From NCBI GenBank assembly GCA_963669155.1, contig OZ022591.1, positions 7,657,661 through 7,721,660 of the forward strand: a DNA stretch of 64,000 nt. Reading direction: 5' to 3'. The notes under the pieces are model-generated. The model ran no database searches. It was given only the letters and a program-made list of their open reading frames with translations, and was not told where the DNA came from. Each line of letters begins with the position of its first letter. Within the stretch, counting starts at the first letter, position 1. Position numbers and translations under genes: made by a program. Shown here in pieces: positions 1 to 64,000 of the stretch. The DNA is from Arbacia lixula (lineage: Eukaryota; Echinodermata; Echinoidea; Arbacioida; Arbaciidae).

Positions 1-359
1 AACAGTATCCTCAGGAATACAGACTATACATTTTTTTTGAAGTGAGGATTCACTGTACAGGTTCCTGTGGGAGGAAACCTTGTTTTTTTTATCCCTCACA
101 TACTCCATAAACTTAAAATTGTGAGTCTATGTCAGAACTAATGAAACCTCCAGAAGGAACATCAGAAAACTACAATGACTGTGGAGTGTCACACTTCTGC
201 GCAAGCGACGCACAAATTGATTTAACTTGGGAGCGGGGCTCTCATGTAATGGCTCTCTTGATGATTATTGAATACAAGGTGGTTTGCGAACCACGAGTCT
301 CACCTGATTTGGCAATCGATAAACAGTGCTAATTTTTTTTTCCAAATATTTGAAGTGGT

Positions 360-735
360 GCCGAGATGACCTTTGACCTCATCATCCTCATCAACACACG
401 TGGTATTACCCAAGAGTCATTTGTACCAAGTTTGATCACAATTGATGCAGAAATAAAGAAATGAGAGCAAGTTGTAAAAACTTCAATATTTTTGTAACGA
501 CATGGCCTCATACTATCTGACCTTTTGACCCCTAGATGAACTTTGACCCCATCATCTTCATGAGGACACATGTGGTATTACCCAAGAATAATTTGTACCA
601 AGTTTGATCACAATTGATGCAGAAATAAAGAAATGTCAAAGAAAAGTTCAACAAAAACTTTATGTAACAGACTAACAGACTAACAGACCAACAGACTGAT
701 AGACTAACAGACTGACAGACTAACAGGCTAACAGG
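360..735. repeat. 172-bp direct duplication followed by an 8-bp minisatellite
   Basis: A 110-bp block around 361-471 recurs at about 533-640 (shared core from 426 and from 598, period 172). From 664 to 735 there are about nine copies of an 8-bp unit TAACAGAC with substitutions. This lies in the SDHB intron beyond exon 6. Nothing coding is seen in 1-804. Confidence 0.8.
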
Positions 736-804
736 AAAAGTGATTACTAGGTCTCTGCCAAACTTTGTTCAGGTGAGACAAAAATGAAGCATCTTGCGAC
801 ATAC

Positions 805-3800
805 CAGCTTGGCGCGATCTTCCACAGACTGGAGGAACTGCTGCTGCCCATACTTGATGTCTTCCTTCCTCTGCAGGTACGGCTCAATGGATTTGTACTG
901 GGCATAGAAGTTATTCATGTCCTGGGGAGAAGAATGGTACGTAGGGTACAGACGTGGCATTCGTTTTGGTGGGATCCTACACTATACAATATATCTCTAG
1001 ATTGTTCCTGCTTCTCCAGGTACAGCTCAATGGATGTGTACTTGGCATAGAAGTTATTCATGTCCTGAGAAGTAACGGTTAAGAGCTTTGTGTTTTATTC
1101 TAATCGTATGCTATTCAGTACTTCGTTTTGCTGCTGTTCCTTCATCTGCGAGTAAGACTCGATAGACTAAGCAGCACAAAGAACTTAACATTTATCATTC
1201 ACTTAATGTTATTTAACTACACTATACCAATGTTTAATCAAAGTGCTAGATAACATGAATAATTTTCCACCACAAAATTTAAATTAATATGGAAATATTT
1301 TTGCATGTTTGCACATAATATTAGCAACCCTACAGTGATTTGCAAAATTTGAGAAAATAGCAGGTTACAAAGTAATATTGTTCCATTTTCTGAGTCATAT
1401 ACTGCCACTGAAGTAAATAATTTCTGGAGAAAAATATGATATGGTCATGGGTAACATACCTATTACACTTTCTTCAATGAGATACTAGGTCATTTTGAAT
1501 ATTTTTACAATTATTGTAACTTTTCTTAACTATAGTTGCAATTGATTGCAACAGCCATATAAAAAAATTCTCAGAGCTCAATGACTGTTTTGATGGTAAT
1601 CAGTAACGAGTGTAAGCTGTAATCAATGTAAAGCTACCTAGCAAAGCTTTAACAGAAATGCTAGTAAGATTGATAACAAGTGATTGAATCGTCATATCAA
1701 ATTTAAGCTATTTTGATAAACCATGTTGAGGATTTGTTCTTACCGGTACGAGGTCCTTGATGACATACATATGTGGAAGAGGGTAGATCTTGGTGGCCTT
1801 GCTTGAACTCCCGTCAATACGGCTGAAAGAACACATCATTAAATTGAAAATTATTTTGGTAAAAATCACTGCCATAGTCATCGCATCTAACTGTTTTTCT
1901 CATGAATAAATAGTAATTAATACTTATCTTGTTTTAATGACCTCTAACTACACTTGATTTCCTTTTGATAGAAACACACTTCAGAAATATGTATCTCCTT
2001 CTTGCACTCCCACCCCCTCTTTCTTCCCTCTCTTTCCCACCTTATCTTTATCGCATTTAACTGTTTTTCTCATGAATAAATAGTAATTAATACTTATCTT
2101 GTTTTAATGTCCTGTAACTACACTTGGTTTCCTTTTTGTAGAAACATACTTCAGAAATATGTATCTCCTTCCAGCACTCTTACCGTACCCCCTCTTTCTT
2201 CCCTCTCTTTCCCAAATTATCTTTATCTCTCCCTCTCCCTCTCCGTCTTTCTCCCTACCCTTTTCTACCTTTCCCTCTCTTTCCCTCTCTCCTCCCTCTC
2301 TCTCACTCTCTCTCTCTCCCTACCTCTCACTTAAAGATTGTCCGTCCCTTTTGCAAGCTTAAAATTTGAAATCGTCTATCACGATCGTAAATTGAAGAAA
2401 GTGTGATTCAAGACCATTTCTAAGAATATAGCATGTTGAAGCTTTCTGTATATGGAAAAATTTCAGCCGTTAAATTTTAAACCGAGTCTTTGTTACAGTC
2501 TCTATGTGGTTATTATGCATGTGTGAAATCCTAATTTTATGAGTAATTACCAAACTTTGGAGATGATTCCCTCTATAGAACAATTTTTTTCATAATGCGT
2601 TTCATAATTTAATAAACAGATTAATCAATAAAGCAGATATTTCAACACAAACTGCTAAGAGCCTGAGGTAAAGACTATTAACCAGACGTTGTTTATGTGC
2701 ATTATTTTATTTAATTTTACACTACGTATCAGTTTCAAATTGTGAATATACAGCTTGCTAACACTTCTCTATATGTTTTTCCAATGTTTCGATGGTTTTG
2801 TGGTGATCTGAAAAAGGGACTGGCTGTCTTTAACCATCCTCTCTTCACTCCCTTCTCTCCCTTCCACCCCCTCTCTCTACTCTACTGTCTCCCAGCTCAC
2901 CTGATGCAAGCCTCTCTCCTCCCTCTCTCTCACTCTCTCTCCCTCCCTCTCACATAACCATCCTCTCTTCACTCCCTTCTCTCCCTTCCACCCCCTCTCT
3001 CTACTTTACTGTCTCCCTGCTCACCTGATGCAAGCCTCTCTCCTCCCTCTCTCTCACTCTCTCTCCCTCTCACATAACCATCCTCTCTTCACTTCCTTCT
3101 CTCCCTTCCACCCCCTCTCTCTACTTTACTGTCTCCCTGCTCACCTGATGCAAGCCTCTCTCCTCCCTCTCTCTCACACTCTCTCCCTCCCTCTCACTTA
3201 ACCATCCTCTCTTCACTCCCTTCTCTCCCTTCCACCCCCTCTCTCTCTACTTTCCTGTCTCCCTGCTCACCTGATGCAAGCCTCTCTCCTCCCTCTCTCT
3301 CACTCTCTCTCCTCCCTCTCACTTAATCATCCTCTCTTCACTCCCTTCTCTCCCTTCCACCCCCTCTCTCTACTTTCCTGTCTCCCTGCTCACCTGATGC
3401 AAGCCAGAGTGTTGGTACCGTTGATGTTCATGGAGCAGGACCCACAGATCCCCTCGCGACATGACCTCCTGAAGGTCAGGGTGGGGTCAAGCTCATTCTT
3501 GATCTTGATGAGAGCATCCAGAACCATGGGACCACACCTGAAATAAAAAAGAAGGAACAAAGATTATTCAGAACCAGATTGTTCAGAACCAGAACCATGG
3601 GACCACACCTGAACTAAAAAAGAAGGAACGAAATTGTTACTCAGCAATCAACACTAAATAAAACTACACAAAATGTAGGCCCACCTTCATGTGCATAAGT
3701 GCAGTAAAAGGAAACAAAACCCCAACATCTATTCATTTTTAAAAAAAAACATGGCTGATTTTATATGGTAAATAGCACTAGCAATACAGGCACATTGATG

Positions 3801-6087
3801 AAATAATTACACAGGGCTCAAGGTGATTTACATGTAGCTCCAGCAATGTTATAATAACGTCACTAAGCTCAGCAATGTTTCATACATATGGCCCCATGTA
3901 CCCGATTAACTCAAGTGCCAATGAGTTGCCTAATTGCAGTTTACATAAGTGCTCATATCCTGTAGAGTGCATTTATATAAGACGTAGAGGTCGACCGGAT
4001 GACTCACGTGTTAAGATCCACATCATAGGTCTGCATGCGGGGCTTGTCTCCCTCCTTGTCTGGGTCCTAGCAACAAAGCAACATTTAATCAGATAAGTCA
4101 ATGCATTCACCAAATTACAACTCGGAACTCATTGAAATTGAATAATTCATTGTTCATTCATGAAAATTCAAAATTAACTTTCACTGAAGGGAATACACAC
4201 AGTTTAAGACATCCGTTGCTGTGTGTTACAATCACACATTTGCAATGAAAAAAAATATATATATTTTGTGTCACAGATGCATTCTACATATCATGCAGCA
4301 AAATTTGTGTGTATCCTTAAATTCACAAACCCACAGCTCACAGTACCATAAGGCATACTTTTATTCAAATGCAATACCAGTGAAAACCACATGATTTTTT
4401 TTTTTATTTTGTAACAAGCTCAAGGTCCTAAAATTTGTGACATTGTGCAAAAAATAACTGACACCCCTACATTTGTTTGCATTACTGACATTGACTTGAC
4501 ATTAAATTTGCACTACGTTCTCTTCAACTTATGACAACATTTGTTATGAATGGGTTTTTTTTTTCAATTTGAAGGCCCTCAAAAGGGAAGCCATTTAATA
4601 AAGAATGTAATGTATTTTTACCTGTAGAAATCACAAAATAAACTGTAGTAGAAGATCATTACTTACCCATCTGTAAATTGAAAACTTCTTGAGTTTTTCA
4701 CCTTGTTTTGTTGTTGGAGCTGCTGCTGTTTGTGCCAGTCTAATGACCTGGGGAAATATGTTGAGGAAGAAAATGTTTAAGATCTGCATAAATCTTCTAG
4801 GCCAGGCTCAATCACTCCAAGAACATGAAGTATGCTTACATTGTTTTACTCACCAAGCAGCTGTCACTGAAAACCAGTTTCCACCACAAATATAGAAGCA
4901 TATAGTTCATATAGGCCTACATTAAACTAGAAATGAGGATGTTACAATTTACACAAATATACATGTTTTAAGACTATTCTTTATTTTGAGGACATCAAGA
5001 CTGAAGACTTTATGTCTGAACACATACTTAAAATCACACCCCAGCTGCATTGCAATAGCTTTTAAAATTGTTGTAGTTGTAAAAAAAAAAACTTGCTCTA
5101 TGTAAATTATGTGTTTTATATACAGTATGAAATTAATTTCTTTTCTTCTATTTCCCCAAAGTATTGGCAATATCCATGTATTTAAGACTTGATGGTAATT
5201 TTTATCAGAATTCTGAAGTTACTTCCGGTATATGTTTACAATTCCAGGTAAAATGTACAGAGTAAGTCACAAAAATACCCACCAATCTAATGATTTTGTG
5301 ATGCAGAAAATTTTAATTTCACATTGATTTCAATGACACAGGTTCAAAATTGTGTATAATTTTCCTTTAACACTTCCAGTGATGTTGACCTGATGTGCCC
5401 ATAATAAAACATAGGGAATCAAATTTTGATTTGTGTACACAGTTTGAATATTCCTAAAAGAAGAAGAAATGATCAGTGTGTATAATACGTGATAACATTT
5501 ATTTTAGCTCCATGGCATTGTCATGAAACTGTAGCATAACTTTTGATAGAATATTATTGCAATAAAATTACAATGTAGGCCTAAACTTAAAGGATTTTAA
5601 GAATTGTTTTTTAAAATTGAGAAAGGCTAATATCTTGAATAGCCCCTAATGATGTAGGTAAACTGTAACTTAACGTGATAAGTCAAGGAAACTGTTTCAA
5701 TCTACAATCGATGAACAGGCAAAGTCCTACAATCATTGTTGGATTAAAGTAAAGTAAAGTAAAGTAAACTGGTCTAGAGTCTACTAACATTTTACTTTAC
5801 AGCGCATAGAAATTCACGTACAAATCACACTATCAAGAGCTACAGTACATGTATTGTATTGATTGTAGGGGGATCGCGACGGGTACATGTAGGCGTAGAC
5901 AACTTGGCCGACTTACCAAGACAATGTCACCATGAACTGTTCAGCAATAATGGACAATTGAAACGTTAATAATCACACAATCTTACCACAATTATCAATC
6001 AAATTTAGAAGCATTACCTACCTGACAAGTCAACGCAAAATTTTGCCTTTGCAGGGCAAGCGCGGTACTTCTAAGAGCTGTTGCCAT
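805..6087 (-). CDS. SDHB: Succinate dehydrogenase iron-sulfur subunit, mitochondrial (5' part; continues beyond left edge)
   Basis: Complex II electron-transfer subunit, which passes electrons from SDHA FAD to ubiquinone in the mitochondrial inner membrane. Six exons read on the minus strand: 6022-6087, 4667-4747, 4008-4066, 3394-3537, 1744-1822 and 805-921, totalling 546 nt or 182 codons, with all junctions GT/AG and phase-consistent. Residues 1-22 lack acidic residues and contain Arg, as in a mitochondrial presequence. IYRWDPDK follows at the exon 2/3 join. The [2Fe-2S] ferredoxin-type domain has all four ligands visible: C95, C100 and C103 in CREGICGSC, and C115 in TLACI. Then come [14 protein letters not shown] and [16 protein letters not shown]. 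The last exon stops at ...EDRAKL with a GT donor. The [4Fe-4S]/[3Fe-4S] C-terminal domain (about 100 aa in relatives) is not in the window, so its exons must lie to the left. The start is chosen at 6087 because it gives the presequence directly. Family identity is secure. Confidence 0.96.
1001..1170 (-). pseudogene. Two decayed partial copies of SDHB exon 6 (5' half)
   Basis: Just upstream of the real exon (805-921) on the minus strand, 1001-1064 has an intact CTTCTCAG acceptor and encodes [17 protein letters not shown], close to [17 protein letters not shown] of the real exon. It loses similarity after about 20 codons and has no convincing donor. A third, more decayed copy at about 1111-1166 reads [12 protein letters not shown]. 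Spacing between copies is about 135-143 bp, so this is a tandem array including the acceptor. These copies are not expected in mature mRNA. Confidence 0.75.
1882..2225. repeat. 170-bp tandem duplication in an SDHB intron, then a CT-rich tract
   Basis: Sequence from 1882 recurs from 2052 with a few substitutions (period 170). It leads into a CT-rich low-complexity tract to about 2335. It lies between SDHB exons 4 and 5, with no coding signal. Confidence 0.85.
2831..3405. repeat. ~123-bp minisatellite that includes the SDHB exon 4 splice donor
   Basis: Five head-to-tail units of about 120-126 bp, pyrimidine-rich on the plus strand. Each contains the 12 bases CTGATGCAAGCC preceded by CTCAC, at 2901, 3025, 3145, 3271 and 3394. 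On the minus strand this is the last 12 nt of SDHB exon 4 plus its GTGAGC donor. Only the copy at 3394 is attached to the real exon; the other four lie downstream in the intron. Confidence 0.93.
3520..3640. repeat. Duplicated acceptor edge of SDHB exon 4
   Basis: A segment of about 45 bp spanning the first bases of the exon, its CAG acceptor and the polypyrimidine tract (3520-3565) is repeated 71 bp away at 3591-3636 with few changes. The second copy preserves a TTCAG acceptor followed by GTGTGGTCCC but lacks the rest of the exon. Confidence 0.85.
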
Positions 6088-9000
6088 CGTAAATGTAAAT
6101 GTCCAACTGTTATCGCATGAATATCCTACACAGCGTTTATGCACATTGCGCATACGTGCGTTTATTTCTACGGTATACAGACAGCCTTGGTTATATCACG
6201 TATTCGATCGTGTGTTACAAAATCCAGTTACCGGTGAGTAGTCTATTATCCAGTAGTTTTTACATAAATATTAAAAATAAATAAGTATCAATTAAAATAT
6301 AATGACACGTGCATTCAGATGAAAACTTCGAATTGTTTGTGTTTTTTACTTGATACTTTTTACTTTTATTCCCAAACATTTTATCATTGTAGTTACCTTG
6401 CTGGGACATTGCGTCATTCATTTTTTTCTCCCACTTTTACCTTTAAACTGTACAAAAGACTACGCTGTACTTTCCACAAAATAAAATGATTGTTTTGGGT
6501 CTGTGTATAAATGGGGACTTGGAGGTGCCCCCCCCCCCCCCCCTCCCCCACGCACACACACACGATTTGTAAGTTTGATTGTTTTCTGGTAATAAACTCA
6601 ATTAACTCAATCATTCATGTTGGGTGGAGAGGATGGTATGCACAAAGGACATATCACCCCCAGCGTGATTCCAGTATAAATACGATAATGATGATATGAT
6701 AAAAATAATCTACACTACGAACAGAAAAATAGCAATGATCCACAAAGTTGTAGCGTTGTCACCTCGAGAAATGTTTTCCTACATTTTGTTTTTGCTTTTA
6801 TTTGAGACACAAGGTTCGGTATACGAATCATGATAATATCATGCTCACATGTATCGGATTTCTCAGAGAGAAATCCACCAGCGACTACCGGTACAGTGCC
6901 GTTAATCAAAATCTGATAAACATGATACACATGTAAGAATGTTGATACTTGTTTTTTTTTTCAAAAGGTTACAACTCATTAACTGTCCAACGTTACATGG
7001 AACTGTCTTGCTCATTACCCATTTACTGGATTTGAAAAATAGATCATATGTTCCAGTATTTGCCGTTTTGGTTTCAGTGTTTATAAAATCAGCATTGCTG
7101 ATAAATATACATTTATATTTTAAGCTTGCAATGTAACGCGATATTTATCAAAGAATTTATGAGAACTTAAAAATAGAAACACTAATAACTAGAAAGCAGG
7201 TCTGAGCCTCAGATGATGAACTATGAAACAGAGAAATGTGTGGTTGAAAGAAAATTGCACTTGTATTGAAATGTTGGGATCACATCGTTTCCCTGTAGTT
7301 CCCTTATTTCATCAACAGAGGCTTTTTCATGGAAGGGGGGGGGGGGGGTAGGGGTGATCTAAAATAAAGACGAGGGGCGCGTAACTTACCGTCCAAAATT
7401 AACCTTCACACAGCCTATTGCCATAGCACCTGTCAGAAACTTTGATGACATGTACGAACTGATTATGCTTACGTGTTTTTTGTAAAATGAATATGCCGAA
7501 ATAACAGAACAAAAATGATTTGTTTATATCACTTAAATTGGTGGAATATGATCTGCAGCAATGGTTTAATTATGTTCTTGTACAGGGTTATTTATGCGGC
7601 TATGCCCACTCAGCTTATTCCTGAATCAACGTGAACAGACACAATGTTTTATCATTATGTCTATTCACAAGCTGCAATTACTTATATGTATATACACTGC
7701 TTCATACACATTCAGATTTGTATCAAAACGGTATTTTGACCCCATTTCGAAGATCAATAAACACAATATAGTAAATATTGTAACCAATCAAGGTTTTGCC
7801 ACATTTTAAAGGGGGTCATAGTAGTATTAGTTGCAGGACCCATCGTCGACGGATCCGGCATTCTACTATTACTAGCATCTGACCATTACTTGTTTGATTC
7901 AGGATTCCATATGCAGAAAGGAATCATCTCAAAATGAATTTTAAAAATCATCAAAATGAAACGAGACCCTGATCTGGGGCTCTGATATTCTGAAGAAAAA
8001 AAATACGTTGTAGCTATTTTTTTAGGTATTCTGAAAATTGAGCCAGTGGGCCGCAATCCCATTGTGGATCGGAGCTGGATTTATTTTAAGCCGGAACTTA
8101 AAGTAGACATTCAGCTGGTTTTCATAAAAGTTAAATGAAAGATAGATATAAGTGAAGGTTTGTTTAAAATCTGTCAAAGGATAAAATATGCTTGAAGTTT
8201 TTATTTTGTGACCTCACGTGCGAGATGCTCTCCTATGATGTTCTTTACTATTTTTTTCTTTTGAAAGGGTAGGCATCATTTTACCTGTGCATTTGATACA
8301 TTATAGAAACACGCTATTACACATATACCTCCATGAGAACAAAATTTTCCTTCATAAAAAAAACAAGAACAATTTATGGAATTACAGCACACCTCGCACG
8401 TGACGTCACAAAATTAAAATTCTAAAAAAATCATAACTTTCTTATCCCTTTCGTCAAAGTAATAATCTTCACTTATATTTGTTTCTTTCATGTTTCTTTT
8501 TTTATTGAAACCAACTTCGATCACTTCAGGATGAACTATCCCTTTAAATTCGTTTTCAGAACGGCAGAACATTTCCACTATAATTACACATCTCGTACCA
8601 CTTTCATCTCTATAAAATATAGGCTTAGGCATGGCCGTCACCGGGGGGGGGGGGGGGGGGGGTGCGGAGGGTGCGAAAAAAAATGGAAAGAGACGAGTTA
8701 GTTTTGTTGTGTGTTTTTTGTACAAACAACCCCACAACTGAAATGTAATGTTCAAAATAAAGCGAACTGCTTTTGTGTATAATCTAACTGAAATCCAAAT
8801 CCTTATTTTCAAACTGCAGAGAATATCTTGGCATGTGAACCATGTCCATATACTACATTGAATGTGATGTCTTAATTAAATTTTGTGTGAGCAGTCTTCA
8901 AAGTTGATTTCGGACGCATCAAATCAGCTAAAAGAGAATTCACACCCCGCAGTTAAAGCTTTCAAAGAATTCTAAATAGAAGTATGATGAAAGAAATTTG

Positions 9001-9155
9001 GTTATTATTTGGAAGTGTATACCGTACCCGAGGTACGGTAGCACCCAACTCATATGCCACCGTAGTATCCACAAATTCTGTGGAGTTTATGAAATTGATA
9101 CAAACAAAAGAGTTGAAATTTCAGAGTTGCACCCTATGCTGAGAACATGACCATA
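6088..9155. other. Intergenic region upstream of SDHB
   Basis: No recognisable exon. It holds a poly-C run (6528-6543), a poly-G run (7335-7348) and the inverted-repeat element at 8098-8546. The SDHB core promoter must lie just above 6087, but no clear TATA box was identified. Confidence 0.5.
8098..8546. mobile_element. Imperfect inverted-repeat element (MITE-like), ~450 bp
   Basis: The left arm (from 8098, TTAAAG...) and the right arm (ending 8546, ...CCCTTTAA) are imperfect reverse complements. Shared blocks include ATATAAGTGAAG, ATTTTGTGAC and CTCACGTGCGAG / CTCGCACGTGA. No coding capacity is seen. A poly-G tract follows at 8643-8662. Confidence 0.6.
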
Positions 9156-10849
9156 CACTGTTGCTCATAAAGGTTGGATTTTTTTCTACAGCTTTTCGGA
9201 AACTGTTGACAACAAAATAATCATTCTTGTAAAATAGAGCCGATGTATTTTTAAATTTTTATTGGAAAACTTTTCTCCAACATATAAATGCAACATAAGA
9301 TAATACTCATTTTATACAAACTGTATATTCTGGTTTAAACCAAAAATGGCATTCAGACGGTGGAAGAATATGGCATTTTTCGCGAAATGTTAACCCTTTA
9401 TCAATTTAACTAGAAATAAAATCATGCTGATATTTTCTTGTCAACATGAAATACTATTCTTTATAATGTAATTTAGTCACTTAATATCGAGTATGTCCCA
9501 CTGTGATACGGATCAATGCGTCCACACGCCTGGTCATGCTGTCCACAAGGTTGTTGATGCTCTCCTGGAGTATTGCATCCCACTCTTCGGTCAGTGCTTG
9601 GGCTAATTGCTGTAACGTTAGAGGAATAATGCCCCCCCCCCCCCCCCCCCCATTGATAGCTCGGCCCAAGGCATCCCAGGCGTGTTCGGTGCATGGGGTT
9701 CATATCAGGGGAACAAGCAGGCCATGGCTAGAGTACGTAGGTAAGATAGCCATGGTATCTGCTGCACGCCCTCATCGTCAAGAAATTCTCTCACCAGAAG
9801 CGCCCTTTGTGGTCTGGCATTGTCGTCATGGAGCTGGAAGTTATTTCCACATACCCTTTCCTGCATATGGAAGACACTAGGTCACCAGGATGTCACCGTA
9901 GACGACGGCGCTAACGTTTCCCTCCGGTACAGTCAATGGCGTTTTTCCGCCAGTGTATTCCGGCCCATACCATCACTGAGCATCCACCTCCTTGAGTGGT
10001 TTCACGGAGGCAGTCATCTCTGAGGTTCTCGCCACGGAATCGCCGAACCCTCTGTCTGTCATCCTGACTGTCTAGGATGCAACGGCTTTCATCCGTAAAG
10101 ATGACAGGTCGCCAGTGCCCAAGCTGCCATCTCCTATATAGCTGTGCCTCCTAGCCCATTGGAGTGGAGCAACTCTGTGTCACTTTGACACTTTGTCATT
10201 CGTCTAGCTCTGTATATCCCCGCTGACGCAATCTCCTGTTCCTAGTTTGGCGTGAAACGTTCACTCCATGGTGTATTCTCCACAAGCGGCAGAGACGACC
10301 CGCTGGCATTTTTGTTACCTGCAGCATATCATCCCGTCTAGATCTTCTTCGGGGTCGTCCTGGAGATTTGTTTGGCCTCACATTACCCTTAATTTCTCGA
10401 CATCGTTTGAGGATTCTGGAGACAGAACTCTGAGCTATCCCAAGGGCATCTGTAATCTCGACTTGCTTTTGTCCATTTTGTCAAAGTGCGAGCACCCTCT
10501 GACGCATTACAAGTGGCATTGGGCCTGGTATAGTGTGAAGAGACCCTGTGTCAAATTTGACGGGAAATGATTGAGCCAACACAGTAAACGAGGTCTTAAC
10601 ACACGTAGACTTTCCGCTAGAAAAGGACACCAAAGTGGCAGCAAAGAGAATGCCTTGCCTTTCATAGCGCCAAACAAAAGGTTGCGACATGTGATGATAT
10701 GTTTTGCATGACTGACTATTACTTTATCAATATTAATTCATTATGTAATCGGTGTACCTGGTCAAAAGTGGCTACCTAATCATTTACATGAGAACTAAGA
10801 TAGAAATCCATCTATAAATAGAAATATCCAACCTTTATGAGCAACAGTG
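9156..10849 (-). mobile_element. Tc1/mariner-type DNA transposon, degenerate copy
   Basis: TIRs begin CACTGTTGCTCATAAAGG at 9156 and end with its reverse complement at 10849. At least 24 bp are identical, and both ends are flanked by TA (9154-9155 and 10850-10851), the Tc1/mariner target duplication. The transposase runs on the minus strand between the TIRs. The TIRs are far better preserved than the gene. Confidence 0.92.
9473..10690 (-). pseudogene. Tc1-family transposase pseudogene
   Basis: This is a cut-and-paste transposase relic. In order along the minus strand: an N-terminal region from about 10690; the basic linker PNKSPGRPRRRSRRDD near 10350; a stop after YTELDE near 10196; VIFTDESR with a catalytic Asp near 10085-10108; SPDMNP near 9690-9705, corresponding to the WPACSPDMNPIE block of Tc1 proteins; and a C-terminal stretch with EEWDAI and SMTRRVDALI near 9500-9600. 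Reading frame is lost several times, and a 20-nt poly-C run (9632-9651) interrupts the coding region. No intact protein can be read, so the copy is non-autonomous. Confidence 0.88.
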
Positions 10850-11034
10850 TATATAAATCAGGTGATTGGAATAAATTAGTGGAAAGATAGAGAGTTACAA
10901 AAAAAACCTCCAGATGAAAAAATGTAAAATTGCACATTTAATTTATTTGGTTGTGTTATGTATGGCTACACCTCAGTAGGGCGACCAAACGTCATGAGAG
11001 AGGATAGATGTAGAAATAGGTGACAGAAATAAGA

Positions 11035-11037
<3 letters not shown>

Positions 11038-11088
<51 letters not shown>
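11038..11088. repeat. (GA)n microsatellite
   Basis: About 24 GA dinucleotides, with a purine-rich shoulder to about 11220. It generates a spurious Ser/Leu-rich reading frame on the minus strand. Confidence 0.95.
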
Positions 11089-11089
<1 letters not shown>

Positions 11090-11859
11090 GAACGAAAGAC
11101 GGCAAACGGAAAGGAAATAGAAGAAGGAAAGGTTACAGAGAAAAAAAAAAGGAGGCGATAAATAGAAACAGAGAAAGAGGACTATGACGAAAAAGGAAAG
11201 AAGAGGGGGGAAAAGAAAGTCTAAAAAGGGAAACATGATATTTCAATACGATAGTGAATAATTATTTCAGTACATGTGTCTTATACATTGTACATTTCAG
11301 TTACAGACTAGTTTGCTTTTGCCCCTATCTGTGCCACCAGCAGCACTGCCTGGCATCGGAATCGGTATGTTTTGCGTCTTTTCCCCCCAAACGCACCCCC
11401 TTGAAAAAGGCTGGTGATCGACGGCACGGCTGACATCCATTGACTGACAGTTTGATGAACTTGACCTATAAGGAAGGTCAATCAAACAAAGAAGACACTG
11501 TTGTATACAAATCTGAAATATTCACATGACCCATAACATGCACTTTTAAGAGATAATATTGAGAGATAAATGTCACCGAGAACTTCGAGCCGCGCCGCCC
11601 ACTTTTTGATTAGTCTTTTTGAAAAGCTCAAGTTAATTTGTCTAGCGTTAAAAAGTGTGTGATATAGGATAGACGTTATATTTTCAATCCCAATGTGTTT
11701 AGATAACTCCAAATTTTGATAATGATATGAGGTAAAGTACCTGTCACTTCATTTTAAAATCTGTATGAAATACGAAATGCCAATCAAAATGGTGCAGATC
11801 TAATTTTGTTTCTGTGTAAGTGTGAAGTGCAGACTAGATGTAAACACTTCCACGGTGCG

Positions 11860-12430
11860 CGGTACGTAGAGTAAGCCGAGTCAGCTGACCGTTCTCGAGC
11901 TCATGCACACACGAGCGGCACACAGCTAATCGACGTAGGTGAACAACTACTGATGGTGTTTGCATAGTTTCTCTACGATTCCCTGGAGTAGAAAATAGGT
12001 AAGCAATGCCAATGATGAGAAATAATCATGTGTGTTCCTCAGTTGCCGAGTAACTACGGTTGAGCTCCATATTCTCGTTAACTTTGTCTTCGAGTTTGAC
12101 TTGCTATTTTTGTGATTGTGACAAAAATAACAATCGCCGGAGTAGCTCGCTCGCAGCTACATGTAGATCAAAACTTCGGTTTGATCTTGACCGCGCGGCG
12201 CTTGGCAGCGCAGCTCAGCAAGCTGCATTTTCCCGACCCGATCTACCTCCGTGAATTTCGTCCGCGATCCGTACGTACGCCGTAGCCTATACTACTGTGA
12301 ATGTTGGGCGGGTGGGTATCTCTAGACTCTAGGCTGTGTCGTATCCGCGCGCTCCGACGTCATACGTACGTCAGCCGGACATGCTCGCTCTCCGATCCGG
12401 CGTCCATTTTCACTGACACGTATTGTTGTA
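11860..12430 (+). promoter_or_regulatory. CpG-rich region upstream of the MADF-BESS gene
   Basis: Compared with the AT-rich surroundings, this stretch is visibly enriched in CpG (for example GGTGCGCGGTACG, CTCGAGC, GACCGCGCGGCGC, CGTACGTACGCCG). It ends a few hundred bases before the start codon at 12644. It is the probable promoter and 5' UTR. No TATA box or transcription start could be fixed. Confidence 0.45.
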
Positions 12431-12643
12431 TATATATACGTACACTGACTGACACGGATGTGTGTATCAAGACAAAAGTAACAACTAATATATTGGATGT
12501 ATTGTTTAATGTTAGGATAGAAAGTTGGGATCTCCAGGTGTTCTGACCAACACTTAGTTTTAATAGATTGCCTTGCTTTTTTGTGCAAGTTGTGCATTTT
12601 TGTGGCATCAATATTCCACTGAAAAGAGCAACAAATTAACAGC

Positions 12644-15541
12644 ATGCCCAGACGATGGACCAGCAGCAGCGCAGGGAATCTGACGGACCAGGAGGTTTCT
12701 GAGAAGCTGGTGTTACTTGTGCAACAAAATCCAACTCTCTATGATTCCCAGTCACTCTATCATAAAGACCCCAAAGCCGCTGCGAATGGTTGGAAGCATA
12801 TCGCTGAGGAGTTGGATATTCCTTACCTAACAGGTATGTGAAACATTAGACAGGAATAACCGTCTCATTCGGGGCATTCTTTAATCGAAATTACATTTTT
12901 GGACATACCCCCGATGTTCAGAGGAGCCAGATGCAATCTCAGCGGATCCAATGTCCTACTCTCCCTACAGTCCCAGAGACTGATTTTTCCGTCTAGTGAA
13001 ACATGAGCTGTCAAACTAGTAATTAGTATTATGAAATGTTGATTAAATTCCAGTGTTCCACACCAGACAAAATGAAGGGATGTTCTAAAAAAATTTCTGT
13101 TTATTAATTACAAACAGTTCATTTAGGTCTTGGTCGAAGGTTTAACGGCATAGAATTATCAGGAGAGGTTACACTTACAGTACCTTGAGTGCTATACATA
13201 CACCATCAGCCATGTCAGCACTGAACACTGAGCTTGAAAACTTTGATAGCGCGAACATATGTGCACTTGATCGATATGCTAGCTCGTCTCCAGTCAAGAT
13301 TGATTGTATTCTGGCCGGTTTGCAACTTGAAAAAGGCAAATGATGTGTGCTTTTATAAAAAGTTTAATATGACTCTGGTCAACCTTTGACATTCATATTT
13401 CATAGTCAACTACTAAACACAGCCCTAGATCGTAGCGTAGATATAGTGTAAAGAGATTTTGTAATTATGGTTTTTGCCCTATTTCTTTATTTTTTTTAAA
13501 ATTGAGTGTTCGATTAGAGATTAAAAAACAAAGTTTTTGTGAGGAGATACAAGAGGAAATATTTCCTATAAACATAATGAACATGGTCTATTTACTAACT
13601 TTATTCTAGCGGAATGGTCCTTACGTCGGACAACTCATGAACATTAATGAGTCAGATTAAGTGAGGCTCTTCGTTATTTGTTTCCATTTGTTGTGTCTTG
13701 ATCCATGAACTAGAAAGAGCTTGCGTGGTTTAAGTCGCTGCCCGGTAAGCAGTAGATGGCAGGTTAAAATCCTGTCTGGTTCCAAGATTTTTTTTCTGAC
13801 TTGTTTTTCATTCATTTACAGGATAGAGCATGCTACCCCTACTGCCGGGTGTATGCCTAAAATTTCTTTGTAAAATAACTTTATTCTTGTTTTCCATTGG
13901 ACTTCATACAGCAGCGGAGGTGAGAACTCGCTGGCGCACCTTACGTGATACCTACGTCAAAAGGAAGAGAAACGCTGTCAATGGAAGGCCTCAAACCCCC
14001 TGGAGGTACACCAACATCCTCAGCTTCCTGGACCCGTGTATCAATGGACCAGCACGATGGTAGGATTTTTTTTTCTTGATTTCATTCCCTTTTTCAATAC
14101 AAGTTAAACACAAAAGATTAATTCAAACGAATGCATAGCAAATTATTATACTTACAGGGGTAAATATTCTCACACTCTCACGCTGACCTTAGATAATCCA
14201 CATATTCAAACTCCACACCATGATCTCCGAAAACCAGAGAAAGTATAAATAGAAGGTTAGCAAAATTATACAGTATGTGCAGTTATTATCAAGTGAACAC
14301 TTATCATACAAATACTGAAACACATGATTTTTCTTCATTTAAATTTTAATGTACACAAAATATTCTGTGTGCTACATCTAAAATTAAAAAAAAAATAGGA
14401 TGGAAAATTAGATATTTGAACTTTGCAATGTTAAAGAGAAAGACCTTATCACCTTGAAATAGATATGTTCTAATCTTTTTGTGTTTTTGCTTGTTCATCA
14501 TTCTTTCAGCTCTGGTAACATTTTAGAAGATGTCCTGGAGAGATTGTCCGAGGAAGAAGGGTGGACAGATACCAAGGAAAATATCAGGTATGTCCTGTAA
14601 TATTGATGTTCCTCTCCTGAGATTCTATAGAACACTTTGATGATAATATGATATGATAATCATAGCTTCACAAACCTTTTCAGGAAAAGCAAAAAACTAT
14701 CCAAGTTTCTGTTTGAAACACCTCATGTCATATTAATCATATTGTACATTCATATACCATATTACTCCTGTTAGTGATATGCTGTTCACCTCAGTGCTGT
14801 AGGGTGGGGCATGATGTACGTTGTTGCAGTCTGGTATCTCTAGGCTACAAGAATTCGATATCTCACTCTAATTTATACCTTTTTAAGTCAGTTTCCAGTC
14901 CTTATATCGTGGTATTTACAATTTTTGTTTCTTTGTTTGTATGACAATAGGGCTACCCTTCAATAAATAGATAATCTATTAGCTAAGAATCCAAATGATC
15001 ATCTCTATGCAGAATCACTGCAGTGGAGGAGGAGGATGGTACCGAGCAGCCCAGCCCAGCCCCGTCAGACAACTCCTTTGCCAATGCAGGAAATACCAAC
15101 ATGGACACGCCCTCTCCTCCTTCTGCCCCTCCTACCAGGACCTTTCCACTCTACCCTGCACCCCCCGTGGTCAAGAAGAGGAAGGTGGGGGAGGAGGCGC
15201 TATACGAACCCCACCCCTACCCCCAGGACTTACCTCGAGGCGACCATAGCCGGGCAGAGGCCTGCTATAGGGCAGAGGTGCCGACTCGACATGCGATGGA
15301 CGCATTCTTTGAGTCATGTGCGCTGATGTCCAGAGACCTTCCCAGGATCAAGCAAGGCTGGCTACAGATGCAGGTGTCGACGCTGCTGTATATGGTGGAG
15401 AACAGCGATGATCTTCCCCCGCTGTCCCACACGATGAGTTTCCAACCCCCATGCCCGCAGATGCAAGGTCAGGCAACACAATGTAACACAAAGGAGAGTC
15501 AAGACAGCAACGAGGATGATGAGAACCACACAGCAGAGTGA
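12644..15541 (+). CDS. MADF-BESS domain protein (Adf-1-like DNA-binding factor)
   Basis: Probable sequence-specific DNA-binding transcription regulator of the Adf-1 type. Four exons: 12644-12833, 13912-14059, 14510-14587 and 15013-15541, giving 945 nt and 314 aa with consistent phases. The MADF domain (about residues 16-108) carries the expected aromatic/basic pattern: EKLVLLVQQNPTLYD, GWKHIAEEL, then VRTRWRTLRDTYVKRKR and WRYTNILSFLDP. It is followed by an acidic helix (EDVLERLSEEEGW), a Pro/Ser/Thr-rich linker, a monopartite nuclear localisation motif KKRKV (residues 193-197), and a BESS motif at about 234-268 (DAFFESC...LPRIKQGWLQMQVSTLL), the usual C-terminal protein-interaction module. 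The start ATG at 12644 follows an A-rich context and leaves only about 15 residues before the domain. The exon 2 acceptor is a tandem NAGNAG. The exact paralogue cannot be named. Confidence 0.9.
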
Positions 15542-16998
15542 ACACTTGCCAGTTCCAAAGAGGTCCTAAAAGGACAGTCAGGATATTCTTTCTGCAATAG
15601 CTCTGAAAGAGCTGCTTAGAGAACTAGTTTAAAAAGACAAACAGATTGAATGAGTACTGTGAGAGCCAGAGTATTCCAGACGTTAGCTCTAAAAAGAGCC
15701 GTGTGCTCAACATTTTGAATCTGATTGGCAGATCATTGTCGAGAGTGAGGATTAGAAGAAAGAGCAAAGCTGAAGTTGTACTAATGTGGTGTGTGCCACT
15801 GCTAGTCTGCCATCATGTCAGATGAGGTACCAATTGCATTCCTGCAGGTAAATGTAGGATCGTGCCTTTCATACAACACACCTGACCCTATCACTCTTGC
15901 CAGGATAGGTTTTGAACGTAGTAATGACTTATGGGGCATATTTATAAAAGTAACAATTGCATTTGCTATCCTTTGAGCAATTACATACTATTGTTGCCCT
16001 CAGTGTAACTTGCATGTACTAGTGTGTGATGATCGCACACATGTTTTTATTGGCGGACAAGTTTGTGCATGGTGCTATGTGAAACGAGTAAAACCATGTG
16101 AATATCGAGCGCTCTCTTCAAGAGAGTTGGTTGGACATTAATGGAAGTCACCACGAAGAGAAAACAACTTGGCCGAGACCAACTCATAGGTTTTTATGTT
16201 TCGTATAGTTCCGCACATTTTGTGTGCTTCATGGGAATGATTTTCAACCCATGGGTAAAGAAAATATGTTGTTGACATCCCTGATAGAATGGTTGAAGGA
16301 AGTTGATTTGCATTTTTATGTCAAAATAATAAAAATGTGATGTACAACAGTTGACACTTGACTGTGTGGAGTTTGTTTTACAGTGAAAACACTCAAAAGC
16401 ACACAAATAATAGGTTTTTCAAAAAAGATGCCTATAGACCTTGTAATGCTAACAACTAATTTTGAACATCACAGTCACGTCTCAAGTAGATTAATGATGA
16501 TGTTTTCATGAATATTTTTTGTCAGCTCTATGATCAGATGTGAAATGCTCACTGTTAACACGCAACCAAACAGAGCCTGAGACAGAGAAGGGTTTTCATG
16601 TTGCTTTTGATGTTTAAAATATTCATATTCATTAAATATTCACTTGTGGTCCATGCAATTTTTCACATTATTCAAATTGTATGCAAGAGGCTCGACATAC
16701 TTTATGTAATATTCAGGGAGATCCGATATGGGTATGAAGGGAGGGGAAAAATACCAGAATATCCCATTTCAGAAAGTCTTTGAGTGCAGTACCTGGTAGT
16801 TAAATGTTTACTTGTCTTGTATAACAGTTTTACAATAAAGCAATTTCAAAATGACTACTGGTACCTACGTAAATCTCAGATGCTTCATTTGTATCACTTA
16901 GATTCACCTCATTCCTTCCCTGTAAAAACATATCTTAGCCTTCACCATATCAAGTTCATGAAAGTATTGTTTCTGAGTAGTTGATTATACCACATGTA
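15542..16998 (+). other. Probable 3' UTR and downstream region of the MADF-BESS gene
   Basis: Non-coding. A canonical AATAAA lies at 16834-16839, and another at 17612-17617 beyond the palindromic MITE. Either could serve as polyadenylation signal; the first would give a 3' UTR of about 1.3 kb. No further exon is seen. Confidence 0.4.
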
Positions 16999-17220
16999 CA
17001 CTACAGCTCAAAGGAATTGGCATAGGGGAAGGGAAAGGGGAGGAGCCTCAGTTTTAAACCACGGTATATCTTGTCCAGTTCAGCATGAAGCACGATGCTT
17101 TAGCCTAAAAAGCATTGTGTTTCATGCTGAACTGGACAAAATATACCGTGGTTTAAAACTGAGGCTCCTTCCCTTTCTTCCCTTTCCCTTTCCCTATGCT
17201 AATTCCTTTGAGCTGGAGTG
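16999..17220. mobile_element. Palindromic foldback MITE, copy 1
   Basis: A 222-bp nearly perfect palindrome flanked by TA on both sides. The outer arm begins CACTACAGCTCAAAGGAATT and carries GGGAAAGGG blocks, TTTTAAACCACGGTATAT and CAGTTCAGCATGAA. The centre is CTTTAGCCTAAAAAGCA. The second half is the reverse complement with few mismatches. The TA flanks suggest mobilisation by a Tc1/mariner transposase. No coding capacity. Confidence 0.93.
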
Positions 17221-20200
17221 TAGGTCCTATTTTTGTTTGATTTCATGATACCAGGAAAAAATAATCTCAAAATTATAAAATTGTTGAAATGGAACAGAAT
17301 CTGGACCTTGTGGTGATCACAGCATGGTACCATTACTTCACCTTCAGCTACGTTTTTCTAGTCCACATTATCACTTCATAAACATCTATTCTTGCCATGT
17401 ACATATTGCTTGGATAGACATGGATTGAGACGAAAGAGTTCAATTCTTTTGCAATGATAACTTAAATTTCTGTTTTAAAATAATAGAATTATGTTACCGT
17501 CATCAAAATCATTTTGTCCAATATGGTCAGATGATTGATACATTTTATTCAACAGGATTTGTATATACATGTACAGTATAATTATACATTTATATGTGTT
17601 TTTTATTATGAAATAAAACTTATGATTGAAATTAGTCAATCAGCACAGAATTACATATGTTTATATACGACCAGCATACTTTTGTAAATGCTCTGTTTTG
17701 TATTGTTTCTTCAGAGAATGCATTATACCAATGGTGGAGGTTTGCAGTTATTGATTTATTGCAATTTTGTTTTCTGATAGTACCATACATGGCTGGGTTT
17801 GTTTGTATTGAGTCATACATTTTAATTGCTTTTTTTGACCAAGGCCATCTGCTACTACGTGAAGTGCTGCACAGAATACAATCCATAATTGTGATACACA
17901 GTACACACCACACCATACACAAACAATGCTGATATGAACTGTAAAAAAATAGGTAGAAAAAAAGCTCTATCACAGCAGTAATACCTTCTAGTACCTGAAG
18001 AAATGAAGAGGCAAACAAAAGTATTAACACTTTATGGTTCACTCTCACACTTTAGCACAAGTAATATGTGCAAATGTTATCGAGCAGCATTTGATGTACC
18101 ACACTACAGTTTTACCCACACTTTTCTGGTTCAAAACCCAGAATTTTTGCACAAATGATGTATGTTACAGCAGACACGTCAGATTCAACTTAAATCAAAT
18201 ATCTATTTTCATTTCTTGAAAAAGGCAACCCTTTTAAGTATGTGCACATCCTGGCAATCCTGGTTTGAGGGGTGTAAATTAGTTTCGGTAGCTAACTTTA
18301 GCTTGGGCCCTCGTACTCGAGTAATGTCTGACAAGCCAAAAGGGTCAACATTGAATAACATAAGGATTCCCTCGCTGTTGTTTGCAACCTAAAAAATGTA
18401 GATCCCTAAGACCCAGGTTCTACATTCATGATACCCTTCTATCCTAGTTTGCTACTAAAAATCCATGAATGTGATTGCATTTTAGTTACTATCTTGGCTA
18501 AAGTACGGTGTCATGAATGGCTCTAGGGGAGTCTTTCACCGAGCCTTTCGTAAGGTTGTGCTAAATCAAATTCTCAATGATTTTGATTCCCATCAGTTGA
18601 AATCTGATCTTTGTAAATTAACATTTCTGTTAACAATTGTCTGGATGGAAAGTTTATGATTCGTCAAATTTGATTAAGATTGTAGGAGATTAACTCCTAT
18701 GTTAAAACAGGAACACATTGAAGTATCTGATTTATCACAAGAACGGGTCACCAGTCGTGTGTAAAGTCAATTGTAGCTTATGAACAGCTCGGTGAAACAA
18801 CCCCCAGGACTGCCCAAACTCTTTTTACAGACCTCTTTGTGTACTGTTTGTGGAGTGGTAGTGTACGTGTCAGCGTGTGATCAGACTCTTCACAATGGAG
18901 AGTGGTATGTAAGAAGGAAATACTGGTAGTCCTCTGCCATTGTTGAGGTATGTTCAAGCTAGATGAATTGTATGGATGCAAGAGTGTGCAATGAGTATTC
19001 TAGATGTATTCCTGGCCAATATAGGATTTCAGTTCTAATGCTAGGATATGGATGGAAATAAGAAATATAATAAAATACATACTGGTAGATTATTGTTTGA
19101 ATTTAAGTATGTCTAATAGTTATTAAAGATGCATTCATCTAAAACAGGATTGAAATTTTAATGCCCGCGGGTATGAATTATCTACATATAGTTTGAATAC
19201 ATATACATATACATATACATATATTAGAAACATTGATCTTGAATGATAAAGCAGTTTGTTTCCCATGAGGGTTAATTATGCATGCATGCTTGCCTTGAAT
19301 TTGTTTGTTGGTTGTTATTAAAATGTATTTATGGATTTTTCCATGCCAATAATCTGGTTGCTTGCAAGCCTGATGATGTCATTGAATAGGTTCACCTCAT
19401 GAGGAAAATATATTTTTTTTCATATAGGGTCTATTGTTACGAATTGCACGAATGTCCTTGAATTGGTTGTAAGAAAGAAAAGACATTCAGCGTACGTAGA
19501 ATGGGCATTCAAATTTCATCTTTGTGCTCATATAGGCTTGACGAATCAGGGGTATTCTTTCATTGCGATTGGAAGGAACGCACCGTGGCGTGCTCTGTGT
19601 GTGCAAGCATTGGTAATATGAGTTCCGCTATGATGACTCTACCTGAGTGGTAATACTCACATCCTGCCTAACCTGACCCATCTTTGTCTATCCTTTCCCA
19701 GGCGCAGTGCTCTGTTGTCATTGGGTCGACTGACTAGGGCTGTTGGCGGTCGTTCCTGTATACTTGGACTATAGATACGGCCTATGGCTTTGAGGTAACA
19801 TACATTTTTTCCCCCTTTGTCTTTGATATTGTGAATGAGATTAAGTAGTTTTAACCCATTGCTTATGGTTTGGTTAGGATGTCAAAATGCGCCATGGAAC
19901 TGCAATAATTAAAGGAGTGTGGCTTAATTGCCTTTGTAAGGAATTTAAAGTTTATTCATAGCTTGTTGTTTTTTTGTCCGTTCAGCGGATAGGCTGCTTA
20001 CAGTGCTGTGCTGAGTATCTGAGTAGAGATTATAGCCACAGCCAGCAAATTTGCATGCTCAGTAAAGAATGAGTTAATGATATTTTGTGAGAATAATTGT
20101 TCTTGTCTGTTTTGTTTTATTTATGTGAAATGAGTCTTTGTGTGTTAAATTTGATCTATTGTGGTGAAGAAGATCATGATACTTGTTTAGTATGTTAACA

Positions 20201-20311
20201 AAATGAACTCTGCATTTCAAGTTTAAAAAAAAAGATTGATGGGAAGATATGTAAGTAGACGGATAGATTGATTTGTAGATATGGAGGGAAAGATATATAC
20301 AGTGTAGGGAG

Positions 20312-20334
20312 GAGAGAGAGAGAGAGAGAGAGAA

Positions 20335-20392
<58 letters not shown>
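20312..20392. repeat. (GA)n microsatellite
   Basis: Nearly uninterrupted GA repeat of about 80 bp. It accounts for a 140-codon Ser/Leu frame on the minus strand. Confidence 0.95.
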
Positions 20393-20393
<1 letters not shown>

Positions 20394-21786
20394 AGAAGGA
20401 GATATATGTAGGTAAATGGATGATGTACTGTAGACAGATATATGAATATATTGAAAGATGATAGTATCATAAATGAATACATGTATATGTATGTATAAGA
20501 TTTAGATGTACATGTAAGAAATGAAGAAAAGATAGGTTCATGTATGTATAAGCAAAGCCCTTTATGCACAGAGTTTAGCCAACTCAGTTTCAATAGGTAG
20601 CAGTAGCACCATGGCACATGTCAAGCAAGTACATGTGGATAACCAGGAAGGTGTTAGAACTGGAGTCGGAACGAAGAGTAATTTATTCATATACCAGTCG
20701 CGATCATTGATACCACAATAGAATATTTTACGCGTTTGGTTCTTTGATCCAGTGATGACCGCCGCCAAATATGCAAGACAAATATTGGATGCATTTAGAG
20801 GAATATACAATCTGCATGCGCAGAAGATTTCAGAACCACTTCATGTACTGAAGTACATGTGCAGTAGTAGTACATCTTATAATGATACGAATCTGTGAAT
20901 TTCAGATTATATTGTTGCGTCGTTTTTGTGATAAATCAAGAATACTGTAGAAAACATGTCAGAAAAATGCCTCAATATCGCACATTGGGCAATCATATTT
21001 CCTTACAAATATCTTGTAAATCGTTTATTGAGTGTTTCACCTTCCATGGAAACAACGTCGATTTCGTGTCCGGAGATGTCCGAAAACGTTACGGACCAAA
21101 TTCTTTCTACAATTTTAACAAAATTTCCCTTCGCTCACCTCCAAACTAATTCCCAGTGTGTGTAATAAGATCAGCTATGAACTCCCAGCGAAGGCTGAAC
21201 GGTTGACATATTTCTCAAAACAGATTTTCTTTTGTTATTCAGAGGAAGGCACTGCCTCATTAGAAATACAGCGTATTGTTTAAAACACCTGAATGTCTTG
21301 AATTTTTATGAGGCGGTGGTCATCATGGATCAAAGGAAGTCTATCCGAGCGCAGTCCATCCATGATAGGTCCATGGGATAACAAAGGAATATATGCACAA
21401 CGTTGGCCAAACTCTGTCTATAAAGGGCTCTGCACTGTCAACTAGTGTACAAAATAGATTGATAGATATATATGTATGTAGATAGATAGAAGAATAAATA
21501 GATCCACAGATACATTGACATATTATTGATAGAAGGATCTGGATATCTACAGCGAAAAAAGACATGGGTAGATATATTGATAGATAGACTATGATAATGA
21601 TATTGATTTTATTATATGTACCCAGGGTAGCCTCATCAGTAAGAACACTGCTTTTAGCGAGGGCCTTGCATTATTACCCCAGTCACTGGATCAAAGGATC
21701 CTACTTAGGATCTCTCCTAGGCCTTGGTACAGTGTAGATATTTGGATTAATATGTTTTGCTGAAAAACACAAGAGGGGCAGCTCCT

Positions 21787-21946
21787 GGGCCCTGTTGCAT
21801 AAAACTTACCATTGATGGTAACTTTGCTACCAATGTCAACTTCCATGGATTACCTTTAATTTGATTGGCTATTGAGCGATGTCACCATGGTAGTTACCAT
21901 TGATGGCAAACTTACTATTAATGGTTAGTTTTATGCAACGGGGCCC
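21787..21946. mobile_element. 'GGGCCCTGTTGCATAAAA' inverted-repeat MITE, copy a
   Basis: A 160-bp element. The left end GGGCCCTGTTGCATAAAACT and the right end AGTTTTATGCAACGGGGCCC are reverse complements. Internally, TTACCATTGATGGTAA-type blocks occur on both sides of a centre containing GATTGGCTATTGAG. No coding capacity. Confidence 0.85.
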
Positions 21947-22434
21947 TGGTTTGGAACCCTGACCCTCCTGATCACGAGTCAAAGGAACAAGGGCACTTCC
22001 ACTGCTAGGATACCAGACATATTATTATCTGCTAATGCAATGCAATTTACTCAGTAGTCCAAAACAGTGCAAACAAGAGCCTTTTTATCATAATGATACT
22101 GATATTGTCCACACTGCCCCTGCACATACAGTGCCTCGCATTGATGCACAGCACTCACCGCAGTTACCAGTACTCAAATAAAGCACAATTATGGTACTCT
22201 ACCTTTAGTAGTATAATGTACACTCTCAGTATTGACTAACTTCAACTGCATGGTTACTCCAATTGAGGCTGTATATGTACTGAGCTATGCATGTTACTTT
22301 TCTCATGGAATAAATTCCTAGTGCTTGGATTTTGTGTCAATTTGACCAGCAGGTGACTCACTGGCAGCAAGGAATTTTAGGTTAGGTTTTAATACATTGA
22401 AGACTGCTCAGGACCAGTAAGGCAAGTCAGCAAG

Positions 22435-25400
22435 ATGACTTCAAATGTAAAGGTACATCAGCAAATTTATTATGCTTTGTAGCATGTAGTGTTCTCTCTT
22501 TCATATTTTGTATCTGCCTTCCTGTCTATCTATATGTTAATGATTTCATCTGTATATTACTTTTTTCTTACCATATCATTGTCTTTGGCATATTCCTCTC
22601 ACTCTCTCTAATTCATTTTTGTCCCTTTCAATACTGGTACCCTTTTTTTTTTTTTTTTTTTTTATCTCTGGTGTGTTTTCTTCTTGTGCTCATTATTTTT
22701 TATTTATGTTTCTCTTTTTGTATTCTCTTTCTCTCTCTTTCCCTCTCTCTTTCCCTCTCATCTTCTCTCTCTATCTCTGTCTCTCTCTCTCTCTCTCCAT
22801 CGCCTTCTCTCTCTCTCTGTCCCACTTTACTGGTCAATCACAAGTCTGTCTGTCTTCTTCCTTTTCTGTCTTTCTCTCTACAATGTTATACTAACTTGTC
22901 AATGCATTGTAATTTTCACTTTTTCCCTATTCAGGACATTTCTAAATTTCGTCTCAGTGGATGTATAGCAGCGACATTTACTCCGATGCATCCAAATGGG
23001 TAAGGAAAATATTTTGTCTACCGGAAGAGTTAATGTTTATATTTTTATGACTTATAACTATGACTTATAATTATGACCAAACTTTAATGGGTCATTCATC
23101 AGCAATAAAGCCTTTACATGAATGATCATTATTGATTTTGAGAATTTGGGCCTAAATGTGACTTTATATTTCCCGTTTTATCTAACCTGTTCTCTCTTTG
23201 CTTTCTTTCATCAGAGATGTGAACTTTGATATACTGGAGGAGTATATGGACAAACTAGTCTCAAATGATGTTTCCTGTGTTTTTGGTAAGGAGCCAGGAT
23301 TTCTGCTTATTCTTTATATTGTTATTCAACTCTTTAAAGCCTGAATTTTATTAAGGTTGTAAGATATTCAAAGAAAAAACTTTCAGATGTTATTAACTTG
23401 ATGTCACCTAATTGGCAATACAACAGTTTTAACAATATCATTGGTCTAGAGTATGTTTAGTGAAGATTTGTTCATGCAAACCAAATTGTCAGATGAGGGC
23501 ATGAATCCTTATCATTTCTGATCTTTACGATCCATTGTGTTAAAAAGTTGGAATTAGGCCAGCAATGTTTTGACATACTCAGCTTACCTGACAACACAAA
23601 ACCTGGATGAACTCATCAATTTACAAGATAAGGTGATAAGGAGAAGAATTTGTTTATACCTTCCACTCTCTTGAATTCCAAATGGTGTCAGGTTTAAAAT
23701 TCAGTCATGCTTTTAACTTGTATGTGTCATATGACAGCTTATGATTTAGATAATCAGATACAATGTTGTACAAAGTACAAACTATCAATGTTGAGAAACT
23801 TAATCTTAGCTGGTTTGATCATGTGGTCATCAGTGAGTGCATTGTTCAGTTAACTTCATGTGCCTTCCTCACATTTTTTTTTATCTTAATCCTGTGCACA
23901 CCATTCTATTATTGCAGGAGAGTGTCCCTTAATCATTGTGTTATGGACAAGGCATGTGATAATCATATCAAAGCAATGAAGTACATAGTTAGCTTTGAAA
24001 GGAAACATTAGCTATAATCCATCCAAGAATGCCATTGTTCTTGTAAAAGCTCTTACAAAATTCAAGCTGTAACATGTTTCAGTTTGCCTATACACCCCAG
24101 GCTTCTCGATGTGTGTAAGTAGGTAAATATTATTTCTTGCCCTGCACAAACAATACAGCTGACATCCCTGTTTATGGTGCTCAAAGTTTTTTTACCCCAT
24201 TTTTGTAAGCATTATTTATGATATCGTAAACAAGTAATGAAAATGAGTACAATTAGTAATTGCATCCCTGTTTTTGTTTTTCACATTTTTCAACCCTATG
24301 ATTGAATATGTTATTGGTGATTTATTTTTTATTGTGATGATGATAAAAATTTCATCACTGTTTTTATTTTCTAGTTGTATTAACACCACAATCAGAAGCA
24401 TTAATTTTTATATTTGTGATTTTAATGATGATAATCATAATCAAACTAGTTAGGATTTGTAACTGACATCTCGGCTTGTTGTTTTCAAAGTTTTTGTTCC
24501 TCATAATTGGAAGCATTATGATCATAATAATGATTGTATTAATTATCATATTTCAATACTTAATATGTAATTTTCAGTAAATGGGACGACCGGGGAGGGC
24601 TTGTCTATGACGATAGCAGAGAGGAAAGCCCTGGCCGAGAAGTGGATCACTCTGGGAAAGACAAGGTAAAACCGTCCAACCCAATCTTGTAGAATAGTGG
24701 TCACATAATTTGACTTCTCCTTAGAATATGTGAATATGGCCTTAAGATATAAGCTCATTCATTATCAGGGTCTTTTGCATTGTAAAAAACAAGATAATCA
24801 TCTGGCTTTCAAATTGCACGTAACAGCATCAGTATCAGTACAACATTAGTAACATCAGTTTAGAGCAATAATTGTACACATGTGCACAAGTTTGACTTAC
24901 AGTTTTCCAGTATGTTGCCAAGATTTGGTGATAATGTCACCTTTATTTTTGTTGGAAAAATCTGTACAACTGTGATACATATGACAAAGCAAAATCATTT
25001 AATTCACATTGGGCAGGAATTTAAACTGGTACTAGTTCATTTGATGACACTCTTAATATTTGTAATGGGCAACCAATACAGAATTGACAGTTGATTGATT
25101 AGGTATTCTTGTCCATTAAAGTGAAAACAGAGAATTGAGAGATGATAAGTTGGGTACTATTGGTCATAAAAACATGCATTTATAAATTCTTGTCTTTGTG
25201 TGACAGGTTTCAAGCTGTAATAATTCATGTTGGGGCTACCTGCTTAAAAGACATACAAGACCTGGTAAGAACGATCAGATTGCTTTAGTCTTTCCATGAT
25301 TCTGTCTTCACTTGACATATTTCTTTTATCCTTTAAGATTTGAGCTGAGGCCTGAATTTGTTTGTCGCTTTATGACCTTTTATATATTTGTACTTTTTGC

Positions 25401-28400
25401 GGCCATAATTTGTTGTATTCAATCCTGTCTACTTGACAGTATGATTACCTGTTGCAAGTTGGTTCCACTGTCTTTATCATTTTCAATCTTTTATCTATTG
25501 CCCCAAATATTTAATTTCTAGTTTCCATAGTTTCTGGTACTGTTCCTTTTCTCTTTGTACTATCTCTCTTGATTTAATATAATATATTTTCTATGTCATT
25601 TTTGTCTTCCTAGTCATCAAACTTATTTCAACTTGTATCATTTCCTCTTATTCTATTTTGCATTCAAAATGTTTTATATCCTGATCTGTCTTTCTTTTAA
25701 TTGACTCTCCACTTCTTTTCTATTTCTGCCGCGTGTTCATGTTATCATTTCTTCTCTCTCTCTCTCTCTCCATCCCTGCTGCTAGGCCAGGCATGCTGAG
25801 CAGCATGGAGCCGATGCCATCTCCACTCTCCCTCCTCTCTTCTTCAAGCCGTCTTGCATAGGTAAGCAACATTCCACCTTCTAATTCTCCTATTTTGGCA
25901 TGAAATTAATATGTGTGTCTAGGACAGAATTCAGAGAAGTGTTTTTGTTTGGTTTTTGTTTTTGTTTAGTCGAGGTTTGCAATGATGTTAGGTGATTATC
26001 ATAGAAATAAAAGACCACACTAATTTTGAAAATTTTGTTGTTAATGTTGGTGTTTTTACTTTTCATAGATTTAATTCCTTTTGGATACCATACTTTAAGC
26101 TACTAAAAATCAGTACACCTATGTAACAACAGCAAAAACAAAGTTGTGGGTCTGTACGAAGTGTAATCATAAGGTAGACCTGCTTGTGAATTATCTGAAC
26201 CCACGGCCACGGAGTAATTCTGCTAAACTTGAAGTTCAGAAAATGAGTATTCAATCATCCAATAATTTTCAATCTTCTGCAAGTTTCTTGTAAGCTGCCT
26301 TGTTGCTCCGCGACATAAAGTGTAATTGATATCGCTATGGCAATTTCCTGTCGAAATCACATGCGGCAAGTAAAGATTCTTACACAGTAATTGACTGATC
26401 AGATCACAGATATTCTTCTACCTATTGTTTAAAGTTCTTGTATATCATGTGTTTATCTGTGTGTATCATCACAATTTTTGCTCATTTTTCAGACGACATG
26501 ATTGAGTTCTTGAAGCAGGCTGCCTCCGCTGCTCCGAGCACTCCGTTCTTCTACTACCACAACCCTATCATGGTGGGATGTTCATCATGTAAGTCACACT
26601 CTTATCTACCCCTCTTACAGCCCAACTCTTCCCTTCACTAACTGCTGTAGGCCTAACCTATGTGGGACCAAAGACCACAAATATGTGGTGTTGGAGCTGT
26701 AACTTTTCATATCAAGTGTTACAAATCTTAAGATATGTATCACATGAAAGATCATTAATTTCTGCACAAGATGAATATCATTTTGTTGTTTAGTGAAATA
26801 TATTACCTTTGAATGTTGTTTTCTAAAGTGAAATATCGGTCAAATGATCATTAAATCCTCAAATAGGCAATGCACTAGAAAGGTTGAAATCGTGCTTTTG
26901 CTCTTCCAATTGCCAAACGTACAATTTCCATGTACCCCTGTTTGTAGCTTTAAAATCTGATTTAAAAGATAACAGTGCTGCCAATTTGAAAGCCATGCAA
27001 TTAATAATGATCAGCTCTGCCCTGACATGGTCCTTGTCCCAAATTAAATTGACCTGGACTTTGTGTAGTATGTTGATTTATAAGCGTATCACACTCGCCT
27101 CTCTGTTCCTCAACCAACGAAATTAAAAACATGCAATAACAGGAACTTATAGTCATTTATTCACCAGACGGTAAATAATTTTGTTGGCTGTGCATATTAA
27201 CATAAGTTGCCCTGGCAACCACAGTCTGACACGTTCCATGCGTGTGGCCCAGCTCTTCACAAAAACACTTGAACAGAGAGATATTTGTCTTTTTGTGTTT
27301 GACATGAACAATTCATTGAGCAAACAATACTATTCACATGGTAGCCTTTCTTTCAGGCTGCTGGGCATTTTTAATCTAAACTATACATGTTCCAATAACT
27401 GGTAGATGATATGAATCTCAAGCAGGTCTGGATGAACAAGACTACCGTAATTGCTGTTCAGTGATCCCCCAGCTCAGTGGACCAATAGTAGAGCATTTGT
27501 GTTGTTAGCAGTAAACCTTAATGGATAGGTTGGAATAGGAATGTTCAAGAGTGGTGAAACCAGACTATGTTTGTAGTATTATTTGTACAAGCTTCACTCT
27601 TTGTGCTCTTCCAAACGGTTGAAGAAGATGGCAAATTTGTATTTTGCGCCTATGTTGTATTCAATTTTGCCCCAATGGCAGCATGGGTGTCAGGGCTTCC
27701 ACATATGGCACAAATATAACATGATTTATGATTTTTTTTTCGTAGTCCTTTGAGGAATTGTTAATTTCAAGGACATTTTCTTGATATACAATATGATATA
27801 CAAAGAAATGACAATGATGGTGGGCTCATTACGTTACATTACCCGACAATTAAAGAGTGAAATGGTACTGTAACCTTGATAATATTTTAGTTGAGTTGAA
27901 TACAATGTGACTTCAACAAACACAGTGACAAATTGGGTAAAGGATTAAGGAACTCATTTATGTGTGAAAAACGTAATTTCATGTACCAGCATTGCATCCA
28001 TGATCATTAACCTCCCCACGTACAATGTAGCTCCATCAGTTCACATTGGCATTGTACAACGGAGCCTAAGATATATTAACTTCCAACCGGATCGTAATGT
28101 CATGCAGTAACTGTAACCACTGTACAGATGTATGGAGCTGACTGTAATATACCCTTTTGCAAGCCTAACATTTTAAAATATGTTAATACCATGGTACATG
28201 GATTTATAAATGCATTTCTATTGGCTTTGAAAATGAAACGAAAGTGGATGAGTATTGAATTATTGAAAGAAGAACTAGGTCAGGGATTTCAACAATCATA
28301 CAGTTATTTTGGAGGTCAAAGGGATGTTTTTGTGTGGTGGGGTTGTACAGACTGTGGTTTCATGTTGAACAGGATTATTTGAATATGACAATGGCCCTGA

Positions 28401-31400
28401 AATGGCGGAAAATAAACTTTATTTGCATGGGCTTCCTTTCAAAGGTGGTGTCATGAAGCGAATAGATTAAATCATTGGTATGCTCTGCATTATACTCATG
28501 GAGAAAGATGGCCTACTTTGCTCTTTGCAACAGCTATTTCTTGCTTGTTAGGGACTTAAATGCTGTGAATCTAAGTCTTTTTTTTTATTGCCTAGAATAA
28601 GAAATACAAATTGTCACGTCACTTTTGCCCGTTTTCCTCCAACTTATGCAAACAAAAAACTTTGAACTGTGACTGCCCCATGTAGTGAAAGCAGACGTGG
28701 ATGAAATTCTCGTTGCTGCCGATGGGAAAATCCCTAGTCTCATCGGGGCCAAGTTTACCCACGATGATTTGCATGATTATGGTCGCTGCCAAGTTGTCTG
28801 CGATGGACGATACCAAGTTATCAATGCTATTGAGGAGGTACACAATAGTCCTAGTAGACAGTCTGTGGCTTTTGTTCTTGTAAACTAATGATAAGTCATT
28901 CCAATTAGTAGGGGGATAGATTACCAGGATGGCAAGTTGATTTTCCAAATCAGAATAGAGCATTTGGGGGAAAAAAAGTTTTTAGCAAAATGAAGGAAGT
29001 ATAATCAGAAGAAATGGGAGCCAAGAATTGATTATCTTAGCAATCCTACATTATGAGCATCACGGTTGAGATTTTGTCTCTGTGATCTCATTAATATCCA
29101 TATGCCGACACAATTTGCAGCTGACAGTTTGTTTGAGGTTGTCCTTCTGTCTGTTCAGCTGTCTGTCTGGTGTCTGGGGTTACTAAAAGTAACATATTGT
29201 TTGAGAGACGTGCATAAAATTTGCATACATAATGAGAATGGTCTGTTCTTCATAACTTGCATATTGACCTCAAAGTTTGGTCAATTAGTCCCGAAAGCCT
29301 GTCTGAGTTTTCCTTCCTTAATCGAAGGCAATTTTCCATTCTGGTGAACTTTCCTCCTAAAATCATGTGTTGTCAACATACACTGCCTGTAGTGTGCTTA
29401 AACATAACATACCCTGGCTCACCTACATGTATACTGTTTACTGGTAATATTTAAATCCAACCAGGTTCTCATCCCATTTTATTCAATGCACCATCATTTC
29501 TTTTCATTCCTGCCTTCAGTGTAGTATTTATAAAATTAGATTAACCATGTGTTTGCTTTTTAACGGAGGTAATTTTTGTGTTGTTCTGTAAATTTTTGTC
29601 TGGTATTAACTAGTAAAAGAAGTGATGGTAATGCAACATTTATATGATAACTGTACACTACAGCTCAAAGGAATTGGTATAGGGAAAGGGAAAGGGAAGG
29701 AGCCGCAGTTTTAAATCACGGTATATTTTGTCCAGTTCAGCATGAAACACGATGCTTTAGCCTAAAAAGCATCATGTTTCATGCTGAACTAGACAAAATA
29801 TACAGTGGTTTAAAACTGCGGCTCCTTCCCTTTCCCTTTCCCTATGCCAATTCCTTTGAGCTATAGTGTAACTCACAGTCATTATGACATACATAGTTGA
29901 TAATAAGTGGTGTTTTAGTTCCAATGTATTGTGAGATTTTGTGTACTAACCTCAATGTTATAACAATTTCATAACCATTTGTACACTAGATCTAGGTGCT
30001 AGGTAAACCCAGTGTATGTTTTTCATTTAAACGTAAACCTGGTTTTGAGACAATTTATGTTCAAGTATGGTTGCTATCATTTATGATATATTGATTTTGT
30101 GCCAAACATTTGCATTATACCACGTTTCAGTGTGGAAAGTTGATCTGTGATAGCTTCTATTTTATGATAAGTTTGTTTGATATTGATTGAAAATGCAAAT
30201 ATAATCCTTAGAAATAAACACACATGCTACTTTTCCATGGATGGTTACCAAATCACTTATTACAGGGAAGGAGTTCACGGCTCACACACATTTCTCCATC
30301 ACATGAAAATGGATTCATATTTTCAACACATTTCCAATTTTTGTCTTGTAACATCATCTGTGCATGCTGGCAATTCTCGGTGCAGATGTAGTAAACATTG
30401 TCAACCATTAATATGCAATTGCTCAATTTGCTTCATTCAGGCAATTAAGCAGCGGCTATATGCACATATTATTTGATATCTAGATTCTGAGGCCATTTTA
30501 ATACTGGTTTGTTGTGTAAATAGCATTTAGGAGTAACAACATTGCATCATCCCCCTTCCCCCGTGTCCATCCATTCATCAGGTTTTTAACCTAATCTCTT
30601 GAAGTGAAGGGCATGATTCTTCTAAACATGGGACCTCCATTTAGCGTCCTTCGTAAGTGAGGGACAGAGTGTTTCCCAACAAGGGAAGCACCATTATCCA
30701 CAATACAGGCATCTTGTCTGTGTTGGACTCGAACCCTTAACCTTTTGTTTCAGAGTCAGACACTTAAAAAAAACACCATACACCACTTTGCTTGTTTCAT
30801 CCTCATTTCCAAACTCTTTATTGTTCTTCCTCTCGCTGCAGTTACGCTTGAAAGTCTTATACAGAAAATTTTCGCAGAAAAACACATTCCTACACTTTGC
30901 GGGGTGAAATACACATCAACGGATCTTTACGATTACGGCCGATGCCACGCCCATGTAGCTGAACTTTGCCAATTCATGTATGGCTGTGATGAGGTACGTT
31001 TAAAGGCAATCAATGTAATTTTCCACTATTGAAAGCAAGCTTTAGGTTACATGGACATACATGTATCTCTTTGAAATGTGATATGAGTAAATATTTTCAT
31101 CACAATTTTTAGAAAAGAAAACTTTCTTTTTTTTTGTTCTTCTGAATAACCATACTCATATTTAAAGTGTATATAAAAAAAAACATTTGTATTTTTCAAG
31201 ATTTAAATCACAAAATTTGGATTTTAACCCGTCCTAGCCCTCTTACTCCAAGTCTCGTTCCTTAGCACAAAGTCATTTTCAAGTTGATAAATTAAAAACA
31301 GCATGAAAATTGCAGCAAAGCATGCTCTATGTGTTTTTATCTTTAAAGTCATTTTCAAGTTGATAGATTAAAAACAGCATGAAAATTGCAGCAAAGCATG

Positions 31401-34400
31401 CTCTATGTGTTTTCATCTTTCCATCAGCATTTCAAGCAATCATCCACAGTGCATCAAGAAGATTATTTCAATGTTCATTTCATGTCATGATATTAATCAA
31501 ATGTGCCAGATGTATTTTGTGTTAGTGTGATCCCCATATTACCTCACACACGCAACAAATGTCAAGGGAAATCAAACACTCAGCACAACTTGATCAGTAT
31601 GAATGCAGATAAATTAGTGAAGCTGGGATTTTGATTTTCCTTATGTGTTTTTTGTTTGGATGATTCCAATATCCCTCATAACGTTTAATATAATCACATA
31701 TCTTATTCACATTGTTAATTGGTCACTAACTACAACATGACATGTACTTTACTTTTTAACCATTCATAGAATGATTAACAGTTATTTCATAGGGCTTTTT
31801 AGGGGAAGAATTTTATTTTGACATTCATTTACAGACATGGAAAATTCACATGAATTGTGTTTAGTCAACTATTTCATTTGTTATCTTTGGGGACTAATAG
31901 GTGATCTGCAAAATCATATCAAATTGATATATTGATAGCTCATATCTGCATGGTGGTCGCTATGCATGTCGTTGTCTGACTTTAAATCAACTAAGCATTG
32001 TGCATGCAGTGATCAATGTTTTTATAAAAGTTTTTGAGTGTTATGTGGAGAGGAGTGCCTTTATAAACACTTCACATAGCCCTGCAAGCAGATCACAAAT
32101 CACAGGGTCCTGTTGCATAAAGGTTTTCAATTATTGTAACTTACCATCAATGGTAGCTTCCATGGCATTAGGTGCAATACTGAGAGTTCATTGGCTGTTG
32201 CCATGGTAGTTACCATTGATGGAAGGTTACAATAATTGAAAACCTATATGCAACAGGGCACTGATGAGGTTTCAAATTTAACTTGAATTCAAAACAGAAC
32301 ACATAATAAACAACATTTTAGGAGTTGGTTGCCTTAATTGTTCAATCTTACAAGTTGACAATAGAACTGACAATTGAACATGCAGACTTTAAAGCATGAT
32401 GTAAGTTATCTTTGTAAATTTGTTGCTAAAATAGAGAAATGTGCCTTTTTTCTTGGCAGCAAGCCTTGCCAGCGCTGACACTGGGAGGCGAGGCATTCAT
32501 TGGAAGGTGCGTAGTGTGCTGAACCTGTTTATTACCAGACAAACTGACCCTCTTTGTGTACATTATTGGTAATAAAAACATCAATAGAACAAACAGATTT
32601 TATATCTTCAGTAGATTTCACAGATTTTGCCCTCATTAAAAAAAAAAATATGAATACCCTGAAAAGTGGATTTGGGTGAAAGCAGAAAAGACAGGGAGTA
32701 ACAAAATGTTCAAGTTTTCAGAAATTCAAACATGTTAGTAAACATGTTATGAAATGTTATCTAATTTGTGTGATTTTATTCAAATTATCTTATTTTAGAG
32801 TTTCGTGTTCTTCTAATACTTGTTTAAGTTTGGTGTGCATGCTCAATGGATTTACAGATGATATGAACTCATACTTCACCCATTCAGGACCAAGCAAAGC
32901 AAATGTATGATTTTGGGTTATAAATTTTGATATCAAATATAACAAATATTAAGATATATATCCTTGTAGAGTCGGTTAGAGGAAGGTTCTGAAAAATAAC
33001 CGCGATGCTTGCTTCAGTATTACCCCATCATTGCTATCACCTTCTCTCTGATTTTGTTGACAGCACCTACAACTATGCAGGGAAAGTTGCTGCTAGGATG
33101 TTGAAGGCATTCAAGGCGGGTGACGTGGCAACCGCACAAAAGGAACAGGTAAGAATGTACAAACATCATGCTTTAACCCCCATCTCAATCAGACTTCATA
33201 CAACCCCATGGGAATAGTAAGCAAATAATCAGCGTTGGTGAGGGTGATGGGACGAACTATCACTTCCGAGGCGATCTGGATGTAGCTATCTTTCCGAAGC
33301 GCAGCTGAGGAAAGATAGCGTATACATTCAGATCGCCGAGGAAGTGATAGCTCGTCTCATTGCTTGAAACCAAAAGTTGATTATTTGCTTCATATTCCAC
33401 ATCTGAAACCAACTATGACAAAAATACCAAAAATGACAATTTGACGTAAAAAGGTAATGTTTACTTATCTCCATAACCCCGAGCCGCTGCCATGGGGAAC
33501 ACGTGTTAGGACGCGCATTAGGACGCGCGTTAGGACACGTTAGATGTCAAGTGATAGTCCGAGTGTAACACACTTTTATTTCGCGCGTACTCAAAATATT
33601 AATCACGCATTAGGACTGTGAGGAGTGAAGGGATCAGCGAAACCAAAAAGTACTATTACCTAGAGTGTAACAAACTTTTATTCTCAGGTGATCTGATAGG
33701 AAAAACTACGCCTCATCACGTGATCAACTCTTGACCAATCATATAGCAACATTCTTAGTATGTGGAATATAATGTGTATTACCAATGCAATAATGCCTTC
33801 ATGAAGCATAAAGAGTGAACTCCTTCTCTGCCAGACTCCATACTGTACTATAGGAATAGAATAGAAATCTATGATTTCTCGCATAAATTAGCATAAATTA
33901 ATTAGTTAAAAAAAAATAAAAGGACTTTCGTAAATTTAGCTATACAACTTTGTAGATTACATAATTCTTCACCCTTGTGCAAAATTTTGAGGCAATCGGG
34001 CGACCCATGGCTGAGATCTCAGGGAGGGGCCATAATGGCCCCCCCCCCCCCCCGGTAATAACAAGCTTTGAAATACCCCGGGAGTATTAGGGTTAAAAAC
34101 CTCTGTTTACAATGTATCCAGTGACTTGTAGTACATTTTGGTAAAGCTCCTAGAAAATGATGTTTTTTATTATGTATTACATTTATAAGTAATGAGTCGC
34201 TATTGATTGTAACAATTTTCTGCTCTGCTCTGTGCAATTTGTGTCCCAGTTCCACAACCAGGCTGCAGTGTCAGTGCTGAAGAAGCATGGTAAGTGGCCT
34301 TCCCAATGCATTCTTCTTCCCCCTTTCTTATGTCATCATGGCCCTGTCTTATAAAGATATCAATCGTAACTCTGCACATTAGAGATAGAGGATTAGATTT

Positions 34401-36700
34401 GTAATTGATATCAATCGTAACTCTTTACATTAGAGATAGGGCATTGGATTTGCGGTCAATATCAATCGTAACTCTGCACATTAGAGATAGGGGATCGATT
34501 TGCAATTGATATCAATCGTAACTCTGCACATTAGAGATATGAGATTGGATTTGCAATCGATATCAATCGTAACTCGGTACATTACAGATAGGAGATTGGA
34601 TTTGCAATTGATATCAATCGTAATTCTGCGCATTAGAGATAGGGGATGGATTTGCAATCAATATCAAACGTAACTCTGCACATTAGAGATATGAGATTGG
34701 ATTTGCAATCGATATCAATCGTAACTCTGCACATTAGAGATAGGAGATTGGATTTGCAATTGATATCAAGTGTAACTCGGTACATTAGAGATAGGAGATT
34801 GGATTTGCAATCGATATCAATGGTAACTCGGTACATTAGAGATAGGAGATTGGATGTGCAATTGATATCAATCCTAACTCTGCACATTACAGATGGGAGA
34901 TGGATTTGCAATCGATATCAATCGTAACTCTACACATTAGAGATAGGGGATGGATTTGCATTCGATATCAATCGTAACTCTGTACATTAGAGATAGGAGA
35001 TTGGATTTGCAATTGATATCAATGGTAACTCGGTACATTAGAGATGGGAGATGGATTTGCAATCGATATCAATCGTAACTCGGTACATAAGAGTTAGGAG
35101 ATTGGATTTGCATTCGATATCAATCGTAACTCTGTACATTACAGATAGGAGATTGGATTTGCAATCGATATCAATCGTAACTCTGTACATTAGAGATAGG
35201 AGATTGGATTTGCAATCGATATCAATCGTAACTCTACACGTTAGAGAACGGGGATGGTTTTGTAATCGATAGGGCTATAAATCATAACTCGGTACATTAG
35301 AGATAGAACATTGGATTTATAATCGATATCAATCGTAACTCTGCACATTAGAGATAGGGGATTGGATTTGAGATTTAAATCATTCATAATTCCTTCTAAA
35401 ACAGGGCCCTGATGCACAGCTCTTATAGTGAATTAATTAATAGTCCATTTTTAAACCTTTTTTTTATTTGACAATATGCTGTTAGAAGACATTGTGTGAG
35501 GTATCCAAAAAATGTATTCAACTTGTAAAGGCAGGATGACAACCAATATTAAGAAATGTGCATGACATTGTATAGATGGTAACTAATGAATCATAAATGT
35601 TTGGCTTGCATCAAAGATTCTTGATCATAGATGTAAGAACAAATCATATCAAATTTTTAAAAATGTATTTGCTGTGCAGCCTTAGTTAGGAGATCATACC
35701 GGTAATCACACTCGATTTGAAAAGGGCATGCTCAGAGAAATCGATCGCATGTAGGTTTTCAGTTATTGTAACTTGCCATTGATGGTAACTCCTATGGCAA
35801 CAGCTGCAATGAGGAGAGCTCATTGGCTGTTCCATGGTATTAAGGATTGATTGTAAAGACCATGGTAGACAACATGACTTAACCATGATTTTGCAGTCGT
35901 AAGGGCGCAAGGACTGTAAATGTCACGTCACCTTCTTGTTCAAATGCCATGACCAGATCATGTGATTCAGCCTGTCGCAGAGTCATACAATTGATCAAAT
36001 GGTATCATCTGTGGTGGCCTTACAAGCATAATTACAAGCATATGTATTATCTCATTTTACCCTTACTTAGTCATCTGCCTATCGGTTTCTTTGTTTGGGT
36101 TTCAGGTTTTAGGCCATTGTGTGCTGGTAGTAAATGTAGATCAATTGTGTTGTATCTCACTATCTTTTTATTTACTTTCATTTGACCTTGTAATCACAGA
36201 TAAAGCGATTAGGTGCTGATAGACAAATGCAGACCAATTGTATTCGTCTGGGCATTTTTTTTTATCCACTTGTAACCACAGACATGGCCCTTATGAGCTG
36301 GTTTACAAATTTGTATTTCATCTACTTGTTTGGATTTTAAATTTATATCTTTCATTTTGTTTTGATTCCATGTTTGTATATATATATATATTTATCTCTT
36401 TGTTTGGAGTCTAAATTGATGTATCTGTGTACCAGTATCAACTTGTTTGGATTCCGGTGTTCATATAGGCATAATAGGGAATGTGATGATAGACTTTTGA
36501 GTGTGTATATTTTTTTTTTTATTGTTTCGTTATTTGTTTGGATTCCAGGTCCCCATGTAGGCACGAACAAGGCCATCATGTCTCTGGTGGGCCCAGAGAT
36601 GGGGCCAGCCCGCCCCCCTCTCCACAACCCCTCCCCAGCAGTGAGGGAGGAAATAAGGAGAGATCTGGAGGCAGTGGGCTTCTTCGACTGGATCAAATAA
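22435..36700 (+). CDS. NPL: N-acetylneuraminate lyase, with a duplicated active-site exon
   Basis: Cytosolic class I aldolase that cleaves N-acetylneuraminate to N-acetylmannosamine and pyruvate. Exons: 22435-22452, 22935-22999, 23215-23285, 24578-24665, 25207-25264, 25786-25861, 26493-26588, then either 28686-28837 or 30842-30993, then 32460-32506, 33064-33148, 34250-34289 and 36549-36700. Either choice gives 948 nt and 315 aa (human about 320). Visible motifs: [11 protein letters not shown] near the N-terminus; VNGTTGEG (residues 52-59), the carboxylate-binding loop of the DHDPS/NAL family; FFYYHNP with the catalytic Tyr at 147; GAKFT or GVKYT with Schiff-base Lys180; and IGSTYNY with Ser224, matching the conserved Ser208 of E. 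coli NanA. The last exon ends FFDWIK. The 6-codon first exon (MTSNVK) is chosen because it is the nearest phase-0 ATG with a GT donor, and is the least certain part. The last intron contains a 1-kb minisatellite. Confidence 0.94.
22645..22820. repeat. Poly-T and CT-rich tract before NPL exon 2
   Basis: A run of about 19 T near 22645, then degenerate (CT)n to about 22820, about 115 bp before the acceptor of the exon at 22935. Low complexity with no coding signal. Confidence 0.8.
28686..28837 (+). other. NPL: NPL alternative active-site exon A (A-I-E-E type)
   Basis: A 152-bp exon with acceptor CATGTAG and donor GAG/GTACAC, entering in phase 1 and leaving in phase 0. It encodes 50 full codons, including [20 protein letters not shown] with the Schiff-base Lys180 and adjacent Thr182. 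It ends INAIEE where lyases normally have G-x-D-E. It aligns without gaps to exon B with about 16 of 50 identical residues. No stop codon or frame lesion is present, so it looks under coding constraint. Confidence 0.85.
29656..29868. mobile_element. Palindromic foldback MITE, copy 2
   Basis: A 213-bp palindrome flanked by TA (29654-29655 and 29869-29870), with the same family arms as at 16999 (CACTACAGCTCAAAGGAATT ... CCTTTGAGCTATAGTG). It sits in the NPL intron between alternative exons A and B. In the pre-mRNA it would fold into a long hairpin between the two competing exons. Confidence 0.93.
30842..30993 (+). other. NPL: NPL alternative active-site exon B (G-C-D-E type)
   Basis: A 152-bp exon with acceptor CGCTGCAG and donor GAG/GTACGT, with the same entry and exit phases as exon A. 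It encodes [20 protein letters not shown] with Lys180 and Thr182, and ends MYGCDE, matching the canonical G-x-D-E sugar-binding block (GVDE in the human enzyme, GYDE in E. coli NanA). Including both exons would shift the frame, because 152 is not a multiple of three. The two therefore behave as mutually exclusive. Confidence 0.88.
31269..31421. repeat. 76-bp tandem duplication in NPL intron
   Basis: Sequence starting AAAGTCATTTTCAAGTTGAT at 31269 recurs at 31345 with only a couple of mismatches, so this is a recent duplication. Non-coding. Confidence 0.9.
32104..32261. mobile_element. 'GGGCCCTG' inverted-repeat MITE, copy b
   Basis: About 158 bp. The left end AGGGTCCTGTTGCATAAAGG and the right end CCTATATGCAACAGGGCACT are reverse complements, and the internal GTTTTCAATTATTGTAAC block is inverted at the right. 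It lies in the NPL intron between exon B and the exon at 32460. Confidence 0.82.
33211..33398. mobile_element. Inverted-repeat element (MITE-like) in NPL intron
   Basis: The outer arms GGAATAGTAAGCAAATAATC (33211) and GATTATTTGCTTCATATTCC (33379-33398) are reverse complements. The inner arms ATCACTTCCGAGGCGATCTG and its near reverse complement, plus GCTATCTTTCC / GGAAAGATAGC, make a strong hairpin with a 12-15 nt loop. No coding capacity. Confidence 0.75.
34340..35409. repeat. 51-bp minisatellite inside a 'GGGCCCTG' MITE
   Basis: About 20 units of 51 bp with consensus features ATATCAATCGTAACTC, ACATTAGAGATAGG and GATTTGCAATCG (unit starts at 34356, 34407, 34458, 34508, 34559 and so on). The array is bounded by GGCCCTGTCTTATAAAG on the left and CTTCTAAAACAGGGCCC on the right, an inverted pair resembling the ends of the MITE family at 21787. 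Because 51 is a multiple of three, long fake frames run through both strands. It lies in the last NPL intron. Confidence 0.9.
35752..35845. mobile_element. 'GGGCCCTG' family MITE, truncated copy c
   Basis: It shares GTTTTCAGTTATTGTAACTT, CCATTGATGGTAACT and CATTGGCTGTTCCATGGTA with copy b, but both terminal GGGCCCTG ends are missing. In the last NPL intron. Confidence 0.65.
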
Positions 36701-36790
36701 GATGGAGAAAGAAGGAAGGAGGGAAGAAGAGGCAGGGAGAGTGAAAGAGAGGTGGAGGGAGAAAGTAGGAAAGAGAGAGAGAGGGAGAGA

Positions 36791-36823
<33 letters not shown>

Positions 36824-37115
36824 GGGGGGGGGAGAGAAATAGAGAGAGAAGAGGGAGGATGAGGATATGATCTGAGAGAGAGGAAAGCTTCTTCAACTGA
36901 TTTAATCTAGATCTTAACTGGATCTGATAGCAATGAGAAAGATGGATAGCGAGAAGAAAGAATGAGGAGAGTAAAAGAGAGACATAGTGTATTAAGAGAA
37001 GGGAAGAGAGATGATGAGAATGAAGGAAGAAAGGATATCTTCTCGTACTGGATCAAACAAGAGGATGCAAGAGGGAAGGAGAGAAAAAGAGATGGGGAGA
37101 ATGAAAAGGGAGAAA
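36701..37115 (+). repeat. Purine-rich 3' UTR of NPL with echoes of the last coding segment
   Basis: GA-rich sequence immediately after the NPL stop. Degenerate copies of the terminal coding stretch recur: GCTTCTTCAACTG near 36887, AACTGGATCTGATAGCAATG near 36915, and ATCTTCTCGTACTGGATCAA at 37037. These compare with the real CTTCTTCGACTGGATCAAAT at about 36680. In the last copy the position of the stop reads CAA. Confidence 0.6.
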
Positions 37116-39032
37116 TGTGATATTGTTCATATGCTCAAATGAGAGAATGAGAGAATGTGCTCAAAAGTAATTGTAATGTTGACACATATGTTTAATATGC
37201 ATGTAAATGTTTGTTGTGATGGTAAAGGCAAAAATGTGTGGATTTATGTGTTCAGTGAAAAAAAATACTTCAAATCTTACTACATTCCTTCCTGTTTCAA
37301 TGAAATATACAATCACATTGTTTGATGTTATTGTTGTATATATGGAATCAGTTTGGTTGTTATTTGAGAAGCTTTTGTGAGAACAGCTGCAACTTTCAAG
37401 ATACTTGGGTAGAAATTTCCATTATCCAACTTTAAAATGATTTTTGCTTTGTGGTCCCATTTATGCGGAATACAAACAGCACTTTCAACTATTTTCCGCT
37501 ACAAAATCCATCATGTATACTATGATGTCCCCACGAAAGATTCATCTGTTTATGTAGGCAATTGTCTACTTATATTGTTAACATCTATAACTAAAGTCTT
37601 GCTTATACATATATCCTTGCTTTTAGCAGTGCAGAATGACTATGCAATAATTTATGTAGTATTCTGGTGTATGTACATGTACATGTGTAGTGTGTCAGTA
37701 ACGCTCAAAGTTAAAAAAAAAAAATATTCTGAGATAAATGTTTAAATTAAAACTCTTTTAATGCCTCTTCCTTGCTTTGTTCTATGTGTACTACAAGAAT
37801 ACGAGAAATGATGACACACATCAAGTCTTAGAATATACCAAACTAGATTCTGTATGAAATTTTTGTTGCCATTTTTAAATAATACCCATGCTTTTTATTG
37901 TGTGCTGTTTGTCTTTGAATTTAATGGTAAGTGGGGGTATTTTGTGAGTATTTCTGGGAAAAACTTTGGAAGATGTTAGGCCAAACTTGAAAGAAAAGGC
38001 CATGGAATGCCAAGTATTCCAGGTGTATTTCTGGATGGTTGTTTTTGAGAGAATACAAGAGATCTGGTGAAGAGGTATGCGGTCATTTCAGTCAGACCTT
38101 CTGTACATCCAGAAAGGATTCAATTTGATGTATGTCATTTCTACTACAGCTAAAATTTGATTCATGAAATACATTAAGTACATGTATTAGAGAACATGAA
38201 AATGTGATTTGCTATGTTGGGTGTATATATATGATTGTAGTATATGTCTATATCACCACTGAACTCAGATAAGTCTAAATTGTTCAAAGAATCATTATAA
38301 TTAACAAAATGGATGAAAGATGTGCCTTAATTTGCAATGCCTGTACATATGACAATTGTTAATGATGATGGGTGAAAATGAAGAGTGCAGCCAGAATTAC
38401 ATCAGTCTTTCAATCAAATTGATGTACTAAGTAATTATTATACAAGTTTCTTACAACTCTGTTGATTAGTGTAAACACTCACTTTTTACTTTGTGAAGAC
38501 ATTATTATCACCTGAAGAGGATGGTGTAAAGAGGAATGGATCTGAATTGCTTAAAGCTCTAGAAGGAATGCTACTAACATGTTATTGTTAATGACCATGG
38601 TACCAACCAAATATGATAAGAGATCATTGGCTGTATCCAGTTAAGTACCCACCGACTTGTTGGAAAGCTACACTTTTACCAGTGCAGGAAAAGATTTCTC
38701 TAAAAGGTTTCACCACTTGAATAATAATCTTTGAGTCTATATATATACTTTATAAGTGTTCTCTGTACAAGGCAAAATCGAAGCATTTAGTGCGTACAGC
38801 TGGAACTTTTGTATAACAATATATGGAAGAGGACCACAATAATTTACTATCTCTGATCCTTGAACAATGATCAAACCTACCTCCACACTACCGTTCATCG
38901 AATAGTATTACCCACTCATGAAACCTTGCAATACCTCCTCACGCATCCACAATTAGGATTTAACTCTGTATGTGCTGCTGAGGCATTGTAATACACACTG
39001 TTCCTCTAGAGCAGAAGTGTGTGTAGCTGGTT

Positions 39033-39272
39033 TATTGCCATTTGGTCCAGTCCCAGTTGGCCCACTCACCATTTCGTCTACAATGAAGCTCTTAAAAATA
39101 CTGTTTTAGATTAAAACATTGGGTTAACTTAGCAAAAACTCTAATCTACACCATAACCTCAACCGTTAACCCTAATCCAGACCCCCTACCTTAACCCTAA
39201 CCCATATATATCAGCATGTGATGGTAGACGAAATGGTGAGTGGACCAACTGGGATTGGACCAAATGGCAAAT
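39033..39272. mobile_element. Inverted-repeat element with telomere-like interior
   Basis: Arms of about 44 bp: TTGCCATTTGGTCCAGTCCC (left, about 39036) and its near reverse complement ending ATTGGACCAAATGGCAAA (right). They extend inward through CTCACCATTTCGTCTAC / GTAGACGAAATGGTGAG. The interior contains several TAACCCTAA-like words near 39165-39205. No coding capacity. Confidence 0.8.
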
Positions 39273-42200
39273 CACCGTGTAGCTCACAATGGATTAAAAG
39301 ACTTTTTGCCATCAGTTGATTTATACTTTACTTTTATATATGGGTTTTTTAATTCTCAAATACAACTTCATATCGTCGAATGGCAATAAAAAAAAAACAA
39401 TCAGTGCTTGCCATCTCTATCTTATGTTTCTTCTTTTTTAATCTTTGTACATTTCTTTGTTACTTTGTTTATATCATTTTTGTTGTTTACAAGTTAACTG
39501 GTAATTTACAATCATTGCCAATATACTTATTTAGATGAACAATGAAGGTGATATTACGTCTAATGCATATGAAATTGTACTAAATTCTACATATTGATCT
39601 TCTCTTTGGTTATATACTCTTGATTTTTATTTCCGTTGGCCATACCTTCGAAGCCATCATGATATGTTGTTTACCGGTACATACATATATTTGTGCTGAG
39701 CTCTATCTAGCCTTTTGACAAGGCATTGTGGGTGTGGGTTGTCCCTCACGCCTTTTTGCCTCCGAGTAGCACTTGTACCCCGTGCACCCAAAAAGAGACT
39801 AATTATAATACCTACACGCTGGCGCTCCGAAAGATCCGCCGTTCACACACATCCCCTCGCCTGCTCTGTCACTGGGGTTAGCGCGGTTAGTCTCTTTCCA
39901 GGCGCTAGTGGGGTATTGCGCTGAAGGGGGAAAATCATTAAGCCCCGACGCCGTGATCAAATCAAAGCTCTATCACAATATGATTCATTCAGGTAGATGG
40001 GCATTATTTGTAAAGCCTGTTCTGTATGCACGGAGAATGTGTACAAGTGATTATACTGCTCAGTACTAGTTTACATTTACAGTGTCCCTCCCCAAAAAAT
40101 GTTTATTCACCTTCAGAAAATGTTTTGAAAATTACTGAATTAACATATACAGAAAAACAAATTTGTAATGGCTGAAATTTGACGTAATGTGTAATGCAAT
40201 ATAAGATACAGTACAGCCAAGGGATAGTTCAGATGATTTCACAAATTATGAGAAAATTGTGATTCTTCACTATTTCCTATTACTGGTACATTCATATTTT
40301 GACAATGCTTTAAAAGGTGTAAAGAGTCATTTTCTTGAGGGACACTGCATTTGTTGGTAGAGCAAATTTCCTTGTAAAGGAAATTTTTCGTGTTGGCCAA
40401 AACACATGCATGTAAGAGCATATGAACAAATATCTGTGTGTTTGTTGGGTAATTATCTTTTTTTTTTTTTTTTTTTAGTGATATATGCTTTTTTACCTAC
40501 CATTTGAATGAATATTTTACTGTATGAAGAGGCATTCTTGAATTTCATTATGCTGATTTGAGGATATATTTTAGAGTTTAAATGTATTGATTATTATTAT
40601 TATAATGTGTTTGATTATAATTATATTAATTATAATATGTTTTATAATATGTTTATTATTATTTCTGGTATATGGATGGACTCACCATTAAATGAAGTTT
40701 GATTACAATCCTGCATTCCAGTGGTTTTGAGTTCAGATATTTATAATAAAGCACTATTGATATATACAATGGAATATAACATATATGTTTATGCATGTGT
40801 GTTCATCAATTTGACAAAAATCAAGGACATAAACACAACTTTATCCATATCCAAATTCTGTGGTAATGCATAGTGGCATTTACCTGTATGTACTGATTCA
40901 GTTTCAATGGATGGAATATGATCTTATTAGCTGTTGCTAGTCAGTAGTCAGACAAACCTTTCACAAGCCTTTGCATTACCAATAGTAACATTGTTTGCAA
41001 CAAATATGTAACATTTGTATACATATAACCAATGTTTTATTTGTGGGTATCAGATAATTGATTTAGAATGCAACAATGGCAACAATTAAAAGTAATTTTG
41101 CAAGTCTTTTTTTCAATAGATGCAACGTCTTTTTAGCGCCCCCTAGTGCTATAAAAAAACACATATCACATATCCCTAATAACTGCGATCACGAAGATTA
41201 GCAAATGTTACCAACAATTATTGATGAACTGTCTGTCTTGCGTCAGTCTGGCTTGGGTTAAATAGGATATTGTTGTGTTCAAATTTAATTACTCTATATG
41301 ATTTACACAAATGTGATGGTGTTGCTTTGTCTCGAAATGAAATTTAAGTAAGAATAGAAATTATTAATTTAAAGAAAATTGATGACATTTCAACAACCGT
41401 GCAAAATAATTTTTGATCCTTTTGATGGATGATCATTCAAAGGTAACATCCTATTCAGTCTTGATAAGCCTAATACTAAAGCTAATAAAATATTGATATA
41501 ATAATGAGATATCATAATTTTAACCCATTAATCATTTAAAATGATTCATCATGATGATGATGAATCATTTTGACAGATACAGATTAGTTTTAACTGAATA
41601 GTAACACTTCTTGTACCTGTTTAAATACAACACTGGGCAAAATAATTGCAACATAATGACATAACATTTAGGACTATACAATTTATTATCAGTTGGAAAA
41701 TTACGTGAAATTATATCATGGAAGCCCATCAGTTTCATAACAAAAGAATTATCACAGAGTAGTTGCACAGAACAGATAATTAAAATACAGAAACAAAAGG
41801 TTTCAGACAGCTGGGCCATTGGATGTTATTTCAAGAGTTGAATTTGGATGCATTAAAACAAACATCGAGATGCATCACCTCAAAAATGAAAAATGAAAAT
41901 TGATATTACATATATGTAATCCAATTTCGCTTCATATCAATCATAGAAAAGCAAGCTTATAGCACCATATTAAAAACCAAAACAAATCAAGTTTTTAGTA
42001 CCCAGTATGGATTCCAATGCACACAAAACAGAATTCCACCCCAAAATAGACACAATTTCAACCATGCTTAAAGGCAAATGGCCAATAAAAATTAGTCTGT
42101 AAATATAGATGTACAGCAGGTTTGATGCAACAATAACTTCATTGGGTGAAACGCAAGTTGTTGCAAGTCATACAAACCTCGGACAAGTTTTGGGAATAAA

Positions 42201-42497
42201 ATTTGCATACATTAAGAAAATGGTCAATTACAAATGGAAGTATATGAAGATTTTTTTTTAATCCAATAAGCACAGGTGAAGTACTGATTAGTACTAGTGC
42301 TGCTTCCTTTAACATTGTTTCTCCATAGAGATGTTCTGTATACATTAAATAAATGTATTGTAGTCATTTTATATTTAGGGAACTGTTCTATTTCAGAAAA
42401 TATTTGTACCGGTACTGAGTTGAGTACAAATTATCTCATTCATATTCACCATAATGTCACTAATCATGTGGATGTGCTGACACTAGCCCAGAATACT

Positions 42498-42594
42498 GGG
42501 GCCATATTCATGAAACCTTACTAAGCCTGGTGCATCGAAATGCATGCATTGTAGTAACCAACTAGGCTAGTAAGCTTTCATAAATATGGCCCCC
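42498..42594. mobile_element. Short inverted-repeat element, ~97 bp
   Basis: GGGGCCATATTCATGAAACC on the left and GCTTTCATAAATATGGCCCC on the right, with inner TTACTAAGCCTGG / CTAGGCTAGTAAG. The hairpin centre is near GCATGCATTG. It resembles the GGGCC-ended MITE class but has a different interior. Confidence 0.75.
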
Positions 42595-43944
42595 GGATTA
42601 TAACACACTGCAAATCGGTACATTCAACGCTATCAAGTGTTATAAAGTGACCACATTTTGCATATAATACTGTTAACCCTTTATACATGGCATAAATTGC
42701 CGCTGTATCGGATTTATGTGTTTTTCTTGTGCAAAAATGCATCAATGGCGCATGAAAAGTGAACTGGAAATGGTAAGAACCACATCAATCAAAGGAAGCA
42801 AGTTTAACATTTTAACTTATGCAGATTTCATGGTAATGGGTCTTGCATAAGTGTTTGTGTGTGTCAATCAAATATGCAAAGATCATTGAAACAATTCACT
42901 CCCTGGATGTTGATAATCTCAATAGTTTTAGTTGCAGGTTCACTCGGTTGCATGTGTTTCAAGGTACCATCATGATTCTGGCTGAGAACAGTGAAATCAT
43001 TTTTCATCTTTAAACAGAAGTACACATGTACCTGATGCCAACCTTCCAGTGCTGAATGTAATCAGCTCTGTATGTACAGGTATGTACCCATTGATTGCAT
43101 TCACTATCTGCAATCAATTGGAATAAATTGCTCAGCTTAAAAGTGCTCAGTACTTTGATCTAGCGTAATCGTACCATGTTAAGTCTTTCAATAGATGCAC
43201 AGATGAGTATGGTATCAACTTGCCAGTGCTGACTGTCACAACATGTAAGGCACCAAAAAAGTGTGGTTCAACAACCAAAATGAAAGTATGGAGTGGTATT
43301 TTGAAAACAAACTTGAATTTGGACTTAAGTCCCCTGCAATCCATGATTATACTTGACCTATTGGCACAATTTTTGGCCTGTCAGTTATCAGACTACTACC
43401 CCAAAATGCCCATGGTAGCCCACAAAAAAAAAGTCTGCATAGAACACACTTCTCAGAAAAAGGTAGTTTTCATTATTAACCGTTTACTGCTGGCACAAAT
43501 CATCATTGTACTTGATGCTACATATTCTTATGTCAAAATCAAAGTATAGAATAATCATTTATGTTAATTCCTTACAAAGGTTACTCTATGAAATAGGTGG
43601 TTATTTATATAGTGAACCTCTGTGTATGTAATTGTTTGTCAGCACATACATGACAAGTATGAAAACATGAAAAATGAGCAACAACTCTAAATACAAAAAC
43701 TTCCATTTTGGACATCAAAGTACAGATGAAAATACAAAATAGACTCATTCTACTACAGCCAATATATCTAAGTTATAGAAGGTCTTTTGTTAATTAATAT
43801 TTCCTGACTCCCCACATAGAAGGTATTAAATACATTCACCACTTTGTATCTGGCACAGAATTGCAGAGATTAAATCAATTTCAGCCATTAGCAAAAGCTG
43901 TCGCAAGATACAAAGATACCCAAGAACAATATTTACAATTTTTT

Positions 43945-43950
43945 TTTATT
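43945..43950 (-). terminator. Candidate SUMF2 polyadenylation signal
   Basis: AATAAA on the minus strand, about 460 bp downstream of the SUMF2 stop at 44410. It is the first canonical hexamer noticed in the expected place, within a T-rich plus-strand stretch, so it could be coincidental. Confidence 0.35.
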
Positions 43951-44409
43951 GCTATACACATCAAGTGTTATGAAGAAAATACTATTACACTTAATCAATT
44001 TTTACTCTTCCATGGTTAAACCAACAAGTAAATGATGTAAACATAAAATTAACAACAAAATAGCAAACTACTGAAAAAGGTACATTGTGACATTTAGGAT
44101 AGGCTACAGTTTACTGGGATAGACATGCACATAGTCACACACAGTAACATATTCAGGCACATGGTGTATTTATCGTAACATCAGGCAACCCTGTGAAATC
44201 AGTCCATGGGTCCTAATTCATGGGGGTATATGATATATGAAATATGTTGCAATGCAATTTCAGAGCATTCATGATCTATATAAAAGGATGTACAACAGTT
44301 TTTTTCTTAATGACACTGCTCTTGTATCAGTTCATACGTGAAGATACATTTTCTTTCTGTTATAAAGCAAACACTAGATAGAAAAATTACTTAAATAATG
44401 ATATCATCA

Positions 44410-47400
44410 TCAAAGTTCCTGCTTCTTGTGTTTCTTGCCCTTGCCGTTCAGATCAGCAGGATTTGGTCGAATAACTTTGGCGCCCTCTGGTAGTACCGAT
44501 TGGATAGCTTCCTCTATCGTCTCCTGCGATGCGTCCTTCTTCTTGCCCTTGGGTCGTTTCTCGCTGGGCTTGGCTGGGAGAGAGACGGCGCAGCGGAAAC
44601 TCAGGTTGTCAGAGCCAGCGTCTGCTTCGTTACCCATTCTGCTAGCAGAAATAAGCAATGTTAAACCCTCTCCACAATGGTATTGCGTACTTAACGTAGA
44701 CTAACTTTATGGGACACAAAATAAATCATCTGATGACGTCAAAAAATCATTACTTTTTGTCATAGAATCACAACAATTTGTGATTTCACTTATTTGCTGC
44801 AATCATCCAAGGACAAAAGCAATTACATTGACTCAACAATAATCTTTCATGTTGTTTTACTTGCCGTTAGTACAGGTTTAGTACACTGCTTGCGTTAAGC
44901 TTCTGTTCTGAATATGTCGGTTATGCGCCATTGATGCATTGTGGGTTAGGTAATGGTGATGGTGATTGCCCCATGTATCTTTCCAGTCTTGTAAAATCCA
45001 AACCCCCCTCCTCCAGGTTGAGAGCTTCAACTTCCTCTCACTTTCAGTTAATGCCTGGTCCCCGTGTGAAAACAAGATACGGCGATAGAGCTCTTTCTGT
45101 CGCTGCTCCCCAATTGTGGAATAGCCTTCCTGCCTTCATTCAAAACGCCGCATCGCTACATACTTTCAAAACAGTGTTAAAGTCCCACTTATTTAAATCT
45201 GTATAGGTCGAATTGATTTGCCTCTCATAATTTAAATTTAATCGTGGTGCTGCTGTCCCAGCTTTCCATTTGGTATAAGGATAGAACTTCACTTAATGAC
45301 TGCGGGGACAGCAGCAACACAGCACCTAGAAACATAGTATTAGGCGCATTATAAATGTGCTCTATTATTATTACTATTATTATAGGTAATACACACAAAA
45401 CAAACGGAGGAGCGTTCTGTCTGGCACAAAAATGGCTTTAGAAACAGCGGTTTTCATACAACTAGTGCTGCTTCTATCACAATCATGGCCAGTTAGTTAA
45501 GTTGACCTTTGTGTAACCAAGTTCAATCTTAACACTTGACCTTCAATAGTACCCCACTGGAACAAACTTACAAGAGAAATTGTCACCTCCCACACCACTG
45601 ATACTTTCAAAACCAAATTGCAAAAGGCCCTCAAAACCTTCCAAAATTGAAAGCGCATTACCATTTGCGTCAGCCCTGAGTTACCCTTCCTGGTGGAGGA
45701 CTTCAGGGAAAACGACTACAAGGAACATCACTTACATCAAGATTCCCTAAATGCTTGAGACACAAATGTCCGATTGCGATTTGATTTGAACTATTCTAGA
45801 ACCAAAATGTCTATCAATGACTTTAACCTAATAGGCTTTAAACAGTAACAAAACAAAATAACTTGCAGGGACTGACGCATAAATGCAGTCACCATTTGGA
45901 CACAAACATCATCACTTCATGCCACCAAAATGGCTCGATCTAACAAGTTGACTTTGAGTTGACTACATTGACATCTCTTTAATGATGATTTAGAGTTTTT
46001 GTAGACACTCTACGAACCTTGTTGTAACCCTAGTAGCGTGGTTGAACTTCCCATCCTTTGAGTCGATGTAGGAACCTCCCCTGAGGACATAGCGTGTCTG
46101 GGACGGGTCTTCACTAGCTGGGGACGGGGCGTCATCCTTAGCGCTGGGATTGGCACTGAATTTGGTGGAGGTCCACTCCCACACATTGCCTATCATGTCA
46201 AACAGACCTAGAGATGCACACAAGGTTAGAAATCAAAGAAATGTAAAGAAAGTGTACAGTGAATGGCAAATTATGACTACTGGAACTAGCAAGAGAATTA
46301 ATACTATCCTTGGGATTGGCACTGAATTCGGTGGAGGTCCACTCCCACACATTGCCTATCATGTAAAGCAGACCTAGAGATGCAGAGAATATTACAAATC
46401 AAAGTGTGGTGTGGATGGCAAATTATCCATATTGCAAGTATATCAAGACTCTCTTTGGTACTGGGATTGGCACTGCATTTGGTGGAGATCCACTATACAC
46501 ATTGACTATAACATCAAACAGACCAAGAGATGCACACAAAAATAGACACTTTAAATGTGTTTGGAAAGTGGTGCATTGATGGCAAATTATGACTACTGGA
46601 AATAGCAAGAGAATTAAAATTATCCTTGGGATTGGCACTGAATCTTGTGGGGATCCACTCCACACATTGCATATAATTTCAAACATACCTAGAGATGCAA
46701 ACAAGGCTAGAAAACAAAAAAGATGTCCATGTAAAGAAAGTGTGGTGTGGATGACAAACTATGGGTACTTGAAATAGCAAGAGAATTAACCTATCTTTGG
46801 TACTGGGATTGCAACTTATGTGGAATAAACCTAGAGGTCCACACAAGGTTATTAATCAAAGAGATGTGTCTGAAAGCAACATGTTGATGGCAAATTATGG
46901 ATGTTTGAAAAAGCAAGATAAATATGTTCATCATTGGTACTGAGTTTCGTACTTAATTTGGTGGAAGTCCTCTTCAATATCATGTAATCAATAACATATA
47001 AGTTCAAGAAATTACATTTAACACATTCAATGTAATTTCATATTAATAGGCTAGCTTTGTAGGAGGACAGCAACAGCAACAACAGTGCACAGTGCACAGT
47101 AGATATATGTTTTCTTACCATACTCATTCTGAGCCGGGAATGCATCTACAGGGCCAACACCATGGTGACCATCAGCCTTGGTATTATCGGAGGGAAATTT
47201 GCCCTGAAAATATGGAAAACATACATTTAATCTCATGAATACGATCATGGTGGCATGAAATAAACCTCAATTATTAGATGTTTAAGTAGTATTACCAAAT
47301 ATTCAGCTTAGTTTACAAGTAAGGTGATTTCATGTGATAACATAAAGTGTGATCTTGTAAGATCTCTCCTAAAAATAACTGATATTCACAACTATTATTG

Positions 47401-50400
47401 GCTCTAACACCCATCCTATTTTACAATTCCAAGAATGTACCCTCTATTTCCCACATTCTCTCAATTCCTTAGATAGGAGAATAATGTGAAGAGAAAAAAA
47501 CATAATAAATATTCTTTTAAAAATATGACTAACCCATGCATAGCAGAGGAACATACATAAAGTTTCCAGTACTTTTAAGCTATGATTATCAAACAATCTG
47601 GATATATACTTATCATAATATCTAATTGATTCAAAGTATTAATGGTAGCATGCTACCCATCATCATTTTCTTTTAGACATTATATTTTATTATTATCATA
47701 TCTTTATATCTTCATCTTTATATATCTTCATCTTTATATCTTTATATATCTTATTATATCTTATTATATATATTACATCTTTATATATCAGACATTATAT
47801 CTTACATTATATCTTACCTGCCATATATTCATTCTGTTCTTCTCATACTTATTTCCCCATGGGTACGTCTTTCCTGCAAGTCGATATATTAGTGACAAGA
47901 ACACAATAAGCATGCAGGATATAGGACAGAGGACGGGGTATTTGCACATACGTAGCACTCTATTTCATAGCTCTAGTCTTCTTCCTATCTACCTCTTTAT
48001 CATCTTTGTCTCTATTGCTCTCCTCCTTCTCCTATCTTTCTTTCATCTCCAACTTCTCCTTTTCACTCTTTCCTTACAGCATTCTCTCTGCACCTCTCTC
48101 TCCAATCCCTCTATCTCTCCCTTCCGCGCCCCCATCTACCCTCCTCAAACTACTAGTCTAGTTCCTACTCATCCTCCAGACCCCCTCGTGCTGCAAACTC
48201 CCACTCTGCCATTCGTATCTCTCTCCCTAATTCCTCAATCTCTCCACTCCGCACCCCTATTTACCCTCCTCACACTCACCGTCCAGACCCCCTCGCGCTG
48301 CAAACTCCCACTCTGCCATCGGTACCTCTCTCCCTAATTCCTCTATCTCTCCACTCCACACCCCTATTTACCCTCCTCACACTCACCATCCAGACCCCCT
48401 CGCGCTGCAAACTCCCACTCTGCCATCCTTACCTCTCTCCCTAATTCCTCCATCTCTCCACTCCGCACCCCTATTTACCCTCCTCACACTCACCGTCCAG
48501 ACCCCCTCGCGCTGCAAACTCCCACTCTGCCTCTGTTGGTAGCCTCCATCCGTGCCACTGGCAGAAGGCCCTTGCATCGGTGTGACTGATGTGAACCGCT
48601 GGGTAGTTCAGTCTCTTCTCTATGCCACTGCCCTTACCTTCTGGCTGAAAAATATAAATCAAATATACAGTAAAATAATTGATTTCCTACAAAATGTGAA
48701 AAATATACAAGCATAAACTGACAGAGAAGCGGAGCCATTTAACAAGTTTAAGAGGCATTGGCAAAAATGACATTGTTACAAAAAGCCATACATCATAATA
48801 GAGTGTAACCAAAAATAATGATTTCATTATGTAACTCTATCTAAAATATGATTGGCAGCACAATTAAATACAAAAAGAATAAAAGACAAATAGCACAGTT
48901 GGATCAAAACAGATGATAGCTCTTATCTTATATGTTCATGGAGACTTACTGAAAGAATAAGTTTGCATTACCTTTTAAACATGTGATGCTATTGTAAGCA
49001 ATTACAGTTAGTCAATGCAATGAATAGAATGGGAATAATATAAACCATTGTTCACCTTATTTCCTACTTATCTCCCACAACTTAGTTTTGAAGGTTAATA
49101 AAGTATAAAATAATATGCATCAACAGAATTCAACAAGCATTTTGATATCATGGGATATTTCAAATGCAGAAATGAATAATAGTGAAGGGAAAACGTAAGA
49201 AGATTTACCTGTCTCCAGTATGCTTTCTCTACTGGTATCCACCATGGGGCATTCTGGAAGAAGAGAAGTAACACAAAAACAAGATTTATTAAAAAATAAC
49301 TCCTAATAATTTGAATGATTTCTTTAATCATTCAAATTATTAGGAGTTATTGATGAATATGTTAAATCCTTCATCAAAATGAATATTCATACTTCGTGCT
49401 CAGACTGTATCAAATATTGATCACAGTCATACAACAGATTACACTATATGCCTGACACTCAGACATTGCAATATATACAAATATGTCCTGTTTGGTGACC
49501 TCCCATTGTTTGTGGTGATTGGTTATGACAGTGAAAACATCACACAGGGGCTCAGAGTAATTGAGCCTCCACAATGCAAAGCAGAACCCCTGCCAATAAT
49601 AAAAGTGCCCCTTTGAAGAAAGGAACATCTTCAGAGGGTATAATGCAAAATTTGTCTCATAGTGCTAGTTCCATGCTTGCAAAAGAGTCCTGACATTTTG
49701 TTTTTACTGAACGCTTACCGGCAGCCTCTCCTCAATATTATTCTTGACGGCTTCAGGAACAAAGTCATCAAAGACAAAACTCCAGGTGTACTTCTCTGCA
49801 TCTGTGGTATACTTCTTGGCTCGTACAAATTTCCTGTGATTAAAAGACAAATTATACATTATTCAACCTCACAAGACATGGACTTCAATAGGTATGGATC
49901 CAACCCCTTTTCAAAAAATACAAATAAACAGCATTATATCTTGTTTAGTCTGTTAAGATTTTACGTCACATATAATATTGCACTTCTCATCCATTTGAAA
50001 GGAAATGGTGCATAACTTTATAGAGATCCATGTATGCAGAAATTCATAAAAACACTATACTGGTAATGAAACATGGAAATACATTCTTTATTCAAGAATT
50101 TCTTTCAATCTCATTTGAAATGTTCCTTGCACCATTTGTGAATTATTCACTATGATTGTACACTGTATTTTGAAAATAAATGCTGACTTTATCTCTAGTC
50201 AGCCCTTATAACAGATAAACTATTAAAAAGGGTTAGAAATGTTACAAAAGAATAATATCACTATTTGCAACCAGGAAATCACAATACTGTATTAACAAGT
50301 ATGTATCATCATATTATTTTCCATAACATAGTATCATATTGCAATAATATGATTTACATGGTAACAAAAATAAAATGACTAATCCATGAAATATTCCACA

Positions 50401-53399
50401 TTCAAAAACTTATTCATTAATCATAAATTCAACTATTCAGATTTTCTTGTTCAATGATTCAGACACTGTACATGTACATTGTACTCCAGGTTAAATACAT
50501 TTATTGGTATCACAAAAGAATTTGCACAAGAGAAAGGGAAATATTAGGCCCGCAGACCTGTGTCAACTGTTTACTTATGACAAACACTTGGTAACAGCTT
50601 GTATCAAATTACTTACAGCATCTTTGCATTCTTGTCTTAACAGCTCACAGTCCATACCAAGTAAACAAGATCATATGATGACCATTCATGCACATAACCA
50701 TACATGTACCAAATGGCTAGATCAATTCAAGATTTTTCTCCAATGTATTTAAAAAATGTCTCTTCTGCAGGTCAAAAATATAACATTTTGTAAAAACCAC
50801 GTAAAATAGATACTCATTGGAACTTCCCTCCCAATAACAGAGCTGGAAACTGACGTTAAGCAAAATTATATAGTGACCAGTAGATTTTGGGCTGGTCCGT
50901 CCAAAACCTATAGCACACAGACCAAAGACCGCTGTGCGCTATGGTTTGCTGCATGGTGCATGCAGTAAATGGGAGCAATTAATCGCATCACGCGCTGAGA
51001 GGGCTGGTACCGTTATGAATGTAGACTATGCTCGCTGCAGTTTAAATGTTAACAAGGATAGTTTTTCACTTTTCCTGAAAATGTTTGTGAAGCTATAACT
51101 GTGACATTTTATACAAGTTATTGTTAGGGTATGCTGCTGATTCCTGCTGAGTTTCATAACTATTGCAGATGGGACATCCTGCCTTTAATGTAATAACTAT
51201 CATGATATAAATTTAGATCCTTTATTCAACAATTTGATTTTATCCAATCAACACAATTCATACCTGATAAGCTTACATACTCATGCAAATCTTTGTAAAT
51301 GAGCCAATGAATGCAAAAAGTTATGTTCAATTGTGCTGCAGTAACTTTCCAAGTTCATTAACCAGAAGTTATATTCTGTTTATATTACAGAGGTTACAGT
51401 GCATTTCCGCACTAAACAACAAATAAATTACCCGGAATCAAATTTTTGCCCTGAAAACCAAATATTGAGTGTACTTGCCCAACCAACGCTCATAAATAAT
51501 AACAACACTTTGAACCATTATGGATACCAGCATAACTTTAACCCGTACACACACACATCTGAAAGTGGACTTTCTATGAATAAGAACAAATTTATACCAG
51601 CATATCTCTGTAAGTACACAATACAGAGATCAGAATTACAGGACATCCTATTCATCATACTCATTGAAAGCAGCATGGATGGGAAATTAATCAGGAAGGA
51701 ACAAAAGAAATTATCAGCGGGGAGGGGGAGTTAATTTGAGTGACAAGAGATTCACAACTGTTGTAAATCATTGCTGCAAATTTTATAGGCATCAATACTG
51801 CTTCTTTTCTAGATGAACAACATGAGACAACAATTTGTGACACTTTAAAGATGGTCCTCCATCAGGCCTTATTTAGCATAAAGTTGTGTATTGTATGATG
51901 GTAATGATCACGTCAAACTGCAAGTTGAAATTATTTGATTTAATATGTTTAGTGCATATTCATGTATACATTTTAGCAACACCTTGAAACATCACAAATG
52001 TTACATGTAAAAGCTAAAAATAATACCTTCTTTATCATTTAAGAGTTTAAGAAGAAGTTAAGTCTTATTATGCTGTTACTGATTTATCAGAGCATGATAC
52101 TGTTCATTACCTGAATGCGGCTGTGGTGATGGGGTACTTGTTGATCTTGAACGGTTTGACCTTCACTGACCTCTGCACCCCCTCCCCGTCCTTCCCATCA
52201 GACTTGGCTGACCCCATGGTGAACTTTCCTCCCGGGAGCTCCACCATCTCTTCATACTTGTCATACACAGGATCTATAAGGGAAAAAAAAAGAAAAATAG
52301 AGTTATTAACCTAATCAGTGGTCCATGCTGATTTGTTCACAAGATGCAGATGGTTGATAAAAAGAATTAAGCGACTATTAATCCTCTTTTAACCCACTCA
52401 TTGCACCCAAGCATGGTTCTCCCGAAGATTATCGTAAAGCATAATCAATGTGAAGAGGTTATCACCCTACAGGTCTTACTCCAGATTACCTGATGCTTTG
52501 CTGGCTTAAAGAAGTCTTAGCACTGGACCATGATTACAACTTTCAAAATTTGGCATGCATAGAGTTTATCTTGATTGTCTTACCAACATACACTACAGCT
52601 CAAAGGGATTGACATAGGGAAAGGGAAGGGTGTAAAGGGAAGGAGCCACAGTTTTACACCTAAAAAGCATTATGTTTCATGCTGAACTGGACAAAATACA
52701 CTGCGGTTTTAAACTGCGGCTCCTTCCCTTTCTACCCTTCCCTTTCCCTATGCCAACTCCTTTGAGCTGTAGTGTACATTGGGTTTGCAACTTTTCATAC
52801 AGTATTTCTTCTGCAGGAAAGCAAATTTGTAAACACTAATAACAATTTGTATATTTTTTTTTGTCACCTACTGTTCCATTGATCTAATCTGAGGTTACAT
52901 GCAGACATCTCATATCGTTCCTGCTCTATAGGATGTGTGTGTCTTGATCGTGAAACAATCCAAAAGTTACACATTAATAGTTGAACAAACCCTACATGTA
53001 CATGTAGGCTAAATGTACATTGAATTTTGCATTCATGCAACAGTCAATGATAGTACGGATTTGTACCCTGATTTTCCAGTGATTTAGTCTCAGGTTGCAT
53101 TGCAACAGGATTAGACTCCACAGTGGGTGAGCAACCACAAAGCCAGTGAAAGTCCAATGGAGACACCACTGGTGTTTCCTCATTCAGGTAACTGCACCAC
53201 GTGTCATTTACTTACTGGCTGGTATGTAATTTTGGATTAGACACTCTGCCATTGGCTGTTAACTCTGTTTTCTGTTTTATCTATCTTCTTTCTGTCTTTC
53301 TCTCTCTCTCTCTCTCTCCCCCTCTCTCTATGCTGTTATGCACTCTGTCTCTGTCTCTCTGTCTCTGTCTGTCTCTCTGTCTGTCTCTCTCTGTCTCTC

Positions 53400-53473
<74 letters not shown>

Positions 53474-55647
53474 ATGTTATGCACTCTCTGCTCTCATACT
53501 AACTCCCTCTACATGAATCTCTCTATTTTCTCCACACAGTTTCAGCTACAAATGTTAAGAATTGGGCTATAAACATGTTGTTACATGGAACATGTTTTTT
53601 TTCTGCAGTGTAACAACCTCTGGACCAGCAGCGGTGAGATTCACAGGGCTTACAATTTCATATAAACACCAAACTAGGAAAACTATATAAAACAGCATGA
53701 TATTACTACCAAAGTAATGATGATGAAATAAATAAAATATAATGTTAATGGCATAAATATCTGAGATGTGAAAGAGAACACCCACAATTCTAAACAACAA
53801 CAACTTCAAGTGTCTCACAATCTCCCTTATATTTTGTAGAGATGCTATGGGACACCATGAGACTGTAAAATATATTTTATATACACAAGCACCTATACAA
53901 AAACAAAATCATTTACAAAGCACCATGCTCTATCGAATATATCATCAACTTGTTAATATCCAGCTTCCTCACTTCATAACCCAAGCTCCATACATCAGTA
54001 GAAGGGATCATATACTTAAACTTTCTGTACCTGAAGCAACGATTGATTCATACAAATTCTCATATTATCCCCGCACTATTCGCATCTAGAACCATCTACC
54101 AGCTACAGCGGTTACTGCCCCATCGGTTGCTGTCTTCCAGGAGGCTGCCCTTCCTGTCATCAGAGGGTTAGAACCTCCTGTAGGTTCCAGGATGCTGTAA
54201 ACCCTGGGAGCATGATTTTACTTGCACTTCACAATTTTTTATTGTAAATAGAATCCCCAAAATTGCCTGCACCATCACCTACTGTCACAGCATATCCCAT
54301 CCCAGTTTAGCTTGGAAGAGCTGCTTAAGGGATTACTTCTTCAAGGTTCAAGGTTGAAGAACATTTGTTACCATGTCCTCCTTTGGAATATTCCATATAT
54401 TGTTCAGGGGTGGCTCCATTAGATTTTTAATGGGACTTTGGGCATACAGGATTGATGATTTCATTATGAAATGTAACTTGTGAAAGAATAACATTACAGA
54501 AATTTAAGGCTGCCACCTGACCAATTCCTGCTGTCTCTATAATCGGGTATGTTGCGCCATACCAATGAGACAGGTACAGGCATTATACTTTCAGCATTGC
54601 AAGTTCAACAATTAAAAAATCTGTTTTTTTCTGAATTTGTATTGTTTTTATTCTATGACATAGTATGTACATGTACCACTAACATGAGCCCTTTACTTTA
54701 TCTAAAATTTAAGAAATTTGCAACACAAATGTTGTCATATTTATGACATGTGAAGACCTTATTCTTAGTCGTCGTTTTCAGACATATCAATTTTCAAAAA
54801 TGAGATCCCACACTTTCAACAGATCAATGTTGCAATAAATGATAATTTTATATACAATATCTGATATCTGGGCAATCAAGTTATAATTAATCAACATGGA
54901 TCCCACCAGTGTTAATTTCACCTGGTATGAACACCATTTGCAATGTTTTATGATTAACAAAAAAAAATCAGCCTCAATCAATGAAACATTCAAACAACTC
55001 GATCTCCGGAACAACATAACATGTTCCGCTTCCGGACAGCACTTTTTTAAATTCTGAATAAATCATTTAGAATAAATCATTTTATATACAGCATTTCCCA
55101 TCTTCCAGCTAGTTTTCTCACAAAAGTTGTTGCAGACCATATTCATGGTATATTCTAGTCCAACCACATTTAATTTAAAGTTACAGTGCATTCCCCTATT
55201 AATTAAGTGCAAGAGTCAGTGGCACTGCCACTGACAACATGACAACTGCAATTGTGCATGAAGAATGAGCTGTAAATAATATGCTGCAGGTCTACACAAA
55301 AAAAAAAACATTTAAACGAGAAAAATCCCACCAATAATGCTTGCAAAAACTTATGCACTTAATCCACATATAACGTTAGGGATATAACGGAATAGGTCTA
55401 GAGAATGTAGGGCTCGTACAACTACAATAAAACACTCAGCAGTCGAGTAAAACAAGGACACGTGTAATAATCGAATAGGCCGGGACGTCGCCGACTTGCC
55501 TGCCCGAGACTTTGGGCGAGAGCACGCAAGTAAACCCCGCTCAATCTTACCTGCTGGAACCTCATCCTTGGTGAGAGCCTGCACATTTGATAGAATCGTC
55601 AGAAGAGTGACTAGTTTCAGCCATGCTGAATGCTGCCTGATATTCAT
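44410..55647 (-). CDS. SUMF2: Sulfatase-modifying factor 2-like protein (inactive FGE paralogue, ER luminal)
   Basis: Nine exons on the minus strand: 55551-55647, 52111-52273, 49719-49833, 49209-49253, 48494-48644, 47818-47873, 47119-47203, 46018-46207 and 44410-44638, giving 1131 nt and 376 aa, all phases consistent. Residues 1-24 form a signal peptide ending NVQA. The FGE-sulfatase fold follows: [91 protein letters not shown] and GSDNLSFRC. The two redox-active cysteines of SUMF1 lie just after GGSY; here [11 protein letters not shown] has none. This matches SUMF2, which pairs with SUMF1 and tunes sulfatase activation. The C-terminus adds about 60 Lys-rich residues and ends KQEL, a KDEL-type retrieval signal. 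Human SUMF2 is about 300 aa, so the length excess is mainly this tail. SUMF2 rather than SUMF1 is firmly indicated. Confidence 0.95.
44976..45384 (+). mobile_element. 5'-truncated LINE 3' end (L2/CR1-like)
   Basis: Encodes the C-terminal end of a non-LTR reverse transcriptase open reading frame: YLSSLVKS, then [20 protein letters not shown] and [10 protein letters not shown], with a stop at 45204-45206. It is followed by a short 3' UTR with GGCGCATTATAAATGTGCTC and a terminal (ATT)n run at 45363-45384, typical of L2-type elements. It lies in the last SUMF2 intron, opposite to the gene. Confidence 0.85.
45535..45760 (+). mobile_element. Probable second LINE 3' remnant
   Basis: Reads [20 protein letters not shown] and [10 protein letters not shown], resembling the 'VP-WN-LP ... 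FK-L' end of CR1-type reverse transcriptase proteins, then a stop and non-coding sequence. Short and degenerate. In the last SUMF2 intron. Confidence 0.45.
46308..46990 (-). pseudogene. Tandem decayed copies of SUMF2 exon 8 (acceptor plus 5' third)
   Basis: Upstream of the real exon 8 (46018-46207), its acceptor CTCTAG and first 60-75 nt recur with ends at about 46373, 46523, 46688 and 46830, plus a remnant near 46925-46990. The nearest copy still reads [17 protein letters not shown] with an intact acceptor. Later copies lose frame ([24 protein letters not shown]), and at 46523 the acceptor AG is lost. Spacing is 140-166 bp. None carries the C-terminal part of the exon. Confidence 0.88.
47690..47830. 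repeat. AT-rich tandem repeat beginning at the SUMF2 exon 6 donor
   Basis: Degenerate units of TATCTTTATATATCTTCAT type. On the minus strand the array starts directly with GTAAGATATAAT at the exon 6 donor, and that word is repeated once immediately downstream. Confidence 0.7.
48130..48530. repeat. 107-bp minisatellite that includes the SUMF2 exon 5 3' end and donor
   Basis: Units each contain about 37 nt of SUMF2 exon 5 (minus strand GGCAGAGTGGGAGTTTGCAG onward to the exon end) plus the GTGAGTGTGAGGAGGG donor region. They are placed at 48494 (real exon), 48387, 48280 and, degenerate, about 48173. Period is exactly 107 bp for the better copies. The spacer is CT-rich on the plus strand. Confidence 0.93.
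49294..49350. repeat. Perfect 26-bp-arm hairpin next to SUMF2 exon 4
   Basis: AATAACTCCTAATAATTTGA... and its exact reverse complement, separated by about 5 nt. It lies about 40 nt upstream (minus strand) of the exon 4 acceptor. No coding role. Confidence 0.85.
52591..52774. mobile_element. Palindromic foldback MITE, copy 3
   Basis: A 184-bp palindrome flanked by TA (52589-52590 and 52775-52776), same family as at 16999. It is shorter because part of one inner arm (the CAGTTCAGCATGAA block on the left) is missing. In SUMF2 intron 1. Confidence 0.92.
53290..53475. repeat. (CT)n/(CTGT)n compound microsatellite
   Basis: About 185 bp of CT and CTGT repeats in SUMF2 intron 1. It generates long fake frames on both strands. 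Confidence 0.95.
53847..54200 (+). pseudogene. LINE reverse transcriptase C-terminal remnant with internal stop
   Basis: Reads [43 protein letters not shown], then a stop at 54087-54089 where relatives have the Trp of 'IRxWN-LP', then [19 protein letters not shown], ending with a second stop at 54198-54200. The pattern is typical of non-LTR retrotransposon open reading frame 2 ends. In SUMF2 intron 1, antisense to the gene. Confidence 0.8.
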
Positions 55648-57140
55648 GGTAGAAATACTGCACTGGTTTATCAGGCCTGTTAGACTTTTGACAACGAATT
55701 AGAAGATGAAATGTACACTTTGATTTCGAACCCGGAGCGCGGCTCACAAGAAGGCGTCTGCTTCAACCTTTAACTCAGCGTAACGCGCGTGCCACGCGTA
55801 CGTTCCGCATTGCTCCCTGCATTGCATTAACTGTGTAAGAGGGGCCGCGCGCACTCGCGAGTCTTCCCTGCGTAATGATAAATGGATTACCAGTACGCCA
55901 GGAGCTCGCACCCTGGGGAATGACCCTGGATCCTGATATTCCACATGTGAATTAATTCACAGGTAAAATAAACAAATCCCATAGAGATACATCCTGTCTG
56001 GCAGTGAAGGTTGAGGAGAAAAATCAGAAAATTATAGACAACGTTCTATTGTGCGTGTTTTTCAATATAAGTTTGCCACAACAGAATGATAACGTATATC
56101 TCTGATTTTAAACATTTGCAAGGCAGTTCAAACTTGTGTGCATGGAAGGGCCGGAAGGGAGGAAGGGAAGGGGGCATGGGTGGGGGGGGGGGGGGGGGGG
56201 GGTTTAGAGGGTTACAAACAAAATTAATGCATGGGGGGAGGGGAAGAGAGGTGCCCCCAGGCCCTGTCCCGAGGTAATAGAGCATGTGTATAACATCTCT
56301 AACATCGCCAAAAACACACCATATAAATCAATGAGGGTGGTGGGAAGGTTTATAAGAGTTAAATTGACCTATAAGAGAGGCAATATCCTGTAGCAATATT
56401 TCATTTGAATCTTTATCATCTGATCATGTTTGAAAGTCAGGAGGGAAAGAGATATGACTTGAGAAATAACGGGAGAAGAATTTAATGAGTCATAGAGAGG
56501 AAGAGAGAGGGGGGGGGGGAGGGGGGTGTACCTTGTTGCTGTACCTACAACGGATTAGCCTAATGGCTAGACTAACGACTTTATGACATTGCAATGTTCT
56601 AGGCCTATAAATGAATGGCTGTGTCAGAATACTTCTGACAGTTTAATGACACAACAGCAGAGAAACAAGGATGACAGACTGCCGCATTAAATTTGACATG
56701 ATACTGGTAATGGGAATGGAAGTAAAATAGAAAAAAAAAGAAGAGGTACAATATTTACATATTTCATGGGATTAAATCAAAGGGGCTACACCTCATCCAC
56801 AGTAACATTAGTTCTTGTTGTGACCTTATTTGACATTCTTGATTGATTTATATTACAACATCATGAGAGCCTGTTCACCCAGTAAAAGATTATCAAGGTT
56901 TTGAATGCAACAAATGAAAGGAAAGGATTACACCCGGGGATTACACATTCCAAATCTCGTTGAAGCCCCTGTTACACGTGCCTTTATGCAGATATTGATG
57001 TTGGTGTTGTACAGCTTTAAACAAATATCTTATGATATCATTTGTTTTGGATAATATTACATTCCGCAAAAAAAAAAACAAGTACATATGTATAAGTAAT
57101 CAATCAATCAAGCCAACTTACCATTTGTAATCTAGCTCCC
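55648..57140. other. Intergenic region upstream of SUMF2
   Basis: CpG words cluster at 55730-55920 just upstream of the SUMF2 start (minus strand), a plausible promoter. A poly-G run (56182-56202) and purine-rich tracts follow. No exon recognised. Confidence 0.45.
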
Positions 57141-57670
57141 TCTTTGGTTTAGAACAGGACAAATCTTGGATGCGATACACATGCCTGGGGTACCGTACGG
57201 GTGCAGTGCAACCCGGGATGGGTACATACAGCTCGTGTACATTTATTGCATGCAAATCGCGGCGCGGAATCCCGACGACTTCGACACCGCATCATCATCA
57301 TTACTAATATCATCGCATGCGGATGATTCCTTCGCCTGGAATTATTGTGATCTGTTGGGCGTTGCCAGTGCGGGATTCTTTACGGAATTAGAAACAAATC
57401 GAGAGACGACTAAGCTACATCTTCTTCATGTGTTAAAGGTAAAGTCGATGATGATTTCTTGTTGACACCGTTCAATCTCGACTCTGATCTTAGACTTCGG
57501 CTCCCAGTGGCACTGTCGCAGAGTGCCAGGCCCAGGGCTGCCGCAGTGCCGGTGTATAAATTTGCATTGCCTTTGATTAGGGCACAGGGCATTGCTACCG
57601 AGGCGCGGCAAATGGGGTGCATGCATTTAGCATCTAAAGACAAGTCTAACATACTACAGTTGTCATACTA
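57141..57670. other. GC/CpG-rich segment of unknown function
   Basis: Base composition rises clearly above the surroundings (for example GGTACCGTACGGGTGCAG, CGCGGCGCGGAATCCCGACG, CCAGGGCTGCCGCAGTGCC). Open frames of 60-100 codons exist on both strands, but none shows a recognised domain. It could be a promoter or first exon of a gene continuing to the right, or an element relic. Confidence 0.35.
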
Positions 57671-57903
57671 ATAACAATAAATAACATTGTTATGCAGAAT
57701 GAATCTTGAACTAGTAATCACCTTTCGATCCGGATCTAGATTGTAGTGCATGTCATATTTGCAAGCTACCAGATCACCATGATGAGTGACTGCTGTTGAC
57801 GTGTTGTGATGCATTGTCAGTTTTGATAAATGCACTTGTCAGATCTTGGGACTTGGCACAAGCTTGGCCCCTGGCCGTGACATTTGTATTTGCATCTCTC
57901 ATA

Positions 57904-58383
57904 AGGTGCGTCTTCATTAGCCCGATGTGGGCGAAATAGCGAGCTTGTTCTGATCGGGTTAGCTAGCGAGATCACGAAATAGCTACATGTAGCTATTTGC
58001 GTCTTCATTAGCCAGATCAGGCAAAATAGCTCGCTATTTGGTCGAGAAAATTTCCCAAGAAATCTTGGGCTAGATGGAGCTAGCCCAAGCTAGCTCGGAG
58101 CGTCTTCATTAGCCTGAAAATTTCTCGATCCCGGCATGCATCAGCGCCCACGAGGCATTGTTTACGTAATAGGTTTTTATACGTGCGTGAATGCGAGCTC
58201 ACAACCGAAGCCATGCGGTCATGGGCTATTCCTGTCGCACACTGCTGGTATGTGCGAAACTCAGAATAATTTATGCATCCCGAGTTTCGAGCTAATGAAG
58301 ACGCGATTGCAACTTCAGGCTAGTTCCCTGGATCAGCAAAATAGCTCGTTATTTTGTCTGATCGGGCTAATAAAGACGCACCT
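57904..58383. mobile_element. 480-bp terminal-inverted-repeat element with internal repeated ends
   Basis: The left end AGGTGCGTCTTCATTAGCCC and the right end GGGCTAATAAAGACGCACCT are reverse complements. The motif GCGTCTTCATTAGCC recurs internally near 57991 and 58099 in direct orientation and near 58290 inverted. AAATAGCTCG blocks also recur. No coding capacity. Confidence 0.82.
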
Positions 58384-60279
58384 ACATGTATAGAAACTAA
58401 TGCTTATATTTGCTCTCCTAAATTTATATTGGTGTAATTGCAGACATAGATCTACACATATGTGATTAGGTTTCTTTCCCTGTAGACTATTTCAATTTAA
58501 TGATGTACACTTTATTTCATTCTTCATTAAAAATGAAAGAATTCAGTCTACATCAGTTTTCTTACTACTTTGATCTTTATAAATGATTGTGATAAGCACA
58601 TACTTATGGTAAAGGAGCTTCAAAGTGAAAACATTCCTTGACGAAATATGCTGAGTGACAGATGGATCCTGTTCAGTACGGGCGTAGAAAGTAGAATAGA
58701 ATATTGTGAAGATTGTAATGTTTCAAGATAATTGGATTACATAACACTTGGCTCTTGAACATTCAGTAGCTGTGTCATCTTTAATCACTACTTCTCAGTG
58801 AACAGAGAGTGTACTGAGCTTAACCTTCTCAGTACCAATCCAGGAAAAGTCTATGACTTATTACACATTTCACTCACCATGGTTCTGAGGGGGTAAAGAG
58901 GCTGGAGAAATGGTAGTGTTTGTGGACAAGCCAGTCATGAGTAATGAATTGCTTCCATTTGCCAGGATTCAGGCAATTTCCAGACGGTCAGCTAATCCAT
59001 GCCAGGTGGAGTCATTGTTTGTAAGAGCTACCATTGCTTTTACAGTGCTCATTATTAATAAGGCCTTATCATGCTTTTGTGGGATTAATAATGTACTTTC
59101 ATTGAAAATCAGGTGGATTACAAACAATTTTCTGAATGCAGAAGTTGAAGGCATTCAATAAAGTTTGCAGGCACAAACTAAATTGTGATATTGTTTCAAA
59201 ACATGTCTTATAAGGTGATAATAGAATTTGACTTTCCCTGAAGTGGTATCCCTTGCTTGAAGGCCTGTATACTCTCTGTGGCAATTAAGTAATTTTCTTG
59301 ACTGATGAAATTACTAACTGATTAAGAATGGTTTATGTATTTAAAAAAAGCACAAAATAACTGCTGATGTTTAGGGCTTCTGGTTTGTCCTATAATTATG
59401 AGTGAAAAACTTACCTATAAATTCTGAATCATTGATAAAATATGTTAATATTGGTTATGATTAGGAATGTTCATGCAAACAATGATGACATGTTCGTTAA
59501 TTCAGTCATGAATTGATGCTGACTTGTACATGAATATGTACGCTGTAGTGTACATGCTGTCAATAGAATAACAAAACTGCAGCAACACTCAAAATTGCAG
59601 TAGTGTTGTTGTTTCTTATTCTGTAGGCTTGATTTATTATTTGATACTGGAATGAGGCAAGAATGAAGGGGTTTGTACTTCCTCAGATATACAGATTCTA
59701 CTGTACTTCCCTGACTGTATTAATTTCATTTTTTGATTAACTTTTCTTGCATTTTTTGATTAACTTTGGTACATGCTAAGTTTTTGAGTTATGAGTAATT
59801 CCAGAAATTCAAACCTTTGTTGTTAGCAAACTATTGAAACATTTGTTTGAATGAAAGATGACATACTGTAGATCAAAGATTAGTACAAAGGGTGCCAAAC
59901 TATTAGCTTCGTAACCTGAATGTTAATTGTCTATTTATCTACCATGCCAGAGTTTATTTGCCAAACTATGCGTTATCCTGTCTAAACATGTTCCATGTTT
60001 ATATGTGTGTGGTCATAAGCTCATTTATCAGCAAGCTATCAGGCTGCTCTGCACATCTGTGCTCCATATGGTCCTGTGCCAGTCCCAGTGTGAATTCTTT
60101 CATTCCCTCTTCCTTCCCTCACAAAACAGTGAAAGCCCCTCTTCAGAGAACTTCAGAGAGTTAATTAGATCACACAATCTGCATTGTATTATCACAGCAC
60201 AAGGCTCCAATCTGTCTGATGTCAGTAAAGAGGGACATATGAAGGTGCTTCACTGTTCACCCCATTGGAAAGTAACATA
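58384..60279. other. Intergenic, no feature seen
   Basis: AT-rich. Scattered short frames without recognisable domains, and no repeat structure of note. Confidence 0.5.
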
Positions 60280-60510
60280 CACTACAGCTCAAAGGAATTG
60301 GCATAGGGAAAGGGAAAGGGAAGGAAGGAAAGGAGCCGCAGTTTTAAACTGCAGGATATTTTGTCCAGTTCAGCATGAAATACGATGCTTCAGCCTAAAA
60401 AGCATCGTGTTTCATGCTGAACTGGACAAAATATACCACGATTTAAAACTGAGGCTCCTTCCCTTTCTTCCCTTTCCCTTTCCCTATGCCAATTCCTTTG
60501 AGCTATAGTG
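60280..60510. mobile_element. Palindromic foldback MITE, copy 4
   Basis: A 231-bp palindrome flanked by TA (60278-60279 and 60511-60512), same family as at 16999. It is the longest copy, with extra GGGAAGGAAGGAAAGG in the left arm. It falls inside a 193-codon fake frame. Confidence 0.93.
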
Positions 60511-60512
60511 TA

Positions 60513-63500
60513 CAGTAGTAACCATTTATGTGCCAAGAAAAATGTTACTCTTTAGAGTATAGGAGTTGTGTGTGTTACTTGTGGTAAAATCCACATGGGG
60601 CACACAAAGAGTTGAAGATCAGAGAAAAGTAAAAAAAAAAAAAGAGAAGCAGATGCGTGATACAATGTACATGTTTATCATAAATTGAGAAGGGAATCGT
60701 TTGGAGATGGTGTACCCTTGTTAAAAGCAGTAGGATACATTGTCTGTGCTAAGTAATATGACAGGTATTCTCTTCCGATTTCCTTGCAAAAATTGGAAGA
60801 GGGTGCTTTGAACGGTGACGTCTTGCCTTTTTTATAATTGAATACCACTGTATGTGCCGTAATAGAGACAGACACAGGCACCATACGTGATGTTTTATAC
60901 TTTTTTCTAATTCTTCACATGTTATACTGTGAGAGGAGTTGAAATTTGTCTTCCAAATTTTGGAAATCTGAGATCAATATGGAGGCTCAAGTTGCAGCGG
61001 GGAATGATCAGTAGGTGCAATCGATAGCAAATTTGCCAGGGTAAAAAATGAACATGGAATTGCAAGAGACCTATCCTAAGAGAGTATTTTTTACTTAGGT
61101 GACATAAAGAGTGTCGTGTCTGTAGTTCTAATGTGGTTATAATAGAGGCAATATGCAATCAGTCTACACACAGTGCAGTACTTTTTTTCATTGTTGGTAC
61201 CCTCAGTTAGTGTTTTGAAAAGGAGAAGGAATTTAAATCTTCCTGAATACTGAATTGTATTCCACTGTCACTTTTCTCTGAGCTCAGTACTAAAAGGCTT
61301 GTCTTTTACATAAATCTCCTTTTAAGCCTTCTTCAGTTGCACCAAATTTACGTACTCAGCGAACTTTCAATTCATGGAAGTGTTTGTTACTTTCTAGTAG
61401 GTCCAGTGAGTTGAATGTAAAGGCTTTCGTTGGTAGTGTGTCAAAGCAAACAGATCTCCAGGTTAGTCTGGAGAATACTTCTGAATATAAACGAGACCAT
61501 TCATTCAATTCTTGAGAATTCCAGAGAGAGAGAAGGAAGCATGATAATAGAGAGAGCAAAGGGGGTATATCGGGAGAAAAGGGGGTGAAGGGGGGGGGGG
61601 GGGTGCTACATTGTATTGCTCAATCCTTGTTTGTTATGGTAGTACACTTACTGTGTTGTAGCTAGATACATGTGCACTGTAGGATTAATTGATGAATCCA
61701 TTATCCAATATTGAATTTACTTCTGTGAAAAGGACTTTCAGCACACACATGCATGATTGTGGCCTGTGATATGTAATGTACATTATATGTACATGTACAT
61801 AGTCGAGTCCAGCCAAGATAGAGACCTGTAGGAATGCCTACTGTATATTGGATACTCCATTTATTCATAGTAGATAATGTACACTGAAATGGCCTTCTCG
61901 TAGGCCCCAAGGTTTCGCTCAGCTTTATACTGTACATAGCTTGATCAGGCCTATGCCAATGCGCTACCAACAATCCATACAACGAATCTTTCAGATGAAT
62001 GTTCAGATACCCACAGAAGCAGGGAGTAAATCCCATCTATTCAAAGCCCATAGCCCCTTTTGAAGGGGTGTCTGGGTGTCCTTTGTAAAGCTGCCCTGTA
62101 AGTGGTATACATACAATGGCACTAGCCCCGAAATGGGTGGATTAATGTTTAATCCCTTTTGAGGTGGAAGAGGAATGTTTAATCCCTTTTGAGATGGAAG
62201 ATGCTGCTTACAGAGTGGAAGGTCTGTTAGACTGTTGATATGAAGCCGTGCAGAGTACCCATATGGAATTTCTCATCTCCAACTGACAGTCCCATATATG
62301 TATTGTACTTGCTAATTATTGAAAGCTCTGTGAAAAATTATGCTTTTTCCGCTGTGTATTGTTTGATGTTAACCAGACAAGTTCTTAGTTTCTGTCACAA
62401 ATGAGTCTGTTACATATGGACAAGCAGCCATTATGTACATGTACATGTAGACTCATGGCCAAGCAAGAAACTACCATCACATGTTGAAAGGTCCTATGGC
62501 ATTGACAAATGAAAATCATGCTCACTTCTGTTGAACCATCTCACACAATCAGTTACTGTTCAATATAATGTATTTGAAAATATTAATCTACTCTTTTTTC
62601 TCAGCACTTATAATCCTTACTTGAAGAAAAAAAATCACCCTGATCGAGTTTCCATTCATGACCTCAAAGCAAGTTTCAAAAGCTGAACAATAGACAGAAC
62701 TGTGCACATAACTCTAGTCATTGCAAAATGACTACCTCCCCTTTACTCACAGAAGCGTAGCATACATGTACATTGTATCTTCACATAATACCTCCCTACA
62801 ACCTTTTAAATGGAAATAATCATTGCAACGGAATGTCAGAAATGCCCCAGCTATGCGGAGGAAGAAAAAATAACTTGGTTTGTGTAGATTAAACATGTGA
62901 TGCTACAGTGTGGTAAGCATTTGCAGCTAATACTTGCAATACACAATACTTATATTTCCTCTATGGACAGGTGCAAATTGAGTGATCCTCTCAGACAAGT
63001 GGTCTCTATACATGTTCAGTGGTCTGTGGAGACAGGTTAGATTGTAGTGAGTTCCATGAGGGTAGTAACAGGAAAGGGTCAAAATGTGTGACATTATGGT
63101 ATTAGATGAATTGATAGACATCTGTAAGCATGTGCCCAAACACAAATTAGATATCCAACATTGTTTTCAAATTAAAATAATGATCTGTTTGATATCTGAA
63201 ACTACTTTTGGCCAATTGTATATTGTACCTCTTCGATACCACATGCCTGTATACCTACCTGTAAGAGGAAATAAGGTAGTGAAAATCTCAGCGCAGTAGC
63301 AGTGAAGTCTGTTGGACATTTACTGGTCATTTTTTGGTCATAAAATTGCAACGGTGGTCATTTCCTGAAATTCAAGCCCCGAGGATTAATGCATCACCCT
63401 GACAGGTGCAAGGTCATTGTACTTTGTCCGTATCCATACACATGATAGTCTCACGAGCAGGTGTAGCTACAGTATTTGTGCAAACTATGAAAATTAGAAC

Positions 63501-64000
63501 TCTTTTTTGAGCTTTTGAATTGGGGTCATGAAAGGTGTCTTTATCCCATACAGCACTCATTGATTTATAATTTTATAGTAAATGCTAATATTGACTTTAT
63601 TACTTTGATGAGGGGAAAAAAAACTTCTATTTCTGCTTGGGTTAGAGTAAAGGGAGGGTGTGGGGGCTTGTTACTTTTCTAGCATGATTTCATAAAATCA
63701 TTGTCTAAAAGTGTTGTATTACTCTATATTAAAGGTATAAGATTTGTTGGCATGGGCTCTGTGTGTTATTTTGGGGACTCCTGTTTGTATTGTGGGCACT
63801 AAAGTCGCCATGATCCCACACATAGTGATTCACTGTCCCCAGTAGCTTAGAATAGTAGCTTTGGGACTGTAAAAATATTGGCTATGGAATTCCATACTTG
63901 TAAATACTATGATGGTGTCACACGACAGTGATTAATGAGAACATCAGTACTTTAAGCCCATTGAACATGACCTTGACTCAGATTACAGGTTTAACGATCA
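60513..64000. other. Intergenic or intronic sequence, no gene seen
   Basis: AT-rich, with a poly-G run (61590-61603) and short TGTACATGTACA palindromes. No exon with recognisable protein similarity. Confidence 0.5.

Follow-up and report, generated by a model that had tools for sequence, protein, structure and literature searches.

The NPL Gene and Its Surroundings

The window, i.e., the whole 64-kb stretch of DNA analysed here, carries on its forward strand a gene for N-acetylneuraminate lyase (NPL), the coding exons of which lie within 22935..36700. This assignment, proposed in an earlier note made from the sequence, is borne out by a comparison of the B-form protein with solved structures, which found human NPL (6arh, E-value 4.8e-76). 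The Pfam DHDPS family PF00701 matches both isoforms that the gene might encode (147.1 bits for the A form, 149.3 bits for the B form); a PF00701 match combined with an NAL as the closest solved relative (6arh for the B form) places the gene in the NAL/DHDPS superfamily. With the alternative exons A and B taken as one, 11 coding exon positions could be located, and AG and GT stand at all internal boundaries; the exon with the start codon is not among them and must lie upstream of 22935. The catalytic tyrosine was assigned to the FYYHNP block of the exon 26493..26588 by resemblance to the block described in PMC4016182, and the GTTGEG motif was named after GXXGE in PMC5380162. The features of the gene are as follows.

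22935..22999, plus strand: first coding exon located
23215..23285, plus strand: coding exon
24578..24665, plus strand: coding exon carrying the GTTGEG motif
25207..25264, plus strand: coding exon
25786..25861, plus strand: coding exon
26493..26588, plus strand: coding exon with the FYYHNP block, ending in phase 1, shared upstream partner of A and B
28602..28685, plus strand: acceptor region of exon A, an 82-nt AG-free stretch plus AG
28686..28837, plus strand: exon A, alternative copy, Schiff-base lysine retained, sugar-binding motif A-I-E-E
30842..30993, plus strand: exon B, standard echinoid form, Schiff-base lysine, canonical G-C-D-E motif
32460..32506, plus strand: coding exon, phase 0, shared downstream partner of A and B
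33064..33148, plus strand: coding exon (STYNYAGK...)
34250..34289, plus strand: coding exon
36549..36700, plus strand: final coding exon, including the stop codon

A 51-bp tandem repeat of about 20 copies occupies 34356-35370 in an NPL intron. Elsewhere in the window, exons of a neighbouring sulfatase-modifying-factor gene were found on the strand opposite to NPL (45990-46232 and 48471-48686, minus strand; FGE-sulfatase domain, E-values 1e-13 and 5.7e-18), along with an open stretch (46423-46758, minus strand) that has no Pfam match and contains, by eye, two degraded look-alikes of the FGE exon segment; these are perhaps dead exon duplicates, contrasting with the intact NPL pair. A MADF/Myb-SANT-like DNA-binding gene is represented by two fragments within 12623-14063 on the plus strand. 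The region 9473-10480 on the minus strand contains what we take to be transposase-like remnants; 10196-10480 gave weak helix-turn-helix matches below the cut-off, and 9911-10150 gave none.

Two Homologous Exons at One Position

Exons A and B are each 152 nt long, preceded by AG and followed by GT; both are entered after one codon base (phase 1) and left at a codon boundary (phase 0), and both encode the segment with the Schiff-base lysine, GAKFT in A and GVKYT in B. Position, length, phases, open frames and these motifs agree with the earlier description of the pair, as does the protein identity, which had been put at about 16 of 50 residues and amounts to 16 of 51 (31%) in a gapless alignment, with 73 of 152 nucleotides identical. 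The local alignment score of A and B is 81, compared with a maximum of 42 in 500 shuffles. An HMM profile of the exon segment, built from 32 relatives with both A and B left out, was searched against 2140 six-frame open stretches of the window (20 residues or more) and placed B and A in the first two ranks (76.1 and 53.6 bits), the third match scoring 5.8 bits.

A transcript containing only A or only B would keep an open frame of 309 residues followed by a stop, as read from the 11 located exon positions; the claim that either exon restores the lyase frame therefore stands, but the length of 315 residues given with it was not reproduced, the 309 residues being counted without the start exon. 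Joint inclusion of A and B would introduce a stop at codon 224 of 360, which lies 86 nt short of the following exon junction and 258 nt short of the final one; with both exons skipped, the frame would close at codon 178 of 259, the corresponding distances being 52 and 92 nt (codons counted from the first located exon). Premature stops located upstream of exon junctions trigger nonsense-mediated decay as a general rule, and this fate is expected for transcripts with both exons or with neither. The predicted frame break on double inclusion was thus recovered as a premature stop, and the phases and stops together uphold the idea of homologous alternative exons at one position, the exclusivity of which is enforced by the frame. 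The pair has the properties by which mutually exclusive tandem exons are recognised in PMC3228551, namely homology, approximately equal length and preservation of splice sites and frame, and neither double inclusion nor double skipping would give an intact product. Judged from the sequence, A and B are real duplicated exons with frame-enforced exclusivity.

It might be supposed that the pair is a misassembly or a gene model artefact, with exon A derived from another NPL gene or allele, as the data come from a single window of one assembly. Searches with the other NPL exons (all but 23215-23285) revealed no second copies in the window, the best other match having an E-value of 0.5 or worse; exon A suits an intron with matching phases, and an identity of only 73 of 152 nucleotides means that A and B are not alleles. 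We consider an artefact very improbable.

The Encoded Segment and Its Active-Site Residues

Sequence comparison indicates that the exon corresponds to residues 156-206 of the relative P0001. In the AlphaFold2 model of P0001 (pLDDT 94.9), this region comprises a helix (158-168), a strand (174-179) bearing lysine 178, a second helix (184-194) and a second strand (199-202), followed by the G-V-D-E turn (203-206); a Foldseek search with this model ranked human NAL first (42% identity). A swap of the exons would thus replace one continuous block of the barrel in which both catalytic and sugar-contacting residues lie.

Conservation of these residues was counted in the best 120 of 568 relatives, and the numbering of G-x-D-E (G189, D191 and E192 of E. 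coli) follows the cited papers. The Schiff-base lysine of the G-x-K block is present in all 120 relatives and in both A and B; two residues further on, A and B have threonine, and the relatives have serine (97) or threonine (21). The glycine of G-x-D-E is found in B and in 119 of the 120, and A has alanine, as does the sole exception, the brittle-star protein P0006 (A-V-D-E). The aspartate likewise is found in B and in 119 of the 120, and A has glutamate, as does the sole exception, the tardigrade protein P0083. The glutamate (118 of 120) is retained in A and B. Exon B thus encodes the sugar-binding motif G-x-D-E (GCDE) and exon A does not (AIEE). The putative equivalent of Tyr172, assigned by counting residues from the lysine, is tyrosine in B and histidine in A. 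The earlier view of two interchangeable catalytic exons needs to be qualified accordingly: both keep the lysine segment, but they are not equivalent, A having an altered G-x-D-E motif.

Asp191, Glu192 and Ser208 are the residues of E. coli NAL that recognise the hydroxyls of the Neu5Ac sugar (PMC5380162, PMC3014015), and in the structure of the E192N variant the ligand analogue is bonded by the backbone carbonyl of Gly189 (PMC3014015); as this contact is made by the backbone, a change of glycine to alanine alone may alter little. CgNal, a characterised lyase reported to be functional and to favour synthesis, has glutamate in place of Asp191, but the Glu192 and Ser208 positions are occupied in it by threonine and valine, and there it is described as nearer to dihydrodipicolinate synthases (PMC5380162), so the precedent for the glutamate of A is only partial. 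Taken one by one, the motif changes in A have precedents: the alanine in P0006, and the glutamate in one of the best 120 relatives and in CgNal. Given the altered G-x-D-E, the A isoform is classed here as a lyase-like member of the superfamily and not as a proven sialic acid lyase.

Both exons might be used, with the A isoform acting as a catalytically weak, non-lyase subunit that modulates B subunits in tetramers. NALs are indeed tetrameric, Tyr172 of a neighbouring subunit packing on Glu192 (PMC3014015, PMC5380162), and A carries both the histidine at the counted Tyr172 position and the changes at 189-191; yet A retains the Schiff-base lysine, the threonine two residues on and the Glu192 equivalent, which would not be expected of a dead subunit. 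For this reason such a role is ranked low and appears improbable.

Coding Constraint and Splice Sites of Exon A

The 16 columns in which A and B agree have a mean family conservation of 0.85, compared with 0.61 for the other 35, a difference matched by 2 of 10,000 permutations. Neutral decay was simulated with B as the ancestor and with substitutions up to the observed divergence, indels being ignored, which favours survival. When all the divergence was placed on A, an open frame with AG and GT persisted in 55 of 3000 runs, and the G, K and T residues also persisted in 5 of 3000; with half of the divergence on A, the corresponding numbers were 321 and 64 of 3000. Among 152-mers drawn from eight intron stretches of the NPL gene (the introns 23000-23214, 24666-25206 and 34290-36548 being left out), 419 of 8453 were open in the phase of the exon. 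The bias towards conserved columns and the rare survival in the decay runs make it probable that A served as a coding exon during the greater part of its existence, and the earlier suggestion that both copies had long been kept open finds in the permutations and the simulation signs of lasting coding constraint on A.

Scored with a consensus matrix taken from general knowledge, the acceptor and donor of A reach -1.4 and -0.8, those of B 4.2 and 4.2, and the other NPL exons 0.5 to 7.6 (acceptors) and 3.0 to 7.0 (donors), so that by this matrix both sites of A are the weakest in the gene. The sites of both exons had been called good; AG and GT are in place at each, but by this matrix the description is too favourable for those of A. 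The best pyrimidine stretch of the A acceptor ends 43 nt upstream of the AG, and the AG-free zone of 82 nt is ordinary for the gene (80 nt for B, 88 nt for exon 1 and 170 nt for exon 5). Weak sites fit a regulated weak exon and decay alike; in U2AF1, the exon with the less favourable splice sites is the more used one (PMC5224494), a precedent by which weak sites alone do not settle the use of A.

The main rival explanation follows from these features: A may be a relic exon, left over from an old tandem duplication, long in use but no longer spliced in, the gene making only the B lyase. Besides the splice sites, it would account for the lack in A of a glycine and an aspartate whose motif is among the best conserved in the segment. 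It agrees less well with an exon that, at 31% identity to its partner, has kept an open frame, AG and GT, its exact length and the most conserved residues, and with the scarcity of such outcomes under neutral decay. A recent loss after long use is compatible with the signs of constraint, and we regard this explanation as unlikely overall, albeit the strongest of the alternatives.

Introns Flanking the Two Exons

Seven inverted-repeat pairs were found in 26400-32600. Apart from two short palindromes and one long-range match of poly-T with poly-A, they belong to two hairpins:

29654..29870, no strand assigned: hairpin in the A-B intron with 105-nt arms of 94% complementarity, also holding two shorter pairs
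32103..32263: hairpin with 65-nt arms, in the intron after B

Both are presumably MITE-like insertions. By eye, translated pieces resembling the first hairpin recur in 16985-17248 and 59927-60508. A comparison of the 500-nt flanks of A and B gave no alignment better than an E-value of 0.21; neither a tRNA nor an Rfam match reaching the gathering score was detected in the window. Control of the choice between A and B by RNA docking sites was considered and is unsupported by the inverted repeats found in 26400-32600.

Relatives and Age of the Duplication

The nearest relatives of the NPL protein are P0001 (74% identity) and proteins of Lytechinus pictus (68%), Diadema setosum (67%) and Diadema antillarum (63%); a relative from the brittle star Amphiura filiformis is 51% identical. 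These identities make an echinoid origin of the window probable, and as no protein among the relatives found exceeds 74%, the species itself seems not to be among them. All five echinoid or echinoid-like proteins (P0001-P0005) are of the B type, as would be expected if A were no longer spliced. A search with the exon-A segment yielded four candidates, none of which scored, and a wider region search yielded eight proteins among 101 candidates, none of the A type (seven with G-x-D-E, and P0006 with A-V-D-E). The latter search missed the known Diadema relatives P0004 and P0005, so the absence of A-type proteins is not proven by it. The protein database was clustered at 90% identity, and the A and B isoforms of one gene would be about 89% identical (35 differences in 309 residues), close enough to this limit that the clustering could hide A isoforms.

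In the first helix, A, B and four other echinoid or echinoid-like rows have two or three extra residues relative to all 27 non-echinoderm rows. In a tree of the segment (34 rows, 54 columns), A groups with the brittle-star P0006 (86/91); in the same alignment, a group uniting A with every echinoid B segment was not rejected, nor was a pairing of A and B (p-AU 0.457 and 0.451, respectively). The extra residues in common would speak for a duplication inside the echinoderm lineage, and the alanine common to A and P0006 would fit an older split.

A Putative Splicing Switch in the Lyase Barrel

We favour, with a probability of roughly 60%, the interpretation that A and B are a functional mutually exclusive pair in an echinoid NPL, B being the default and A an alternative with altered sugar recognition. 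A tandem duplication would have affected the exon that encodes a quarter of the (beta/alpha)8 barrel, and the copies would be spliced as exclusive alternatives. Exon B, with its ordinary splice sites and canonical motif, would be the default, yielding a sialic acid lyase of the usual kind; exon A, whose sites are weak, would be an alternative under regulation. The A isoform would keep the pyruvate-binding lysine chemistry and remodel the turn gripping the substrate at its sugar end, with A-I-E-E where E. coli has G189-x-D191-E192 and histidine at the counted Tyr172. Its substrate would be another or a modified sialic acid, or the same one cleaved at a different rate.

The sialic acids of sea urchins include 8-O-sulfated and O-acetylated Neu5Gc and Neu5Ac, and among those of echinoderms there are 8-O-methylated forms besides 8-O-sulfated and O-acetylated ones (PMC6994554, PMC9630641); several sialic acids serve as substrates for cleavage by human NPL, at differing efficiencies (PMC13220900). 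Taken together, this diversity and this variability make a specificity-tuning role of exon A plausible but unproven. A more specific version, in which the choice of exon switches sugar specificity, the turn being remodelled at the glycerol end so that A handles echinoderm sialic acids substituted at O-8 or O-9 (8-O-sulfated or acetylated Neu5Gc and Neu5Ac) and B handles them poorly, is speculative and rather doubtful.

If the favoured interpretation is true, one gene could yield two lyases that grip the sugar differently, and a swap of active-site parts by splicing would fall on a sialic-acid-degrading enzyme in a phylum with diverse sialic acids. This would connect the diversity of sialic acids with their breakdown in a testable way and would supply a natural pair with a swapped module for the study of specificity in a well-studied barrel enzyme.

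Comparison with Known Exon Swaps

Mutually exclusive tandem exons are a known kind, with 214 human and 154 fly genes reported (PMC9741552), and they have been described in enzymes. No NPL with alternative active-site exons was found among the open-licence papers listed by the searches, in agreement with the earlier note, which knew of none; in that literature, neuraminate lyase and mutual exclusivity were mentioned together in a single paper, apparently a review of bacterial endotoxin, and NPL is not mentioned in the main text of the human tandem-exon survey PMC9741552.

The canonical NPL/NanA enzymes (human 6arh and E. coli NAL) share family and fold with the product of the gene; B has the canonical motif residues, and A departs from them at G189, D191 and the counted Tyr172. 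A close parallel in form is the pair of exons 6a/6e of COQ-2 in helminths, annelids and molluscs (PMC7434440), likewise two exclusive exons, one standard and one distinct, in the core of an enzyme; there, the swap changes the substrate used, and splicing, conservation and function (in C. elegans) were demonstrated, whereas for NPL they are deduced from sequence. Swaps of active-site residues by splicing are uncommon in metabolic enzymes, and according to the authors of that study it is rare for one splice event to change enzyme specificity this clearly. The exon switch of CYP4F3, cited in the same paper, is also a splicing choice that alters the substrate specificity of a metabolic enzyme, but it differs from NPL in its unrelated fold and substrates and in that tissue-specific use was reported.

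Homologous tandem exons are likewise swapped in the metabolic enzymes ACOX1, KHK and PKM, and in KHK the catalytic arginine is retained in both forms (PMC9741552). According to the same survey, human pairs in regions overlapping ligand-binding residues retain 80.6% of these residues and are 53.1% conserved overall. The NPL pair, with 31% identity and a differing sugar-binding motif, is more diverged than this human average; in three human genes, one copy has lost most or all of the predicted binding residues (PMC9741552), so the pattern seen in NPL is not without precedent.
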